Assembly (NCBI GenBank): GCA_021773015.1
Contig: JAJFKW010000004.1
Location: 248,001 to 312,000 of the forward strand
Reading direction: 5' to 3'
From: Woeseia sp.
GTDB taxonomy: Bacteria; Pseudomonadota; Gammaproteobacteria; Steroidobacterales; Woeseiaceae
Length of the DNA: 64,000 nt
The first letter of the stretch is position 1. Each line of letters starts with the position of its first letter. The position numbers and the translations under genes are program-made. Below, one piece after another: positions 1-64,000 of the stretch. A model generated the notes under the pieces. It did no database searches. It was not told the DNA's origin and saw only the letters and a program-made list of their open reading frames with translations.

Positions 1-441
1 ACTTCCCTCGGCGCTTGGCGCCACCTCACCAGATACTTTGTCGATCGCTTCAGCATAAAAACGAATAGTCGACGCGGCGCTTGCGGGCTCAGCCTTCAAG
101 GCCATCGCAATCTCTGTACCATTGTCACGGACACCGAGTACGGCCAATTCGTATTGATGTGCCATGACTAAGTCGGAAAAGCTCAGCAATATCTTTTTTC
201 TTTGAGCTGGCGGCATGCGAGACCAAACGCCGCGCTCGAACGCGCTTTTTGCGGCAACTACCGCAGCATTGACGTCTGCTGCCGTACCATCGGCAATGGT
301 CGTCAGTTTTTGGCCGTTTCCGGGGTTAATGACATCCAATGTGCCGCCGTCGGTTGCCCCGACGTGCTTGCCGTTGATCAAATGTTTTTGGGGGAGAACA
401 ACCTGCTTTGCCAGAGTTTCGATGCGCTGTCGATCAATCAA
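1..441 (-). CDS. aldehyde dehydrogenase, N-terminal part (runs off window)
   Basis: The reverse strand is open from the window edge to a stop just upstream of the start region. It encodes the N-terminus of an NAD(P)-dependent aldehyde dehydrogenase, with HLINGKHV followed by the GTLDVINPGNG strand and the helix around RDNGTEIAMALKAEPASA, as in PuuC-type enzymes. About 147 residues are present; the catalytic Cys and Glu lie outside the window. No ATG is available in frame, so the start is most likely the TTG at 441-439, giving an N-terminus of usual length for the family. It diverges from the IclR gene, which suggests that IclR controls it. The substrate cannot be told. Neighbouring aminotransferase and HAD genes make an aldehyde from an amino compound possible, but that is inference. 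Confidence 0.8.
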   Translation of the reverse strand, partial: MIDRQRIETLAKQVVLPQKHLINGKHVGATDGGTLDVINPGNGQKLTTIADGTAADVNAAVVAAKSAFERGVWSRMPPAQRKKILLSFSDLVMAHQYELAVLGVRDNGTEIAMALKAEPASAASTIRFYAEAIDKVSGEVAPSAEGS

Positions 442-475
442 GGGAATTACCTGTATCTGTTGAAATGCCGTAATT

Positions 476-503
476 GTTTCATTATTATCACCGACGTTTC
501 ATT
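476..503. repeat. direct repeat in the aldh/iclR divergent promoter region
   Basis: GTTTCATT occurs at 476-483 and again at 496-503, exactly 20 bp apart, about two helical turns. The pair lies between the divergent aldehyde dehydrogenase and IclR genes. It could be an operator for the adjacent IclR protein, but IclR sites are often palindromic, so this is only a candidate. Confidence 0.35.
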
Positions 504-539
504 TAATGACAACTATCTTTTCATGGATACCCTAGTACT

Positions 540-1304
540 ATGCAAACTGTCGATAAAGCCTTTGAATTACTTAGCCTTTTTACAACTTGGCAGGTACAGC
601 TCGGGCTCAGCGATATCGCGCGACAGTCGAAATTCGACAAAGCGACGGCGCGACGGCTTCTTCTGTCACTTGCCAAACATGGATTTATCGAGCAGGACAT
701 AAAAAGCCGTCGGTACCGCATCGGCCCTGGCGTCCTGCGACTAGCCAAACTGCGGGAGGCATCCGTACCCTTGGATGCGATTGTACAACCGATACTCAAG
801 CAGTTGACTGACGACACCGGCGAAACGGCACACTTCGCATTACTCGCGGGTGGCACAGTATCTACGGTCGCGGTCAGTGAGTGCAGCAAGTCGAATCGGG
901 TCAGCATGGCTTTGGGCGAGTCCCTACCGATGCATGCGACGGCGACAGGGCTAAGTATTCTTAGCTATTTTGACCAAGCTGCCCGAAATGCTATCGCGGC
1001 TAACTTCAGCAGCAAATTTACGCCGCACACACCGACAGACGACGCCGAAATTTCCGCCCTTTTGAAATACGGCAGGTCAAACGGATTTGTGGTTAATCGC
1101 GGCTTCTACGAAGCGGACGTATGCAGTATCGCCTCACCAATATTCAACCCATCATGCCAACCACTGGGGGCAATCGCGGTAGCAACACCGATTTCTCGGT
1201 TTACCGCCAGCCTAGAAGAAAATATTCGCGTTAGCGTCATTACAGCTGCGGCGGAGATAACGAGCCAAGTGGGCGGTCAATACCCTGAAAAGAGGATTGC
1301 GTAA
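540..1304 (+). CDS. IclR-family transcriptional regulator
   Basis: A 254-residue protein of the usual IclR length. Residues about 3-60 form the winged helix-turn-helix, with LGLSDIARQSKFDKATARRL as the recognition part. The rest is the GAF-like effector domain, including the conserved ETAHFALLAGG and the late stretch ending in ISRFTASLEENI. IclR proteins usually bind small carboxylic or aromatic acids and act as local activators or repressors. The gene is divergent from an aldehyde dehydrogenase and overlaps the HAD gene by one base (TAATG), so it probably autoregulates this operon. No clear ribosome binding site is seen before the ATG. The effector is unknown. Confidence 0.9.
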   Translation: MQTVDKAFELLSLFTTWQVQLGLSDIARQSKFDKATARRLLLSLAKHGFIEQDIKSRRYRIGPGVLRLAKLREASVPLDAIVQPILKQLTDDTGETAHFALLAGGTVSTVAVSECSKSNRVSMALGESLPMHATATGLSILSYFDQAARNAIAANFSSKFTPHTPTDDAEISALLKYGRSNGFVVNRGFYEADVCSIASPIFNPSCQPLGAIAVATPISRFTASLEENIRVSVITAAAEITSQVGGQYPEKRIA

Positions 1305-1948
1305 TGCAACGCGCACTCGTTTTGGACTTCGGCGGCGTTGTCACGCGAACATTATTTGAAACACATGATGCGACGGAAGATGCGTTGGGACTTTCACGTG
1401 GCACCCTTACTTGGAGAGGTCCTTTTGACCCCAATTCCGACGCGTTATGGCAACAGATGCTAAACGGCGATATTTCCGAACGAGACTACTACGCGTTGAG
1501 AACAAGCCAAGTGTCGGAACTCATCGGCGCAGATTGGCAACAAATGTCTGAATTTGTGCGCGCTGCCCGCGGTGCAGACCCCGCTGCAGTAATACGTCCG
1601 GAAGCGCTGGCCGCAATCGAGCAAGCGAAAGCCGACGGACACAAGTTGGCGATTCTCTCCAATGAATTGGATCTTTTTTACGGTCCGCAGTTTCGCCAAC
1701 AGCTATCGTTTATGAATGACATCGATACGATCGTCGATGCCACATATACAAAAATACTCAAGCCCGACCGAAGAGCGTACGCAGAATGTTGCATGCAACT
1801 GGCTATGACTGCGGGTGACTGTGTTTTTGTTGACGACCAAATTCCAAATGTAAAAGGTGCAACTGAGTACGGCATGATTGCCGTTGCATTCGACGTCAGA
1901 AAGCCACGCGAAGGATTCGCGAACGCACTCACGCTACTGAATCAATAG
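1304..1948 (+). CDS. HAD-superfamily hydrolase (subfamily IA)
   Basis: This is a 214-residue HAD fold. Motif I is DFGGVVT at residues 8-14, with the nucleophile Asp8; the usual second Asp is Gly, as in many DFGG-type HAD-IA proteins. Motif II is LSNE with Ser119, motif III is Lys153 in LKPD, and motif IV is the acidic pair Asp177-Asp178 in VFVDDQ. It should be a phosphatase or a related hydrolase acting on a small cytosolic substrate. Replacement of the general acid Asp leaves phosphatase activity uncertain. It is translationally coupled to IclR upstream and sits 12 bp before the aminotransferase, so it is likely part of the same catabolic unit. Confidence 0.85.
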   Translation: MQRALVLDFGGVVTRTLFETHDATEDALGLSRGTLTWRGPFDPNSDALWQQMLNGDISERDYYALRTSQVSELIGADWQQMSEFVRAARGADPAAVIRPEALAAIEQAKADGHKLAILSNELDLFYGPQFRQQLSFMNDIDTIVDATYTKILKPDRRAYAECCMQLAMTAGDCVFVDDQIPNVKGATEYGMIAVAFDVRKPREGFANALTLLNQ

Positions 1949-1960
1949 ACAGGAAATGAC

Positions 1961-3322
1961 ATGAAAAACGCCGATTTTTACGCTGAAAACAACGCGAAAC
2001 ATATGTGGCACCCAATGGCGCACCCGGCAGAAATGTTGAGCAAGCCACCTAAGGTGATAGCCAGCGCGGAGGGCGTACATGTAACAGACGTTAACGGGCA
2101 CCGTGTCCTCGACGCAGTCGGCGGCCTTTGGAATGTCAATTTGGGTTACTCGAATCAGAAAATCAAGGATGCGATCCGCGATCAATTGAACAAGATGCCC
2201 TACTACTCATCGTTTCGTGGAACCTCAACCGCATCGGCAGTGGAACTATCGGTCGTTCTTAAGGAATGGTTCGAACCGGATGATCTAGTCCGTTCGTTTT
2301 TGTGTTCGGGTGGCTCGGACGCGGTTGAAACTGCGTTACGACTTGCGCGCCAATATCACCGAGTACGCGGTCAGCACGATCGAACGAAATTCATAAGTTT
2401 ACGGCAGGGTTATCACGGCACGCATTTTGGCGGCGCCTCGGTTAACGGCAATGCCAAGTTTCGGCGCAACTATGAACCATTGCTTCCCGGATGCTTCCAT
2501 ATTCCGGCGCCATGGACATATCGTAATCCGTTTGACGAATCCGATCCGCAACGCCTCTCCGAACAGTGCGCAGCGATGTTGGAGGCCGAAATAAAGTTTC
2601 AAAGTGCAGACACTGTAGCGGCATTTATCATGGAACCGGTGCTCGGTGCCGGCGGCGTCATTCCGCCCCACGAAACGTTTATGCCGATGGTTCGCGACAT
2701 TTGTGACCGTTATGGCGTACTCCTTATTGCAGATGAGGTGATCACAGCTTTTGGCCGTACCGGTGCCTGGACGGGCTCACGTCTATGGGGTGTTAAGCCC
2801 GATATGATGTGCGTCGCCAAGGGGATCACCAATGGATACTTTCCACTAGGCGCAACAATGATATCGGCCATCGTCGCGGACGCATTTGAAAATAACAAAG
2901 ATGCGTTTGGCTCCATCGGTCACGGCTACACATATTCAGCACATCCAGTAGGCGCAGCGGCGGCGATCGCAAGCATAGAAGAAACGATGCGTCTGAACGT
3001 CGCCGATAACGCTGCGGTTCAGGGAGAAACGCTCATGCGGGGTTGCCGACAGCTCATGTCCGAGCATGACATCATAGGCGACGTTCGCGGCAAGGGACTC
3101 ATGATTTGCCTGGAATTGGTAGCTGATCGCAAGGCTAAAACGCCTTTGGACAAACAACGAGTCGATGCGATTTTTAACGCCGCTTACGATGCCGGCGTCA
3201 TGATACGAGTATCCGGCAATAACATCATTTTGTCGCCATCGCTCATTGTGGACGGCAACCACATAGCGACAATTTTATCGACTATAGATGTTGCGATCAC
3301 ATCCACGGGGGACCGCCGGTGA
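1961..3322 (+). CDS. class III pyridoxal-phosphate aminotransferase
   Basis: This 453-residue protein has the full fold-type I aminotransferase pattern of the omega-amino acid:pyruvate group. Asp258 in ADEVITAFGRTG binds the pyridine nitrogen and Lys287 in VAKGITNGYFPLG should form the Schiff base. The SGGSDAVETALRLAR stretch at about 116-130 is the phosphate-binding region. Such enzymes move an amino group from an omega-amino acid, diamine or amine to pyruvate or a 2-oxo acid, leaving an aldehyde or ketone. The divergent aldehyde dehydrogenase would be a logical next step. An AGGAAATG-like site precedes the ATG, and the end overlaps the next gene by four bases (GTGA). The donor is not identifiable. 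Confidence 0.9.
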   Translation: MKNADFYAENNAKHMWHPMAHPAEMLSKPPKVIASAEGVHVTDVNGHRVLDAVGGLWNVNLGYSNQKIKDAIRDQLNKMPYYSSFRGTSTASAVELSVVLKEWFEPDDLVRSFLCSGGSDAVETALRLARQYHRVRGQHDRTKFISLRQGYHGTHFGGASVNGNAKFRRNYEPLLPGCFHIPAPWTYRNPFDESDPQRLSEQCAAMLEAEIKFQSADTVAAFIMEPVLGAGGVIPPHETFMPMVRDICDRYGVLLIADEVITAFGRTGAWTGSRLWGVKPDMMCVAKGITNGYFPLGATMISAIVADAFENNKDAFGSIGHGYTYSAHPVGAAAAIASIEETMRLNVADNAAVQGETLMRGCRQLMSEHDIIGDVRGKGLMICLELVADRKAKTPLDKQRVDAIFNAAYDAGVMIRVSGNNIILSPSLIVDGNHIATILSTIDVAITSTGDRR

Positions 3323-4557
3323 GCCACAATCCCAAACGCATCTTGGTGATTGGTACCGCCGATACCAAGTCCGATGAAATGTTGTATTTGCAGTCGTGTA
3401 TTGAAAATTGCGGTGGCGAAGCGCAGATGATGGACGTCGGTGTACTCGGCGACCCACCCTTTACGCCATGCCATTCCAAACACGCCGTTGCGGCGGCAGT
3501 TGGTATGACAAACCAGCAAATTATTGATCTCGGTGACGAGAATCACGCAATGGTCAAGCACGCTGAAGGCGCGACGAAACTCGCTAAGCGACTGCATGAA
3601 GCCGGTGAAATCGACGGCATGTTAGCAATCGGCGGGTCAATGGCGACAGATTTGGCATTAGATGTTGCCGATATTTTGCCGTTAGGTTTTCCAAAATTTA
3701 TCGTTTCGACAGTTGCATTTTCAGCCGTCCTGCCACCCGAGCGTATCGCGCCAGACGTCATGATGATTCTTTGGGCCGGCGGTCTCTACGGCCTAAATTC
3801 AATTTGTCGTGCCGTTTTGGGGCAAGCAGCAGGCGCGGTGGTCGGCGCATGCCAGCACAGCAGCGCCGAATTGTTCGACAAGCCGCTAATCGGTATGACG
3901 TCGTTAGGTAAATCTTCGTTGAAGTATATGGTGCACTTAAAGCCGGAATTGGAGCGTCGCGGCTTCGAGCTGGCAGTATTTCATACTACCGGCATGGGTG
4001 GTCGTGCACTTGAGTCGTTGGCCGCGCAAGGCCTTCTCGCGGCTGTCTTGGATTTCTCGCTGATCGAAGTGAGCAATCACGAACATGGATCGGTTGTGAG
4101 TGCCGGAGCAAATCGGCTTGAAGCCGCCGGTAGGGCCGGTATTCCACAAATTGTTGCGCCCGGTGGCGTAACATTGGTCGATCTTTGTAGTTGGGCAAGC
4201 ATTCCAAAACAATTTTCAGATCGCGAAATTCATACGCACAATCGCCTAATTGCCTGCGCGAAGTTGAACGCGGACGAGCGCGAGGTGTCCGCTCGCGCTA
4301 TCGTCAAGAAGCTTAACAGCGCTAGCGGCCCAACGACCTTCATCATGCCGTTGCTAGGTATTGACGAGTGGGACAAAGTCGGTGGACCGTTTCACGATGA
4401 AGAAGGACTCACCCGTTTCATCGATGTGATCCGGACAGGTCTGAAAGCGCCCGTTGAACTGTTGGAGGTTGACGCGCACATTAATGACAGCGCGTTTGGC
4501 GATGCGGTATTGGGCGTACTCGATGCCTGGGTCGAAAATGGAACAGTCAAAATCTAA
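3319..4557 (+). CDS. Tm-1-like / UPF0261 family protein
   Basis: The 412-residue product matches the UPF0261 (Tm-1-like, YcaO-unrelated) family through its length and through signatures such as ILVIGTADTKSDEM at the N-terminus, a GGSMATDLALD glycine-rich loop, and the ILWAGGLYGLN and GMTSLGKSS stretches. The plant relative Tm-1 has an ATP-binding N-terminal domain; bacterial members have no firmly known reaction and often sit in catabolic operons beside TIM-barrel or amidohydrolase genes. Here the start is GTG inside the aminotransferase stop (GTGA overlap), so the proteins are probably made together. A role in the same amino-compound pathway is inference. It converges on the Rieske beta gene with only 10 bp between stops. 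Confidence 0.85.
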   Translation: MSHNPKRILVIGTADTKSDEMLYLQSCIENCGGEAQMMDVGVLGDPPFTPCHSKHAVAAAVGMTNQQIIDLGDENHAMVKHAEGATKLAKRLHEAGEIDGMLAIGGSMATDLALDVADILPLGFPKFIVSTVAFSAVLPPERIAPDVMMILWAGGLYGLNSICRAVLGQAAGAVVGACQHSSAELFDKPLIGMTSLGKSSLKYMVHLKPELERRGFELAVFHTTGMGGRALESLAAQGLLAAVLDFSLIEVSNHEHGSVVSAGANRLEAAGRAGIPQIVAPGGVTLVDLCSWASIPKQFSDREIHTHNRLIACAKLNADEREVSARAIVKKLNSASGPTTFIMPLLGIDEWDKVGGPFHDEEGLTRFIDVIRTGLKAPVELLEVDAHINDSAFGDAVLGVLDAWVENGTVKI

Positions 4558-4566
4558 CACTGCGAA

Positions 4567-5052
4567 TCAGAGATAGATTTGTATACTTTCCAAAATGCCA
4601 TCGCAATTGACCAGTTCAACTTTCTTCATGCGAATGCGATAACTATCGGCCGCCTTGTCCAACACGTGAGTGTATGAACCACCATACGTATTGGTTGTCT
4701 CCCGGCGATGTTCCAGAACGACAAATTTTGAATGCGCAGTGACCGTGCCCGTATCCTGATCGAAAGCGTCCAGCAAAACGTTGGATACCAAATGTACACT
4801 TTGCGGCTCCGGCTGCAATGACATGGCATTCGGATGTCGATAGCGCTTCAACCGAACCGCACGCAGCAGTGACTTCTCGTACATGATAGAAACGTGGTGA
4901 AGAGGATCAGGCTGGCCTCGAGTTGCCGGTATCCAATACTCGCCGTCGTCTATAAATAATGCCTCCCACTCGTCCCAGCGTTTTTCATCGAGCAGGCGGG
5001 CCTCTAGAAACAGAAAATCTTCCAATTCGCGTATGTCGGGTGTGCTGTACAC
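4567..5052 (-). CDS. aromatic-ring-hydroxylating dioxygenase, beta subunit
   Basis: A small ring-hydroxylating oxygenase beta subunit (cone-shaped NTF2-like fold, non-catalytic) of about 161 residues, recognisable by LEARLLDEKRWDEWEALF, DDGEYWIPA and HRRETTNTYGGSYTHVL. I place the start at the GTG whose first base overlaps the alpha-subunit stop (TAGTG at 5054-5050); an upstream GTG or ATG at about 5091 would overlap alpha by 40 bp. The beta subunit assembles with alpha into an alpha3beta3 oxygenase. No ferredoxin or reductase gene is adjacent, so electrons must come from components encoded elsewhere. It is the last gene of the minus-strand aryl-CoA operon. Confidence 0.88.
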   Translation of the reverse strand: MYSTPDIRELEDFLFLEARLLDEKRWDEWEALFIDDGEYWIPATRGQPDPLHHVSIMYEKSLLRAVRLKRYRHPNAMSLQPEPQSVHLVSNVLLDAFDQDTGTVTAHSKFVVLEHRRETTNTYGGSYTHVLDKAADSYRIRMKKVELVNCDGILESIQIYL

Positions 5053-6371
5053 TACGCCGCCCCGTTTGCGGCAGTCATATATGCTTTCCACGCTTTAAAT
5101 TGACTACGAAAGACCATGTCGCTGCTACCTGTTGCCGACAATCCGCCCTCTTCGTTCGGTTCTTCCGCGCCTATATGCCTGCCCATTGATACCCAGTCGC
5201 CTGCATCCGACCCTAGTCCATGCTGCAGGCGATGATAGGCTTCATGATCGTCAGGTCCTACCAAATTCCCAGACGAGTTAATCAAATTGCAGTACAAGAT
5301 TGAACGTTGCAGCATCTCATCCGGCGCGCCCACCAAACGCAGGGTCCACGATTCAATCACCGTTTGATCTACGGAAATTGGTTTGACGACACGAATTGTC
5401 TGAATAGCACCTTTTAGGGTAAAGCTCGGATACACGACCGTGTTGTGTCGATTTAGAGAAAATATTTCCTCTACTTTCTCCTTGCCATAAGCATTAAGCA
5501 TCGATTCTTCATACTCAGGTATGCCGGAATAACCTGCGTGAATGCTGGTTTTTCCACCAGAATAACTATGACCGTTCTCGAATGCATGAACGCCCATCTC
5601 CTCAAAGAAATCTGTGTTCTCCGCAAATGGCGACAATATCTGAATTTCAGATGGCACGTTTTTGTCATCTGGAAACAGCTGTTTACCCATCACTCGCGCA
5701 GTTTGCGCGGATGATTGGTGAGCAATCATTGCATGCATCATGTCGTTGAGATTTTCGACGAAAAATTTCCAGTTCGAATCGTGGCTGTAACGCAGCGTGC
5801 CACCGGTCACTTCGAGCCTACCAACTGGTGATCGATCCACCATGTTATCGATCGACGTTGCAGTTGCACCTAGCCAGGTTTTTATGTCGGGTGCATCGGG
5901 AGACAAGCTTGCAAATATGAAGCCCCGATAGTTTGCGACGCTTGGGACTTTGGTTAAACTCATGCAGGCGCTGGATTTGTCTACTCCAATCGCACGATAG
6001 GCTTCGTCCCCGCCGGTCACGTGTCGACAACGACCACTCATATCGTAGGACCAACCATGATAACCGCAGCGCAGCACCTTTGATTTGCCGGACTCCTGTT
6101 CTATCACCTTAGCGCCCTTGTGTGCGCATCGGTTAAAAAAGAGATTGATTGTCTCTTCATCTTCTCTGACCAGCAGCACGGGTTGCCGTGCAAGTGTGGT
6201 TGAGTAAAAACTACCTGCCTCTGGAACCTGACTTTCGTGCGCAACAAAAATCCACGCTCGACCCCATACTTTCTCCATTTCGAGGTCGAATATTTCGGGA
6301 TCCGTATACACTGCTTTGTGCACACCGTCGTCGCGAATCATCGCCGCAATTTTCTCTGAGTTGTAACCCAT
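5052..6371 (-). CDS. aromatic-ring-hydroxylating dioxygenase, Rieske alpha subunit
   Basis: This is a 439-residue catalytic subunit. The Rieske 2Fe-2S ligands are Cys82, His84, Cys102 and His105 (RCAHKG then CGYHGWSY). The mononuclear iron site is the D-x2-H-x4-H motif Asp210, His213, His218 in NDMMHAMIAH. Such enzymes add O2 across an aromatic ring using NADH-derived electrons. The start is the ATG at 6371, which has a strong GGAGG six bases upstream; the longer reading frame adds four residues only. It follows an SDR gene and precedes the beta subunit. Being downstream of an anthraniloyl-CoA-type monooxygenase, its substrate may be the compound that feeds that pathway, for example an indole or N-heteroaromatic. 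That is inference. Confidence 0.93.
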   Translation of the reverse strand: MGYNSEKIAAMIRDDGVHKAVYTDPEIFDLEMEKVWGRAWIFVAHESQVPEAGSFYSTTLARQPVLLVREDEETINLFFNRCAHKGAKVIEQESGKSKVLRCGYHGWSYDMSGRCRHVTGGDEAYRAIGVDKSSACMSLTKVPSVANYRGFIFASLSPDAPDIKTWLGATATSIDNMVDRSPVGRLEVTGGTLRYSHDSNWKFFVENLNDMMHAMIAHQSSAQTARVMGKQLFPDDKNVPSEIQILSPFAENTDFFEEMGVHAFENGHSYSGGKTSIHAGYSGIPEYEESMLNAYGKEKVEEIFSLNRHNTVVYPSFTLKGAIQTIRVVKPISVDQTVIESWTLRLVGAPDEMLQRSILYCNLINSSGNLVGPDDHEAYHRLQHGLGSDAGDWVSMGRHIGAEEPNEEGGLSATGSSDMVFRSQFKAWKAYMTAANGAA

Positions 6372-6392
6372 ACCTACCTCCACTAACGACGG

Positions 6393-7124
6393 CTACAATG
6401 ACAAGGAACCGAGGCTTGCGCCCCCGCATACAAAAATACACTGACCGGTTATGAATCCATTGTCAGCCGACAATAAAAACATCACTGCTCTGGAAACATC
6501 ATCCGGCCGGCCAAGTCTTTTTACTGGCAACGATTGCGCGATCATATCGGCTTTTTCGCTGTCCTCTGGCACAACCTCGGTGAACATATCCGTTACGATC
6601 GGGCCCGGGGCAATCGTGTTGACGGTAATACCATATTGACCCAACTCCATTGCCCAGGTGCGTACCATCGCTGCTTGTGCTGCCTTAGTTGCAGAGTAAC
6701 CGGTGCGTGTCTCCAAGCCCAACATTGCACGTGATCCTACAACGACAAAGCGACCAAAATTTGCCTTCTTCATCGCCGGAAGCGTCGCCTGCATCAACTC
6801 AATATTCGTCAACACATGTAAGTTCGTTAGGTATTGAACATCAGCAATATCCACATCTTCAATCAGTGCCGCACGGATAACCCCAGCATTGTGCACGACA
6901 TGCGTAATTTCGAATTCATCGGCCAATCCTGCCAATACCTGTTTCGTTGCGGCAATGTCTGCAAGATCGACCGTGACGTCACGACTATTGCTATGTGTAT
7001 TTTCTGCACCCTGTCGGGACAGATTCAATACGTAATAGCCGCTATTTAGGAGTTCGCCGCGAATCGCTGCACCGATTCCGCGACTGCCTCCAGTGACCAA
7101 CGCTACCGGCAAATGTGTGCTCAC
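6393..7124 (-). CDS. short-chain dehydrogenase/reductase
   Basis: A 243-residue classical SDR. TGGSRGIG near the N-terminus is the cofactor loop, NAG the conserved turn, and GYSATKAA holds the catalytic Tyr and Lys. The C-terminus has the usual FITGQCIFVCGG strand. The start is taken as the GTG at 7124 that overlaps the cyclase stop (GTGA); the long upstream extension of the reading frame would overlap the cyclase by 120 bp and precedes the SDR fold. Lying between the cyclase-family hydrolase and the Rieske dioxygenase, it could oxidise a cis-dihydrodiol or a hydroxylated ring intermediate, which is a common pairing. The exact substrate is not visible. Confidence 0.9.
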   Translation of the reverse strand: MSTHLPVALVTGGSRGIGAAIRGELLNSGYYVLNLSRQGAENTHSNSRDVTVDLADIAATKQVLAGLADEFEITHVVHNAGVIRAALIEDVDIADVQYLTNLHVLTNIELMQATLPAMKKANFGRFVVVGSRAMLGLETRTGYSATKAAQAAMVRTWAMELGQYGITVNTIAPGPIVTDMFTEVVPEDSEKADMIAQSLPVKRLGRPDDVSRAVMFLLSADNGFITGQCIFVCGGASLGSLSL

Positions 7125-7909
7125 GACCCACTCCCGTCGATCATTGCCAATACCCGAAGCGGACTGCCCGAGCCGTTTTTGATTTTCAATGGTGGGCAAA
7201 CCAAAACGGCGCCAGTAGGCGGCAGTTGATCCAGATTCGCGAGGCACTGCAAGCCATAGCGATTGGCGCCATGGAAAAGATAGTGCGCGGGATACGGTGG
7301 CGACAGCAAGTGAGCCTGACCCGCATCTGTACCTACGGTTTCAGTTCCAAAGCCGATGACATCGCGCTCCTCGATCAAGAACTTCACCGCGTCTCCAGAT
7401 GGGCCGGGAGAGTGGGCACCGTCGTCGCGCATATTCAAGTATTCAGCGCCACTGCGCTTCGACCAATCAGATCGCATGAGCACCCAATTGCCCGCGGGAA
7501 TCACTCCGTGCTGCTGCTCCCATTGCTGTATGAACTCTGGCGTAAGCAAGAAATCTTCGTCTTCGGCACACTCCTTCGAACAATTGATTACGCAAACGCT
7601 ACGAACAAATGCGCTCGTCGGAATACTGTCCACCGCAGCGTTCGGATAGTCCTTGCCGGATATCCAGTGAATAGGCGCATCGAAATGCGTGCCCGTGTGT
7701 TCGCCGCAACTGAAGTTTCGCCAGTACCACCCCGGTCCACGATCGTCATAGCGGGAAATTTCTTCCACGCGAAATCGCGCACATTGACCGAATTCGGCCG
7801 GTAAAACGATTACCGGAAAGTCAGGGTCCAACGTATGCGTTAAATCAACGACTCGAATGTCCCCATTCGATAGTGCATCAGCTAAACCGGCGAGCGCATT
7901 AGCGGTCAT
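7121..7909 (-). CDS. cyclase-family metal-dependent hydrolase (kynurenine formamidase / isatin hydrolase type)
   Basis: 262 residues with the diagnostic metal-binding motif HTGTHFDAPIH at 71-81, which supplies His and Asp ligands for a divalent metal in kynurenine formamidase and isatin hydrolase. No signal peptide is seen, so it acts in the cytosol. Family members open N-aryl amides or cyclic imides, for example N-formylkynurenine or isatin. In an operon with a Rieske dioxygenase, an SDR and an anthraniloyl-CoA monooxygenase-like fusion, an isatin-type ring opening that yields a 2-aminoaryl compound is an attractive guess. It overlaps both neighbours by four bases (ATGA at its start, GTGA at its end). 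Whether it is a hydrolase for isatin, formylkynurenine or something else cannot be decided from sequence alone. Confidence 0.85.
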   Translation of the reverse strand: MTANALAGLADALSNGDIRVVDLTHTLDPDFPVIVLPAEFGQCARFRVEEISRYDDRGPGWYWRNFSCGEHTGTHFDAPIHWISGKDYPNAAVDSIPTSAFVRSVCVINCSKECAEDEDFLLTPEFIQQWEQQHGVIPAGNWVLMRSDWSKRSGAEYLNMRDDGAHSPGPSGDAVKFLIEERDVIGFGTETVGTDAGQAHLLSPPYPAHYLFHGANRYGLQCLANLDQLPPTGAVLVCPPLKIKNGSGSPLRVLAMIDGSGS

Positions 7910-9168
7910 CTGCTCGCACCCGCGGCAACTTGCGTCAACTCACGTTCAAGAACCGTTGGATCTTCGCGCCAACGTGCCAAAACGTCCTCGGCAACCGCAC
8001 CGAGTGCCATTGTTTCTATACCCTGCTGCAGCGAGCGTACAATTGCTTTAGCAATGCCCTCCGCCGTCACTTTCGGCGCAGGCAGTGGTTGATGCCAGGC
8101 ATCTTCCGTTGGGCCAGTCAGAATATTAATCACTTTTACGCCGCTACCTGCGAATTCTCCGCGCAGACATTGACTTAAAGAGAAGGCCGCTGCCTGACTT
8201 GCCGATGTTGTGCCGAACGTAGGCCAGTTGGATAACGCATAGACCGACAGCAAATTCACCCAAGCGCACGCGCTATTGTCTCCGTCGGCGCCGCGGGCAC
8301 GCAACGCAGGGCCGAATGCTTGAATCAGTCGCATCAGACCGAAATAATTCGTCTCCATTTCCTCTCGAGCAATCAATACGTTGTTGCGCTCCATGCTGGC
8401 ACCGGGTCGCACATGTTCTGTCGTATTGATAAGAATATCCGTTCGACCGCCGATCTCACCGACTAACTCGTTCACAGAGTCAGTATCGGTAACGTCCAAA
8501 GGTAGAATTTCAACTTTGGGCATTGCTGCCAGTTCCGCGGCTCCCTCGAACGGCCTCCATTGCTCTGCTACACCGACAAATATCTGGGTCGCCCCTGCTG
8601 CCGATAGAGCACGAACCGTCGCCTGACCAATGGCACTCCGACCGTCCGTCACCAATGCCCGGCGAAATTTCGGATCACATGTCAGCGCTCTCAGCTGTCG
8701 ATCATCTGCCATATTCGGTGTCTCCATTTTGGGCAGTGCAAATAATACGCCCTGTCCTGATTTGTCGGTTCGTGCGATGATTTTTACTTGCGCGCCGTGC
8801 TCGACGTCGCCATGTAAGTGCATAAGGGCGGTTGGGCCGGCATCCATCTCGACCGTGCCCACTCGCCAGGGCATTCGTTCACGAAAATAGGTGTTGATGC
8901 TAGTACGCAATACTGTCTCTGCAATGAGCCGGCCGCCGTCGGCAATATCCGTCCAAATTAACGCCGAACACCAACACTTCGGACAAATTTCGCGCGCCGG
9001 ATAAACGACAGTTTCGCACGACCCACAGACTTGCAGGCACAATCGTCCTTCGGCCGCTCGACTCGAAAAAGTCAGCGCCTGCCGGCTACGGGAAAATGGC
9101 GGCAATGTCGGCAACACTGCGCGCTTCTGCGGATTTCGTTTGGCAGGTTGAGCCATCGCTTCAGTCAT
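7906..9168 (-). CDS. fusion of DUF35 (zinc ribbon + OB fold) and degenerate SDR domain
   Basis: The 420-residue protein joins two families. Residues about 30-150 are a DUF35 protein: a rubredoxin-like zinc ribbon with Cys48, Cys51, Cys62 and Cys65, then an OB-fold. Residues about 168-400 resemble an SDR, but the cofactor loop reads TDGRSAIG instead of TGGxxGIG, and the YxxxK catalytic pair is replaced by Thr321 and Gln325 (TSASQ). DUF35 proteins bind thiolase-like partners, as in acetoacetyl-CoA thiolase/HMG-CoA synthase complexes and the Ltp2-ChsH2 aldolase. The gene abuts a thiolase-like gene directly, so a complex is likely. The SDR half may now be structural or bind a CoA ester rather than reduce it. 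Confidence 0.82.
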   Translation of the reverse strand: MTEAMAQPAKRNPQKRAVLPTLPPFSRSRQALTFSSRAAEGRLCLQVCGSCETVVYPAREICPKCWCSALIWTDIADGGRLIAETVLRTSINTYFRERMPWRVGTVEMDAGPTALMHLHGDVEHGAQVKIIARTDKSGQGVLFALPKMETPNMADDRQLRALTCDPKFRRALVTDGRSAIGQATVRALSAAGATQIFVGVAEQWRPFEGAAELAAMPKVEILPLDVTDTDSVNELVGEIGGRTDILINTTEHVRPGASMERNNVLIAREEMETNYFGLMRLIQAFGPALRARGADGDNSACAWVNLLSVYALSNWPTFGTTSASQAAAFSLSQCLRGEFAGSGVKVINILTGPTEDAWHQPLPAPKVTAEGIAKAIVRSLQQGIETMALGAVAEDVLARWREDPTVLERELTQVAAGASR

Positions 9169-10350
9169 TCAGGCAGCCCCCTGCAAGACAGCGGCACCGG
9201 AACACAAACCACGATCAAAATTAATCATGCCGAAGCCCGAAACGGCAGCAATGTTGGCGTCCTGCACTGCATTGTCAGTCGCTTGCCCGGTTACTTGGCG
9301 TAGCGCTTCAACCAATCCCAAATATCCCCCCGCCGCACCGGCTTGGCCAACGGAAAGCTGACCACCCGATGTATTGTGAGGAAACGAACCTTCGTTAGTA
9401 AAAGTATTTGCGGCAACGAAGTCACTGACCTGACCCTTTTCGCAGAAACCCAAGTCTTCAATTTGCATTAGACTAATAACAGGATAGTCATCATATGTTT
9501 GCAATAGATCGACGTCATTTGGCGCGATTCCCGCCATACGCCAAAACTCGTCCACATCCAACGCCCAGCCACCGCGAAATTGAACGGGGTCGTCCGGAAA
9601 TGCGTTGTGACGTTCGATCGTCGACAGAATATTCGCATACGGCAAATTCAGCGCCACCGCTTCTGACTCACGCATTACCAGAAAACCTTCTCCGCCAGCA
9701 CAAGGCATGACGCAGTCGTATAAACGAAGCGGGTCTGCGATCAATCGAGCATCCAAATACTGATCAAGCGACAGCGATGATTTCATTAGACCATTAGCGT
9801 ACTGCAGCGCATTGTCGCGTTGTGCGACGCATATTTTTCCAAAGTCTTCGGCTTTGCTGCCGAATTGTTCCATGTGGTAAGCAGTTATCAACGCAAAACT
9901 TGCGTTAGGGCCTCCCGAGCCGTAGGGATACGCCGCATCTTGTGAGAACTGGCTAAAGCTCGATAGCATCGATCTAAACGAATCCACATGATTGGTATCG
10001 CCTGCAATACAAGCGACAATGTTTGCATCGCCACTTTGTACGGCACGTGCTGCCCGGCGGAGCGCAACGACCCCACAAGCTCCGCCTACCGGAATGTGAT
10101 CCAACCAACTCAGCGTGAGACCAAAATGCTGAGTCAGTCCCACTGCTGTATCTGGAAAAAGGGTAAATGATGAGGCGCACAAACCATCGACATTGGATGG
10201 CTTAAGATTCGCCTTCAATCCGAGTTCACTGAGAACTTGGCCCAGCCACCAATGCGCGGGCTTCGGTGAATATCGCTGATACGGAATACTGACAGGCGCG
10301 GTGATAACAACGCCATCATACGAATACCGACCCTCAGAGCCTATTGTCAT
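9169..10350 (-). CDS. thiolase-like protein (SCP-x / DUF35-associated type)
   Basis: 393 residues of the thiolase fold. The N-terminal half keeps the nucleophile-loop Cys92 in VGGACGVVALRRA. In the C-terminal half the usual GHPxG active-site segment reads SVGQAGAAGG after NTSGGQ, so the general-base histidine of classical thiolases is absent. That pattern is typical of SCP-x-like thiolases and of the aldolases that partner DUF35 proteins. It may cleave a beta-keto or beta-hydroxy acyl-CoA made from the dearomatised ring, together with the DUF35-SDR protein encoded next. Start overlaps the CoA ligase stop (ATGA). Thiolysis versus retro-aldol chemistry cannot be settled here. Confidence 0.82.
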   Translation of the reverse strand: MTIGSEGRYSYDGVVITAPVSIPYQRYSPKPAHWWLGQVLSELGLKANLKPSNVDGLCASSFTLFPDTAVGLTQHFGLTLSWLDHIPVGGACGVVALRRAARAVQSGDANIVACIAGDTNHVDSFRSMLSSFSQFSQDAAYPYGSGGPNASFALITAYHMEQFGSKAEDFGKICVAQRDNALQYANGLMKSSLSLDQYLDARLIADPLRLYDCVMPCAGGEGFLVMRESEAVALNLPYANILSTIERHNAFPDDPVQFRGGWALDVDEFWRMAGIAPNDVDLLQTYDDYPVISLMQIEDLGFCEKGQVSDFVAANTFTNEGSFPHNTSGGQLSVGQAGAAGGYLGLVEALRQVTGQATDNAVQDANIAAVSGFGMINFDRGLCSGAAVLQGAA

Positions 10351-11966
10351 CTAGCCTTTGATCCCTTTTTTTGTGCACGCAGGTCTACACAATTACCACT
10401 CGCAACCGCTGTTGCAGCCAGCTTTTTGACATCGCCTCGGCTCACTTTCTGTGATGCCGTCAATGGCAGCGCGTCAACTACGGCAATGTATGCAGGTACC
10501 TTAAAGTAAACAAGCTGTTCCATACAATGCGCGAAGATTCTCGGCGCAATCGATCCGTTGGCTGATGCGCCGTCGCGCAACACGATGAAAGCGAATACTT
10601 CGTCGCCACGAATTTCATCGGCTACCGGACACACCGCACAATTGCTTACCAGGTCGTGTTGCAACAGCACGGCCTCTACCTCAACCGCTGCTATATTTTC
10701 GCCGCTGCGCCGAATGACGTTTTTTCGCCTATCTACAAAGAAGAAAGAACCGTCCGGCCCTTGGCGCACGACATCTCCAGTGTGCCACCATCCGCCTTTC
10801 CAGCCCTCGGCTGTTGCTGCTTCGTCTTTATGGTAACCACTAAAGAAGTGCTTTCGAGGATCATCGCCCCTCCAACGCACCAATAATTCTCCGGAAGTAC
10901 CCGGCGCAACATCGTTGTCCTCTTCATCGACAATTCGGAACGCCATGGAGTCTGGAGCACGTCCAATGCACCGCTCTCCGACATGTCGCGGCGCTTTGTC
11001 TGCGATCGTCATGCCGCCTGCACCCGTCTCCGTCATCGCCCATGCTTCCACCAATGGAAATCCAAAGCGATCTTCGAACAATTTTTGGTGTCGCGGGTCA
11101 GAACCGGGACCAAAACAAAACTTAATCTGATCCGAAAAGTCATCGCTCGAAGTTTCTTCGAACGTCAACAGTATCGCCACCATAACCCCCAGACAATGAA
11201 TAACTGTCGCACCCTCATCGCGGGCTGTTTGCCACCATTCTCGCGGATGAAACCTGTCAAGTTGTATAAGGCAGCCTCCGCACATCATCATTGCTGTGAA
11301 CGATGTAGCGAGCGCGTTCATATGATTCGGCGGCAGAGGTGTCATCATTCTATCCGTTTTGTCGAGACTACAAATTCCACCTAAGCCGTTATACCAACTT
11401 CCAAGACTCAAGAAATAGTCGTTTGACAGCATGCAACCCTTAGGCTTCCCCGTTGTTCCAGAGGTGTACAGTAGTGCCGCTTCCGTTGCTAAGTTTCCAA
11501 CACATGACTTGCCGACGCATTCAATTTTGCGGGCGGCCAGCGGGCCGGTAACGGCGCATTGGTCTATCGAATTGCAAATGCGTTGCAAGCGCCCGACATA
11601 TTCTGTGGCTGCGACCAAGAGCCTGCTGTCGCTATGGCCAATTACGTAGTGCAATTCGCTGTCACTAGCGGCAGAATTCAATGGAACGATGCTGGCGCCA
11701 AAGTAATTCAGCGCCAGCAAATGCAAGTAAACATCCAGGCGACTATCAAAAGCCACAGCGATCCGGTCACCGCGTTGAATTTCCCTATCAGCGTAGGCAC
11801 GGACAAGTGCCTGAACAGCCGTCATCGTTTCGCTATAGGAATATGAGACCGGGCCATTTGCGTACGCCTTTGTTGCAGAATGTGGCGCGTGCAAAAACAA
11901 CCGATCAGCATGCTCCTCTGCAGACGCTTCGAATGCAGAGTAAACGCTGGTGAATTGGCACGTCAT
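10347..11966 (-). CDS. AMP-forming acyl/aryl-CoA ligase
   Basis: An ANL-superfamily adenylate-forming ligase of about 539 residues. The P-loop-like LLYTSGTTGKPKG, the AWAMTETGAGG motif, WWHTGD and the hinge VDRRKNVIRRSGENI are all present, and a lysine near the C-terminus (SQKVSRGDVKK) suits the adenylation half-reaction. I use the ATG at 11966, with a GTG four codons earlier as alternative; the longer frame would overlap the OYE gene by 180 bp. It should activate an aromatic or alicyclic carboxylic acid to its CoA thioester using ATP. In this operon 2-aminobenzoate, salicylate or a relative is the natural guess. It differs clearly from PaaK encoded further right. Confidence 0.88.
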   Translation of the reverse strand: MTCQFTSVYSAFEASAEEHADRLFLHAPHSATKAYANGPVSYSYSETMTAVQALVRAYADREIQRGDRIAVAFDSRLDVYLHLLALNYFGASIVPLNSAASDSELHYVIGHSDSRLLVAATEYVGRLQRICNSIDQCAVTGPLAARKIECVGKSCVGNLATEAALLYTSGTTGKPKGCMLSNDYFLSLGSWYNGLGGICSLDKTDRMMTPLPPNHMNALATSFTAMMMCGGCLIQLDRFHPREWWQTARDEGATVIHCLGVMVAILLTFEETSSDDFSDQIKFCFGPGSDPRHQKLFEDRFGFPLVEAWAMTETGAGGMTIADKAPRHVGERCIGRAPDSMAFRIVDEEDNDVAPGTSGELLVRWRGDDPRKHFFSGYHKDEAATAEGWKGGWWHTGDVVRQGPDGSFFFVDRRKNVIRRSGENIAAVEVEAVLLQHDLVSNCAVCPVADEIRGDEVFAFIVLRDGASANGSIAPRIFAHCMEQLVYFKVPAYIAVVDALPLTASQKVSRGDVKKLAATAVASGNCVDLRAQKKGSKAR

Positions 11967-11970
11967 CTGG

Positions 11971-13431
11971 TCAGTCACCAGCAGGCGGTTCCCATGCGGG
12001 TGGTAGCAGCCTTCTTCGACCATCGTCAGACAAGGCGATGCCAGGCTCGTCCTTATTTTCCCTGTCCCAGAGTTCGCAAGTAACCTGCTTGTGTCGAGTA
12101 TCCAGCGCTTCGCAATAATTTGAATAGATACAAACGCGCACTTGTTCTCCAAGACCTAAGCGGGTTTTGAGCATCCAGTCCGGATCGGCAATCGACTGCC
12201 GAGCCGATGCGACGATGTCGGCGATCCCATTTTCAAGTATGTGTTCGGCCTGTTGAAATCCATGCACGCCACCCGCTGCCACGATTGGAGTTTGGTAACC
12301 CGCGGCGCGAACCGCAGCACGTATGTTCGATGTCGACGGCAAGTTCCTGCCGAAGGGTCCTTTCGCATCTGAAATATACTGCGGCATACACTCGTAACCA
12401 CTCTGGCCGGTGTAGGGATACGACGCTGCACCGACTTTGGGTTGCTTCGCATCCTCAAATTTCCCGCCCCTCGAGAGCGATAAGAAATCCATACCAGCCT
12501 TCGCAAATTGCACCCCAAAATAGCTCGCATCTTCATTTGTCATGCCATTATCAATACACTCGTTAGCCAAATAACGACAGCCCACGACATAGTCATTACC
12601 AACCGCTTGTCTGACGCTTGCCAAAACCTCCAGCGGAAGTTTCGCGCGCCCCTCAAGGCTGCCACCATAACCGTCGCTTCGCGAATTTCGTGCTGATAAG
12701 AACGAGGCCATGGTGTACGCATGCGCATAGTGCAGTTCGACACCGTCGAACCCCGCAGCGCGCGCACGCGCTCCGGCCGATGCAAATAAATCCGGTAGCG
12801 TCAGCGGCAATTCTTTGATATGTGGTAAATGTACATCGCTAACTCGTTCCCGGTAGCCGCGCGTCAGTGATTCATAGTCGCGCGTCGACAAAACTTCCCG
12901 CAACGATTCGTCATTCAGTTCCACTAACTTTTCGCGAACTTCTTCGTCAGATAATTCATTGTAGAAGTAGTGACGATGCACGTCGGTTAATTGCAAATAC
13001 TGGCGAAAAAACTTCTCTGCCGGGGGGCGACGATTGATGCGCAAGAAATCAATTATCTGAATAAACAAACGTGTTTCGCCGTCGCTTGCATTGCGGACGG
13101 TATCCACCAATTTTTTCAACCCGGGGATAAAACGATCATGGCCGATGCGTAACAGTGGTCCGCTGGGAATATCCCGAATTCCCGTCGCTTCGACGACGAT
13201 TACACCCGGCTTGCCGCGAGCAAATCGCTCATACCATGCCAGCAGATCGTCGGTAATCATGCCGTCTTCGGTAGCGCGCCATGGCACCATTGCGGGTACC
13301 CAAGTTCGCTGGTTGAGTGTCAAATTGCCGATTTCGATCGGGCTGAATAATTTTGCCCGCTCGGCCACATCACGGCTCGGCCATGCGCCCGGCTGTGGCT
13401 GATATTTTATTCTCTCGGGCGGCCGCCACAT
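11971..13431 (-). CDS. Old-Yellow-Enzyme-family NADH:flavin oxidoreductase
   Basis: 486 residues of FMN TIM-barrel enzyme. The barrel starts with LFSPIEIGNLTLNQR and carries GFDGVELHYAHAYTMASFLS and NSRSDGYGGSLEGR, typical of the 2,4-dienoyl-CoA reductase/OYE group. An insertion of about 60 charged residues (about 140-200) lies between the early strands. The C-terminal Cys cluster reads CIYSNYC followed by VTC 11 residues later; relatives with a 4Fe-4S cluster have one more Cys at the Ser position as far as I recall, so cluster binding is uncertain. It probably reduces an unsaturated CoA ester after dearomatisation. The C-terminal NAD(P)H domain of long dienoyl-CoA reductases is absent. It follows the monooxygenase-OYE fusion by 22 bp. 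Confidence 0.85.
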   Translation of the reverse strand: MWRPPERIKYQPQPGAWPSRDVAERAKLFSPIEIGNLTLNQRTWVPAMVPWRATEDGMITDDLLAWYERFARGKPGVIVVEATGIRDIPSGPLLRIGHDRFIPGLKKLVDTVRNASDGETRLFIQIIDFLRINRRPPAEKFFRQYLQLTDVHRHYFYNELSDEEVREKLVELNDESLREVLSTRDYESLTRGYRERVSDVHLPHIKELPLTLPDLFASAGARARAAGFDGVELHYAHAYTMASFLSARNSRSDGYGGSLEGRAKLPLEVLASVRQAVGNDYVVGCRYLANECIDNGMTNEDASYFGVQFAKAGMDFLSLSRGGKFEDAKQPKVGAASYPYTGQSGYECMPQYISDAKGPFGRNLPSTSNIRAAVRAAGYQTPIVAAGGVHGFQQAEHILENGIADIVASARQSIADPDWMLKTRLGLGEQVRVCIYSNYCEALDTRHKQVTCELWDRENKDEPGIALSDDGRRRLLPPAWEPPAGD

Positions 13432-13453
13432 TATTTGCTACCAATCAAAAGCG

Positions 13454-15793
13454 TCACGATTTGCCCTCTAACGAGTCAGCCGCCACTTTATGTGTTGGCG
13501 GCTTCATCGCCACTTTCGTGTCATGCCATTCGACGCGCTGACGCTGCGCAAGCATATGCGCTTGAAACATTGCCGAGTGATATTGTCTGGCCCAGATATT
13601 GTCATCCTGTACGCCGTACCACGCGCCGGCTTGCAAGGTCAGATTTGGATTGCTGAGATGTGGTCGGGCTAAAGCGACCAGATCGGCGCGCCCTGCCATT
13701 AGGATCGTATTTACCTGATCGACATTGGAAATATTTCCGGCAACGATGGTTGGGATATTGACGCGATGCCTGATTTTGTCTGAAAAAGGCACTTGGAACA
13801 TTCGCCCATAAACAGGTTTTTCAAAGCTTACTGTTTGGCCAGTGGATACATTGATTACATCGATTCCGGCATCTTTGATCATCTGGCAAACGACGATTAA
13901 TTCATCTTCGTCCAATCCTCCTGGCGCCCAATCACAGGCCGAGATCCGGACGGACATCGGTTTTCCTTGCGGCCAAATATCGCGCATTCGGCTGATGACC
14001 GCCAAAGGAAACTTCATCCGGTTGCCAATTTCACCACCGTATTCGTCTTCTCGATTATTGGTCAACGGTGATATGAAGCTTGCCAACAAATAACCGTGAG
14101 CTGCGTGCGCTTCGATCATGTCAAAGCCAGCCCGATCCGCGAGTTCTGCGCTTCTCGCGAAGTCGTCTATGATTGAAGCCATTTGACGTTCGCTCAATTG
14201 CGCCGGTATTTGGCTGGCATCAATGTATCGAATTGGCGAAGCCGAGACGATCGGCCAGTTGTCATCGCCAAGCGGCTGGTCCATTCCGTCCCAGGCCAGT
14301 CTGGTGGACCCTTTGCGACCTGCATGGCCTATTTGCATACAAATCTTTGCTTGCGAGTGTCCATGCACAAAATCGGTAACACGCTGCCACGATTTAGCTT
14401 GATCGTCATTCCATATTCCGGCACAGCCGGGCGTAATGCGGGCATCCGCTGCGGGACAAGTCATTTCTGTATAAATCAATCCTGCACCGCCGGTTGCAAG
14501 ATGCCCATAATGCACGAGATGCCAATCATCCGGATCGCCGTTCGCAGCGGAATACTGCGCCATCGGCGAGACGACGATTCGATTTACAATTTCCATGTCG
14601 CGAAGCTTCAACGTAGCGAACATCGGTGGTGCTTTGTCGGGGATGCGTAATCCGGACTCTGCAATATGCTGCGCGAATCGCTCGTCACATTGACGCACAA
14701 ACGACGCATCGCGCAACATGAGATTGTCGTACGTTATTTGCTTTGAACGTGACATCACTCCGAACGCGAATTGTTCTGCCGGCTGCCCCCAGTGATCGAA
14801 CATATTCTCAAACCAGGCCAGCGAAACCTCGGCCGCGTGCTGCGTTATTTCAACTTGTTCGCGTCGATTAGATTCAAATAGCGCCAGTGATTCTGCAACG
14901 CCATCGGCACTTTTGAATGCTTCATAAAGTGCAATCGAACTTTCCATCGCGAGTTTCGTACCGGAGCCAATTGAAAAGTGCGCGGTGTGCTGCGCGTCAC
15001 CAATCAGCACGATATTGTCGCTAACCCAATGCGCGTTTCTGACTTCCGGAAATTGTCGCCACACTGAGCGGTTGGTGATGAACTCATGGCCGTCGAGCTC
15101 TTCCGAGAATACTTCCGCCAAAACCGCAACATAATCATCTTCCGATTGCTCAAGAAAACCTGTTTTATGCATTGTTTCCTGCGGCATTTCGCAAATCCAC
15201 GTGCTGCGTCCCGGCTCGTATTGATAACAATGCATGACCATGGGCCCATGCTCAGTCATCTTAAAAAAGTACTTGAATGCATCGAACTCACGAGTAGAGC
15301 CCAGCCAACAGAAATAATTGTTGTGCATCTTGATATCAGTGCCAAATTCTTCCTGTCTTTCGTCGCGGATGATGCTTGCAATTCCATCGGACGCAATAAT
15401 CAGGTCGCTATCGGCAAACCGGTCAAGGCTGGCAATCTCGGTTTCATAGTGAATTTTGACATCCAGCGATTCTGCTCGTTGTTGCAGCAGTTGTAGCAAG
15501 GTGAGCCTTGAGCAACCACAAAAGCCGTTGCCCGCGCTGCGCAATACCGAGCCGTCGTAGTAAATGTCGACATCGTCCCAATAGACAAAGCTGCGCCTAA
15601 TTGCTTCGTAGCTCGGCGAATCGTAGTCATTGAGAAACCCTAGGGTTTCGTCCGAAAAAACGACACCAAATCCGAACGTATCATCTGGCCGATTGCGTTC
15701 GTAAACGGTGATATCCCAGTCAGGCCAGGTCTTTTTCGCAAGGATTCCGAAATACAGCCCGCCGGGCCCAGCACCAACAATCGTTGCTTTCAT
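13454..15793 (-). CDS. bifunctional aryl-CoA monooxygenase/reductase (2-aminobenzoyl-CoA or salicylyl-CoA type)
   Basis: A 779-residue fusion. Residues 1 to about 385 form a FAD monooxygenase of the PHBH fold, with VGAGPGGLYFG at 6-16 and GDAQHTAHFSIGSGTK at 265-280. Residues about 390-740 form an OYE barrel, with MQIGHAGRKGS and AHAAHGYLLASFISPLTNNR. This order and the GDA-HTAHFS signature are those of 2-aminobenzoyl-CoA monooxygenase/reductase and salicylyl-CoA 5-hydroxylase. The known enzyme hydroxylates 2-aminobenzoyl-CoA at C5 and then reduces the ring, giving a non-aromatic oxo-cyclohexene CoA ester without a dioxygenase. It marks this operon as an aerobic aryl-CoA pathway. A degenerate copy of the MarR-type palindrome lies 22 bp upstream. 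Confidence 0.93.
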   Translation of the reverse strand: MKATIVGAGPGGLYFGILAKKTWPDWDITVYERNRPDDTFGFGVVFSDETLGFLNDYDSPSYEAIRRSFVYWDDVDIYYDGSVLRSAGNGFCGCSRLTLLQLLQQRAESLDVKIHYETEIASLDRFADSDLIIASDGIASIIRDERQEEFGTDIKMHNNYFCWLGSTREFDAFKYFFKMTEHGPMVMHCYQYEPGRSTWICEMPQETMHKTGFLEQSEDDYVAVLAEVFSEELDGHEFITNRSVWRQFPEVRNAHWVSDNIVLIGDAQHTAHFSIGSGTKLAMESSIALYEAFKSADGVAESLALFESNRREQVEITQHAAEVSLAWFENMFDHWGQPAEQFAFGVMSRSKQITYDNLMLRDASFVRQCDERFAQHIAESGLRIPDKAPPMFATLKLRDMEIVNRIVVSPMAQYSAANGDPDDWHLVHYGHLATGGAGLIYTEMTCPAADARITPGCAGIWNDDQAKSWQRVTDFVHGHSQAKICMQIGHAGRKGSTRLAWDGMDQPLGDDNWPIVSASPIRYIDASQIPAQLSERQMASIIDDFARSAELADRAGFDMIEAHAAHGYLLASFISPLTNNREDEYGGEIGNRMKFPLAVISRMRDIWPQGKPMSVRISACDWAPGGLDEDELIVVCQMIKDAGIDVINVSTGQTVSFEKPVYGRMFQVPFSDKIRHRVNIPTIVAGNISNVDQVNTILMAGRADLVALARPHLSNPNLTLQAGAWYGVQDDNIWARQYHSAMFQAHMLAQRQRVEWHDTKVAMKPPTHKVAADSLEGKS

Positions 15794-15814
15794 ATTACCG
15801 TCGCGTCCATATAT

Positions 15815-15830
15815 ATTTTAAGTATAAAGT
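15815..15830. promoter_or_regulatory. degenerate copy of the MarR-type palindrome
   Basis: ATTTTAAGTATAAAGT matches the perfect palindrome at 24162-24177 at 13 of 16 positions. It sits in the 38-bp gap between the thioesterase stop and the start of the monooxygenase/reductase fusion. Weaker than the other two sites; it may be an internal operator or chance AT-richness. Confidence 0.4.
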
Positions 15831-15831
15831 A

Positions 15832-16581
15832 TCACTCATCAGATGTGCCGGCAAGACGCCTTCTGAGTGTGGCCCTAAGTGTTTCTGGTAACGCAGTTTT
15901 CGCGATCCGACCATCACGAAACCCAACGAAAACCACCACTTGATCGGTTCGTGCAAGTACTTCACCCGAGCGCACCAAAAAGGAAGTAAATTGCATTGCG
16001 CTGCTGCCCACTGACTTCGGCTGCACCCACATAGCAATTTCGTCGCGCTCTGCCGGCAGCACCAAACAGCTCGTTTTGAGTTCCACTGTCGGCATACCGC
16101 GAGTCCAGTCATCGTGCACATCGCTAAACAACATACCGAGTGACGACTCGAACCATTGCTCAATGGTGTTGCTGACCAGCTCGTAGTATCGAGACAGTTG
16201 CAGCAATCCGTCGGCACCGCACTGGTGATTCATTACAGCGAATGACGGTGCCCGGAATACGTCAGCCGGAGTGCTGGGGCCTTGTAGCGCCAGCCCGGCA
16301 TCACGTCGGCGCAGTTCAATACTAAAATGCTCATCGACCAAGCCACCCGATATTCGCCACCCATCGTTGCCGACATTACAGGTCATCTGCACATCGTCAC
16401 TTAAAACGTTCGGTTTGCGAAATTGCGTCAGCACGTCGAAGTCCGCAACATCGCGAACAACATCGGGAAATACTTCAGCAGCTATCTCGAAATAGCGCGG
16501 ATAAAAAATGACCCTCGCACCGTCGACATGGGCGAAGCGCACCCGAATGCTGCCATTTATACGATTATCGACAAGCCCCAT
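15832..16581 (-). CDS. tandem hotdog-fold acyl-CoA thioesterase
   Basis: About 249 residues in two 4HBT-like repeats. The first begins with RVRFAHVDGARVIFYPRYFE; the second spans about residue 120 to the end, with SRYYELVSNTIEQWFESSLG and SSAMQFTSFLVRSGEVLARTD. A double hotdog of this size resembles hydroxybenzoyl-CoA-type thioesterases and could release dead-end aryl-CoA esters and recover CoA. ATG at 16581 is preferred; a GTG at 16599 would add six residues and neither has a strong ribosome binding site. It is the promoter-proximal gene of the minus-strand operon, divergent from marR over an operator-like palindrome. Confidence 0.8.
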   Translation of the reverse strand: MGLVDNRINGSIRVRFAHVDGARVIFYPRYFEIAAEVFPDVVRDVADFDVLTQFRKPNVLSDDVQMTCNVGNDGWRISGGLVDEHFSIELRRRDAGLALQGPSTPADVFRAPSFAVMNHQCGADGLLQLSRYYELVSNTIEQWFESSLGMLFSDVHDDWTRGMPTVELKTSCLVLPAERDEIAMWVQPKSVGSSAMQFTSFLVRSGEVLARTDQVVVFVGFRDGRIAKTALPETLRATLRRRLAGTSDE

Positions 16582-16625
16582 ACGAATTATTGCCTGCACC
16601 GTGACTGGCCGCTATATTAGCGTGA

Positions 16626-16654
16626 ATTTATTTTATATACAAAATATCTATAAT
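16626..16654 (+). promoter_or_regulatory. candidate marR promoter
   Basis: TATAAT at 16649-16654 is a perfect -10 box on the plus strand, with a poor -35 (TTTATT region at about 16627-16632) 17 bp before it. The palindrome at 16630-16645 fills the spacer, where a bound repressor would block RNA polymerase. The marR start codon lies 78 bp downstream. Confidence 0.45.
16630..16645. promoter_or_regulatory. MarR-type operator candidate, thioesterase/marR intergenic
   Basis: ATTTTATATACAAAAT is a 16-bp inverted repeat with one mismatch, extendable by one pair on each side (16629-16646). The same sequence with a perfect dyad occurs in front of iorA. MarR dimers typically bind such AT-rich palindromes, and this one lies beside a marR gene, which makes autoregulation and control of the divergent catabolic operon likely. 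Confidence 0.6.
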
Positions 16655-16731
16655 GTTTCTTTTTATGTTGAAAGTTACCCGGTGACTCGTTAATCTGTGG
16701 CCTCTACAAGCCTGCTGTCTCGGATACCGGC

Positions 16732-17187
16732 ATGTCACAAAGAAGCAAAGAATCCATTCGCACCTGGCTGCGGCTACTCAGTTGCGAGACGGTGATTGAA
16801 CAGCACATCCGCTCACGATTTCGCGAGAATTTCGATGTAACGTTGCCGCAATTCGATGTATTGTCAGAGCTAGAGCATGCCTCAGAGCGACTCACTATGT
16901 CGCAACTATCCAAAGAATTAATGGTTTCGAATGGCAATATCACCGGCGTTGTTGACCGCCTAGAAAAAGGTGGGATGGTCAAACGTATTCGACCAGACCA
17001 TGATCGACGTATTCAATTTATCGAATTGACGGATACTGGCACCCGCGAATTTAAGCGCATGGCCAAGCACCATGAGCAGTGGCTTCAAGAGCTGCTCGCC
17101 GGCATCTCTGAAGACGACATGTTAAAACTGCAAAAACTGCTACTCAAGACGCGAGAGTCCGTCGCGGAGGCAGTCCCTGCACCGTAA
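16732..17187 (+). CDS. MarR-family transcriptional regulator
   Basis: 151 residues with the winged helix-turn-helix of MarR proteins: LTMSQLSKELMVSNGNITGV as the DNA-reading helices at about 55-74, and the wing DHDRRIQFIELT. N- and C-terminal helices would form the dimer. Members in aryl-CoA operons commonly repress until the CoA thioester or free acid binds; 2-aminobenzoyl-CoA, hydroxybenzoyl-CoA and similar ligands are known for relatives. It sits between two minus-strand catabolic operons and next to a matching palindrome, so it is the best candidate regulator for both. Its ligand is unknown. Confidence 0.9.
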   Translation: MSQRSKESIRTWLRLLSCETVIEQHIRSRFRENFDVTLPQFDVLSELEHASERLTMSQLSKELMVSNGNITGVVDRLEKGGMVKRIRPDHDRRIQFIELTDTGTREFKRMAKHHEQWLQELLAGISEDDMLKLQKLLLKTRESVAEAVPAP

Positions 17188-17291
17188 AGTCACAACTAGT
17201 GCGAATCGCAAAGACAACAATCCCATGTTGCATCCTTGATCTCCGCAGCTATTTTTTGCAATCCAGCGGCATCATCCAATCAAAATGCAAG

Positions 17292-17681
17292 TTAGGTTTC
17301 GACGACGGCAGTCGTTTCAATTTCGATTAGCGCCTGCACTTCAACTAGATCTGTTACACCGACGACAGCCATGACTGGATAATTCTTGCCGATAACATCG
17401 CGATAAACCTGACCAAATGCTTTCAAATTATCGCGATAGTCATCGAGATCTTTCACATACCAGGTCATGCGCACAATATTCGCCGGTGTTGCCCCACCCT
17501 CCTTGAGCACTGCAACGGTGTTCTCGAGAATTCTGCGAAATTGCGCGACCAAGCCATCTGCGAATTTTCCAGACTTGTCCCAACCGACCATACCCGCCAC
17601 GTAAATTGTCTCGCCTTTCGCCAGTATTCCGTTTGAGTAGCCCGCCGGTCGTGGCCATCCGTCTGGCAGCAGATGTTTCAT
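17292..17681 (-). CDS. RidA-family (YjgF/YER057c/UK114) enamine/imine deaminase-like protein
   Basis: 129 residues of the RidA trimer fold, with [40 protein letters not shown] and a final [10 protein letters not shown] strand. RidA hydrolyses reactive enamines/imines to ketones plus ammonia. The Arg that binds the substrate carboxylate in RidA itself (in PARSxVEV) is replaced: the corresponding stretch reads [12 protein letters not shown]. This places it in a Rid subgroup with another substrate, possibly a CoA-linked 2-enamine such as the dearomatised 2-aminobenzoyl-CoA product. It overlaps the acyl-CoA dehydrogenase by four bases (ATGA) and ends the operon. The 104 bp to the convergent marR stop hold no recognised gene. 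Confidence 0.85.
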
Positions 17682-18841
17682 GGTCTAGCACCACTGTATG
17701 TCTGCCGCGCGATAATAACTTTTTGCACTTCACTTGCACCTTCATAAATTCGCAACGCGCGAATCTCCCTGTATAAACTCTCGGCAATATTGCCCTTAGT
17801 AACTCCGCTGCCGCCAAACAACTGCACCGCTTTGTCAATGACACGCTGTGCAGCCTCAGTCGCAAATAATTTCGCCATCGCTGCCTCGCGAGTCACACGT
17901 TCTTGATGGCAATCCTTTGCCCAGGCAGAGCGGTAGACGAGGAGCGCGCTCGCGTCGACATCAGTTGCCATCTCCGCAATGCTGGCTTCAGTCATTTGTA
18001 GCGCGCTCAGTGGCGCACCAAACAGTTGGCGATTATTCGTATGATGAATTGCCGCGTCTAACGCGCGTCTAGCAAATCCCAGCGCAGCGGCTGCCACGCT
18101 AGTGCGAAAAACGTCCAATGTCGCCATAGCAACCTTAAACCCGTCACCCGAATCGCCGATTCGCGAAGACAGCGGAATACAGCAGTCATCGAACGATATG
18201 GTTGCCAATGGGTGTGGCGCAATCGTGTCGATTCGACTCTTGATTTTCAATCCCGGATTTGCAGAATCGACGACAAATGCACTGAGTCCTCTGGCGCCCG
18301 GCGCGTCGCCGGTGCGTGCAAATACACAATAGAAATCCGCAATTCCGCCGTTGGAAATCCATGTCTTTTCGCCATTAATTACATATTCGTCGCCAATGAC
18401 TTGGGCACTGGTGGCCATCGCCGCAACGTCCGAACCGGCTTCCGCTTCAGATAGTGCGAACGCGGAAATAAATTGTCCATTTGCAACTTTAGGCAAGTAA
18501 TGTGCCCTTTGCTCGCCGGAACCGAAAAGTGAAATCGCGCCGCTACCAAGGCCCTGCATCGCAAAGGAAAAATCTGCAAGTCCTGAAAAATAGCCTAGTG
18601 ATTCTCGGCACAGCGCAATGCTTCTAACGTCCAACTTAGCGGATGCACCTCCCCACTGTTGCGGCACGCAGTGCCGCAACCATCCAGCCGCCCCTAATGA
18701 GCTGACCAATGCCCGGCAATCTTCATCGACATTATCGGAATGCGGAAAGGCTTGTGCCTCGCACCAGGCAAACAGATCGCGCTGAAGATCACGATGACAA
18801 TTGTCGAAAAATGGCCAGGCCAAATAGGATTTATCGGCCAT
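17678..18841 (-). CDS. acyl-CoA dehydrogenase
   Basis: 387 residues with all domains of a flavin-dependent acyl-CoA dehydrogenase: [14 protein letters not shown] and [12 protein letters not shown] in the middle beta domain, and a C-terminal helical bundle with [13 protein letters not shown] and [12 protein letters not shown], where Glu of YEGAS is the usual catalytic base. It would introduce a double bond into an alicyclic or linear acyl-CoA made after ring reduction. ATG at 18841 is used, since AGGA lies seven bases upstream; GTG at 18844 is one codon earlier. It follows the enoyl-CoA hydratase by 41 bp. An ETF-linked electron route is assumed from the family. Confidence 0.92.
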
Positions 18842-18882
18842 CACGAATTCCTGTCAACATTGGTTCGATCGATTGCGCTGAA

Positions 18883-19689
18883 TCAATCACCGTCAAACTC
18901 CGGTTTACGTTTCGCAATAAATGCGTTGTAAGCCCGTTTGAAATCGGCCGTTTGCATGCATATCGCCTGTGCCTGCGCCTCCGCCTCGATGGCGGTGTCT
19001 AGCGGCATATCCCACTCCATATTCAATTGGTTCTTGGTTATTCCATGCGCGAAGTTTGGCCCGGCAGCAATTCGCTCGGCAACCACCAAGACGTTTTCGA
19101 CGATATCCTGCGGCTCGAATAATTCGTTGAAGAATCCCCAGCGTAAGCCGTCTTCCGCGCTCATTGATCGCCCGGTATACAACAGTTCGGCGGCGCGCCC
19201 CTGACCAATAATTCTGGGTAACATCGCACACGCGCCCATGTCAGCGCCGGCTAAACCTACCCTGGTAAATAAAAACGCGGTTTTTGCACTAGGCGTGCCA
19301 TAGCGAAGATCGCTCGCCATCGCAATGGCGGCACCGGCGCCCGCACACACTCCGTCGATCGCACTGATGACGGGCTGCGGACATTGTCGAATCGCTTTAA
19401 CGAGGTCACCCGTCATTCGGGTAAATGCCAGGAGTTCTTTCATATTCATTTTTGTCAGCGGACCGATGATCTCGTGAACATCGCCACCCGAACAAAAATT
19501 CTCACCGGCGCCGGTAAAAATTACCGTCTTGACCTCATCGTTGTATACAAGCGAGCGAAATGTATCGCGCAACTCAGCATAAGAATCAAACGTTAGAGGG
19601 TTTTTACGCTCGGGGCGATTCAGCGTGACAGTTGCTACACCATCATCACGAAGATGCCAGAGAAAATGCTGTGGATTGATGTCTGTCAT
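18883..19689 (-). CDS. enoyl-CoA hydratase/isomerase family protein
   Basis: 268 residues of crotonase fold. [12 protein letters not shown] provides the first oxyanion-hole strand and [23 protein letters not shown] the second; [26 protein letters not shown] covers the catalytic loop. In the classical Glu positions I see no clear ExxG pair, so hydratase, isomerase or ring hydrolase activity all remain possible. The start is the ATG at 19689 with GAGG six bases upstream; the reading frame extends eight codons further into the SDR gene. It belongs to the ior-sdr-ech-acd-rid operon and would act in beta-oxidation of the opened ring. It might also stand in for the missing paaF or paaG. Confidence 0.9.
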
Positions 19690-19696
19690 TGGTACC

Positions 19697-20452
19697 TCAG
19701 AGTACTTCGCCACCGTCTATAGTGATGGCTTGGCCGTTGATCGACGGCTGTTCGCATAGCCAAAGAACTGCAGACGCGACTTCCTCCGGTTCGATCATCC
19801 TGCCTTGGGGATTCGCGGAGACTATCTCCGCTAACGCTTTGTCTGCGCTTCTGCCGGTCGCTGCCACTATTTGCCTTATCGCGTCGTCCATAATTCCCGT
19901 GTTGGTGAATCCCGGGCAAACCGCATTAACGGTTATACCCTTTTTAGCGAATTCAAGTGCTAACGATCGCGTGAGTCCGAGCACGCCGTGTTTGGCTGCG
20001 GCGTACGCAGAATTGTAAGCATATCCGGTTAGCGATGCGGTACTGGCAATATTGATGATTCGGCCTTGCTCTTGTTGCAGCATTGAAGCAATCGCTGTGC
20101 GCGTGCAATTAAACACACCGGTCAGATTTGTTTGCAGCATAGCGTCCCAATGTGCATCGTCCATTCTCTTGAACGGGACTGCCTCAGCAACACCAGCGTT
20201 GTTTACCAATACCGTGATCGGTCCAGAATCGGCAGACGCTGCAGCCATTGCGGCGGTCACCTGCTTACGATTTGTAACGTCCGCCGTTTGTTGAGACGCG
20301 CCGATTTTAGTGGCGACGGCCGAAAGTTTTTCAGCATTGCGGCCGACAATTGTTACCTTCGCGCCTGCATTGGCCATCGATTCGGCGATTGCAGCCCCAA
20401 TACCGCTCCCACCGCCGGTCACGAGCGCATGTTTACCAGAAATAAAACTCAA
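19697..20452 (-). CDS. SDR, probable 3-hydroxyacyl-CoA dehydrogenase
   Basis: A 251-residue classical SDR with TGGGSGIG cofactor loop, NNAG, catalytic Ser in NIASTAS, and YAAAKHG with Tyr and Lys. The C-terminus ends in [14 protein letters not shown]. Close relatives include 3-hydroxybutyrate and 3-hydroxyacyl-CoA dehydrogenases, which fits its place between an enoyl-CoA hydratase and an oxidoreductase pair in a beta-oxidation-like operon. The upstream overlap with the IorB-like gene is four bases (ATGA). The acyl substrate is not deducible. Confidence 0.9.
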
Positions 20453-21969
20453 TGCACTGTCCCCAATTCCGCTTTTGCCTGCGCAAAAGCGATACCTTGT
20501 TCGTCATTTTCTGCCGCGGTTCGCAACTTTCGGACCAAGTCCGCTTTGTTGCCATCGGATGCTGCAGAAAGTACGACGATTTCTCGATATCGCCCCAGTC
20601 CACGCTCATACGTATCGCCATACCCTTTGACCATCTCAATGCAATTTGCAATCGACGTCGCATACTCGTAGTCATGGATCAGTGCTGCATATACTTGCGT
20701 AAGCCAATCTTCAATCAACGCAGATTGCACGCCAAACCGGTAGCTCCTGCGACGCCAACGTTTGAGTTTGGCAATAATTCGAAGCATTAAGAACCCGCTA
20801 ATAGTGGATGTCTTAATGTGCCGACCTTTTCTGAACAACGGTGCGAGCAGCTTTCGAGCCGTTGTAGATGCCAAAACAAAACGGCCAAGTGGAGCCGGCA
20901 GTGTATCGCAGACCTCCTCAATTCTCGGGTGAAAGTATTCGACAATATGGACCGGTTGATCTTCCCGTGCACCCAGTTGCTGACGTATTCGATCCATTCT
21001 CGCCACGCGTGTTTTCAGATCCGCAACCCGAATTGTGTCCTCGTAGCACATTTGCAGTGCAAGCTGACGCGCCACTTCAGTCGTCAACGCAAAATCATGA
21101 CCTTTCGTGCTGACTGTTGATTCGACTTCACAAGCTTTCTCAACTTGATCCAGATAGGAATTTGCATACGCGACATCCTGATAGTCCAGTGCGCGTAGAG
21201 CACCGTGCAATGCCATGGATTGTACTGAGTCCGGAAGGCTTTGCCGAACCCTGCCCTCCAACGCTTCGCCATTCACACCCGTGGGCTTAACGCTCGCAAT
21301 CGCTTCATCAACGAGCGGCAAAACATTTTTTGCTGCACCTGCGAAGCCTGCCGAAAACCCCAATAGGTTTGCTTCTATCGCCCTGCCGCTTTCTTGAATG
21401 GTTCGTTCGAACTGCTGCTTCGAAAAAGGCAGCGCCCCGCTGGCAGAAATTGCCCCAAACATCACTGCGCTGATGACGCTGCCACTCTCTTCGGATGCGG
21501 CGTCCATATCAAATACTATAAAGTTTCGCGCCGCCTTTCGTGCAACTTCCACGACCGGCCCTTGATCCTTGATGCCGTCTCCAAGCGCTTCTTTCTCCAA
21601 AATGGAATAGACGCGATGACTGCTTGCGATCAAAGTCGTTGTGTTCGGCGTAACAAATCCTTTCTGAATTGCACGACCAGTCTCCGCTAACTCTCCTGCC
21701 ACGACAAGATCAACATCGCCTGGAACCGGATAGGGCGTAAACACTGGGTCTCGACCGACACGATCGATCTCCGCTTGCGAAAACATTTCAACACAGTAGA
21801 CGGTTGCGCCGGTGCGCTGCGCGACACCGGCAACATAGGTCGACTGCGCCCGATAGCCGTTGCTTTCTGCGAGATCGACCAACCATTTGGTAAGAACGCC
21901 ACCGCCTTGGCCACCCAACGCCAACATAGCGATGGTAATCGGTCGTTGATGATCGCTCGAAATATTCAT
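20449..21969 (-). CDS. indolepyruvate oxidoreductase subunit beta-like (IorB + DUF6537)
   Basis: 506 residues. The first about 200 form the gamma domain of 2-oxoacid:acceptor oxidoreductases, with LGGQGGGVLTKWLVDLAE and VAGVAQRTGATVYCVE; the rest is the long helical C-terminal region found only in the bacterial IorB-like branch. With the IorA-like protein encoded immediately upstream, it would convert a 2-oxo acid plus CoA to an acyl-CoA, CO2 and reduced ferredoxin or another acceptor. Candidate substrates are indolepyruvate, phenylpyruvate or an aryl-glyoxylate such as isatinate. Genes overlap by four bases on both sides. The pair is surrounded by aryl-CoA genes, so an aromatic 2-oxo acid is the favoured substrate. 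Confidence 0.88.
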   Translation of the reverse strand: MNISSDHQRPITIAMLALGGQGGGVLTKWLVDLAESNGYRAQSTYVAGVAQRTGATVYCVEMFSQAEIDRVGRDPVFTPYPVPGDVDLVVAGELAETGRAIQKGFVTPNTTTLIASSHRVYSILEKEALGDGIKDQGPVVEVARKAARNFIVFDMDAASEESGSVISAVMFGAISASGALPFSKQQFERTIQESGRAIEANLLGFSAGFAGAAKNVLPLVDEAIASVKPTGVNGEALEGRVRQSLPDSVQSMALHGALRALDYQDVAYANSYLDQVEKACEVESTVSTKGHDFALTTEVARQLALQMCYEDTIRVADLKTRVARMDRIRQQLGAREDQPVHIVEYFHPRIEEVCDTLPAPLGRFVLASTTARKLLAPLFRKGRHIKTSTISGFLMLRIIAKLKRWRRRSYRFGVQSALIEDWLTQVYAALIHDYEYATSIANCIEMVKGYGDTYERGLGRYREIVVLSAASDGNKADLVRKLRTAAENDEQGIAFAQAKAELGTVH

Positions 21970-24098
21970 GCATTGCCTAAACGTCGATTTTCTGTGCGGC
22001 GTTGTAACCAGCCGATCAGCGCCTTGCGAATTCCAAAAAGTATTCGATCAAGAAAATTCGGGTTGAAAATTAGTTGCCCCTTATAAAAGGATGGGCACAA
22101 AACTGCCTCATGCGCGACTTCTCCGCAGTTGCCGCAGCCAACGCAACTATTGTCGACGTAGGAAACCGGTTGCCGCTTGAGCGGGTCGGGATTGGGTTTG
22201 ATTGTAAGTGATGGACAACCGCTCAAGCGGATACAGGCGTGATCTCCGGTACAGGTGTCTTCATCCACGCCGAATCTATCTCTAATCATTCGCTTGCCGT
22301 CACCAACAGCTTTTTTGAATGCTGGTTTTTCCCGCCGCTGCTTGTTCAGCATGCACTCCGATTGCGCGACCAGCACCTTTGGGCCTTTGTTCTTTTTATC
22401 TACTGCTTCGCGCAATGCAGCACGCATTGCAGCGATATCGTAAGTGCGGACCGTTTTTGTCCATTCGACACCAACACCCCTCGCCGCCTTTTCGATGGCA
22501 TGTTCGGTGCTGCGATTCTCGTTGTTGACTCTGCTTGAAAGCAAATCCTGGCCGCCAGTCGCTGCCGAATAATTATTGTCGACGACAATCGTCAATCCGT
22601 CACTCTTGTTAAATACGGCGTTACCGATACCGCTTGTAAGACCGTTGTGCCAAAATCCACCGTCCCCCATAATCGAAATTGCAGGTTTGCCGCTTTCAGT
22701 ATTAAATGCGGCAGCACCGGCGGCGCCCAGACCGTAACCCATAGTCGTGTTGCCTATATTGAACGGTGGCAATATTGAAAACAGATGGCAGCCTATGTCG
22801 GCGCTGACATGAAAGTCACCGAGCTCCTGCTGCAGCATTTTAAGGCTTGCAAATACCGGCCGTTCGGGACATCCAGTGCACATTCCCGGCGGGCGTGCAG
22901 GCACATTATGCTCGATACGCTTTATGAATTCCGCGACTGTGCGCATAGGATCGTCAGGCGGCTGCCAGGCGCTAGCTGACTGTTTCATAAAGTCGACCAA
23001 CCCAGCGCGCAATACCTGGCTGGTGTACTCGCCGGCAACCGGCAATACACCCTTGCCGACTAAGGTAGTGGTGACATCTGCCTGACGAAGAATAGTGCTT
23101 ATTGACTGTTCAATGTAGTTAGGCTGGCCTTCTTCAACCAACAATACGGATTGCTTGAAATTGCAGAATTGGACTATCTCATCATCGACGATCGGATAAG
23201 TAACGTTCATGACATAGATCGGAATATCCGACTCGCCGAAAGCGTCGGCCAGGCCTAAGCGTTCCATCGTTCTCAGCAGCGTATTGTAGAGTCCGCCCTG
23301 CACAATGATGCCAAGCTCGCTACGCTTGCCTTCGAAAATCTCGTTTAGCTTATTTGACTTGATGTATTCAACGGCGGCAGGCCAACGACTTTCAACTTTT
23401 TCGCGCTCGTGCATGAATGACGCAGGCGGCAATACAATACGATCGATGTCGCGTACCGGATTCTCCATTGCGTCACGAAGCGCTAGCTTTGGCGCCTGGT
23501 TGTTACGCGTAGGAAACCGACCGTGGACGTGACAAGAACGAATTCTTAGCTGCAGAAACACGGGCGTATTACTGGCCTCTGACAACTCGAATGCATGCTC
23601 GGTAGCAGCAACAATGCTCGGAATGTTGGGGCGAGGATCCAGGAGCCACATCTGGCTCTTCATCGCGAACGCGTGTGTGCGTTCCTGCATAATGCTGGAG
23701 CCTTCGCCGTAATCTTCCCCAATAATTACGACGACGCCACCGGTGACACCACCTGAAGCAAGATTGGCCAGCGCGTCACTCGCGACATTTGTGCCTACAG
23801 TGGATTTAAACGTGACCGCACCGCGCAACGGATAGTTAACCGAAGCGGCGGCCATCGCGGCAGCGGTCGCTTCGCTCGCGCTGGATTCAAAATGTACGCC
23901 GAGTTCCTGCAAGATATCCTGCGCATCGGATAGTACGTCCATCAAATGGGATATTGGCGCGCCTTGATAGCCACCAACATACGCCACACCTGACTGCAGC
24001 AGCGCTTTGGTCACGGCGAGAATTGCCTCACCGGCAAATTCATCGCCTTCGCCAAGGCGTAATTTCTCGACTTCCTTTTTGAACGAACGCTCAACCAT
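21966..24098 (-). CDS. indolepyruvate ferredoxin oxidoreductase subunit alpha-like (IorA)
   Basis: 710 residues. N-terminal pyrimidine-binding domain with VGGYQGAPISHLMDVL and a VTFKSTVGTNVASDAL stretch; central TPP/PP domain with IMGDGGFWHNG and the NNYSAATGG loop that binds Mg-diphosphate; C-terminal ferredoxin-like part with CTGDHACIRLSGCP and CVGCGNCGEVAHEAVLCP, of which the second holds a full CxxCxxC set. Together with the IorB-like subunit it carries out CoA-dependent oxidative decarboxylation of 2-oxo acids. An enzyme of this oxygen-sensitive class in an otherwise oxygenase-rich cluster is notable; aerobic members exist. A perfect 16-bp palindrome lies 64 bp upstream. Confidence 0.93.
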   Translation of the reverse strand: MVERSFKKEVEKLRLGEGDEFAGEAILAVTKALLQSGVAYVGGYQGAPISHLMDVLSDAQDILQELGVHFESSASEATAAAMAAASVNYPLRGAVTFKSTVGTNVASDALANLASGGVTGGVVVIIGEDYGEGSSIMQERTHAFAMKSQMWLLDPRPNIPSIVAATEHAFELSEASNTPVFLQLRIRSCHVHGRFPTRNNQAPKLALRDAMENPVRDIDRIVLPPASFMHEREKVESRWPAAVEYIKSNKLNEIFEGKRSELGIIVQGGLYNTLLRTMERLGLADAFGESDIPIYVMNVTYPIVDDEIVQFCNFKQSVLLVEEGQPNYIEQSISTILRQADVTTTLVGKGVLPVAGEYTSQVLRAGLVDFMKQSASAWQPPDDPMRTVAEFIKRIEHNVPARPPGMCTGCPERPVFASLKMLQQELGDFHVSADIGCHLFSILPPFNIGNTTMGYGLGAAGAAAFNTESGKPAISIMGDGGFWHNGLTSGIGNAVFNKSDGLTIVVDNNYSAATGGQDLLSSRVNNENRSTEHAIEKAARGVGVEWTKTVRTYDIAAMRAALREAVDKKNKGPKVLVAQSECMLNKQRREKPAFKKAVGDGKRMIRDRFGVDEDTCTGDHACIRLSGCPSLTIKPNPDPLKRQPVSYVDNSCVGCGNCGEVAHEAVLCPSFYKGQLIFNPNFLDRILFGIRKALIGWLQRRTENRRLGNA

Positions 24099-24161
24099 GC
24101 GTGATTATAATTCCTAAATTGCACATAGGTGTGCATTGTTCATTGCTAGGCTGAGATTATC

Positions 24162-24177
24162 ATTTTATATATAAAAT
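24162..24177. promoter_or_regulatory. MarR-type operator candidate, iorA/symporter intergenic
   Basis: ATTTTATATATAAAAT is a perfect 16-bp palindrome in the 188-bp divergent promoter region of iorA and the symporter operon. It differs at one base from the palindrome next to marR (16630-16645). It therefore probably links both operons to the same MarR protein. Confidence 0.6.
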
Positions 24178-24286
24178 ATATATACTTCATCTAATTGCCA
24201 CCCAGCAAGGTTGCTTGCCGATTATGACCTGCAACGTTAGGCTCATTGCGGCAAGAAGTTAAACAAGAAAAACAAGAGGCATTACA

Positions 24287-25753
24287 TTGAGCTCAAACAT
24301 TCTGGGCATCGGTATTTTCGGACTCTACTTGGTGGTCATAGTGATCATCGGATTGGTCGCTTCTCGTTATCAAAAAAATGAAGCCGACTTTTGGGTTGCG
24401 GGCCGCCGCTTCGGGCTTGGCGTGATGGTCATCGCGAATATGGCCGCGATTATGCATGGCGGAGCCATTCTTAGCGGTGTCGCCTACGCGGGCAAATTCG
24501 GCGGCGTCGCGATTCTCCCTTACATTTCGTTTGTCGGCGGCTCAGCAGTCATCTTCTACTTGTTCGCAAAAAAACTCCGCCAGTCGGGCGGATTCACGAT
24601 ACCGGACTACATGGGAGACCGATTTAACAGCCGTGGCCTTCGCGCGTGGAGTGCGTTGGTCGTCGCAATCTCCAGCATTGTTTATTTGATAGCGCAGCTA
24701 AAAGGCATGGCTTTCATCTTAGAGCGCCTGCTCGACATCTCGTTCATGAGTGCATTGATTCTAGGTACCGTCATTTTCGTTGCGTATGTTGCAATGGGTG
24801 GACTGCTCGCGGTCGTTTGGACAAACATCGCACAATTTTTCTTCATGTGGATTGGTCTTTTTATTTTGGTGCCGTACGTATATGACGCGGTCGGTGGCTG
24901 GACATCAGTATTGACGCAAGTTGAAGCGGTTGCACCCGGTTGGACATCGCCAACGGGAGTGGCGTGGAGTACCAGCTACATGATTTCCTGGTATCTAATT
25001 TGGTTTGTCGCGTATAGCACACGCATCGAACTCGTGACCAAAATGTATGCGGCTCGCGATCATCGCGTCGCTAGGGTATCCGTCCCCATCGCAATTGGAT
25101 TGATTCTCATTTTTCTTTTGTATGGCAATTTCTACCTCGGGGCGGCAGCGCGCGTTCTCGTATGGGATCAAATCAGTTCCCCCGATCAAGCGTTTCCGTT
25201 ACTCGTGACTCAGCTGCTTACACCGGCACTCGCCGCATTGGCGCTAACCGGGATCGCAAGTGCTGCAATGTCGACAACAGATTCATTGTTGCTGATGTCG
25301 GGATCGGCGATTGCGCATGACTTAGTACGCCGTTGCTATGACGAACCGAACGGCATCGAGCGCGATGAGCGGCATTATCTGCTCATTTCGCGATTAGCGA
25401 TCATCGTTGTCGGAGTGGTCGCTTTTGCGCTCAGCATCCCCGACTTCGACTTAATCTTGAAGATCGTGTCCTACGCCATTGCAATCGTTGGCTCGGCATT
25501 TTTCTTTCCGTTATTGGTTGGCATGACGTCGAAAAAAATCAGCCGCGAGGCCGCGTTGGCGTCGTCGATAAGTGGCACCATCGCATGCTGTATCTGGATA
25601 GCAGGAACGCTCGGCGGCGCCAGTTGGACTGGTAGTTTCCACCCTGGGCTAATCGGGCTTGCTGTAGCCGCGATCACTATGCTCGGCGTAGGCCTTGTTA
25701 CCAAGCCCGCCGACCTCAGTGGCATTAACAAATTCTTCCCGGAGGCATCATGA
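24287..25753 (+). CDS. sodium:solute symporter (SSS family)
   Basis: 488 residues with about 13 hydrophobic segments and the SSS hallmark region ALTGIASAAMSTTDSLLLMSGS in the middle of the chain. N-terminal FWVAGRRFGLG and GGAILSGVAYAGKFGG are typical of the family. The start is TTG (24287) after AGAGG; no ATG lies nearby in frame. It is divergent from iorA and stops inside the ATG of a tiny membrane-protein gene, a layout known for symporters with small partners. It most likely brings the substrate acid of the neighbouring aryl-CoA pathway across the inner membrane with Na+; the actual solute is unknown. Confidence 0.9.
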   Translation: MSSNILGIGIFGLYLVVIVIIGLVASRYQKNEADFWVAGRRFGLGVMVIANMAAIMHGGAILSGVAYAGKFGGVAILPYISFVGGSAVIFYLFAKKLRQSGGFTIPDYMGDRFNSRGLRAWSALVVAISSIVYLIAQLKGMAFILERLLDISFMSALILGTVIFVAYVAMGGLLAVVWTNIAQFFFMWIGLFILVPYVYDAVGGWTSVLTQVEAVAPGWTSPTGVAWSTSYMISWYLIWFVAYSTRIELVTKMYAARDHRVARVSVPIAIGLILIFLLYGNFYLGAAARVLVWDQISSPDQAFPLLVTQLLTPALAALALTGIASAAMSTTDSLLLMSGSAIAHDLVRRCYDEPNGIERDERHYLLISRLAIIVVGVVAFALSIPDFDLILKIVSYAIAIVGSAFFFPLLVGMTSKKISREAALASSISGTIACCIWIAGTLGGASWTGSFHPGLIGLAVAAITMLGVGLVTKPADLSGINKFFPEAS

Positions 25754-25863
25754 TTTTAGGCTTACCCACCCTGAGCTTTTGGTTACTCATTGGTATCCCT
25801 GCAATAATTCTTGTCTTCATGTTTTATGAAGGATGGAAAATCATGACGGGCCGCAAGGACTAA
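25750..25863 (+). CDS. 37-residue single-span membrane protein, symporter partner
   Basis: An ATGA overlap with the symporter stop starts a 37-residue reading frame: MILGLPTLSFWLLIGIP, then a hydrophobic run to about residue 25, and a short tail rich in Lys and Arg (GWKIMTGRKD). One transmembrane helix with positive residues on the cytosolic end is evident. GGAGG lies 8-9 bp before the ATG. Many SSS carriers of this branch are followed by such a tiny gene, so it is probably an accessory subunit or stabiliser of the carrier. It is too short for ordinary gene callers. Confidence 0.75.
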   Translation: MILGLPTLSFWLLIGIPAIILVFMFYEGWKIMTGRKD

Positions 25864-25865
25864 CA

Positions 25866-25883
25866 AAATAGCGAGCGCTATTT
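25866..25883. repeat. 18-bp dyad between small membrane gene and cyclase
   Basis: AAATAGCG and CGCTATTT are separated by AG, making an almost gapless dyad just after the small membrane-protein stop and 40 bp before the lipoprotein cyclase. A two-base loop is too tight for a normal hairpin, so a protein-binding site is as likely as an RNA processing or attenuation element. Confidence 0.35.
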
Positions 25884-25923
25884 GCAATGTTTACAGCCCC
25901 CACAATTTAGAGGAGTTTGACTC

Positions 25924-27003
25924 ATGGCCAGCTTAATTAAAGCCTGTTTGTTGTTTGTTTCTGCGTTCCTTGCATTCGGCTGTCAGCAGGCTGCACCCGT
26001 CACTGAACAAAGTATGACAGCGGCGTCTGCCGCAAACGTTTCTACTGGGCCGTGGGCTGAAGGCGATCAACAAGGCATGGCGAATACGCTAGGCAATGGG
26101 ACATGGGAACGCTGCGCTCATTACATGAGCCAACCAACAGCGCAAAGCTATGAACTATCGCACGTGCGCTCCAACGATATGACCCAGTCACCGTTCGGCG
26201 TCACGTTGGAATACAAATATCATGCGACGGTCGGCGTCCCTTACAGTAAACACGCATTCAACGGCGAAAGCATAATCAGTGGCGAGCCCTCCGCGCAGGG
26301 CACGCAAATGGACGCATTGGGCCATTTCGCGTACATCGACGAAGCATGGATACCCGGCAGCGATTTTCCAGCAGACAAAGCCAAATACTATGGCGGCTAT
26401 ACGCAAGCTGACGTCAAACCGTCTGGCGATTCACCGCTATTAAAACTTGGCATCGAACAAGTTCCGCCAATCATTACCAGCGCGATTTTGCTGGACGCGC
26501 GTGCACACTTGGGCGGCGGCGAGGCAATGACCGCCGGTCAGTTGATAACAGCGGAGGACATCGATGCAATGCTTGCGGCGCAAGGTCTCGGTTGGCGCGG
26601 TTTGATGCCTGGCGATGCGCTCTACATTTATACCGGTTGGAGCGACGTTTGGGAATCGGATGACTATTACACAAAGGGCCCGGGGCTTTCTTACGATGCC
26701 GCTAAGTACATCGAAGAAAAGAAGATTGTACTGGTTGCGCTGGATAATCCATTCACGGACCCAGTTAACGAGGGCCAATTAGTTGGCCAAGCAGGCGCTC
26801 CGGACGGTACACCGGAGGGGTTACCGTTTGTGATTCATCACCATAATTTAACGCAGGCTGGTATTCACCAGATTCAGAACATGAAACTCGACGAACTGGC
26901 GAAAGACAACGTATGGGCCTCTTGTACGATGATTCTGCCTTTGCGATCAGCAGGTGGATCCGGGTCTCCAGTACGCCCCGTCGCAATCGGCAGCGGAGCA
27001 TAA
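25924..27003 (+). CDS. exported cyclase-family protein, putative lipoprotein
   Basis: 359 residues. The first 20 form a signal peptide ending in AFGC, a somewhat weak lipobox, with Gln after Cys20, which would direct the protein to the outer membrane. The rest matches the cyclase/kynurenine formamidase fold of the longer actinobacterial-like type. The metal motif is changed: at 126-134 it reads GTQMDALGH instead of HxGTHxDxPxH, so the first His positions are gone while Asp and the last His remain. An AGGAG site precedes the ATG. It could open a cyclic amide or imide in the periplasm for import by the upstream symporter. This is a paralogue, far diverged, of the cytosolic cyclase at 7121-7909. 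Confidence 0.8.
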   Translation: MASLIKACLLFVSAFLAFGCQQAAPVTEQSMTAASAANVSTGPWAEGDQQGMANTLGNGTWERCAHYMSQPTAQSYELSHVRSNDMTQSPFGVTLEYKYHATVGVPYSKHAFNGESIISGEPSAQGTQMDALGHFAYIDEAWIPGSDFPADKAKYYGGYTQADVKPSGDSPLLKLGIEQVPPIITSAILLDARAHLGGGEAMTAGQLITAEDIDAMLAAQGLGWRGLMPGDALYIYTGWSDVWESDDYYTKGPGLSYDAAKYIEEKKIVLVALDNPFTDPVNEGQLVGQAGAPDGTPEGLPFVIHHHNLTQAGIHQIQNMKLDELAKDNVWASCTMILPLRSAGGSGSPVRPVAIGSGA

Positions 27004-27007
27004 CGAA

Positions 27008-27316
27008 ATGCCTACATACAAGTTTTTTGCGTTATACAAGAAACCAGAAGACGTTCCCGCATTTTTGGAGCACTACGAAAATGTACACGCTCCGTTAGCT
27101 CGCAAGATTCCTGGGCTACAGAAATTAGTCGTTAATCGCATCACCGCCAATGCTTTTGGCGGCGATGCGCCTTACTTTCTCATCGCTGAAATGCATTTCG
27201 AAAGTAAGGAAGACTTCGATGCCGCTATGGCATCAGATGAAAACAGAGCTACCGGCAAAGATGCCATGCAATTCGCAAAAGGGCTGATAACCGGATTAGT
27301 CGCTGAATCGGACTAA
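27008..27316 (+). CDS. EthD-domain dimeric alpha/beta-barrel protein
   Basis: 102 residues starting at the ATG at 27008, four bases after the cyclase stop. YKFFALYKKPEDVPAFLEHYENVHAPLARKIPG is split over the typical EthD/ferredoxin-like fold, with the HYxNVHAPL motif that marks the family, and AMASDENRATGKDAM towards the end. EthD-like proteins form dimeric barrels and appear in ether, muconolactone and aromatic breakdown clusters as isomerases, decarboxylase-like enzymes or helpers. In this operon it may rearrange the product of the cyclase, but no reaction can be assigned. Confidence 0.8.
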   Translation: MPTYKFFALYKKPEDVPAFLEHYENVHAPLARKIPGLQKLVVNRITANAFGGDAPYFLIAEMHFESKEDFDAAMASDENRATGKDAMQFAKGLITGLVAESD

Positions 27317-27347
27317 CAACGTCACCTAGCAAGCAGACCTTCGTGGC

Positions 27348-27776
27348 CTAAGCGGCTGCAGGTGACGGTAGCGCATACGTCCCAGTAGCGGATAGAACCG
27401 GCTTATTATCCAGGCTACTGACAATATCCGAGCGCGCAAAAATTATTGTTTTTCCTTTGCGAATTATTCCACCGGTGATATGTAACTCGACATTCGTTGC
27501 CGGCTTTAGAAAACTGGTATTCATGTCAACTGTGGCACACGGCGTGAATTCTCCCAGCGCACAAAAAATCGCTAAGACCATTGCGGTGTCCGCGGCAGCC
27601 ATAAGTGCCTGGCCCGACACAATATCGCCGTATCGATTGAGTCGTTCCTGCGGAATCATTTGAATCCGGACGTGTTGTTCGCCAGTTTCTACGACGGTCA
27701 AATTCAAGTCCAAAACCCAAGGCGAGAATGCCTTGCCAAGAATTCCGTTTAGGTCATTGATAGTCAGTTCCGCCAT
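27348..27776 (-). CDS. PaaI-like hotdog thioesterase
   Basis: 142 residues of the PaaI/YdiI-type hotdog fold. Characteristic is GDIVSGQALMAAADTAMVLA, matching the HGG-x-SA-l-ad-a helix of the family but with Ser-Gly in place of His-Gly-Gly, followed by VDMNTSFLKPATN. It should hydrolyse acyl- or aryl-CoA esters in the cytosol. The gene starts just after paaZ on the same strand (2 bp gap), so it belongs to the paaK-paaZ operon, and is a second thioesterase beside the canonical PaaI at 32241. Its replaced His-Gly suggests another specificity or weaker activity. Confidence 0.82.
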   Translation of the reverse strand: MAELTINDLNGILGKAFSPWVLDLNLTVVETGEQHVRIQMIPQERLNRYGDIVSGQALMAAADTAMVLAIFCALGEFTPCATVDMNTSFLKPATNVELHITGGIIRKGKTIIFARSDIVSSLDNKPVLSATGTYALPSPAAA

Positions 27777-27778
27777 AG

Positions 27779-29839
27779 CTAGGCCGCGGCGGGCGGCAGT
27801 TCTGCCATTGTTTCAGCAGTAGCAATCATTGTTAGGACATCGTAAGCCGCAACAACCTCATCGTCCTGATTCGTCACCTCGGTATCCCAGCGAACTTCGC
27901 CGTAACCCATACCTTCACGAAACGTTTTTTGCTTGCAGGTCAGGCGGACCTTAAGCGAATCGCCGATATTCACCGGTGTCGCAAAACGTAAGTTATCTAG
28001 TCCGTAGTTCGCCAGAACCGGTCCAAGCGGGGGGTCGACGAACAGCCCGGCCGCGGCCGCTACTATGAAATAGCCATGTGCCACCTGACCTTCAAAGAAC
28101 GGGTTGCGTGCGGCTTCCTTGGCATCCATATGGGCGTAGAAAATATCACCTGTCAGGTTGGCGAACGCTTCAACGTCCACCTTCGTCATGGTGCGCTCGT
28201 CGGTATGCAGAGTATCTCCAACGTTGAGCTCTTCAAATGTTTTACGAAACGGGTGCGCGGTCGATACATTTTCTTTGGCACCTCGAATCCAACAATTTGA
28301 TACTGCCGCGATGGTTGTCGGGGACCCCTGCAGCGCCGTGCGCTGCATAAAGTGCTTAACTGCACGCACGCCACCCAGTTCTTCTCCCCCGCCGGCTCGC
28401 CCCGGACCACCGTGTACAAGGTGCGGCAACGGCGATCCATGGCCGGTCGATTCCGCCGCACAGTCACGATTGATCAGCACCAGCCGTCCATGATAAGTCG
28501 CCGTTTCTAATACGATATTTTTGACAAAGTCGTTGTCCGCGCTGAATACTGAGCCCGCCAGGCTGCCCTCGCCCATCCTCGCCAGCTCCGCGGCTTCGCC
28601 GATATTCTGATACGGCAATACTGTAGCGACAGGCCCAAATGCTTCAACACTATGTGGCGTTCTGCTTTTCAGTGGGTCGTCGCAGTGTAAAAGCACCGGC
28701 GCAAAGAATGCGCCCTTTTGCGCATCCGCATCGTGAACTTCAAAACCATCCATGGCCCCATAGACGATCGAGCTTTCGGTCTTCAATTCCTCTACACGGC
28801 CGATAACTTCCTGACGCTGGTCAATACTGGCCAGAGCGCCCATTTCTGTGTCTTTATTTGCAGGATTGCCAATGCGCACTTTCGCCAGGCGCTGCGACAA
28901 AGCTACCACCAAGTCTCCACTTACATTCGATGGCGCAATGATGCGCCGAATCGCGGTGCACTTCTGACCGGCCTTGCTGGACATCTCTTTGACAATTTCG
29001 TCGACGTATAGATCAAACTCTGGAGTACCGGGAACGGCATCGGGTCCAAGGATTGAACAATTCAGCGAGTCAGTTTCGGCGGTAAATCTCACGGCATTGT
29101 CGACAACGTTTTTGTGTTGTCGCAAAAAGTCCGCTGTCGATTTTGAGCCGGTAAACGCGACCACGTCCTGACAGTTTAGGTGATTAAACAAATCGCCTAC
29201 ACGACCGCAGATTAATTGCAATGATCCCGCTGGCAGAATCCCCGAATCGATGATGTGCTTTACCATCAATTCGGTTAGAAACGAGGTGCTGGTTGCAGGT
29301 TTTACGATTGCTGGCACGCCCGCGAGCAATGTCGGCGCAAGTTTTTCCAACATGCCCCAACAAGGAAAGTTGTACGCATTTATGTGCACTGCTACACCGC
29401 GCAACGGAAGGTAGATATGTTGCCCGGTAAACGTACCCTGACGTGATATTTGTTCCGGTGGACCATCCAGTAACACGTAGTCATTCGGCAGTTCGCGACG
29501 TCCTTTGCTTGAAAACACGAACATCGTCGAGATGCCACCATCGATATCGACCCAAGAGTCCGCCTTGGTCGCGCCAGTTTGTGTGGACAGAGCATAGAAT
29601 GCTTTTTTTGACTCGTTCAAGTATTGCGCCAGTGCTTTCAACATGAACGCTCGATCATGGAAAGTCATACTTCGTAAATTTGCGCCGCCGACCCGTCTTG
29701 CGTACTGCACCATGCCAGCAAAGTCCACGCCATCGCTGGACGCGCTGGCGACCGGCTCGCCATTCACTGCGCTGCGAAGAATGACACCCTCTCCATCAGA
29801 GTTAACCCATCGTCCTTCGGCGTAACATCCAAGATTCAT
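27779..29839 (-). CDS. paaZ: bifunctional oxepin-CoA hydrolase / 3-oxo-5,6-dehydrosuberyl-CoA semialdehyde dehydrogenase
   Basis: About 686 residues in the PaaZ order: an aldehyde dehydrogenase domain (1 to about 525) with PAIVKPATSTSFL, FTAETDSLN and the catalytic Cys in SKAGQKCTAIRR, then a MaoC-like (R)-hydratase hotdog domain with FANLTGDIFYAHMD and FFEGQVAHGYFIVAAAAG. It opens the oxepin ring of the phenylacetate pathway and oxidises the resulting aldehyde. ATG at 29839 is preferred because GGGAG lies six bases upstream; a GTG at 29851 overlaps the paaK stop (TAGTG). Order paaK-paaZ-thioesterase is an operon divergent from paaX. Confidence 0.95.
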   Translation of the reverse strand: MNLGCYAEGRWVNSDGEGVILRSAVNGEPVASASSDGVDFAGMVQYARRVGGANLRSMTFHDRAFMLKALAQYLNESKKAFYALSTQTGATKADSWVDIDGGISTMFVFSSKGRRELPNDYVLLDGPPEQISRQGTFTGQHIYLPLRGVAVHINAYNFPCWGMLEKLAPTLLAGVPAIVKPATSTSFLTELMVKHIIDSGILPAGSLQLICGRVGDLFNHLNCQDVVAFTGSKSTADFLRQHKNVVDNAVRFTAETDSLNCSILGPDAVPGTPEFDLYVDEIVKEMSSKAGQKCTAIRRIIAPSNVSGDLVVALSQRLAKVRIGNPANKDTEMGALASIDQRQEVIGRVEELKTESSIVYGAMDGFEVHDADAQKGAFFAPVLLHCDDPLKSRTPHSVEAFGPVATVLPYQNIGEAAELARMGEGSLAGSVFSADNDFVKNIVLETATYHGRLVLINRDCAAESTGHGSPLPHLVHGGPGRAGGGEELGGVRAVKHFMQRTALQGSPTTIAAVSNCWIRGAKENVSTAHPFRKTFEELNVGDTLHTDERTMTKVDVEAFANLTGDIFYAHMDAKEAARNPFFEGQVAHGYFIVAAAAGLFVDPPLGPVLANYGLDNLRFATPVNIGDSLKVRLTCKQKTFREGMGYGEVRWDTEVTNQDDEVVAAYDVLTMIATAETMAELPPAAA

Positions 29840-29850
29840 GCTAACTCCCA

Positions 29851-31152
29851 CTATTTTCGATCATCAATTACGCGCACCGCTTTCCCTTCTGATCGCGGTA
29901 CCTTGCCGGGTTCGCGGACCTCAATAGTCGTGCTCACACCGACATAATTTTTGATTTCACCTTTGAGTGAAGTGCCAATGGCGTCTAACTGTTCGAACGC
30001 GCCGATATTTTCAGCCTCAACAATGACAGTCAATGTGTCAAGGTTGCCGCTTCGCGACACACGTAATTGATAATGCGGAGCGAGCCCGCTTTGTTGTAGT
30101 ACGCGTTCTTCGATTTGCGTTGGAAACACATTGACGCCTCGAATGATCAACATATCGTCGCTTCGTCCAGTAATCTTATCCATGCGTCTCATCGGTCTTG
30201 CCGTCCCAGGCAGCAGACGGGTTAGGTCCCGCGTCCGATAACGAATGATGGGCAACGCCTCTTTAGTCAATGAGGTAAACACAAGCTCACCCATTTCTCC
30301 GTCGGCCACGGGATCTCCCGAAGCGGGATCAACGATTTCCGGATAAAAGTGATCTTCCCAGATGGTTGGTCCATCCTTAGTTTCTATACACTCGTTTGCA
30401 ACTCCTGGACCCATCACCTCGGACAATCCATAAATATCCACGGCGTCCAAGCCACAACGCGACTCGATTTCGTGTCGCATCTGCTCGCCCCAGGGCTCCG
30501 CGCCGAATATGCCAACCTTTAGCGATGATGTTGCAGTGTCAATTCCTTGACGTTCAAATTCATCGGCAATATTCAGCATGTACGAAGGTGTCACCATGAT
30601 GATGTCGGGTTCGAAATCTTGGATAAGCTGAACTTGTTTTGGTGTCTGTCCGCCGGACATCGGGATCACCGTAGCGCCCAGTCGTTCCGCGCCGTAGTGT
30701 GCCCCCAAACCACCCGTAAACAAACCGTAGCCGTATGCCACATGGATAATATCGCCTGGCTGGCCACCGCCCGCGCGTATTGATCGCGCAACCACATTGG
30801 CCCAGGTATCAATATCATTTTGCGTGTAGCCAACCACCGTCGGCTTGCCGGTCGTGCCGCTAGACGCGTGAATTCTGACGACCCGTTCGCGCGGCACCGC
30901 GAAAAGACCGAAAGGATAGTGTGCCCGCAAGTCGCCTTTTTCGGTAAACGGAAACAACGCCAAATCCTGCAACGTCTTTAGATCTGAGGGCAGTACACTC
31001 TTGCTGTCACATTTCGCTCGAAACGCTGCGACGTTATCGTAAGTATGCTGCAACGTCTTTTGCATTCGCTCGAGCTGCAATGATCGGAGCTCATCAATAC
31101 TTGCTCGTTCGATGGGATCCAGCGTGGCTGGATCTGCGTTGCGACAGACCAT
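29851..31152 (-). CDS. paaK: phenylacetate-CoA ligase
   Basis: 433 residues, the usual PaaK length. Motifs include the nucleotide-binding SSGTTGKPTVVGYTQ at about 95-110, the DIYGLSEVMGPGV adenylation motif, and YRTRDL with the following C-terminal GRSDDMLIIRGVN. It converts phenylacetate, ATP and CoA to phenylacetyl-CoA, the true substrate of PaaABCE and ligand of PaaX. Start ATG at 31152 faces paaX over a 93-bp region with TAGTATCA repeats. Phenylacetate could be supplied by the penicillin acylase and amine dehydrogenase systems to the right. Confidence 0.95.
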   Translation of the reverse strand: MVCRNADPATLDPIERASIDELRSLQLERMQKTLQHTYDNVAAFRAKCDSKSVLPSDLKTLQDLALFPFTEKGDLRAHYPFGLFAVPRERVVRIHASSGTTGKPTVVGYTQNDIDTWANVVARSIRAGGGQPGDIIHVAYGYGLFTGGLGAHYGAERLGATVIPMSGGQTPKQVQLIQDFEPDIIMVTPSYMLNIADEFERQGIDTATSSLKVGIFGAEPWGEQMRHEIESRCGLDAVDIYGLSEVMGPGVANECIETKDGPTIWEDHFYPEIVDPASGDPVADGEMGELVFTSLTKEALPIIRYRTRDLTRLLPGTARPMRRMDKITGRSDDMLIIRGVNVFPTQIEERVLQQSGLAPHYQLRVSRSGNLDTLTVIVEAENIGAFEQLDAIGTSLKGEIKNYVGVSTTIEVREPGKVPRSEGKAVRVIDDRK

Positions 31153-31199
31153 GGACTCCCCCTATTCGGTACTTTTATGAGACATTATTTGTAGCGTTA

Positions 31200-31217
31200 T
31201 AGTATCATTAGTATCAC
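31200..31217. promoter_or_regulatory. candidate PaaX operator, paaK/paaX intergenic
   Basis: TAGTATCA is repeated at 31200-31207 and 31209-31216, ending in TATCAC. The inverse, GTGATAC, occurs in front of paaA. The repeats lie 48 bp before the paaK ATG and 29 bp before the paaX ATG. PaaX usually represses both directions from such a site. Only a candidate, since no experimental consensus was used. Confidence 0.45.
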
Positions 31218-31245
31218 GTCTTAGGGATACCTTCGTAAACGCTAA

Positions 31246-32244
31246 ATGTCGGCAAGCATCGCAACCGAAATTCGATCCGGCAGTTTTCCGACTGCAACAG
31301 AGTCACTGATCAGGGAATTTCAGTCTAGAAGGCCATTACGAACAGGCTCACTCATCATCAGCGTTTTTGGTGATGCAATTGCTCCCCACGGTGGTGCCGT
31401 TTGGCTGGGCAGTCTGATCAATGCACTAGAACCATTTGGCATCAATCAACGACTTGTAAGAACCTCCGTTTTCAGGCTAGCAAAAGAAGGTTGGCTTGAT
31501 AGCGAGCAGATTGGGCGGCGCAGCTACTATTCACTTTCCGCACAAGGGCGCACGCGTTTTAATGAAGCCAGTCGCCGCATCTACAGCGAACCGCGAAAAG
31601 CTTGGTCCGGTGATTGGTGCTTAGTGTTATTGGCCGGCGTTAGCGGTGAATATCGTGAAGACATTCGAAAAGCACTGGGATGGATTGGTTTCGCACCATT
31701 TTCCGCGAATGTCCTCGCTCATCCATCGCCAGATTTAAGTATGGTGGAAGAAGAGCTTGCACAGTTGCCGGGCAACGATCAGATCTTGGTTATGCGCGCG
31801 AACGCGTTTAGCGACCGCAAACGATACCTGAAGGAATTGGTTAAAGGGGCCTGGGCACTGGAGGATTTGGACGTTCGATATGCAGAGTTTCTGCAGCGAT
31901 TTCGGCCGGTTTACCAGGCAGCGCGCAATTCTCGCCGTGCGTTGGACACCGAATTGGCGTTTCGCGTGCGGACACTTTTGATTCACGAATATCGAAAAAT
32001 ATTGCTGCGCGACCCGTTCCTACCCGACGAACTGCTTCCTGAACGATGGAACGGCATTGCTGCTTACCAGCTGTGCCGAAATATTTATGCGTTGGTTGCC
32101 GGTCCGACTGAGGCGTATTTGACAGCGTCCCTGGAAACTGCCGATGGGCCGTTGCCTCCTGCCGATCCCGCATTTCACTCTAGATTCAGCGGTCAATCGG
32201 AACATAGTACAAAAAACAATAAAGAACACAATAAAAGACAATGA
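31246..32244 (+). CDS. paaX: phenylacetate-responsive transcriptional repressor
   Basis: 332 residues with the PaaX architecture: N-terminal winged helix (RTGSLIISVFGDAIAPHGG, then NQRLVRTSVFRLAKEGWLDS and the wing GRRSYYSLS), a central Cas2-like ferredoxin fold (SGDWCLVLLAG...) and a C-terminal helical region with FLPDELLPERWNG and AYQLCRNIYALVAG. PaaX represses paa operons until phenylacetyl-CoA binds. The C-terminal tail, about 25 residues rich in Asn and Lys, is extra. It overlaps paaI by four bases (ATGA) and is divergent from paaK. Confidence 0.95.
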   Translation: MSASIATEIRSGSFPTATESLIREFQSRRPLRTGSLIISVFGDAIAPHGGAVWLGSLINALEPFGINQRLVRTSVFRLAKEGWLDSEQIGRRSYYSLSAQGRTRFNEASRRIYSEPRKAWSGDWCLVLLAGVSGEYREDIRKALGWIGFAPFSANVLAHPSPDLSMVEEELAQLPGNDQILVMRANAFSDRKRYLKELVKGAWALEDLDVRYAEFLQRFRPVYQAARNSRRALDTELAFRVRTLLIHEYRKILLRDPFLPDELLPERWNGIAAYQLCRNIYALVAGPTEAYLTASLETADGPLPPADPAFHSRFSGQSEHSTKNNKEHNKRQ

Positions 32245-32675
32245 GCAGCGAAGAAGCGATGCGCGTAGCTAGGGCCTGCGCTGACCAAATGTATGCAGAA
32301 GACGACGCGTCTAAGAGCCTCGGAATAACGGTGGAAATCAATGCCCCTGGCGTTGCTACTGCCAACATGACTATCCGTGCAGATATGGTTAACGGGCATA
32401 ACATCTGCCATGGCGGTCTTATATTTACGCTCGCCGACAGTGCCTTCGCGTTCGCTTGCAATTGCTATGATGAGATAACGGTGGCAGCCGGTGCCGATAT
32501 CAACTTTGCCAGGCCTGCGAAATTAGGTGACCAATTGACGGCCGTCGCGTCGGAGATTCATCGCGGAAAACGTGCCGGCGTCTATGACGTCGTGGTCAAG
32601 GACCAGGAAGGCCGGCTAATCGCTGTTTTTCGCGGCCGCTCGGCAGGTCTCGGGAAACCAATGATATCGACATAA
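32241..32675 (+). CDS. paaI: hydroxyphenylacetyl-CoA thioesterase
   Basis: 144 residues of the PaaI hotdog type. NGHNICHGGLIFTLADSAFAFACN holds the conserved HGG and the catalytic Asp of the central helix, and AGADINFARPAKLGD the following strand pair. PaaI rescues CoA from dead-end hydroxyphenylacetyl-CoA species. It is translationally coupled to paaX. GTGATAC directly after the stop may be part of the operator for the downstream paaABCDE operon. Confidence 0.92.
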   Translation: MSSEEAMRVARACADQMYAEDDASKSLGITVEINAPGVATANMTIRADMVNGHNICHGGLIFTLADSAFAFACNCYDEITVAAGADINFARPAKLGDQLTAVASEIHRGKRAGVYDVVVKDQEGRLIAVFRGRSAGLGKPMIST

Positions 32676-32682
32676 GTGATAC
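32676..32682. promoter_or_regulatory. candidate PaaX half-site before paaA
   Basis: GTGATAC, the reverse complement of the GTATCAC at 31211-31217, starts right after the paaI stop and 89 bp before the paaA ATG. The following stretch to 32770 is AT-rich, as expected of a promoter. A single 7-bp match is weak by itself. Confidence 0.3.
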
Positions 32683-32770
32683 ATTTTTTATTGAAATATT
32701 TTTATTTTCGTGACATATTATGCGACACCTTTGGCCGCTCACTCGCAGTCATCTGACGTAGGTACCGACG

Positions 32771-33760
32771 ATGTATACACAAGGTTTAGATCAAAAAAGC
32801 GACGCTGTAGATCCGCAGCGCGATGATGAGGTACGGCTGCGCCAATTTCAGGCTCGAATAGACCAGGAAGAGAAAATCGAAGCCAAAGACTGGATGCCTG
32901 ACGCGTATCGCAAAACGCTGATACGGCAGATTTCTCAGCACGCCCACTCTGAGATAGTCGGCATGTTACCGGAAGGTAACTGGATTACGCGCGCACCGAC
33001 GCTTCGGCGCAAGGCCATACTGCTCGCAAAAGTTCAGGATGAAGCCGGTCATGGACTTTATTTGTATAGCGCAGCTGAGACTCTCGGTGTTTCGCGAGAT
33101 GAACTCATCGATCAAATGCTCACCGGCAAAGCGAAGTACTCCAGCATATTTAATTATCCAACACTAACTTGGGCCGACATCGGTGCAATTGGTTGGCTGG
33201 TCGATGGCGCGGCCATCATGAATCAAATTCCACTTTGCCGGTGTTCTTACGGCCCATATGCCAGAGCAATGGTTCGAGTGTGCAAGGAAGAGAGCTTCCA
33301 CCAACGACAGGGCTACGAAATCATGCTGACATTGAGTCGTGGCTCTGACGAACAAATACGCATGGCGCAGGACGCGTTGAATAGGTGGTGGTGGCCATCA
33401 CTAATGATGTTTGGCCCTGGCGATGCGGATTCGAAGCACAGCGCACAATCAATGGCGTGGAAAATTAAGCGATTTAGCAATGACGAGCTGAGGCAAAAAT
33501 TTGTCGACGTGACCGTTCCGCAAGCGGACTATATCGGCCTGAAAATGCCGGATCCAGACCTGCGCAAGAATGATGAAACTGGCCATTACAAATATGGCGA
33601 AATTGACTGGGAAGAATTCATGCAGGTACTTGCTGGGAATGGGCCATGCAACCGCGAGCGCCTCGAATCGAGACAACATGCGCACGCCGAAGGTCAGTGG
33701 GTAAGAGATGCGGCAACCGCATATGCGGAAAAACAAGCAGCACGCCAAGCGGCTGCTTAA
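32771..33760 (+). CDS. paaA: ring 1,2-phenylacetyl-CoA epoxidase, catalytic subunit
   Basis: 329 residues. The ferritin-like di-iron carboxylate helices carry the two ExxH sites, in DEAGHG at about residue 95-100 and in EESFHQRQG at about 175-183, plus upstream Glu residues in HAHSEIVGM. PaaA, with PaaC, binds phenylacetyl-CoA and makes the 1,2-epoxide using O2. The gene opens the paaABCDE operon, in canonical order. A TATGCG-like -10 and AT-rich upstream region precede it. Length and motifs are fully standard. Confidence 0.97.
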
Positions 33761-33769
33761 GGAAATACA

Positions 33770-34057
33770 ATGATTCGTCAGGACTGGCCACTATTTGAAA
33801 TATTTATTCGGGCAAAATCCGGATTAAGTCACCGTCATGTTGGCAGCTTGCACGCCAGCGATTCAGCCATGGCCATCGATCACGCACGCGACCTTTACAC
33901 CCGTCGCGGCGAAGGTGTCAGCATCTGGGCAGTGGAATCCAAGTCGATTGCAGCTTCCGATCCGGCCGAATCATCCGCCTTATTCGAACCTGCTGAAGAC
34001 AAGATCTATCGCCATCCGACATTTTACGAAGTGCCGGATGGAGTCGAAAACCTATGA
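33770..34057 (+). CDS. paaB: phenylacetyl-CoA epoxidase subunit B
   Basis: 95 residues, the normal PaaB size, with WPLFEIFIRAKSGLSHRHVG and YTRRGEGVSIWAV. PaaB is the small bridging subunit that joins two PaaAC heterodimers. It starts 9 bp after paaA and overlaps paaC by four bases (ATGA). Confidence 0.96.
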   Translation: MIRQDWPLFEIFIRAKSGLSHRHVGSLHASDSAMAIDHARDLYTRRGEGVSIWAVESKSIAASDPAESSALFEPAEDKIYRHPTFYEVPDGVENL

Positions 34058-34839
34058 CCACTCGCAATCAATCGAGTTGCGACGAGAGCGAGATGGAGTT
34101 ATTCAGCTACTTGCTGCGGCTGGGCGACAACGCGCTTATCTTAGGGCAACAACTCGGCGCATCGGTAGGAAAAGGCCCGGAATTGGAAGAAGAGATGGCG
34201 CTGGCCAACTTTGCGCTGGATTACATTGGTCAGGCGCGGCTATTTTTCGGCCTCGCCGCTGAAATTGAAGGCAAAGGCCGCAACGAAGACGATTTGGCGT
34301 TCTTACGAGATGGTATCGATTTCACAAATGTTTTGCTCGTTGAACAGCCAAATGGCGATTTTGCCCAGACGATTGCACGACAGTTTTTCTTTGAAAGCTT
34401 CTATCTCCTGCAATTGCGAGCGCTTCGGCACTCTGAAAATTCGAAGCTCGCGGAAATTGCTGCGAAAGCCGGGAAAGAAATTCAGTATCACCTTCGACAT
34501 ACGCAACAGTGGCTGGTCCGCTTAGGTGACGGAACCGTCGAAAGTCATCGTCGCATGCAAGCTGGTGTCGACCGGCTATGGCAATACACTGGAGAATTAT
34601 TTGAGATCGATGATCTCGATCGATGGGCGATCGATGCAGGTATTGGTGCGGATTTAGCTGAAATTCGCCAGACCTGGCTTGCCGAGATTAAAAGCGCATT
34701 TGTGGAAGCAACACTCGAAATGCCGGCAGGCGAATGGATGGCGGGCGGTGGCAAGCAAGGACGCCATAGCGAGCATCTCGGTTACCTGTTGGCAGATCTG
34801 CAGTTTTTGCAAAGGGCATACCCGGGCGCCGCCTGGTAA
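34054..34839 (+). CDS. paaC: phenylacetyl-CoA epoxidase subunit C
   Basis: 261 residues, structural ferritin-like partner of PaaA lacking the metal. LLRLGDNALILGQQLGASVGKGPELEEEMALAN is spread over the first helices, with ALDYIGQARLFFGLAAEIEG and KEIQYHLRHTQQWLVRLGDG following. The C-terminal GGGKQGRHSEHLGYLLADLQFLQRAYPGA region is characteristic of PaaC. The N-terminal about 12 residues (Ser/Asn rich) are an unremarkable extension. Confidence 0.96.
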   Translation: MTTRNQSSCDESEMELFSYLLRLGDNALILGQQLGASVGKGPELEEEMALANFALDYIGQARLFFGLAAEIEGKGRNEDDLAFLRDGIDFTNVLLVEQPNGDFAQTIARQFFFESFYLLQLRALRHSENSKLAEIAAKAGKEIQYHLRHTQQWLVRLGDGTVESHRRMQAGVDRLWQYTGELFEIDDLDRWAIDAGIGADLAEIRQTWLAEIKSAFVEATLEMPAGEWMAGGGKQGRHSEHLGYLLADLQFLQRAYPGAAW

Positions 34840-34855
34840 TGACTGCGTATAAATC

Positions 34856-35365
34856 GTGACCGTTGAAACTCATGACCTTGCGGCGGAGACTATTGCGTTT
34901 GCGCTGGCGAGCAAATTGCCAGATCCGGAAATCCCCGTTCTTACGTTGGGCGACCTTGGTGTCATTCGCTGGGTTAAAGTGAGTAGTGAAAACAATGTAA
35001 CAGTTGGCATTGCACCAACTTACAGTGGCTGTCCAGCTACCGAATTTATCGAATCAAGTGTGATTGAGGAGCTCAAGAATAACGGCTTCGGAGATGTGCA
35101 AGCGGAACGCGTGTTGAGTCCAACCTGGACGACCGACTGGATCAGCGATGAAGGTCGGTTAAAATTACACGACTACGGCATCGTACCACCGGACAAGGCC
35201 GCTGAGTCGAAACGTGCGTTATTTCACCGTGGGCTCGACATCGCCTGCCCACGATGCGGCAGTCAACAAACTTCCAAGGTAAGCGAATTCGGGTCTACGC
35301 CCTGCAAGTCGTCGTACAAATGCACTGCTTGTCTTGAGCCTTTCGAATACTTTAAGTGTTTATAA
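34856..35365 (+). CDS. paaD: PaaD, Fe-S assembly-like maturation protein
   Basis: 169 residues: an N-terminal MIP18/DUF59-like domain (PDPEIPVLTLGDLGVIRWV, YSGCPATEFIE) and a C-terminal zinc-ribbon-like domain with CPRCGS, PCKS, CTAC and the final Cys. PaaD is needed for a functional epoxidase, probably in cluster assembly. It starts with GTG at 34856; an ATG overlapping the paaC stop gives only six codons in another frame (MTAYKS then stop), so it is not the start. Confidence 0.93.
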   Translation: MTVETHDLAAETIAFALASKLPDPEIPVLTLGDLGVIRWVKVSSENNVTVGIAPTYSGCPATEFIESSVIEELKNNGFGDVQAERVLSPTWTTDWISDEGRLKLHDYGIVPPDKAAESKRALFHRGLDIACPRCGSQQTSKVSEFGSTPCKSSYKCTACLEPFEYFKCL

Positions 35366-35386
35366 GGTAATCGGCTACTGCAAACT

Positions 35387-36460
35387 ATGCGCAAATTTCA
35401 TCCTCTTACTATCGAACACAAGGCCGCAGAAACGGCGGACTCAATCGTATTGACGCTTGCCGTTCCCGACGAATTGGAGCAAGAGTTTCAGTATGTACAG
35501 GGACAACACTTGCCTGTCCGGGCTGTGCTTGACGGCAGTAGCGTGCGCAGAACGTACTCGATATGTTCAAGTACAGGTGAGCAAAGACTACGCTTAGGTG
35601 TTCGTGTTCAGCCGCAAGGACAATTTTCCAATCATCTCGCAAACGACGTGAGCGTTGGCGATACATTGGAGGTTATGCCACCGTACGGCCGGTTCAGAAC
35701 GGAGGTTTCAGCGAAGCAGTCACGCACCTACGCCGCTTTTGTCGCGGGTAGCGGTATCACCCCAGTACTTTCGATTTGCAAAACGATACTTGAAACGGAG
35801 CCTACTAGTCGCGTATTTCTATTTTATGGGAATCGCAAACGATCAACGACAATGTTCATAGAGGACTTGCAAGCCTTGAAGAACTCATATGGCGATCGTC
35901 TTGCTTTGCACTTTGTTATGAGCCAAGAGGCAACCGATATCGATCTATACGCAGGGCGACTACAGGGCGACAAAGTGAAATCGCTACACGACGCATTTAT
36001 GCAGCACAGCCGCGCAGATGAGATCTTCATTTGTGGCCCGAACCCGATGATTGATGATGTCACCTCGGCATTGACAGATCTCGGCTACGATGCAGCGCAC
36101 ATTCATTCTGAACGGTTTCGAGCGGGACTTAAGGGCGAGAAGTCTGCAAAGCCTATTGCGACAAATGTTCCAAGCGGTGGCACCGATGTCAGCATCATTA
36201 TTGATGGACATCGACAATCATTTCTAATGCAGGCAAGCGACTCCAATATTCTCGATGCAGCGCACAGCCATGGTCTTGATCTTCCCTACTCTTGTAAGGG
36301 TGGCGTCTGTTCAACTTGTCGATGTCGACTTACCAAGGGCGAGGTCGACATGCCGCTTAACTATGCACTCGAACCGTGGGAATTGGAGAAAGGCTTCATT
36401 CTAACCTGCCAAAGTAGCCCAAAGACGCCAGAGATCGAATTGGACTACGACCAAACCTAG
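35387..36460 (+). CDS. paaE: phenylacetyl-CoA epoxidase reductase subunit
   Basis: 357 residues. The N-terminal FAD domain has RRTYSICSS, the NADP-binding domain has VAGSGITPVLSICK and ICGPNPMIDDV, and the C-terminal plant-type 2Fe-2S ferredoxin domain has CKGGVCSTCRCRL plus a last Cys in LTCQSSP. It passes electrons from NADPH to the PaaA di-iron centre. Last gene of the operon; it converges on the DUF6491 gene with 18 bp between the stops. Confidence 0.96.
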   Translation: MRKFHPLTIEHKAAETADSIVLTLAVPDELEQEFQYVQGQHLPVRAVLDGSSVRRTYSICSSTGEQRLRLGVRVQPQGQFSNHLANDVSVGDTLEVMPPYGRFRTEVSAKQSRTYAAFVAGSGITPVLSICKTILETEPTSRVFLFYGNRKRSTTMFIEDLQALKNSYGDRLALHFVMSQEATDIDLYAGRLQGDKVKSLHDAFMQHSRADEIFICGPNPMIDDVTSALTDLGYDAAHIHSERFRAGLKGEKSAKPIATNVPSGGTDVSIIIDGHRQSFLMQASDSNILDAAHSHGLDLPYSCKGGVCSTCRCRLTKGEVDMPLNYALEPWELEKGFILTCQSSPKTPEIELDYDQT

Positions 36461-36478
36461 TCAACACCTGCGGGACTA

Positions 36479-36979
36479 TTATTCGTCCTTGTCCTGGATT
36501 TCGTTTTCGTTCTCAGGGTCCTCGCCATTGCCACCGACTTCTTCCGGCTCAGGAAGCGATACTTCTTTAGGCTCTGGCGATGCAGAGCTTCGTTCGATGA
36601 GTGCTTCGATTTCATCGGCTTCGACTGGATTAAAGTAACCCAATTGGCATGAGTTTCCCGATTCTATGCCGAACCCACCGCGTTCGATTATGCGAATAGA
36701 ATCCAATCGGCATAACCTTCCCCCGCGCGCATTATACGAAAAGCCACCTTGTCGTTTCAGTCCCCGACAACGTCTTGCCAATGCAACGTGGTAAGTCCTT
36801 TTTCCGGACATCTTGAACAATATGTTCCTGTCATCCAAAATTTCCGTATTTCGGATGAAACTAACACTGATGCAAGTTTTTGAATCCTCAAAGCGCTTTT
36901 CTTCCGCACCAGCATCCGGGGTAACAAGGAAATTTGCAAGAACGAAGGGTACTCCGACGAAAGTTAATCGATTTTGCAT
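36479..36979 (-). CDS. secreted DUF6491-like protein
   Basis: 166 residues from the ATG at 36979, which has AGGAC seven bases upstream. Residues 1 to about 24 form a signal peptide (MQNRLTFVGVPFVLANFLV ... DAGA). The middle contains the DUF6491 pattern, DSKTCISVSFI, CRGLKRQGGFSYNARGGRLCRLDSI and CQLGYF, with four paired cysteines suggesting disulfides in the periplasm. The last about 40 residues are an acidic, Pro/Glu-rich tail (PEPEEVGGNGEDPENENE). Function is unknown. It sits alone between two convergent systems and shows no operon link, although it points the same way as the acylase gene. Confidence 0.7.
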   Translation of the reverse strand: MQNRLTFVGVPFVLANFLVTPDAGAEEKRFEDSKTCISVSFIRNTEILDDRNILFKMSGKRTYHVALARRCRGLKRQGGFSYNARGGRLCRLDSIRIIERGGFGIESGNSCQLGYFNPVEADEIEALIERSSASPEPKEVSLPEPEEVGGNGEDPENENEIQDKDE

Positions 36980-37120
36980 GTGAGTGTCCTCATCGGCTGG
37001 ATTGCAAAAAGTGTACATCAGCAAAGAGCAGTAAATATCACTATTACATAAACACCATCGATCGCCAAAACTATCGCGCCATGGTATTTTCCCGACTATT
37101 GTATGCAGCGAAATTTCCGT

Positions 37121-39517
37121 TCAATGTGAATAGGTTACGACATCCTCTGACGCGGCGTTGTCAGCAACGTCCGCAGCGTAAAACCAGATTCGCTTTTTGC
37201 CAAACGATTGGTATAGATCGAATTGGTCGCTGTAGTGCGGGTCCCTTTGTCCGCTAGAGCTGACAAAGCCGCTTTGTCCTGGCGGCGCCACTTCGTATGC
37301 AACGATTGCGCCTGGCTTCATCACAATCATGTTGTTTTCCGTGCCCCGGTTTTGTTCAATTGACGCAATCAGAGTCTCATCGTTCCCGCCTTGCGGTATG
37401 CCGAGAAAGTTCACCATTGAAAACGGCCGGCTGGCAACCGGCAGACGCAAACTTGCTACTTCCTGGCCTTTTTCTGTGGCTAATTCCATCAACGACGCTT
37501 TCAAGGCACTTGCAATAATCGTGCTCGCTGGTTCACCGTTAAAAATGTCATATTCCACACGACCGTTGAGCGCTTCAACTATCAATTTCACTGCTGGCGG
37601 AATATTGGTACCTGCACCCGTTGGTTTATCATGCGTTGGATAACCGGTTGCAGAAAAATATGTGTAAGCATCGCCCAAGTCGTCGGCCAATGTGCGATGA
37701 ATTAGCTCGCCTATGAAGGTACGAAAAATTGCCGTTGCGGCCCCGTCATAAAATCCGTCAGTATCGGAATCCGTAGAGCGGCCATCCCATGCTTGCAATA
37801 TATTGTTCGCTTCACGTAACCCGGCGTCTTCAGTATCTTGTGTTGCAAGTTCTAGAAACTCCAGGAAATACGGAGCGTAGACATCTGCAAAGGAACTCGA
37901 TTCGATGACAGCCCAAGCTTCGTCCGCGGTAAATTTCTTTTTAGACGTCAGCTCCGCGTGCAAGAAGTCCACGCGATCCGCCGCTGACCAACTATAGAAG
38001 AAGAAATCTGGGTTCATCACGCCTTGGCCCGGTTTGTTGTTCCAATTTGCGAGATAGCCGGAGCTTGGATTTAGGACATGCGGATTGGCTGTTTCAATTG
38101 GCATTCGACCCAGCCACTCCATGTCGCCCGCACCGCTAATTGGAAGACGATTGTCGTGCCCAGCGGCACGTTGCGGAAATTTTCCACCGTGAAAATATCC
38201 TATATTTCCGTCGACATCCGCAAAATACATATTGACGTTTATCGCAGATTTTTCTGCATACGATTTCCACTCATCAAAGTCACCGGCCCACGTCGCCGAT
38301 AGCCATGCCAATAGCGAATCTAACTCCCCACCGTCCCATGCTCTTTTCTTTGCAAATGCGACCTTGGCGGCCTCGTCGGCGTGAATTATCGGACCGTGGA
38401 TCGATCGACGCACCTCGAATTGGAGATCGGTTGCACCTTTGATTTCGATCAATTCAACCCTACTCTCAAATTTTAGTAGCTTATTGTTATGCCAATATGT
38501 GCTTCGGTCATCCGGATTTACTTTCTCCGCATAAATATCCACGATATCGCTCGCACCCCAGGTGCTTCCCCAAGAAATATTTGCGTTGTGGCCGAACATA
38601 ATCATCGGATAACCAAACGGCGTATTTCCAACAACGTCTATGCCCGCGCCGTGCATACCTACTGAATAAACGTAGGAAGGATTAAACCATCCGAACTGGG
38701 GTCCGTTCACAAGAATGGAGTTTGCGCCAGAAACTTTGCTTTTTCCCAAAATATAGCAATTACTCATGCCCGTGGTGACAGCGCTTTTAGGACTGAGACT
38801 GGTAGTTGCAATCGCAATGCTATTGCTGCTCCCACCTGAATTCAACGCAAGAGAATCGTAAGCAGATTCTGACCAGTCTTCACTAGGAATGGTCGTTGGC
38901 GCATTATCGGTAAACCTTGGATTGAGCGCGTCGAACAATAGCGAACCTTTCACGGCACCATGTTGTTGCTGAAGTGCACTGAGAATCTTGGCGTTGTCGA
39001 TCTCAGTATTGAAGTCTCCGTAGCGATTATTCATCGTGCCAATGAATATCATCGCGACGTCATATTCGTCCCACGTTGCCGGTGCAAAATCGTGGTCGCC
39101 AAATTGCTTCGGCATTAACTCATCGGGAGACTCTTTGATCTTCTCCAGCCATGCGTTGATGCCGGCCGCGTAGCCCTCGAATACATCCAGATCCTTCGCC
39201 GCCAGCGACTTGATTTGTTTTCGAATTGACGCTGGGTCAAATAACGTTCGGGTACTTTTGTCGTAATCCACATAACTGGGTCCGAGCACTGCCGCAACCG
39301 TTCCTTGCGTGCTACGCCTTGCCATTTCCATCTGAAACAATCGATCTTGAGCGATGGAATATCCATAACCAAAATACAGTCCATAAATGTCGTCGGCATA
39401 AATATGCGGCATTCCAAACGTGTCTCTAACGATTCGTACAGAACCCGTTGTTTTTTCGTTCGCTGCCGAGCACGATGCGATAAAAACAAGTAATAACGAA
39501 AACACGATATTTCTCAC
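37121..39517 (-). CDS. penicillin G acylase orthologue, predicted lipoprotein
   Basis: 798 residues in one precursor. A lipoprotein signal ends in FIASC (Cys16, followed by Ser). IVRDTFGMPHIYADD and AQDRLFQMEMARRSTQGTV are those of penicillin G acylase alpha chains. The beta chain should start at Ser252 in TGMSNCYILGKSK, the N-terminal nucleophile freed by autocleavage; NGPQFGW (Gln23 of beta), GNTPF, ISWGST and ANWNNKPGQG (catalytic Asn) follow at the standard distances. Compared with the E. coli enzyme as I recall it, beta Ala69 is Trp and beta Phe71 is Ala, both near the acyl pocket. The enzyme would hydrolyse phenylacetyl- or similar arylacetyl-amides in the periplasm. GTG at 39517 is chosen as start (GAGG upstream); the longer frame crosses a terminator. 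Confidence 0.92.
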   Translation of the reverse strand: MRNIVFSLLLVFIASCSAANEKTTGSVRIVRDTFGMPHIYADDIYGLYFGYGYSIAQDRLFQMEMARRSTQGTVAAVLGPSYVDYDKSTRTLFDPASIRKQIKSLAAKDLDVFEGYAAGINAWLEKIKESPDELMPKQFGDHDFAPATWDEYDVAMIFIGTMNNRYGDFNTEIDNAKILSALQQQHGAVKGSLLFDALNPRFTDNAPTTIPSEDWSESAYDSLALNSGGSSNSIAIATTSLSPKSAVTTGMSNCYILGKSKVSGANSILVNGPQFGWFNPSYVYSVGMHGAGIDVVGNTPFGYPMIMFGHNANISWGSTWGASDIVDIYAEKVNPDDRSTYWHNNKLLKFESRVELIEIKGATDLQFEVRRSIHGPIIHADEAAKVAFAKKRAWDGGELDSLLAWLSATWAGDFDEWKSYAEKSAINVNMYFADVDGNIGYFHGGKFPQRAAGHDNRLPISGAGDMEWLGRMPIETANPHVLNPSSGYLANWNNKPGQGVMNPDFFFYSWSAADRVDFLHAELTSKKKFTADEAWAVIESSSFADVYAPYFLEFLELATQDTEDAGLREANNILQAWDGRSTDSDTDGFYDGAATAIFRTFIGELIHRTLADDLGDAYTYFSATGYPTHDKPTGAGTNIPPAVKLIVEALNGRVEYDIFNGEPASTIIASALKASLMELATEKGQEVASLRLPVASRPFSMVNFLGIPQGGNDETLIASIEQNRGTENNMIVMKPGAIVAYEVAPPGQSGFVSSSGQRDPHYSDQFDLYQSFGKKRIWFYAADVADNAASEDVVTYSH

Positions 39518-39536
39518 GACGCCAGCCTCTGTAAAA

Positions 39537-39564
39537 GAAAAGGGCGCACATAGGCGCCCTTTTC
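39537..39564 (-). terminator. intrinsic terminator after TonB receptor gene
   Basis: GAAAAGGGCGC and its exact complement form an 11-bp stem with loop 39548-39553; on the minus strand it is followed by TTTTAC. It lies 17 bp after the receptor stop and 19 bp before the acylase GTG, so some readthrough could couple the two genes. Confidence 0.85.
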
Positions 39565-39581
39565 GAAATTGACATTTATCA

Positions 39582-41858
39582 TTAGTTGACATGGTAATTG
39601 AAGTTTACGCCAACGGTGCGAGGCGGCCCCCAAACACCGATACCACCTGGGCCAATGACGTACATATGCGCAATGTAATCTTCATCAGTAAGGTTTTTGG
39701 CCCACACGGCGATATCCCATTTTTGGCTTGGCGCCGTCCAGCCGACTCTAGCATCGAATAGATCGGAGTCATCTTGGATTATTCGATCATCCACGAAGTC
39801 AGTGCGCTGCTCGTCCGTATGACTAAACGTAAAGCGGAAATCAAACTCGCCGTATTCTGTGGGTAAATTATACACAGCAGATATGTTTGCAGAGTTTTCG
39901 GGCGCCCTGGTCAGCGTCTTACCGGATGCGTCAACAGTACCCGCAGCGACCTCAAACACCAGATCTTGAGTCTCGGTGTCCAGATAGGCGTAGTAGCCGT
40001 CAATGGAGAAGTTTTCGCCCATAAACCACTGAAATTCCAACTCCGCGCCCATTATGTCGGCAGATCCAACGTTGGTTGTAACAAATGTGCCAAACGCCGA
40101 ATTCGCTACAGGTCCGAAGCGAACCACTTGCAAATCTTCATAGTCTGTGTAAAAAAGCGTCGCATTCATTCGGACAGTATTCTCTACAAAATCACCTTTA
40201 AGGCCAATCTCAAAATTTGTTGCAGTCTCCTGATCTACGGGTAGGGAGGCACTGGACTCGACGCCTTGAGAGCCGGCGAAACCGCCACTCTTAAATCCTC
40301 TTGAAATAGAGCCGAAGTACATTACGTCGTCGTTCGGGGTGTACTGAATCGCAACCTTTGGTGAAAAATCACTCCAGCTATCTGACGGAAAGACCTCGAA
40401 GACCTCGGCGATTATCGCCAGGCTGCCGCCCACTCCGCCGCACGGTCCAAAATTCTCCCACTTCGTGCCAATAACGGATGGATCGTTGGCTGCCACAAGC
40501 GCGCAATTCACTGACTCGGCATTGTAGTCTTTCTCATCATTCGTAAATCGGCCACCAAACGTTAGCTGCCACTGATCGCTAAATTGGTAAGTTCCGTGCG
40601 CATAGGCCGCGTAACTCGTCGTTTCGTTAGCTGTTCGTGCATACTCATTGCCAATAATTGCCTGGCTGCCTACATCGGTTATGCGGAAAGGCGATGCCAT
40701 ATCGTCAAACGATCCGGCCTGTGTAATTCTAAATATCTCAACCCGGTTCGTATCTTCAGTAAAGAAAAAGAGTCCAGCTGTGTACTCAAACTTGTCACCA
40801 AGAGTCGAGGTCCAGCGAAATTCCTGCGAAAACGTATCGATGTCTTCGACGATGTCATCCACAACTTCGTCAAATGGCAACCCGAGTCCGCCCAATGGGG
40901 CACCAACGGATAACATTTCCCAATCGGTTTCAGCCTGTCGGACTGCAGTAATACTCGTCAGTACGCCTTTCTCGAACTCAAACTCACCGGTGAGGCTAAT
41001 GCCGCTCGCCTCACGTTTAGAGAAGCCGTCTGCAGATGCCGCATTTTGCCGGGCATCCGTAATACCGTTCTGCGCCAATATGGCCTGCAACGGCGCGTTG
41101 TCCACCACTGGGGTACGGCCCATATCCTCACGATCATCATCCATGAAATCCGCTGACAACAACCAACTCGATGAATCACGCTCCCAAAGCAACTGTGCCC
41201 GTACAGAAGACTGATTTTCATCCTGCTGATCTTTATTCAGAACCAGGTTTCGAACGTAGCCATCGTGCTCCCGATGCGTAGCCGATATTTTGCCACTCAC
41301 GTTGTCGCCTATTGGCCCGCTGATAAGGCCGCGATAACGCAGTATCCCCTCATTACCGACCGTAGCACCTACTTTAGCTGCAAATTCCTGCGAAGGCTTG
41401 GACGTAACTACACTGATGGCTCCACCGATCGCATTGCGCCCAAACAAAGTACCTTGTGGACCACGCAGTACTTCGACTCGCTCTAAATCAAACATATCGA
41501 AATTGATTGCTGCGCCACGACCGATATACACGCCATCTAGAAACAGTGCGACTGAGTTATCCAAACCAGCGCCATCGTCTGCCGAGCCGATACCACGCAT
41601 TGATATATTGGCTTGACCCGGCGCGAACTCTGCATAGGCTAGACCCGGCGTATATTGCGCGATACTCCCGGCGTCAAAAATATCGGCTTTCTCGATAATT
41701 TCGGAACCGAGCGCAGTAACGGAAACTGGCACCGATTGAATGTTTTCTTCGCGATGCTGCGCTGTGACGACGATTTCCTCTACGTGTTGAGCAACCGCTG
41801 ACCCAACTACTCCAATGCAGCCAACTAGGGCCGCACATAAACTTGTGATTTGTTTCAC
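39582..41858 (-). CDS. TonB-dependent receptor
   Basis: 758 residues. Signal peptide (VKQITSLCAALVGCIGVVGSAVAQ region), TonB-box-like EEIVVTAQ, plug domain with QSVPVSVTALG, SMRGIGSADDG, LERVEVLRGPQGTLFGRNAIGG, and a 22-strand barrel ending in aromatic residues (VGVNFNYHVN). Start GTG at 41858 has AGGGGGA upstream and gives a normal signal peptide; the longer frame adds 27 residues. The receptor brings a bulky, probably aromatic ligand across the outer membrane. Location directly before the penicillin acylase gene suggests amide substrates. A TTAACACGTTAA palindrome lies about 115 bp upstream. Confidence 0.93.
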   Translation of the reverse strand: MKQITSLCAALVGCIGVVGSAVAQHVEEIVVTAQHREENIQSVPVSVTALGSEIIEKADIFDAGSIAQYTPGLAYAEFAPGQANISMRGIGSADDGAGLDNSVALFLDGVYIGRGAAINFDMFDLERVEVLRGPQGTLFGRNAIGGAISVVTSKPSQEFAAKVGATVGNEGILRYRGLISGPIGDNVSGKISATHREHDGYVRNLVLNKDQQDENQSSVRAQLLWERDSSSWLLSADFMDDDREDMGRTPVVDNAPLQAILAQNGITDARQNAASADGFSKREASGISLTGEFEFEKGVLTSITAVRQAETDWEMLSVGAPLGGLGLPFDEVVDDIVEDIDTFSQEFRWTSTLGDKFEYTAGLFFFTEDTNRVEIFRITQAGSFDDMASPFRITDVGSQAIIGNEYARTANETTSYAAYAHGTYQFSDQWQLTFGGRFTNDEKDYNAESVNCALVAANDPSVIGTKWENFGPCGGVGGSLAIIAEVFEVFPSDSWSDFSPKVAIQYTPNDDVMYFGSISRGFKSGGFAGSQGVESSASLPVDQETATNFEIGLKGDFVENTVRMNATLFYTDYEDLQVVRFGPVANSAFGTFVTTNVGSADIMGAELEFQWFMGENFSIDGYYAYLDTETQDLVFEVAAGTVDASGKTLTRAPENSANISAVYNLPTEYGEFDFRFTFSHTDEQRTDFVDDRIIQDDSDLFDARVGWTAPSQKWDIAVWAKNLTDEDYIAHMYVIGPGGIGVWGPPRTVGVNFNYHVN

Positions 41859-41973
41859 TTCGAATTCCCCCTGAACCCTTGCACAAACGAACATCAATAA
41901 AATCGAATCAAAACACCGGTATTGTCGAGCCGATGCCATACCGTTGAGACTACCGTCAAAATGGTAGATTTAA

Positions 41974-41985
41974 TTAACACGTTAA
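41974..41985. promoter_or_regulatory. TTAAC-N2-GTTAA palindrome upstream of TonB receptor
   Basis: TTAACACGTTAA lies about 115 bp before the start of the receptor. It differs at one base from two perfect copies in front of the second receptor (58232-58265). The flanking bases extend the dyad (ATTAACACGTTAAT). The binding protein is not encoded next to it. Confidence 0.5.
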
Positions 41986-42121
41986 TATACTACGATAATT
42001 CGCAGGAATTCTGCAAGTTTGTAATGCAATTTAACTAAAATTAGAAAAACTCCTTATTAAACAATAAGTTTAATTATTCAGAATCTAAACAAAATCACTA
42101 TAAAGTGTTTTAAAAAGAGAG

Positions 42122-42142
42122 CAATTGCGAATATCGCAATTG
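42122..42142 (-). terminator. intrinsic terminator after amidase operon
   Basis: CAATTGCGA and its complement form a 9-bp stem with a 3-base loop; the minus strand continues with CTCTCTTTTT. It lies 22 bp past the amidase stop, at the end of the eight-gene amine operon. Confidence 0.75.
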
Positions 42143-42163
42143 TATCTAATACCTTTACCCGCC

Positions 42164-43642
42164 TCATTCAGCGTTTTCGAGAATTTCCTCTATGGCCAAA
42201 GCAACCGCGAGAATTATTGCATCAGCACCTGCCGGCCCTTCTAGGTCCAGCCCAACCGGCAAGCCACTAGCTGTCATACCAACCGGTATTGAGATCGATG
42301 GTAATCCTGCGATTGTTGCTTGTTCGGTGTTCTGAATGTACGCCGGAAATGTCGGAACGCGTTGACCGTTGAGTTCGACTGTTTCGTCGCTGCCTGATTT
42401 TGGCCTCGCAGGCAAAATCGTTGTCGGAAAAATCATGCCATCGAGATTGTTGCTGGCAAAATACTGTTGCATCAGTTGCTGCATAGTCTTTCGCGCTTCG
42501 AGTGCTGCGGCGTATGCCTCGTCGTCAATTGGACCGCCATCTGCAAGCATACCGAAAATACTCTTTACATCGGCACTTGCAGTCTTACTGGCCAGTTCTT
42601 CGTAACTAACGTTCGTACCCTGGGCATCCAGGTACTCTGGAAGCTCTCGCACGACTTCATGCAAAACGATTGGAAAGCCTGTTGCCAAGATTAGATCTGC
42701 GATGCCATGAATATCTGTTTCGACCAACGTGATGCCAGCATTCTGCAGTTCTGCTAAGGCGTTATCGACTACCTCGGCCAATTCGACATCGAGATTGTTG
42801 AAGAAATAATCGCGAGGTACACCCAACCTGATCTTCGTTACGATTTTGAATGCAGGGACTCTCTCCCCGACGATGATTTCGTGCAATAGAATAACGTCAG
42901 ATACGTCTCTCGCCATGAGACCCACAGTGTCTCGCGTCGAGGAGATCGGGGTGACCGCGCTACTGTCGTAGAGACCGCTGCTTGGCCGGTAGCCGACTAT
43001 TCCAGTAAGCGCCGCCGGAATTCTGACCGAACCGCCGGTATCCGTTCCCAGCCCAGCAGGTGCAAGACCGGCTGCAATCGCGGCGGCCGTACCTCCACTA
43101 CTACCTCCCGCAAACATGGATTCATTATGCGGATTACCAACAGCACCAAAGTGTGCATTGTTGCTGGTTACACCGAATGCCAACTCATGCATATTTGTTT
43201 TTCCCAAAACGAATGCGCCGGCTGCCTGAAGTTTTTCGACAATTGGATTGCTGGTTTCAGGCACATAGTTCAACAGTGAAGGTGTGCCTGCGGTATTGGT
43301 CATTCCAGCGACATGGATGTTGTCTTTGACAACAATGGGTATGCCAAGCAATGGTGGGTAGTCTTTGTTGACACCAATTCTCGTATCAGCATCCTTGGCT
43401 GACTTTAGTGCCGATTCTTCGCCAACAGATATAAACGCGTTCAAGTCTCGGCTGCGGCTCGCGTTTTCAAGGTAACTTTGCATTAACGTCGCGCTGGTGA
43501 TCTCTCCGTTCGACAACGCTCGCTGAATATCTCGCACTGTCATGCTCGAAACATCGAATTCTACTGTCGGGTGTTCGGCATCCTCAGTGCTACAACTCAC
43601 CAAGCATAAGACTATTATTGCACTCGCGATAAATTGCTTCAT
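42164..43642 (-). CDS. amidase-signature hydrolase, predicted lipoprotein
   Basis: 492 residues from the ATG at 43642. Signal peptide with lipobox LVSC (Cys17, next residue Ser), so probably anchored to the outer membrane. The Ser-cisSer-Lys triad of the amidase-signature family is visible: Lys106 in PIVVKDNIH, Ser181 in GGSSGGTAAA and Ser205 in GTDTGGSVRIP, at the standard 24-residue spacing. It hydrolyses linear amides to acid and amine. Downstream of an aromatic amine dehydrogenase operon, an N-acyl arylamine substrate would make sense, giving an amine for the dehydrogenase and an acid for the symporter. Overall length and motifs are normal. Confidence 0.88.
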   Translation of the reverse strand: MKQFIASAIIVLCLVSCSTEDAEHPTVEFDVSSMTVRDIQRALSNGEITSATLMQSYLENASRSRDLNAFISVGEESALKSAKDADTRIGVNKDYPPLLGIPIVVKDNIHVAGMTNTAGTPSLLNYVPETSNPIVEKLQAAGAFVLGKTNMHELAFGVTSNNAHFGAVGNPHNESMFAGGSSGGTAAAIAAGLAPAGLGTDTGGSVRIPAALTGIVGYRPSSGLYDSSAVTPISSTRDTVGLMARDVSDVILLHEIIVGERVPAFKIVTKIRLGVPRDYFFNNLDVELAEVVDNALAELQNAGITLVETDIHGIADLILATGFPIVLHEVVRELPEYLDAQGTNVSYEELASKTASADVKSIFGMLADGGPIDDEAYAAALEARKTMQQLMQQYFASNNLDGMIFPTTILPARPKSGSDETVELNGQRVPTFPAYIQNTEQATIAGLPSISIPVGMTASGLPVGLDLEGPAGADAIILAVALAIEEILENAE

Positions 43643-43646
43643 TTTT

Positions 43647-45194
43647 CTATCCCAATTCACTTTTTATGAGCTGTGCCCGGTATGCACTGCGATCCAACGC
43701 AGCTCGTTTGCTCCGATCCATCTTCGAAACCACAATGGTGACCGCAAACGCTGCAGAAACTGAAAATAGCGTTGGGTAAGCATAAGGAAATATAGCTGTT
43801 TCATGCCCCAACACTTGCACCCAGAACGTCGGGCTCAAGATCGATAGCGTGATTACTACAATCAATCCGCTCACCCCGCCAGCGACCGCGCCGCGTGTCG
43901 TCAGGTTCTTCCAAAACAGCGCAAGAAATATCGCGGGAAAATTTACGCTGGCAGCAATGGCCAGCGCAAAAGTTGAAAGAACACCAACGTTGATGTCCTT
44001 AACCAACAGACTTAAGCCGATCGCCGTCGCGCCAATCACAACCGTCGCAATCCGCGATACCCGCACTTCTTCAGAGTCGCTTAGCGACCCTTTGCGAATG
44101 ACTCGCGCGTAAATATCGTGAGCAACGCTCGCCGATGCTGACAAGAGGATGCCCGCTACGACCGCCAGTATCGTGGCGAACGCGACCGCCGACATAAAGC
44201 CGAAAAATGCTTCACCGCCAACCAATCGCGACAGGTGAACCGATACCATGTTTGCTCCACCGGAAATGTTTCCAGACTGATCGACATATTCAGTCTCACC
44301 GCTTAGGAGGGCAATGGCTCCGAATCCGACCAATACCAATGCTGCCTGGAAGTAGCCTATGAACACGACCGCGAATCCGATAGAACGGCGTGCTTGCTGG
44401 GCATCCGGTACGGTGAAAAATCGCATCAAGACATGCGGCAACCCAGCGGTGCCCAGTAAGAACGCCAAAGCCAGCGAGACAATACTGATTGGATCCTTGA
44501 ACATCACGCCGTGCGAGAAAATCGCTTTACCTCGCGGATGAACCTCCGCCGCTTTCTCAAACATTGCGTTGAGATCAAAACCAAACTGAGAGAGCGTGAT
44601 AATCAGTAGCACGCTGCCGCCGACAAGCAACAACACAGCCTTAATTACCTGCACCCATGTCGTTGCCAGCATCCCGCCGAATACGACGTATACCGTCATC
44701 AACGTGCCCACAATCAATACGGCAGAAAAATAGGGTAAGCCAAAGAGTGTTTCTATAAGGGAACCAGCACCAACCATTTGCGCAATCAAGTACGGTATTG
44801 CAACCGTCAATGTTCCCGCTGCGGCCAACAAACGTATTTTCTCAGGCTGCAGACGGTAGGCGACTACGTCTGCGAAAGTATAGCGACCCAAATTGCGCAA
44901 TCTGTCTGCCAGTACAAACAAAATCAATGCCCAACCAACGCTAATGCCGACCGTAAATAGCATCGCGTCGACACCGCCAATAAATATCAAGCCGGTCAAT
45001 CCAAGAAACGTTGCTGCCGACATGAAGTCTCCAGCCAACGCCAATCCATTCTGAAACCCTGTAATTTTTCCACCTGCGGTGTAAAACTCGCCGGTCGAAC
45101 GGGTACGCCTCGCTGCCCACCAGGTAACCCACAGGCTGGCAATAACGAACAAAACGAATATCCCAATTGCAACGACGTTGAGATCTTGGTCCAT
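43647..45194 (-). CDS. ActP-type sodium/monocarboxylate symporter
   Basis: 515 residues with about 13 membrane segments. STGEFYTAGGKITGFQNGLALAGDFMSAATFLG matches the ActP (acetate permease) branch of the SSS family in split stretches, and ATILAVVAGILLSASASVAHDIYARV the conserved late region. The partner DUF485 gene is adjacent, as for ActP-YjcH and the PaaL/PaaM-type phenylacetate carriers. It probably takes up a carboxylate such as phenylacetate made in the periplasm. It ends 4 bp before the amidase ATG. Specificity is inferred from context. Confidence 0.88.
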   Translation of the reverse strand: MDQDLNVVAIGIFVLFVIASLWVTWWAARRTRSTGEFYTAGGKITGFQNGLALAGDFMSAATFLGLTGLIFIGGVDAMLFTVGISVGWALILFVLADRLRNLGRYTFADVVAYRLQPEKIRLLAAAGTLTVAIPYLIAQMVGAGSLIETLFGLPYFSAVLIVGTLMTVYVVFGGMLATTWVQVIKAVLLLVGGSVLLIITLSQFGFDLNAMFEKAAEVHPRGKAIFSHGVMFKDPISIVSLALAFLLGTAGLPHVLMRFFTVPDAQQARRSIGFAVVFIGYFQAALVLVGFGAIALLSGETEYVDQSGNISGGANMVSVHLSRLVGGEAFFGFMSAVAFATILAVVAGILLSASASVAHDIYARVIRKGSLSDSEEVRVSRIATVVIGATAIGLSLLVKDINVGVLSTFALAIAASVNFPAIFLALFWKNLTTRGAVAGGVSGLIVVITLSILSPTFWVQVLGHETAIFPYAYPTLFSVSAAFAVTIVVSKMDRSKRAALDRSAYRAQLIKSELG

Positions 45195-45215
45195 GTGGAT
45201 TCTTCTTATTTTGAG

Positions 45216-45503
45216 TTAGTGCTGAGCGGTCAGCTTACCCACCACCCGCACGTAGACCACGGACAAAATGATCGACATCAGTATGATTGTGTAACCGGCA
45301 ACCATGCCCCACGGCATAGCGCTAGCGAAAAACGGTATTGCCAGGGCCCGCGGAAAATAATGTCCTGCCAGTGCATACGCAAGATAGCTGCCGCCAAGCA
45401 GAACAGTCAGCCCCCAGCGAAGCCGGCTGCGTTTTCGCAGCAATTGATGCAGCTCAGCGTTGTCCAATTCGGTGTTGGACGAAGCAGTAGCATCAGTATC
45501 CAT
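45216..45503 (-). CDS. DUF485 small membrane protein, symporter partner
   Basis: 95 residues with two hydrophobic segments and the DUF485 (YjcH) pattern: LRKRSRLRWGLTVLLGGSYLAY, then FYP-like FPRALAIPF, and WGMVAGYTIILMSIILSVVYV. Such proteins are encoded immediately before ActP-type symporters. ATG at 45503 is chosen; a TTG two codons before it is less likely. The gene overlaps the upstream cytochrome gene by about 11 bp. Confidence 0.85.
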   Translation of the reverse strand: MDTDATASSNTELDNAELHQLLRKRSRLRWGLTVLLGGSYLAYALAGHYFPRALAIPFFASAMPWGMVAGYTIILMSIILSVVYVRVVGKLTAQH

Positions 45504-45954
45504 CGTCAACTTTCAGCTGCTTCGCGAGGGCCGGCAATGTGCGCGCTATGTCGCTTAATATTTCGGCGCGCGTATTGTCTGGATCCTTTTCGAGGTGCGG
45601 TCGATACTCACTCACTTCGAGCTTCGTATACGGTTTGAAGTCAGCCGGCAACTCGTCTGCACTGTAGGCGGTAAGTAACCAATTCATCAATTCAGCAAGG
45701 TGCGCATCGGATAGGCTCGCCGTTGCAGCGCCAGGAACCTGCATAATAAATTTTCTACCTCGCTCCGAATGTTGGAAATAGCCAAGAAAACCGTGCATTC
45801 GCGGAACGTGACCGGGAACACCGGCAGCTTCTGGCAGGTGGCAACCCTGACAATGAATCAAATAATTAATGCGTGCTCGGTTTTCGTCGGCCGACGCACT
45901 AGAGAAAGCTGCCGCGAGCAAAAACCCAATGAAACATCCCGTCAGTCGGGCCAT
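45493..45954 (-). CDS. small c-type cytochrome
   Basis: 153 residues. N-terminal signal peptide (CFIGFLLAAAFSSASA), one haem motif CQGCH at about residues 35-39, and a Met in FIMQVPGAATASLSDAHL that could be the distal ligand. The C-terminal half has many charged residues. A single haem site rules out a MauG-type di-haem enzyme. It likely accepts electrons from the amine dehydrogenase, directly or through the second cytochrome, and passes them to the respiratory chain. It overlaps the second cytochrome gene by 13 bp. Confidence 0.85.
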   Translation of the reverse strand: MARLTGCFIGFLLAAAFSSASADENRARINYLIHCQGCHLPEAAGVPGHVPRMHGFLGYFQHSERGRKFIMQVPGAATASLSDAHLAELMNWLLTAYSADELPADFKPYTKLEVSEYRPHLEKDPDNTRAEILSDIARTLPALAKQLKVDDGY

Positions 45955-46460
45955 TTCGATCCGTGCATTTCCGCCAGGTTTTTTCGAAGCGCCGCAGCCG
46001 CGGCTGGCGACTTGTTCTCAATTTCGGCCATAAACGCCGTCACTTCATCTGTGCTAAATGGTGTCGAATCTTGTTTACTATCCGTAAGCTCAAACACTAT
46101 GTAGTTCAACACAGATGCAATGTTATCTGCAGTGAATGAACTCCCATGTCCGGGCATCACACCAGCAAACTGCGTACCGTCAATATTGATAGGCCCCATC
46201 AAACCGTAGGCGACAACTGCGACTAAATACTTCCTGCCGCCATCGAGGTTGGCAATTTGTTGTGCTCTGTCTCGAATTCTTGGGAACGCACCGGGAATGC
46301 CATTGCCGTCGGGCAAGTGACAGGCACTGCAGGGCCCGTAGGCCGCCGCAGAATAGCCGGCAGGTGTTGCGGCAGCGTCGGACTGCGAGGTGGAGTCTTG
46401 CTCAGCGTTTGTGCATGCTGCGGCACCAACTGCGAAAATTAATACGTAAAAAAATCTCAT
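45942..46460 (-). CDS. lipoprotein c-type cytochrome
   Basis: 172 residues with a short signal ending in GAAAC (Cys16, putative lipoprotein) and one haem motif CSACH followed by LPDGNGIPGAFPRI, typical of class I cytochromes of the dehydrogenase-associated type; Met in FAGVMPGHGSSFT is the probable distal ligand. It overlaps the TTQ light-chain gene by four bases (ATGA), implying tight co-expression. Role inferred as the primary electron acceptor in place of azurin or amicyanin, neither of which is encoded here. Confidence 0.87.
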   Translation of the reverse strand: MRFFYVLIFAVGAAACTNAEQDSTSQSDAAATPAGYSAAAYGPCSACHLPDGNGIPGAFPRIRDRAQQIANLDGGRKYLVAVVAYGLMGPINIDGTQFAGVMPGHGSSFTADNIASVLNYIVFELTDSKQDSTPFSTDEVTAFMAEIENKSPAAAAALRKNLAEMHGSKWPD

Positions 46461-46975
46461 TTATCTAATGCCGTCCCAATAACGATCGCTGTTGAACAAT
46501 TGTAAACTGCGCTCTTGGTTCCCAAACACCAATTGATATCGTTGGAGACATTTGGACGGTATACCGGCCGATCCCGTTCCGATCTCATACACAAGCAGTT
46601 GCCACACGAACTTTTGCCACAGCAGTCGTTATACGAAATGATGTAATGTTTGCCGTCGTCCGGGTTTTCGCAAGTCCCTATCCATGTAATCGGTGACATC
46701 TCAGTACCCGGCGGACAGGTATTCATGCTACCTCCGCAACAGCCGCACAAAAAGCCGTCGATCGCACAATACCGCCAATACTCGCAAGAATTCGGATCGC
46801 CAGTCTCCGCGGGTGCCGGATTACTTCCGTCCGCAGCGCGGGCAACCGGTAACAACGGAACCACGGCTGCTCCACCGATCACCACGCCGGCCATTTTTCG
46901 CAAGAATCCGCGCCGCGACGTATTTTGCGCGACATTTCTGGTTTGTGCTTCTGTCAATCGATCAAGCCATTTCAT
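46457..46975 (-). CDS. aromatic amine dehydrogenase, TTQ light (beta) chain
   Basis: 172 residues. The twin-arginine signal SRRGFLRKMAG lies at about 20-30. The mature part shows the cysteine-rich pattern of amine dehydrogenase small subunits, CEYWRYCAIDGFLCGCCGG, of the aromatic rather than methylamine type (GFLC-CCGG). Trp98 (SPITWIGTC) and Trp149 (NDINWCLGT) should form tryptophan tryptophylquinone, with Asp117 in SYNDCCG as catalytic base. The six disulfides require a dedicated folding system, usually MauE/MauD, and TTQ needs MauG; none is in the window. Start ATG at 46975 is used because the upstream TTG sits right on the AGGG site. Confidence 0.95.
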   Translation of the reverse strand: MKWLDRLTEAQTRNVAQNTSRRGFLRKMAGVVIGGAAVVPLLPVARAADGSNPAPAETGDPNSCEYWRYCAIDGFLCGCCGGSMNTCPPGTEMSPITWIGTCENPDDGKHYIISYNDCCGKSSCGNCLCMRSERDRPVYRPNVSNDINWCLGTKSAVYNCSTAIVIGTALDK

Positions 46976-46992
46976 ATCGGTCAACCCTTGAA

Positions 46993-48132
46993 TTAATTTG
47001 CGCCATGCAGCATGAATGGAGTTTCTTGCCCAAAATCGCTCAGCGTCCTAAGCAACGAACCGCTCGCCCTGTTGTATACGTCAATATTCATTTCAATTGT
47101 CGTACCGACTAGCAGTTCATCGTCGCGCGTTACCGCAATTGTCAGTACCGGCAACGCCATTTCGATTCGACGCCGCACCGAGCGATTCTCCGTATCTATT
47201 TGCCACACCTCGCTTGCCGGATACTTGTGCGTGCCCTCTGTGCCGTCGGGATGCATCATGACGTACAGGTCTCCTTCGCTGTCGGCGGTGATGACTGAAA
47301 TTCCACCTGGCCGCCATCCTCCTTCAACGCCTTCGACAATGGACCAGTCTCCCACAGGCTTTGCCTCATCGCCGCTCAAATCAATCGCAACAATACGACC
47401 ATGAAAGGTTGGAAAGTACGCGACGTTATCGTGAATTACGGCCTTCTCCATTATCGGATCTGTATCCGCATTAAAGAATTTTTCTGTCCGCGCACTGGAT
47501 AACTGTCCGCCGTTACCGTCTAGCTGCACACTCATCATACTGCCGTCGGCACACAAAGACGCGAACGCCCTACCAGCCATCGGATATACCAATGCGCAAC
47601 CTGGTGTAGGTATTTCTCCAACCACTTCCTGCTTTTGCATGTTGACGACGGTTACCGACTGCGCCGGCGTGAAGTTGTAGACGAGTGCGAACTTGTCATC
47701 TTCTACCATTTGCAGATGAAAGTTGGTCGGCATACTGCTGGCGCGCTTTGGCGGCAATATGACCTCACTAATCGGCTGCAGGTTGGCTTTGTCGTACGTA
47801 GTTAGTACATCCGTGCGTTCACCCCGATTTCCGCGCGAGTGATAAGTTTCGATAATGTACATTTTGGACTCGAACTTGCCTTGATAAAACTGCGGAATGA
47901 ACGAACCATTGAACATTCCTTTGTACCGCGTAGCAGCATTGTCAGAGTTCGCATCAAGTACGATGACCTTGCCGTTGCTCATATGAAAGAAAGCAGCATC
48001 GACCGCAATAATCCAATGCGGCGGATACTTCTCCGGCAGATTCTCGATCCTCATCAAAGGTTCAGGCTTAAGCTCCGCGAGCGCAGCCGAAGCGAGGAAT
48101 AAGAATCCATAGACGAATTTATTCATACTCAT
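46993..48132 (-). CDS. aromatic amine dehydrogenase, heavy (alpha) chain
   Basis: 379 residues, a beta-propeller subunit with N-terminal signal peptide (FVYGFLFLASAALA). PPHWIIAVDAAFFHMSNGKV, YHSRGNRGERTDVLTTYD and SMPTNFHLQMVEDDKFALVYNFTPAQSV, read in parts, agree with amine dehydrogenase heavy chains, including the closing TRDDELLVG blade. It pairs with the TTQ subunit as alpha2beta2 in the periplasm to oxidise phenylethylamine, tyramine or tryptamine to the aldehyde and ammonia. It overlaps the aldehyde dehydrogenase gene by four bases (ATGA). Confidence 0.93.
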   Translation of the reverse strand: MSMNKFVYGFLFLASAALAELKPEPLMRIENLPEKYPPHWIIAVDAAFFHMSNGKVIVLDANSDNAATRYKGMFNGSFIPQFYQGKFESKMYIIETYHSRGNRGERTDVLTTYDKANLQPISEVILPPKRASSMPTNFHLQMVEDDKFALVYNFTPAQSVTVVNMQKQEVVGEIPTPGCALVYPMAGRAFASLCADGSMMSVQLDGNGGQLSSARTEKFFNADTDPIMEKAVIHDNVAYFPTFHGRIVAIDLSGDEAKPVGDWSIVEGVEGGWRPGGISVITADSEGDLYVMMHPDGTEGTHKYPASEVWQIDTENRSVRRRIEMALPVLTIAVTRDDELLVGTTIEMNIDVYNRASGSLLRTLSDFGQETPFMLHGAN

Positions 48133-49547
48133 GCAGCCTTGTTGATTACCTTAATTGAAGTATAGGCGGCGAGACCCTCCTCACCAAACTCCACGCCAAT
48201 TCCGGAACATTTTATGCCTCCCATGGGGATATGCGGTGCGATATCGGCATGCTTGTTCTCGTAAACGGTACCTGCCTCAAGCCTGTCGGCAATAGCGGCG
48301 GTAGCATCCCTGTCTTCACCCCATACCGATGCGTCGAGTCCAAATAGCGAGTTGTTGGCCCGCGCCACCGCATCATCGACATCATTATAGGCAATGATCG
48401 GCAATACGGGCCCAAATTGCTCCTCGTCGACCAATCTGTGCCCGTCGCTAACATTGGTAACGATGGTGACCGGGTAAAAATAATTTGGGCCACCCGGAGG
48501 ATTGCCACCTACGATGACTTTTCCGCCATTGGCCCTCGCGTCTTCGACTAAATCAGAAACTTTTTTGAATTGCATTTCATTTTGAACAGGCCCCAGCATG
48601 CTGGCTTCATCCATGCCGTCGCCCATCGGTATATTCTTACTAAATTCGGCCAACACATTCGCGACATTATCGACATCGTCTTCATGCACGTAGAGGCGTT
48701 TGAGCGCACCGCAAGTCTGTCCCGAATTGATCATCGAACCGAAAAACAATCCCTCGACAAACTTCGCCGGATCGGTCCCGGGCAGCATGATGCCGGGGTC
48801 GTTGCCACCGAGTTCCAAAGTTACCGGTGTGACACGCTTTGCAGCGTTCGCCATTACCTTTTTGCCCGTCGCGATCGAACCGGTGAATATCAACTTATCT
48901 ATTCCGTCGTGATCCGTCAGTTGAGCACCAAGTTCATTACCGCCCGCCACGACATTCAGCAAACCGGCAGGTAATGTTTCATTTGCAAGTTCGATTAGGC
49001 GAAGCGTGCTCAATGGCGTATAGGGCGAAGGCTTCAAAACGACTGCATTTCCGGCGCGTATTGCAGGTACAAAATGCCAAATCGCGATCATCACCGGCCA
49101 GTTCCACGGTGTTATCGATCCAACCACACCCAACGGTACACGCTTTTGGATGACCGTTTTCTCGTCGCTTTCTTCAAGCACTTTGTCGGGCAAACTTAAA
49201 CTCGCGGTGTAACCTGCCCACCCAGCGCAGCCGCCCATCTCGAATCGCGAACCCAAACCATTTAGCGGCTTACCCTGTTCTTTCGTGAGCAGTGTCGCGA
49301 GTTCTTCTGCGTTGTCCGTTGCTACCTTAGCAATCGCCTGGCAAGCAGCAACTCTGTCTGCATCACTTGAAAATCGCCAGCTCTCATAGGCTTTGCGTGC
49401 CGCATTGACCGCTTGATCCAAATGCGCAGCGCTCGCTTTTGGAACTTGCCCGACGATTTCATCGGTATTGGCTGGGTTTCGAACGTCTGCGTAACTATCA
49501 GCGGTTACTGTTTTCCCGCCGATGGTCATCTCGTATTTTTTTGTCAT
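48129..49547 (-). CDS. NAD-dependent aldehyde dehydrogenase (arylacetaldehyde candidate)
   Basis: 472 residues, full-length, without signal peptide. GVVGSITPWNWPVMIA, the glutamate in VTLELGGNDPG and the catalytic Cys in SGQTCGALKRLYV are intact, as are the FTGS cofactor segment and GGIKCSGIGVEFGEEGL near the end. First gene of the amine-dehydrogenase operon, so it probably oxidises the arylacetaldehyde made by the amine dehydrogenase to the arylacetate used by PaaK. That assignment is contextual. Confidence 0.9.
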   Translation of the reverse strand: MTKKYEMTIGGKTVTADSYADVRNPANTDEIVGQVPKASAAHLDQAVNAARKAYESWRFSSDADRVAACQAIAKVATDNAEELATLLTKEQGKPLNGLGSRFEMGGCAGWAGYTASLSLPDKVLEESDEKTVIQKRVPLGVVGSITPWNWPVMIAIWHFVPAIRAGNAVVLKPSPYTPLSTLRLIELANETLPAGLLNVVAGGNELGAQLTDHDGIDKLIFTGSIATGKKVMANAAKRVTPVTLELGGNDPGIMLPGTDPAKFVEGLFFGSMINSGQTCGALKRLYVHEDDVDNVANVLAEFSKNIPMGDGMDEASMLGPVQNEMQFKKVSDLVEDARANGGKVIVGGNPPGGPNYFYPVTIVTNVSDGHRLVDEEQFGPVLPIIAYNDVDDAVARANNSLFGLDASVWGEDRDATAAIADRLEAGTVYENKHADIAPHIPMGGIKCSGIGVEFGEEGLAAYTSIKVINKAA

Positions 49548-49628
49548 CGCCTTATTCTCTCAATGCATCATTACCGATGCTTCAATTATCCAGGTCCGCG
49601 AACGCTGTTCGCACACGTCATAAAAATT

Positions 49629-50651
49629 TCAAGTGGAATGATTGGTCCAATAGTGCTCAGCGGTTTCCAGCGCCAATTCTAATATAAATGGCGTCATCTC
49701 TCTCGCCGTTTCAGTCTCCTGTCGGGTATGTACCCAACCAACATAAGTAAACGCCCGGGCCAGCAATAGCAACGGCAATTGCTCAAGTTGTGCTGTGCTG
49801 AGAGGTCGCTGACGCCGATACCCGTCCAATAGCGAGTTCATTGCTGTTTCGTAGAATTGCTCTCGCTGAAAGAAATACAAGGACGTCGCAATCTCGAACA
49901 TATGCCAGCTAAACCCGGCATCATCAAAATCGATTAACCGCACGTCTTTGCCATTGACCATCAGGTTCTCTGGCACGAAGTCCGCGTGGATCATGCTATA
50001 GGTCTCGGGTGTCTTTGCCAGTCGGCTCAAACCGGCGAAAATAGTCTCACGCGCCTTAAACAAGAGCTTGCGCTCAGCATTTGTCGCACTGTCGAGCGCC
50101 CAGAATTTCCCCCAAAAAGGCTCATCGCCCGCCAGGCCCTCTGCGTCCCACGCATGTCTTACGAAGCCGCCGGGGAGCTCCCAAACGCTAGCCTGATCGT
50201 GTACCTTCGCCGCGATCTCACCGATGGTCGCAAAGACGTCGCTAACTTGCGATTCGTCCACCAGACCTTCCTCTATAGAGCCGAGCTGCTGACCGTCAAC
50301 CCAGTCAAACAAGTCTATTTGGATATTTGCCGGAGTTCCTTCGCCAGTCCGGGTGATGAACAACTCACCATCATTCGTAGGAATAACATCGGGCACAGCG
50401 ACACCGGACGTTTGCAACGCATTCATCCATTGCAGCTCTGATCGCAATTCATCATCCGAGTGATAGCCCACGCGATGCAGACGCAGCGCAAATTTTTTGC
50501 CATCGTTGTTCACTTCAAACACGGCGTTTTCGCGGTACTTAATCAACCGTAAAGTGTCTACGCTAATACCCCAGGCGTTTAGTGCATCGAGCCCGACGAG
50601 TTCGAGGCGCGCAGCCTGCGCATCCGGGTGCAAGTCAAAAAAGTCGGTCAC
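49629..50651 (-). CDS. APH-family small-molecule kinase
   Basis: 340 residues of the aminoglycoside-phosphotransferase/choline-kinase fold. The Brenner motif reads IHADFVPENLMV and the metal-binding one LIDFDDAG. VFEVNNDGKKFALRLHR holds the ATP-binding Lys. It overlaps the class III aminotransferase gene by four bases (GTGA); the same kinase-plus-PLP-enzyme pair occurs in phosphorylation/phospho-lyase routes for ethanolamine and hydroxylysine (AGPHD1/PHYKPL, ETNPPL). It may phosphorylate an amino alcohol. Last gene of the sulfatase operon. Confidence 0.85.
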   Translation of the reverse strand: MTDFFDLHPDAQAARLELVGLDALNAWGISVDTLRLIKYRENAVFEVNNDGKKFALRLHRVGYHSDDELRSELQWMNALQTSGVAVPDVIPTNDGELFITRTGEGTPANIQIDLFDWVDGQQLGSIEEGLVDESQVSDVFATIGEIAAKVHDQASVWELPGGFVRHAWDAEGLAGDEPFWGKFWALDSATNAERKLLFKARETIFAGLSRLAKTPETYSMIHADFVPENLMVNGKDVRLIDFDDAGFSWHMFEIATSLYFFQREQFYETAMNSLLDGYRRQRPLSTAQLEQLPLLLLARAFTYVGWVHTRQETETAREMTPFILELALETAEHYWTNHST

Positions 50652-51931
50652 ACGCTGCTTCCTTCCAATACCTCATCAAGGACAGACAATAGCTGTTCAG
50701 CATTTTCTTTGGAAAAACACAGCGGTGGGCGTAGTTTCAGTATATTGCCATGCTCGCCGATCTTACTCATCAGCACGCCTCTGTCGCGCATTTTGTTCAC
50801 AATGCGCTTGGCCTCAGCTGCATCTGGAGACTTTTTGTCACGGTCACTCACGAGATCGATACCGAAAAACAGCCCCTGACCGCGTACATCGCCTATGGAA
50901 TCGTATTTTTGCTGCAACTCTCTAAAACCCTGCAAGATAAATTCACCGACGGCCGCGGCGTTCTCAATCAAGCGCTCTTCCTCAAGCACTTTTAAGACGG
51001 CAAGACCGACCGCGCTAGAAACCGGATTACCACCGAAGGTATTGAAATAGCCTTCTTTTTCAAGGAATTCATCAATCAACTCACCGCGTGCCACAAGCCC
51101 TGCGAGAGGGTGGCCGGCACCCATTGGTTTGCCGAGCGTGATGATGTCCGGAACGAGCCCACTACCTTCGTGGCCCCACCAGCGGCCTGCTCGCCCAAAG
51201 CCCGCTTGGACTTCGTCCGCGAGATACAAACCACCCGCGTCTCTAACGTAACCGATTGCTTCACGCAGATATGGATTGGGTTCGTCGGGTAATCCTTCGT
51301 TAGCAAACAATGGACACACCAGCATGCCCGCCAAACCCAAACCCTTGTCTTCAAGGTCGCGAATTGCGTCGTTTACGTACGCCGCGTAATGAGATGCGAG
51401 TGTGTCGCCGCGCAAATTATCTGGCGTCCGATAACTGTCCGGCCATGGCACCATGCGAACGTTTTCAGGAACACTCGCCTGCGGCCCGAAAATGCTGCTA
51501 AGCGCGACAACAGCCGTCGTATTGCCATGGTATGTTGCATTAGTACAGATTATGCCCTGCTTACCGGTATGCATTCGGGCGATGCGTAACGCTTGATCAT
51601 TTGCCTCACTGCCGGTGCAAACAAGCATTGCTCTATCCAACGAGTTATCGAATCTTGCAAGCAATTGTTCAACGTAGTCGAGGATATTTTCATGCAAGTA
51701 TCGTGTATGCAGGTTGAGTTTTTTCGCCTGCATACACAAGGCGTCAACGACCTGAGGATGACAATGTCCAACACACGGCACGTTGTTATAACAATCGAGA
51801 TACTTTTCGCCGTCGTTATCGTATACCCAAACGCCCTCGCCGCGAACGAGGTGTAATGGGCTGTCATAAAATAATGGCGTGTTCGCACCTAACAACCTAT
51901 TCCGCCGAGCGATGAGCGATTCGATATTCAT
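50648..51931 (-). CDS. class III PLP enzyme, aminotransferase or phospho-lyase
   Basis: 427 residues. Asp239 in YLADEVQAGFGRAGR and Lys268 in TLGKPMGAGHPLAG are the cofactor residues. YLDCYNNVPCVGHCHPQVV in the N-terminal region is typical for the AGXT2-like/ETNPPL branch rather than for simple omega-transaminases. Members of this branch eliminate phosphate and ammonia from phosphorylated amino alcohols to give aldehydes. Coupling to the APH kinase supports that reading. The ATG at 51931 overlaps the SDR stop (TGATG); a TTG one codon earlier is not preferred. Confidence 0.87.
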   Translation of the reverse strand: MNIESLIARRNRLLGANTPLFYDSPLHLVRGEGVWVYDNDGEKYLDCYNNVPCVGHCHPQVVDALCMQAKKLNLHTRYLHENILDYVEQLLARFDNSLDRAMLVCTGSEANDQALRIARMHTGKQGIICTNATYHGNTTAVVALSSIFGPQASVPENVRMVPWPDSYRTPDNLRGDTLASHYAAYVNDAIRDLEDKGLGLAGMLVCPLFANEGLPDEPNPYLREAIGYVRDAGGLYLADEVQAGFGRAGRWWGHEGSGLVPDIITLGKPMGAGHPLAGLVARGELIDEFLEKEGYFNTFGGNPVSSAVGLAVLKVLEEERLIENAAAVGEFILQGFRELQQKYDSIGDVRGQGLFFGIDLVSDRDKKSPDAAEAKRIVNKMRDRGVLMSKIGEHGNILKLRPPLCFSKENAEQLLSVLDEVLEGSSV

Positions 51932-52749
51932 CAATTTTTGTTAGAACCAGCCAATTCTTTAATCCCATCCAACTCTTGCAAGAACACCGGACTTTCCGGA
52001 AGTGTCGAGCCGCCGTCGACGCATATCGTCTGGCCGGTGATGTAACGAGCTTCATCACTCGCAAGATAAAGCATGCAATACGCAATATCTTCCGGCGCAC
52101 CCATAAAATTTGCCGGTATGTATTTGGTCATCTCGGCGAGACCGTCAGAATCCGCAAGCAACTCCATTGCGGCTGTCCGAATGTACCCTGGCTCCACGCC
52201 GTTGACGGTTATGTTCTCACCCGCGAGTTCCAACGCAGCGGTCCGAATAAATGCATTCATGCCACCCTTCGACGCCGCGTAATACGAAGTATTTGGCATT
52301 GCAACACGTGGTCCGGTTACAGATGAGGTAAATAGCAACCTACCGCCGCCGCGCTGCCTAAAAAATGGAATGCACGCCTTCGAAAATCTGAAGCAGGACT
52401 TCAAATTGACCGATAGTACGGTTTCCAAATCGTCTTCGGAGTATGCCTCTACCGGTCCACCCAAAAATGAGGCAGCGTTGTGAACCATGATATCGACTCC
52501 GCCCCATTTTTTAGCGGTATCAGCTACCACCTGTTGAACCGTTTCGGCGTTCCCGATATCAACCGCAATCAAATCTGCGGTACCGCCAGCGTCGCCAATT
52601 TCGGCGCGCGTTTTCTCACCGTGCTCGGCTGTGCGGGTTGCGATCATTACCTTCGCGCCAGCAGCCGCAAACACACGTGCGATGCCCGCGCCGATCCCTT
52701 GCCCACCGCCCGTCACGATAGCCACTTTGTCACGCAAGTCTGCAAACAC
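51931..52749 (-). CDS. short-chain dehydrogenase/reductase
   Basis: 272 residues from the GTG at 52749 (TAGTG with the MFS stop, AGGAG upstream). TGGGQGIG cofactor loop, NAASFLGG in the NAG position, catalytic SSVTG and YYAASKGG motifs are intact. The C-terminus after the TGQTICVDGG strand has 26 extra residues ending in Asn/Lys. It probably oxidises an alcohol in the sulfatase pathway. No more precise substrate can be named. Confidence 0.88.
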   Translation of the reverse strand: MFADLRDKVAIVTGGGQGIGAGIARVFAAAGAKVMIATRTAEHGEKTRAEIGDAGGTADLIAVDIGNAETVQQVVADTAKKWGGVDIMVHNAASFLGGPVEAYSEDDLETVLSVNLKSCFRFSKACIPFFRQRGGGRLLFTSSVTGPRVAMPNTSYYAASKGGMNAFIRTAALELAGENITVNGVEPGYIRTAAMELLADSDGLAEMTKYIPANFMGAPEDIAYCMLYLASDEARYITGQTICVDGGSTLPESPVFLQELDGIKELAGSNKN

Positions 52750-53933
52750 TAGAAAACTCCTCTCGACCGATATTGACGTGCCTGAACAATTACGGGCGGC
52801 AAAATCAAAAGACAACTCGCCGCAAATAATACGGCGCCCAGTTTGTTGACATTAACCAAGCTGCCTTCGGAAATCACCGATGCTGCCAACGCCGGTCCGA
52901 CCGCCAGGCCGATCATCTGCATTGCAACTGCATAAACAACGACACGGCCATGTCTGTCGAAACTCGCCATCGCCGCCAATAAATATGGATGAACCATATT
53001 CCACGCGAAATTATAAATTCCTACCGCAACCGCAAACACCAAGAATTCCATAGCACCTGTTAGAAAGTAGAGGCACGCGGCGCCACCGAGAATTCCGATG
53101 GCCAATGGGCCAGCCCGACCCAATCGATTTGCAACCGTTGCGGCCAACAAGGCACCGGCAATGCCCGCAAATTGCGACAACATCAACCCATTGGCAACCT
53201 GCTGTTCTCCCAATCCGCCCTGCAGCCCGATCAGAAACAAGTAGGCCCAGATCACGCCCTGCGCCGAGAAGTAGGCCAACATGGCCACCAACGCAGCTGC
53301 CTTCAATGGCGCAGAAATATTGATAGCATCATCTTCGACTTGAACGCTGGTGGAACCGTTCGTCGGTAAGTGTTTGATGAATGGCACTGCAAGCAGTGGG
53401 AACAATGCAAAAAACCATAGTACGCCGCTCATGCCGATCATGCTGTACGCACTCGGCATCACCAATAACACGATCGCCCCGTAGGTAAGAACCCACATTA
53501 TTAGCAAGCCGAAATTGCGATCGGGATTGCGCGTAAGCCCGATGATTGCGAAACCCAACGATACCAAGCCGCCCGCTCCGAGCCCGGCAATAACACGCAA
53601 CGCAGTAAAAACCTGCAAATCGGTTGTCATTGCACACAACGCATTCGCGATAAACATAACAAGCACGGAAGAGAAAACAACGACGCGCCAATTTAGACGG
53701 TGAGCTGCAAACGTCATAACCACGGTTGTAACTGCCAAACCGACCATTTCCATCGACGTTACGTAACCCGCCTGTTTTTCGTCGAAACCGATATATTGGA
53801 CGAGCCCCTGAACAAAACCCGGCTGCACGATGAATACTTCTGGCGCAATTACACCGATCAAGAATGCCGCATACAACGTCGCTCTTGAATTGACATCAAC
53901 AACGTTGTCTTCGCCGACTATTTGTTTAAACAC
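52749..53933 (-). CDS. MFS transporter (first of two paralogues)
   Basis: About 394 residues with 12 predicted membrane segments. VFIVQPGFVQGLVQYIGFDEKQAG near the first loop is closely matched in the transporter at 58415-59557, and RNPDRNFGLLIMWVLTYG is also shared. GTG at 53933 with GGAG eight bases before it is preferred; the longer frame reaches into the sulfatase gene. It likely imports the desulfated product into the cytosol. Confidence 0.85.
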   Translation of the reverse strand: MFKQIVGEDNVVDVNSRATLYAAFLIGVIAPEVFIVQPGFVQGLVQYIGFDEKQAGYVTSMEMVGLAVTTVVMTFAAHRLNWRVVVFSSVLVMFIANALCAMTTDLQVFTALRVIAGLGAGGLVSLGFAIIGLTRNPDRNFGLLIMWVLTYGAIVLLVMPSAYSMIGMSGVLWFFALFPLLAVPFIKHLPTNGSTSVQVEDDAINISAPLKAAALVAMLAYFSAQGVIWAYLFLIGLQGGLGEQQVANGLMLSQFAGIAGALLAATVANRLGRAGPLAIGILGGAACLYFLTGAMEFLVFAVAVGIYNFAWNMVHPYLLAAMASFDRHGRVVVYAVAMQMIGLAVGPALAASVISEGSLVNVNKLGAVLFAASCLLILPPVIVQARQYRSRGVF

Positions 53934-53953
53934 TGATTCGCTCCAAACTGCGT

Positions 53954-55660
53954 TCAGTAACCACTCACCCAATCCGGCAAAATCACATTATTCTCTTTTG
54001 CAAATTTGTCCCATTCTGCGATGAGCTCCTGTTTGATATCTGCGTGCTCCACTGACAGATCATTTGCTTCTGCGATGTCGTTGGAAAGATTGTACAACTG
54101 CCATTCATCAGTGCCATAAGGCGCTGGCATGTGGACGATTTTCCAATCTCCACGGCGAACCGAGCGCTTGCCGAATAATTCGAATGCCAGTACACGGTTC
54201 GGGTCAGCTTGCTCACCCTCACCGGTTAATGCCGCTAACTGTGAAATGCCCGATATAGGTTCAACAGCGCGGCCATCGTATGTACCGTCGTGCGGTTTTA
54301 CGCCTGCTATGTCCAATAAAGTTGGCGTGATGTCCTTTACGGAAATCAGATCATCGATAATCGCGTTTTGCTTAAAACCCGCGTAGTAAGCGAACGCCGC
54401 AACTCTTGTGCCACCCTCTGTTGGGAAAGCTTTATAGAGGTTGAACGCGGGCGACGCGGCTCGCGCCCAGTTAGCGCCGTACAAAACGTAGGAACCGGGT
54501 TTGCCCATCGCTTCGTAACTAAAATCATGCCGGCTATCAATCGCCTTACGTATTTTTGGGAATGCCTCAGCGGGCCAAGTCTCGTCCAGATCGTGACCCT
54601 CGGCACCATTGTCCGACATAAAGATAATTACCGTATTTTCAAATTCACCCAATGCTTTAAGATGACTGATCAGCCGGCCCGAATGGCGGTCGACTTCGTC
54701 AACCATCGCCGCATAGATCTCCATCGCGCGGGATTCTGTATTTCGCTGCGTTGCTGTCAATTCGTTCCACGGTACGTATTTTGGCGGTGGCGGACCCACA
54801 CGCGCGGCCTGCGGAATCACGCCAATCGCCTGCGCCTTTTTAAGCCGTTTAGTCAGCAATGCGTCGTAACCGCCATCGTAGCGGCCGCGATACTTCTCAA
54901 CCGCACTATCGGGTGCCTGCAATGGCCAGTGTGGTGCGGTGAAAGGTAGGTAGGCAAAAATTGGCGCATCATCGTACGCGGCATCGCTCAAATACTCGAT
55001 CAAGCGATCGACGTAGAATTGCGTGGAATATTCGAAAGTGTCTGGCAGGCTTTCAAGCATGACGCCCTCATCGCGATACGTTGCTTTCGCATCGGGATTC
55101 GGCGCGTAAGTCGGGCGCATATCGTCGAAGTGGCTCGCGCCGCCATGCATTGAGAACGCGCGTTGGAAGCCACGCTCTGTTGGTGCGTGCTCGTCGCCTT
55201 TTCCCAAGTGCCATTTTCCGGACATCAGTGTTTGGTACCCGGCATCTCGAAGCATCGTCGCGACGGTTACTACACGATCGTTCAAAACCCCCTCGTATCC
55301 AGGTTGCCCTTTTTGATTTGGGGACAGTTCTTCCAACATATTGCCAAGCCCGGCGCGATGTGTATCGACGCCGGTCATCAGCATCGATCGTGTAGGAGAA
55401 CAAGTTGAAGCGGCTTGAAAATTGGTAAAACGAATACCCGCATTTGCAAGCCTGTCTAAATTGGGCGTCTCAATTTCACCGCCAAAACTGCCAAGGTCGT
55501 TGTAACCCATGTCATCGACGACAATGAGAAGGATATTCGGTCGATCATCTGGTTTACCTGCGGCGGCATTTTCCGCCGGCGAATCAGATGGACTACAGCC
55601 GCTAACAAGATAAATCGATAGAAAAATCGGGGCTAGTATCAACTTTGGCATGACATTCAT
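53954..55660 (-). CDS. sulfatase, formylglycine type, predicted lipoprotein
   Basis: 568 residues. Signal peptide with lipobox VSGC (Cys22, next residue Ser). PNILLIVVDDMGYNDLG supplies two metal Asp residues; the formylglycine motif is CSPTR with Cys87, followed by SMLMTG; SGKWHLGK and IIFMSDNGAEG add the other active-site groups. It removes sulfate from an alkyl or aryl sulfate ester outside the inner membrane. Maturation needs a formylglycine-generating enzyme, not in this window. A second ATG three codons downstream (55651) is possible. Gene order places it first in the sulfatase-MFS-SDR-PLP-kinase operon, right after a terminator. Confidence 0.92.
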   Translation of the reverse strand: MNVMPKLILAPIFLSIYLVSGCSPSDSPAENAAAGKPDDRPNILLIVVDDMGYNDLGSFGGEIETPNLDRLANAGIRFTNFQAASTCSPTRSMLMTGVDTHRAGLGNMLEELSPNQKGQPGYEGVLNDRVVTVATMLRDAGYQTLMSGKWHLGKGDEHAPTERGFQRAFSMHGGASHFDDMRPTYAPNPDAKATYRDEGVMLESLPDTFEYSTQFYVDRLIEYLSDAAYDDAPIFAYLPFTAPHWPLQAPDSAVEKYRGRYDGGYDALLTKRLKKAQAIGVIPQAARVGPPPPKYVPWNELTATQRNTESRAMEIYAAMVDEVDRHSGRLISHLKALGEFENTVIIFMSDNGAEGHDLDETWPAEAFPKIRKAIDSRHDFSYEAMGKPGSYVLYGANWARAASPAFNLYKAFPTEGGTRVAAFAYYAGFKQNAIIDDLISVKDITPTLLDIAGVKPHDGTYDGRAVEPISGISQLAALTGEGEQADPNRVLAFELFGKRSVRRGDWKIVHMPAPYGTDEWQLYNLSNDIAEANDLSVEHADIKQELIAEWDKFAKENNVILPDWVSGY

Positions 55661-55669
55661 CTCAAATAA

Positions 55670-55697
55670 AAAGGCCCGAACGAATCGTCGGGCCTTT
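55670..55697 (-). terminator. intrinsic terminator between second TonB receptor and sulfatase
   Basis: AAAGGCCCGA with its exact complement gives a 10-bp stem and 8-base loop (55680-55687), followed on the minus strand by TTATTT. It starts 51 bp after the receptor stop and ends 10 bp before the sulfatase ATG. The sulfatase has no room for its own promoter unless that lies inside or upstream of the hairpin. Confidence 0.85.
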
Positions 55698-55747
55698 GAT
55701 TGTGTTGCTATTTGAATTGCATTGCTTACTGCAGAATTTAAGACCGG

Positions 55748-58102
55748 CTAAAATCCAAGTTTCGCCGTAACACCGTAGGTAATCGGCGGCGCGTAGTAAG
55801 ACGTTGCGCCAAGGTCGCCAAGATCGAGTGTGTACAGTTTGAAGGTCTCATCCGTGAAGTTCTTCACCCAGCCACTGACACTGAATCGGTCGTTAGCGCT
55901 CGTGTAGGTAAGCCTTGCGTTTGAGACGTTATAGGCTTCTTGAATCGTGCCGCTACCGTTTGTCACTTCAAGGAATTGATCGTCGTACCATACGCCATCA
56001 ACTTGAGCAGCAACGTTTCCTTGTCCTATATCCCAATTGTAACGCAGTAGGTAGTTAAAACTTAGGGAGGGCGCATTCGGAAATTCGGCATTGAGAATAT
56101 CGGACGCAGAAGTTGTACCGCCCGGTCCAACGACTGAGTTGGCGCCTTGTACCCGCTCAACTTCTGAATCGATGAAGGCCGCGCCTAGTATTACGTCCCA
56201 ATTGTCGGTCGGATACCAGAACAACTCTAACTCCGCGCCTGACGATGTCGCGTCCGAATTGCCGACAAAGGGTCCACCGCCCGCCAACGAAAACGCTTGA
56301 TAGTCTTCATAGTCATAGTAGTAGATGGTGCCATTCAGACGGAAATTATCACGCGTTGTTTTAAAACCAGCTTCATAGGAATAGAGGACTTCCTCGCTGT
56401 GCTGGAAGTTAACCGCTGTCACGTTTGCGCCTACTCCAGTTGACCAGTTACCACCTTTGATACCGCGATTTATCGAGCCGAAGATGATGGTTGAATCTGA
56501 CGCCGCGTAATTCAACGCCACCCGTCCAGCCCAATCACCATAATCGATTTCATCGACACCAGGATTCAACAGTGCTTTCGCGGCGCTGGAATCGACCACG
56601 ATCGGTGTTGGATTGAAGTTATCGGTAAAAGTAACTGTCTGGTCGATTTCTTTGTCGTCCTGTGACCAACGGAAGCCGGCCGTTAACGTCAATTGGTCAG
56701 TTAGCGAATAATCGACTTGGCCGAACACTGACCAGTTGCGCGAATCCAAAACGTAAAGTTGCGGTGCAACTGCACCTTCAAATCCGTTGAACGGATTGGC
56801 TGTGGCCTGTCCGGAGTCGTCACCGCCGGCTGCGGCAAGCCGACCCGAGATACTGATATTGCCAAAGCCGGGAGCGCCGGATACAGAGGTTCCGCCATCG
56901 TTTTCCATGTCGAGGTAGAAGAAGCCGACCTGCCATTGCGTCTTGCCCGTTTCTCCAGAGAGGCGCAGTTCTTGCGAGAACTGTGTCCAATCAACAAATG
57001 TCTGGAACGTCAAAATCGGTATTGCGAGCGCATCGCCATCTTCGTCGTAAAATTTGTCCATCGTCATGAAGTTGGTAATCGACGCTAACTCCATGCCGTT
57101 GTCCATCTCGTAGTCGAAGCGTGCAATAAAGCTGGTTTGATCTCTATTCAATATGCCTGGATGCTCTGCATAGTGTTCATGCACGTCAGCGGGTTGCCCG
57201 AATAAGTCAATTACGCCGGGAGACGTTATTGCACGACCATTCGCGTCAACCTGGCACAGCGTGTCGTTTGGTGGTGCCTGAAATGGGCAATTTTCGAAAA
57301 CGTAGCCACCGGTAGCCACATCGTTATCTTCCTGATACTTGATCCAAAAGTTGCCTTGCACGGCATCTGAAAAGTCGACTTGCAATGTCGCTCGAAGGGC
57401 AATCCCGTCTACGCCACCAATATCTTGGCCGCTACCGGAAAACAATAAGCCACCGCCACCAGGCAAAATCGTATCCACAGATTCGATATAACCGTCCGCT
57501 TCAGCCCAACGACCGGAGACGCGAGCGCGCACGTTGTCGCTCAAACCTCCGCCGACGGCGAATTCCAAACCAGTCCTGCTGAATTCTCCGACCTCGGCCT
57601 CGACGTAACCATTGGTTTCTGATTCAGAAGCATCTTTGCTGATGTAATGGATCAGGCCGCCGGTTGCGTTCCTTCCAAACAATGTTCCTTGTGGGCCGCG
57701 TAACACCTCCACGCGTTCCATATCAAACATCTGCCCGCTGATGCCGTTAATTGAGCCGATATAGGCGTCATCCATATACACCGCAACTGGCGCTTCAAGA
57801 TTGTCGGTAAACGAATTCTGCGAAATACCGCGAAGGTTGAAAATGGTCAGGTTCGGCGACCACGCGTTCAGCTGCAAACCTGGAATTTGTTGGGTGATCT
57901 CAGTGAAATCCGTAACGCCTAACGCATCCAGTTGATCGCCGCTGTACGCAGTAACTGAGACCGGAATATCCTGCATGTTCTGCTCACGCTTCTGAGCCGT
58001 TACGACGATTTCTTCCAACAACTGCGCGCTTGCAAATAGCGGCGCAAACGCAAAAGTCACTATCGCGGCCGTAGAAATAGAGTATTTCTTGAAATTTTTC
58101 AT
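55748..58102 (-). CDS. TonB-dependent receptor
   Basis: 784 residues. Signal peptide (TAAIVTFAFAPLFASAQ), TonB-box-like EEIVVTAQKREQNMQDIPVS region in parts, plug with LRGISQNSFTDN and ERVEVLRGPQGTLFGRNATGG, large barrel ending in GVTAKLGF with a terminal Phe. The ATG has a strong AGGGGGAA site. It is followed by a terminator and the sulfatase gene, suggesting a sulfated substrate. Two TTAACATGTTAA palindromes lie about 130-165 bp upstream. Confidence 0.95.
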   Translation of the reverse strand: MKNFKKYSISTAAIVTFAFAPLFASAQLLEEIVVTAQKREQNMQDIPVSVTAYSGDQLDALGVTDFTEITQQIPGLQLNAWSPNLTIFNLRGISQNSFTDNLEAPVAVYMDDAYIGSINGISGQMFDMERVEVLRGPQGTLFGRNATGGLIHYISKDASESETNGYVEAEVGEFSRTGLEFAVGGGLSDNVRARVSGRWAEADGYIESVDTILPGGGGLLFSGSGQDIGGVDGIALRATLQVDFSDAVQGNFWIKYQEDNDVATGGYVFENCPFQAPPNDTLCQVDANGRAITSPGVIDLFGQPADVHEHYAEHPGILNRDQTSFIARFDYEMDNGMELASITNFMTMDKFYDEDGDALAIPILTFQTFVDWTQFSQELRLSGETGKTQWQVGFFYLDMENDGGTSVSGAPGFGNISISGRLAAAGGDDSGQATANPFNGFEGAVAPQLYVLDSRNWSVFGQVDYSLTDQLTLTAGFRWSQDDKEIDQTVTFTDNFNPTPIVVDSSAAKALLNPGVDEIDYGDWAGRVALNYAASDSTIIFGSINRGIKGGNWSTGVGANVTAVNFQHSEEVLYSYEAGFKTTRDNFRLNGTIYYYDYEDYQAFSLAGGGPFVGNSDATSSGAELELFWYPTDNWDVILGAAFIDSEVERVQGANSVVGPGGTTSASDILNAEFPNAPSLSFNYLLRYNWDIGQGNVAAQVDGVWYDDQFLEVTNGSGTIQEAYNVSNARLTYTSANDRFSVSGWVKNFTDETFKLYTLDLGDLGATSYYAPPITYGVTAKLGF

Positions 58103-58414
58103 GAATCTTCCCCCTCGCTTGATAGCACCCGAGTATCGAATCGGAATACCGAATGTCCGTTCAACGCGCGATCAATTGCGCCAAATCTCCAACATCAGCG
58201 TCAGCTAAACGCATGGATGCCGTCTACATATTTAACATGTTAATAGTAGTTGCTTAACATGTTAAATGTCAACTCAAGAGGCCGTAACATTTGGCTGCAA
58301 AACGCCGCAAAAATGGCTAAATGTGCCGCCAACGTCGCCAACACGACCGAGCGTCGGCGACAGCCGCAAGGAAATGATTTAGGTATCAACAATATATAGA
58401 TAAAATGAATTGTG
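58103..58414. other. intergenic region between receptor and MFS genes
   Basis: 312 bp holding the receptor leader (including its ribosome binding site) and two palindromes at 58232-58265. The rest, up to the MFS stop, has a GTCGCC/GGCGAC inverted repeat near 58335-58362 without a T-run. I see no gene. Confidence 0.6.
58232..58265. promoter_or_regulatory. tandem TTAACATGTTAA palindromes
   Basis: Two perfect 12-bp palindromes at 58232-58243 and 58254-58265, centre-to-centre 22 bp (two helical turns). A one-mismatch copy precedes the first receptor gene (41974-41985). Arrangement suggests two dimers of one regulator bound on the same face of the DNA. Confidence 0.6.
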
Positions 58415-59557
58415 TCAATTGCCGGAATGGTGCCGGCGTTGCGCCAACAAGCCCGGTAGTAACAATACCGCAGCAACGATGAAAAGCACGGATGCTGTGA
58501 AATTCACAGCGTCGTATCCGCCGACACCCAGCAGTTGCGCCGCGGCGTACGGGCCAATGGCATAGCCCACGAATTGCATCGATACGCCGTGCACGACCAT
58601 ACGGCCACGACGATCGAAATCCGCGAGCGTCGCCAGCAGATACGGCATACTGAGATTCCAAAGAAAATTGAAAGCACACACTGCTATCCAAAATCGATCA
58701 GTTGTTAATTCTCCGACCAACGCATAGACACTTATTGCGCCGCCTATCACACCAATCGCGAGCGGCAATAGGCGGCCCAACCTCAATTCAAAAATGACGG
58801 CGAGAAATGCGCCGGCAATACCCAAGAACTGTGAAATCGTCAGCGCGTTGGCAACGCTTTGCTCGGTCATTCCGGTATCCAGCCCAACCAGAAATAAATA
58901 TACCCAAACAATGCCAATGCCAATGTTGTAAACCAGAATTGCGAGTAGCGAGACAATTTTTATCGACGGATTGAACGTCGAATCCGTGCTCTCCGCCGTT
59001 TCCGTTGGTCCGCGTTCAGGCAAATAGCGCACAAAGAATACTCCTGCTGCGCAAAATGCTGCGAAAAATATCAGCACACCGTTCATGCTAACCGCCTCGT
59101 ATGCGGCCGGCATTGCAAGCAACCCGAGCCCGCCGTAGGTTAGAACCCAAACAATAATGAAACCGAAGTTCCGGTCGGCGCGGTCAGTGAGGCCCATCAT
59201 CGTGAACGTTAGAGAAATAATGCCGCCTGATCCTAAGCCGGTAATAAAGCGTATTACTGCAAGTGTCGTAAAGTCTGATTGTCCAATTGAAGCCAAATTA
59301 CCCAGCGCGCACAATCCAATGCACAACGTAATGAATTTGCGCCAGGGAATTCTGGAGGAGATAAAGCTCAGCAAGACCGTAGTCGTCGCCAAGCCAAACA
59401 TTTCGATCGCAGCAATATCCGCTGCATGCGCTTCGCTGAATCCTAGAATTTGCACCAAGCCCTGCACGAATCCCGGCTGCAGAATAAACACACAAGGTCC
59501 AATGACCGCGAGAAAGACAATCGCTACAATCGATTGCCGCGAGTTAATGTCGACCAT
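58415..59557 (-). CDS. MFS transporter (second paralogue)
   Basis: 380 residues with 12 membrane segments. CVFILQPGFVQGLVQILGFSE and DRADRNFGFIIVWVLTYGG align with the MFS protein at 52749-53933, so the two arose by duplication. A GGAG site precedes the ATG. The gene starts 54 bp after the Rieske gene stop and probably forms a two-gene operon with it, importing the oxygenase substrate. Confidence 0.87.
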   Translation of the reverse strand: MVDINSRQSIVAIVFLAVIGPCVFILQPGFVQGLVQILGFSEAHAADIAAIEMFGLATTTVLLSFISSRIPWRKFITLCIGLCALGNLASIGQSDFTTLAVIRFITGLGSGGIISLTFTMMGLTDRADRNFGFIIVWVLTYGGLGLLAMPAAYEAVSMNGVLIFFAAFCAAGVFFVRYLPERGPTETAESTDSTFNPSIKIVSLLAILVYNIGIGIVWVYLFLVGLDTGMTEQSVANALTISQFLGIAGAFLAVIFELRLGRLLPLAIGVIGGAISVYALVGELTTDRFWIAVCAFNFLWNLSMPYLLATLADFDRRGRMVVHGVSMQFVGYAIGPYAAAQLLGVGGYDAVNFTASVLFIVAAVLLLPGLLAQRRHHSGN

Positions 59558-59611
59558 GTTAGCTCCAGCTTTATTGTTTTATTTATGTGGTGCGTCGTCG
59601 GTGTTGAGATA

Positions 59612-60694
59612 CTAACCTACTGCTGCAGGGCGCTGTCTATCGATGTCCGCCGTTTCCTGTTTGATTTTGGTCTTCAATACATTGCGAAAATGCGCCAACG
59701 CTACATCAGCTTCAAGGGCTCGCAAGCGAAAACCTGGATCGTTATCGAGCAATACCTGTTGCGCTTCGATGATCTCTTTGTCCTCATAGAAACCCTCGAA
59801 CAAACTATCTTTTAGCGAGATTGCGACATTCGGGTTTTCCAAATCAAAGTTATGCAGGTAATTCCAGAAGAAATGCGTGGATCTGCGGGTCTCAGGCGTC
59901 ATGTATTGGCAATTTCGATACTGCCGAACACCGTCGAGATTACCCTTTTCGGCACCCGTTCCTGCTGGCGCAAATAACGACTCAAGAAAAAATATTCCTG
60001 GCACTTGCATATGGCCAATATTCCGGCGGTCAATTTTTGCGTCCTTATCCGCAATCACCTTCTTGTGAAATGGCGGGGAATCCGCATTCATATGCCACCT
60101 TTCAACGCGAAACCCGTTTTCCAGCCGCTCGATCTCCACGGGCTTGGTAGTGTATGCGTACTCTTCGGATCCGCCGAGCGTATTCGTGTGAACAAACGCC
60201 AGATGAGCAAAGTCACTCAGGTTATCGACGATCAGCAGCCAGTTGGCGTCGTAATGTAAATAGGCGGGTAGTCCGCGCCAGCCTGGATCGCCCAATGGCT
60301 CGTAATCGATGATCAAGTCCGGATCTGCAAGTGCCGGATCGCCCATCCAGATCCATATCAGATGATCGCGTTCTTCGATGGGGTAACTACGAACACGCAT
60401 TGTTTTAGGAATTCGATCTTGACCAGGAATCTGCACGCATATGCCATCACTGTCGAACTTCATTCCGTGGTACATACAGCGAATGCAATCTTGCTCCACC
60501 CTACCCATGGAGAGCGGCGCACCACGATGGCAGCAGCGGTCGTCAAGGGCGATGTATTTACCGCTCTCGCCTTGAAATACGACAACTGGTTTTTCGAGTA
60601 TGGTTCGTGCCAGCTTCTTGCCGTCCAACAATTCGTGATCCCAGGCTGCAACGTACCAGCAGTTCCACAAAAAAAGTTTCTCTGTGTCCGACAT
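59612..60694 (-). CDS. Rieske non-haem iron oxygenase (VanA-like)
   Basis: 360 residues. The Rieske ligands are Cys54, His56, Cys73 and His76 (CCHRGAPLSMG and RCMYHGMKF). The iron site is Asp161, His164, His169 in SDFAHLAFVH. Length and sequence fit the single-subunit group of vanillate O-demethylase, dicamba and toluenesulfonate oxygenases, which use a separate reductase (VanB type). No reductase is in the window. Substrates of the group are aryl methyl ethers and aryl methyl or sulfonate groups. A strong AAGGAG lies seven bases before the ATG. Divergent from the YbgC-like gene. Confidence 0.92.
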   Translation of the reverse strand: MSDTEKLFLWNCWYVAAWDHELLDGKKLARTILEKPVVVFQGESGKYIALDDRCCHRGAPLSMGRVEQDCIRCMYHGMKFDSDGICVQIPGQDRIPKTMRVRSYPIEERDHLIWIWMGDPALADPDLIIDYEPLGDPGWRGLPAYLHYDANWLLIVDNLSDFAHLAFVHTNTLGGSEEYAYTTKPVEIERLENGFRVERWHMNADSPPFHKKVIADKDAKIDRRNIGHMQVPGIFFLESLFAPAGTGAEKGNLDGVRQYRNCQYMTPETRRSTHFFWNYLHNFDLENPNVAISLKDSLFEGFYEDKEIIEAQQVLLDNDPGFRLRALEADVALAHFRNVLKTKIKQETADIDRQRPAAVG

Positions 60695-60854
60695 GATTCG
60701 CTCCTTTCAGGTAGCCGAATTTGGATTTTCCACGCCGCGCCCGGTGCACGGCAATAAATTGATTACGCCATAGTAGACTACAATTTATCAAGGAGTTCCT
60801 ACAACGGCTCTGCTACCATAGCGCCCGCCTAGCTATCACTTATGCGAAAATATT

Positions 60855-61289
60855 ATGTCGTCGTACACACAAGAACTCACCGTAAACTGGGGTGAGTCGG
60901 ATCCCTTCGGCCTTGTCTACTATGCGCGCGAGGTGGCGTGGTTTAACGAAATTGAACATGAATTATTTCGTCAGATAGGCTTTCCGATTGATCGCATGAT
61001 AAAGCGCGATCGCAGCGCGTTCGTGATGGGTGAAATTCAATTTCGATTTGTCGGTCCTGCTGCCTATGGCGATCGCGTACGCTGCAGCATTGCGCTAAAA
61101 GAAATACGCGAACGAACCATTATCTGGGACTGCTCGGCGCTCAACCTACGTAGTGGCGACACAATTTGCGAGGGCGTTGCTACACGTGTCTACGCACAAA
61201 TTCAAGAAGACGGAAATCTATCCTCACAAGTCATTCCAAGTGACATTCACGACGCATTGCTCGCGTTCACGCCCGACGATCCTAGTTAA
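60855..61289 (+). CDS. YbgC/4-hydroxybenzoyl-CoA thioesterase-like protein
   Basis: 144 residues of the 4HBT hotdog family. NWGESDPFGLVYYAREVAWF has the DxxGxVYY signature with catalytic Asp, and IQFRFVGPAAYGDRVRC the second strand pair. It hydrolyses aryl- or acyl-CoA esters. Divergent from the Rieske oxygenase gene over 160 bp with AT-rich promoter-like sequence, so a link with that pathway is possible. Confidence 0.87.
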   Translation: MSSYTQELTVNWGESDPFGLVYYAREVAWFNEIEHELFRQIGFPIDRMIKRDRSAFVMGEIQFRFVGPAAYGDRVRCSIALKEIRERTIIWDCSALNLRSGDTICEGVATRVYAQIQEDGNLSSQVIPSDIHDALLAFTPDDPS

Positions 61290-61358
61290 CGAACAAGAAT
61301 TGCAGTCGCAAATAATTTCGGAATATGTGCGCCGGCGGCATTTCAGTCGGAGTAAAGT

Positions 61359-61377
61359 GGACGGCAGGGAGCCGTCC
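61359..61377. other. stem-loop after YbgC-like gene
   Basis: GGACGGC and GCCGTCC pair around AGGGA. No T-run on either strand follows, so this is at best a weak or Rho-assisted terminator in the convergent gap between the thioesterase and the pilin-accessory-like gene. The rest of the 176-bp gap shows nothing I recognise. Confidence 0.3.
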
Positions 61378-61465
61378 GATTGAAGGGCCGACAAAGCGCA
61401 TCTTCAAGCTTCTAGCCAAATCATTGATTAGATATCCTGCTTCAATTATTTTGCCACGCGGGCGA

Positions 61466-62206
61466 CTACCACGGATTGACTTTAATGATATCCAGCGGCT
61501 CAGCCGTATCCATGTCCATGATCATGCCGATATCCTCATCAAGTGTGCCAATAGGAACGAATCCTAAACGCGAATGAGACGAGCCGTATTCTTCCTTGGC
61601 CCTTTGGACGCGGCGCTTGTCTCGATCGCTTTGCGCTTTTAACTCAGACAGCGGCCTAATTTTTTCCACAATTCGGTCGAATCCGGCAGAGTACGGCTCC
61701 CAATATTCTGGACGTTGCTCCAAATCCGGTTTCCCTTCCTCGATTTGACTTGTAAGAAACTTCTGAAATTCGTCCGGATCCTCAGGCCTACGAGCGAATA
61801 CCGGAATGATTTCGGCGAAAGGTTTGGATTTAAGTTCGTCGTATCGAATCAATTCTTCGTCGATGTATTTCTTGGGCATCATTTCGAATCGGTCAAACGC
61901 AAACACCATGTAGTAGGGGCGTTGTTGATACAAAGTTTGGGCGCCATATACAAGAGCACATAATTGAACGAGCGCAATTACAGCCAAGTCGAATTTCAGG
62001 CTTGGTTTATCGTGTTTGTAAACGATAAGCGTCAGTAATGGACCTAAGACCAGATCGACGCCGACCAAAATCACGATAATGCTAAACGCTCCGGCAATGT
62101 AAAAAGTCACCCCGGGATACCAAACGAAGAAAATCACCGCGAATATAGTGATTACAACGCCTGCACTTATTAGCATATGAATCGCGGATGCCTTCCACCT
62201 GCTCAC
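61466..62206 (-). CDS. TfpX/TfpZ-type pilin accessory membrane protein
   Basis: 246 residues. Three or four hydrophobic helices in the first about 95 residues, with FFVWYPGVTFYIAGAFSIIVILVGVDLVLGPLLTLIVY as the main segments read in parts and KPSLKFDLAVIALVQLCALVYGAQTLY next, then a soluble charged C-terminal domain (FDRFEMMPKKYIDEE onward). The D-LVLGPLLTLIVY motif is typical of the TfpX/TfpZ (FimB-like) family that stabilises type IV pilin subunits. No pilin gene is adjacent, so it is an orphan here and its task in this place is unclear. Confidence 0.78.
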   Translation of the reverse strand: MSRWKASAIHMLISAGVVITIFAVIFFVWYPGVTFYIAGAFSIIVILVGVDLVLGPLLTLIVYKHDKPSLKFDLAVIALVQLCALVYGAQTLYQQRPYYMVFAFDRFEMMPKKYIDEELIRYDELKSKPFAEIIPVFARRPEDPDEFQKFLTSQIEEGKPDLEQRPEYWEPYSAGFDRIVEKIRPLSELKAQSDRDKRRVQRAKEEYGSSHSRLGFVPIGTLDEDIGMIMDMDTAEPLDIIKVNPW

Positions 62207-62400
62207 GACACGCCTCCAAAAAACCGCTTTGATTCAACCAATTTTCGACAGCGAAATTATATTTCGCAATAGGCTAGTCTACAAAACGAATTTCACATTT
62301 TAGAGATATCGTGGGCGGATATGGGTAGCCTCTGGAAACATGAGGCAGTTAGCAATGGCGCAAGCCTGTTGCGTGCTAAGCGAGTGACCAACTCTGCTTC

Positions 62401-62505
62401 TTAGACGTTTATTTTTCCGATAGCTATTCCGAAGAGAATTGCACCTATGCTAATGGCAGCAGCAATACCGCCAATCTTGCAAATCAGAAGTATCAAATCC
62501 AGCAT
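62401..62505 (-). CDS. 34-residue hydrophobic peptide
   Basis: ATG at 62505 is preceded by GAGG at a spacing of six bases and opens a 34-codon frame ending in TAA at 62401. The peptide is one membrane helix, MLDLILLICKIGGIAAAISI then GAILFGIAIGKINV, with small-residue GxxxG-like spacing. Nothing else occupies this 460-bp stretch between the pilin-accessory-like gene and the third receptor. Could be a small membrane protein of regulatory or toxin-like kind, or chance; the good ribosome binding site supports translation. Confidence 0.5.
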   Translation of the reverse strand: MLDLILLICKIGGIAAAISIGAILFGIAIGKINV

Positions 62506-62625
62506 ATAGCACCTCATTGAGTATTCGCCGACGACCGCTTTCAGCCGCGCCGTAGCTCATTGGATGCCAACCAGTCGCTTGAAGAAATGCGTAATTTTAC
62601 CTATGGGCGAGATCTTTGATGCAAA

Positions 62626-62649
62626 AAAAAGCCCCTTGCGGGGCTTTTT
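62626..62649 (-). terminator. intrinsic terminator after third TonB receptor
   Basis: AAAAAGCCCC and its exact complement around a 4-base loop; the minus strand continues as a run of eight T in total. It lies 20 bp after the receptor stop. A textbook Rho-independent terminator. Confidence 0.92.
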
Positions 62650-62668
62650 CATGTAGCGATCTACTAAA

Positions 62669-64000
62669 TTACTCGAAAGTCGCGCTGAATGTCACACCGT
62701 AGGTTCTCGGCTGATTGGGATAGCCACTAAAACTACCGTCTTGTGCCACTGACGGGAACGTGCTCAACAAAAACTCGTCGTCAGTCAGATTGCGGCCCCA
62801 CAGCAGAATTTGATATCCGTTGTCCCATGAAACGCCGGCACTCGCATTGATGACGCTTTCTTCGCGTGAAGCAATGTCGAATGGAACGTTTTCAACGATT
62901 TGCACCTCGTCTTCAAATCGATATTCGGCGCGAATGAAACCGGTCTTGTCTGCGCCAATATCGAATTCGTATGTGCCCGAAGTCGAGATGCTCACCTCGT
63001 GCACGCCTGCCGGTGCGGTACCGCTCAGATCCTCGATTCCGTCCACACCATTGCCGTTAGGAAAGGAATCATATTCGGGATCCAGCAAAGTTGCCGCAAA
63101 CGACCATTTAAAGGAATCGGTCGGCACCCACAATGCCTCGATTTCCAAACCCGTCGTTGACTGTTTGCCGGCATTCACTAACGCGAATCCCGTGCCCGTG
63201 AACACATTCGATTGGAAGCCTTCGATTTCTTGGTCGAAGATAGCGACGTTCACGTAATGTGGACCCCATCGACCTTTCATACCGATTTCGTAAACGGTCG
63301 AATCTTCGGGCCCTGCGAATCGAGTCCGATCAACGAGATTAGGAACACCTAAACCGGCCGCTATTAGGGCCGGAATATCGCCAGCGACAGGGCGCGTATC
63401 GCGGCTCAGATTCCAAGATGTCGCTTTAAAGCCCGTCGCGGCACTTGCGTAGACATTGATCGTGTCGGTTGCATCAAACGCGATTCGCGCAGTCCATGTC
63501 GTTTCCGAGTCGCTCGATTTGCCGTTTTCAACGGCATTCGGAAAACTAACAACCGGCGGTAGTAGCTGCAATTGGCCTTGCACGCTATCCGGCCCGAGCA
63601 GCGGATTGCAGGCAGGTCCCGTTGCTGCGGTACATATGACCGGGCTAAATGCTTGTGCAGCCCCCGCAGCAGCCGGATTGGCAGCAATATTCGCGGGTGT
63701 CGGCGGCAATCCACCGGTCAGTTGCCCGAATATCAAGCCAAAACCAACAGGCACCAAATCTACAGTCGAGAAAACGTCCGTGTTGGTTTGCCGTACGAAC
63801 GCATCTTTTTCTACGTTGGTAAAGTTTGCGCCTAAGGTAATCGTCGCCCGATCAGAAACATGCCAGTCAATTTGCCCGAAAATCGAGTACGTCTGATCGT
63901 CCTGGCCCGAATCTTCAATCGTGCCCTGGCCTGATGCCAGGAATGTTCCAGCGGGCACTCCCAAGGATGACTCTATTAAGGTAACCGCCCCACCGGTCAA
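62669..64000 (-). CDS. TonB-dependent receptor, C-terminal part (runs off window)
   Basis: The last about 443 residues of a receptor barrel; the signal peptide and plug lie beyond the right edge. TGFKATSWNLSRD and WGRNLTDDEFLLSTFPSVAQ are typical late barrel strands, and the chain ends in GVTFSATFE, an aromatic-rich closing strand. An Ala/Gly/Pro-rich loop (NIAANPAAAGAAQAF) is an extracellular insert. The reading frame continues past base 64000. Substrate unknown; third such receptor in the window. Confidence 0.9.
   Translation of the reverse strand: MTGGAVTLIESSLGVPAGTFLASGQGTIEDSGQDDQTYSIFGQIDWHVSDRATITLGANFTNVEKDAFVRQTNTDVFSTVDLVPVGFGLIFGQLTGGLPPTPANIAANPAAAGAAQAFSPVICTAATGPACNPLLGPDSVQGQLQLLPPVVSFPNAVENGKSSDSETTWTARIAFDATDTINVYASAATGFKATSWNLSRDTRPVAGDIPALIAAGLGVPNLVDRTRFAGPEDSTVYEIGMKGRWGPHYVNVAIFDQEIEGFQSNVFTGTGFALVNAGKQSTTGLEIEALWVPTDSFKWSFAATLLDPEYDSFPNGNGVDGIEDLSGTAPAGVHEVSISTSGTYEFDIGADKTGFIRAEYRFEDEVQIVENVPFDIASREESVINASAGVSWDNGYQILLWGRNLTDDEFLLSTFPSVAQDGSFSGYPNQPRTYGVTFSATFE

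Follow-up and report, generated by a model that had tools for sequence, protein, structure and literature searches.

A penicillin G acylase (PGA) gene of a marine bacterium, Woeseia sp., is situated between a TonB-dependent receptor gene and genes of phenylacetate catabolism. It probably serves a module that recovers arylacetyl amides in the periplasm and feeds them into this catabolism, and its product can be thought of as a predicted PGA-type lipoprotein with a repacked active site. (The window, to which all unprefixed positions refer, is the whole 64,000-nucleotide stretch of DNA that was analysed; L numbers designate the loci compared and their proteins.)

The acylase and its lipoprotein signal

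The PGA precursor, a predicted lipoprotein of 798 residues, is encoded on the minus strand at 37121..39517 from a GTG start. The longest reading frame of the gene (37121-39592, minus strand) opens with ATG. Of the two, the GTG at 39517 is the better start on sequence grounds, because it is preceded by AGAGG, its putative ribosome-binding site, and the precursor then opens MRNIVFSLLLVFIASCSAANEK, a signal sequence ending in IASC. The ATG at 39592 overlaps the stop codon of the receptor gene and would place 25 residues in front of the signal, and was rejected.

The product matches the Penicil_amidase profile (Pfam PF01804, S45) with 430 bits, and among proteins of known structure it is closest in sequence to the PGAs of Kluyvera, Providencia and E. 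coli. An AlphaFold model with 24 homologues as input (mean pLDDT 85.9, pTM 0.87) superimposes on the β chains of these three enzymes at 1.7-1.9 Å over ~545 residues with 38-41% identity; a structural alignment with penicillin acylases had been proposed as a check on the original prediction, and this one bears out the family assignment. Aligned to E. coli PGA, the catalytic N-terminal nucleophile β Ser1 (precursor residue 252; codon 38762..38764, minus strand), β Gln23, Asn241 and Arg263 and α Arg145 are all conserved, as are β Phe24, Phe57, Ser67, Thr68 and Trp154. (The statement that these signatures match PGA closely thus stands for the family and for Ser1 and Gln23; "closely" is too strong a word for ~41% identity to the E. 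coli β chain.) The low model confidence of precursor residues 224-249, directly before Ser252, is what we would expect of a spacer just ahead of β Ser1. The side-chain Ca2+ ligands of E. coli PGA, which we take to be α Glu152 and β Asp73, Asp76 and Asp252, are all present, while β-205, presumably a backbone ligand, is Asn in the window PGA and Pro in E. coli. By profile, fold model and catalytic residues, the gene encodes a genuine PGA-type Ser-Ntn amide hydrolase. Its family, catalytic residues, lipobox, clade and gene neighbourhood can all be read from the DNA itself. The same genome also has a second, distant gene of the penicillin amidase family (G000:C1:1404375-1406540, L001), ~26% identical over the matched part.

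The lipobox that had been noticed in place of the usual cleavable signal is upheld: IASC, with its cysteine codon at 39470..39472 (minus strand), follows a hydrophobic stretch and is followed by Ser at +2. A lipobox is kept in 9/9 PGAs that have Trp at β-69 (Trp69; see below) and are linked to a TonB receptor gene, seven by strict pattern and two, L042 (AAAC) and L043 (LHGC), by eye; none of the nine has Asp at +2. The window PGA is accordingly a predicted lipoprotein, presumably anchored at the outer membrane. No lipobox was found in four distant Trp69 proteins (L046, L062, L065, L074).

A repacked active-site wall in one clade

The codons at 38558..38560 and 38552..38554 (minus strand) specify β Trp69 and Ala71; the E. 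coli-type pair Ala69 and Phe71 is missing from the window PGA. The alignment to E. coli PGA is gapless from β Ser1 to beyond residue 200, which secures both assignments, agrees with what had been predicted for these positions and rules out their mis-assignment. A sequencing or alignment artefact was rejected as well, the same residues being present in independent genomes. We take β-69 to be an oxyanion-hole residue by way of its backbone NH, with Ala69 and Asn241 forming the oxyanion hole of E. coli PGA. Mutagenesis and modelling of the E. coli enzyme identify Phe71 as one of its main points of contact with the leaving group, and mutations of Phe71 altered activity, leaving-group specificity and enantioselectivity; β-386 is another leaving-group contact named for this enzyme (PMC3347531). 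Since β-71 contacts the leaving group and β-69 works through its backbone, the Trp69/Ala71 pair most likely signifies, in the first place, altered amine (leaving-group) specificity, the acyl pocket being affected less. At the equivalent of position 69 some other S45 acylases have Val, His or Arg (PMC11241749, Table 1), and Trp is absent from all structures tabulated there. With residue 71 varying among PGAs and residue 69 among S45 enzymes, Trp69/Ala71 does not exclude membership of the PGAs; on these alignments it marks a variant compatible with it.

The distribution of these residues was surveyed in a scan of genome collections, with an alignment of six relatives as query, from which the best 80 of 518 matches were kept. 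(What this means operationally is that the survey leans toward sequences resembling that of the window, and that Trp69 may occur elsewhere; the counts that follow all rest on this survey of the best 80 of 518.) Of the 85 PGAs aligned, 13 have Trp69 (that of the window and 12 others), and these 13 form one clade with an SH-aLRT support of 99 (the tree was made by a quick method, with SH-aLRT as its measure of support, without bootstrap). All 13 have Ala, Gly or Val at residue 71 and Val at β-177, and 11 of them have Met56. PGAs lacking Trp69 have Ala69 (71/71) and, with one exception, Ile177 (70/71), duplicates being left out; at β-386, Gly in 11/13 Trp69 proteins compares with Ser in 58/71 Ala69 proteins. 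(Two pairs of PGA proteins from different collections, L033/L085 and L035/L093, are identical, with end branches of zero length in the tree; one member of each pair was omitted from the duplicate-free residue counts.) On this evidence the active-site wall is repacked in one clade, with β Trp69, a small residue 71 and Val177, usually accompanied by Met56 and Gly386, and the single origin of the clade implies that the joint change was one evolutionary event and not repeated convergence. Later searches, outside the 85-sequence set, added two further Trp69/Ala71 sequences, L121 and L129. A Pseudomonas PGA-like protein (L134:8404-11112) has Val69 and Ala71 and falls outside the Ala69/Trp69 split.

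On the acyl side, the recognised pocket residues (α Met142 and β Pro22, Phe24, Phe57, Ser67 and Trp154) are the same as in E. coli, and the window PGA differs at β-56 (Val to Met), β-177 (Ile to Val) and α-146 (Phe to Tyr). Positions β-56 and β-177, which we take to line the acyl pocket, change clade-specifically among the aligned PGAs (best 80 of 518), which favours regarding them as the acyl-pocket changes of the clade. The original prediction had read Trp69/Ala71 as a sign that a different arylacetyl group may be preferred in this pocket, perhaps indole-3-acetyl or hydroxyphenylacetyl. So stated, the claim is poorly founded, as residue 71 belongs to the leaving-group subsite, residue 69 acts through the oxyanion backbone and the core of the acyl pocket is unchanged; yet some E. 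coli Phe71 mutants also shifted their preference for D-phenylglycine acyl groups (PMC3347531), and the changes at β-56 and β-177 argue in the same direction. Two neighbours of the gene could be cited in its favour too, an amidase that scores above the cut-off for indoleacetamide hydrolase and an indolepyruvate oxidoreductase-type pair, whereas the adjoining catabolic genes are those of phenylacetate, and no indoleacetate-specific genes were found among those checked. A preference for another arylacetyl group, such as indole-3-acetyl or 4-hydroxyphenylacetyl, is, on balance, unlikely, and an effect primarily on the amine side is the preferred interpretation of Trp69/Ala71.

Gene neighbourhood and proposed role

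The TonB-dependent receptor gene (39582..41939, minus strand; Pfam) lies beside the PGA gene, and a receptor gene is found beside or near the PGA gene in the 8 other TonB-linked Trp69 loci. Next to the receptor gene lies one (42164..43660, minus strand) for an amidase of the indoleacetamide hydrolase type (NF005688, 567.8 bits, cut-off 532), whose N-terminal region contains the lipobox LVSC. Amidase, receptor and PGA occur together in seven Trp69 loci (the window, L039, L040 and L042-L045), whose other flanking genes differ widely, and also in two Ala69 relatives, L093 and L117; the lipobox-like signal of the amidase is found in the window and in the 8 relatives that have this trio. Receptor and PGA are present in L041 and L005, contigs that end before the position of the amidase can be judged, and in the Ala69 sister clade a TonB receptor gene adjoins the PGA gene in most loci with enough flank. 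With 56 TonB plug domains in the 4.84 Mb of the window genome, the probability that receptor and PGA are adjacent by chance is a few percent. The Trp69 loci outside the TonB group (L046, L062, L065, L074, L129) have no adjoining paa genes, TonB receptor or amidase of this kind in the stretches read, and no gene was found common to the distant Trp69 loci beyond PGA and a weak LysR-type match.

Hairpins resembling terminators occur at 42142-42122 (in a scan whose hairpin total is no higher than in shuffled sequence) and between receptor and acylase, and with these the window locus may be split into several transcription units, a point against the proposed module. The second of them (39530-39563), a GGGCGC...GCGCCC hairpin followed by a T-rich stretch between the receptor stop and the PGA start, was recognised by eye and is absent from the list produced by the scan.

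On its other side the PGA gene is flanked by the genes of phenylacetate catabolism: paaABCDE, for phenylacetyl-CoA epoxidase (32771..36460, plus strand; profile matches, with paaE at 393 against a cut-off of 421, and paaB recognised by eye in translation at ~33770-34057, plus strand), the paaX regulator and paaI thioesterase genes (31246..32675, plus strand; TIGR02277 and TIGR02286, above cut-off), and paaZ-type and paaK-type genes (27779..31152, minus strand; Pfam). In L039 the first gene downstream of PGA encodes an orthologue of the paaK-type ligase. Farther away, genes for indolepyruvate oxidoreductase family subunits (20449..24098, minus strand; NF006179, 615.3 bits against a cut-off of 348, its partner TIGR03336 at 298 bits, below the cut-off of 651) would provide a route from arylpyruvate to arylacetyl-CoA. 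The surrounding segment, 17678-24098, also encodes an acyl-CoA dehydrogenase, an enoyl-CoA hydratase and an SDR, and the genes for oxidoreductase, SDR and hydratase are found again in L039 with their order preserved.

Association of PGA with these genes is not peculiar to the window. In 10 of 84 other loci the flanks of PGA contain two or more genes for epoxidase subunits, as against ~0.4% per locus expected by position (related hosts not being independent), and the hosts, Pseudomaricurvus, Collimonas, Variovorax, Herbaspirillum, Amaricoccus, Paracoccus and one MAG, are alpha-, beta- and gammaproteobacteria. A regulatory link through PaaX between pac and phenylacetate catabolism is attributed to E. 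coli W (Galan et al. 2004, as cited in PMC2265553). The proposal that proximity to paa indicates a role in amide catabolism is thus sustained, with paaABCDE, paaK, paaZ and paaX flanking the gene and the link recurring across proteobacterial classes, and a catabolic role of the window PGA is well supported by its gene context. (That the physiological substrate is still debated is a fair remark, except that the connection of pac, PaaX and phenylacetate is already in print, to go by the account in PMC2265553.) The notion that Trp69 always lies beside paa was discarded, the distant Trp69 genes having no adjoining paa; the lack of paa, receptor and amidase at those loci implies that Trp69 itself is not tied to phenylacetate. 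Three of the loci with the trio, L040, L043 and L045, have CoA-ligase, dehydratase-type or ferredoxin genes beside it and not paa, and these count against the scavenging module as the best explanation; they are hints of a reductive aromatic acyl-CoA route that might replace paa. The genes in question are, in L040 and L043 (L040:1846-5737, L043:729-4620), those of an acyl-CoA synthetase, a 2-hydroxyacyl-CoA dehydratase-type protein (HGD-D) and a BcrAD/BadFG-type activase, and, in L040 and L045 (L045:1-5647, 12751-13758), 4Fe-4S ferredoxin-type genes, with 2-oxoacid oxidoreductase subunits also in L045.

It is highly improbable that the main task of the acylase is to inactivate or scavenge acyl amides of other kinds (acyl-homoserine lactones or β-lactams, for instance) and that its position near paa is incidental. 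E. coli-type PGAs do hydrolyse penicillin G. Kluyvera PGA is reported to degrade acyl-homoserine lactones (Mukherji 2014, as cited in PMC5474475). Against this stand the aromatic acyl-pocket residues, kept in the window PGA, and the recurrence of the phenylacetate association across proteobacterial classes.

Beyond the amidase gene the minus strand encodes an ActP-like sodium/carboxylate symporter (43647..45194; NF006903, 718.7 bits, just below the cut-off of 750), two small c-type cytochrome-like proteins with CxxCH in overlapping frames (45493..46460), the light chain (46457..46984; PDB match, 164.6 bits, both TTQ tryptophans kept) and heavy chain (46993..48132) of an aromatic amine dehydrogenase, and finally (48129..49547; profile matches) an aldehyde dehydrogenase akin to phenylacetaldehyde dehydrogenase that falls below the cut-off for it. 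Methylamine dehydrogenase was dismissed as the identity of the TTQ enzyme, the heavy chain matching it with 93 bits as against 186 for the aromatic enzyme (PDB). The proximity of this set to PGA suggests that the released amine may be aromatic. The entire set, symporter to aldehyde dehydrogenase, recurs in L039; aromatic-type amine dehydrogenase and aldehyde dehydrogenase are also found in the Ala69-type L113. Amine dehydrogenase is lacking from most Trp69 loci, which likewise counts against the proposed module. In L113 (3884-12125) the dehydrogenase genes are joined by those for MauE and a MauD-like redoxin, and then by those for fumarylacetoacetase and maleylacetoacetate isomerase (homogentisate route). 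A separate cluster follows in the window at 49629-58102, with an APH-type kinase, a class III aminotransferase, an SDR, an MFS transporter, a sulfatase and a second TonB receptor.

Import, location, the flow to phenylacetate and the change of substrate are the parts of the proposed scheme that we infer. The PGA would be exported, anchored as an outer-membrane lipoprotein and self-cleaved into its α and β chains. Arylacetyl amides, imported by the TonB-dependent receptor, would be split by the acylase and the second predicted lipoprotein, the amidase, either at the outer membrane or within the periplasm; the arylacetate would be taken up, with the ActP-like symporter encoded nearby as the candidate carrier, whereupon PaaK would activate it and PaaABCDE and PaaZ would break it down. 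Were the amine released an arylethylamine, the aromatic amine dehydrogenase of the periplasm could, with the aldehyde dehydrogenase, convert it to more arylacetate. Taken one step further, the TonB-linked Trp69 acylases might be specialists for amides that join an arylacetyl group to an aromatic amine (of the N-phenethyl-phenylacetamide type, for example), both halves of which would yield phenylacetyl-CoA in the window genome; this extension is speculative and distinctly improbable. Among the papers searched, none names both amine dehydrogenase and acylase. In another account, amide hydrolysis and amine oxidation are separate feeder routes, clustered only because each ends in phenylacetate, with the acylase a general scavenger that has no particular amine partner. 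It agrees with the presence of the amine dehydrogenase in only three PGA loci, with the frequency of PGA-paa clustering without amine genes and with the scavenger role for Pac already published (as cited in PMC2265553), while the conserved clade-specific residues, which indicate a defined change on the amine side, speak against it; we give it somewhat less than an even chance.

Significance and relation to known acylases

PGA is among the most used industrial enzymes, and its natural substrate is uncertain. In combining a rebuilt active-site wall with an import receptor, a lipoprotein amidase and phenylacetate genes, the Trp69 clade offers a concrete system for testing the role of PGA. Were the specialisation for amides of aromatic amines true, it would define a natural substrate class of PGA, served by two lipoprotein hydrolases and by an import receptor of its own. 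For acylase engineering, the clade is also a natural example of Trp at the oxyanion-hole position in combination with a small residue 71.

The window PGA shares with that of E. coli the fold, β Ser1, Gln23, Asn241 and Arg263, α Arg145, the side-chain Ca2+ ligands, the predicted α-spacer-β layout and the link to phenylacetate catabolism. It differs in being only ~41% identical, in having a lipobox where the E. coli enzyme has a cleavable signal, in β Trp69/Ala71/Val177/Met56, and in the adjoining TonB receptor and lipoprotein amidase genes. The Trp69 PGAs of Nitrincola, Pseudomonas sp. Leaf48 and alphaproteobacterial MAGs (L046, L062, L065, L074) have Trp69, a small residue 71 and Val177 in common with it, and lack lipobox, TonB receptor and adjoining paa genes. 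The Ala69 PGAs of Cellvibrionaceae and related gammaproteobacteria (L073, L081, L084, L117, L093), the sister clade, have a TonB receptor gene beside PGA as in the window (and, in L093 and L117, the lipoprotein amidase also), together with Ala69, Phe, Leu or Tyr at 71, and Ile177. With the other S45 acylases (cephalosporin acylases, PvdQ, MacQ, D-succinylase) the fold and nucleophile are common at ~20% identity; the equivalent of residue 69 varies among them, and the Trp of the window PGA is found in none of the structures tabulated in PMC11241749.
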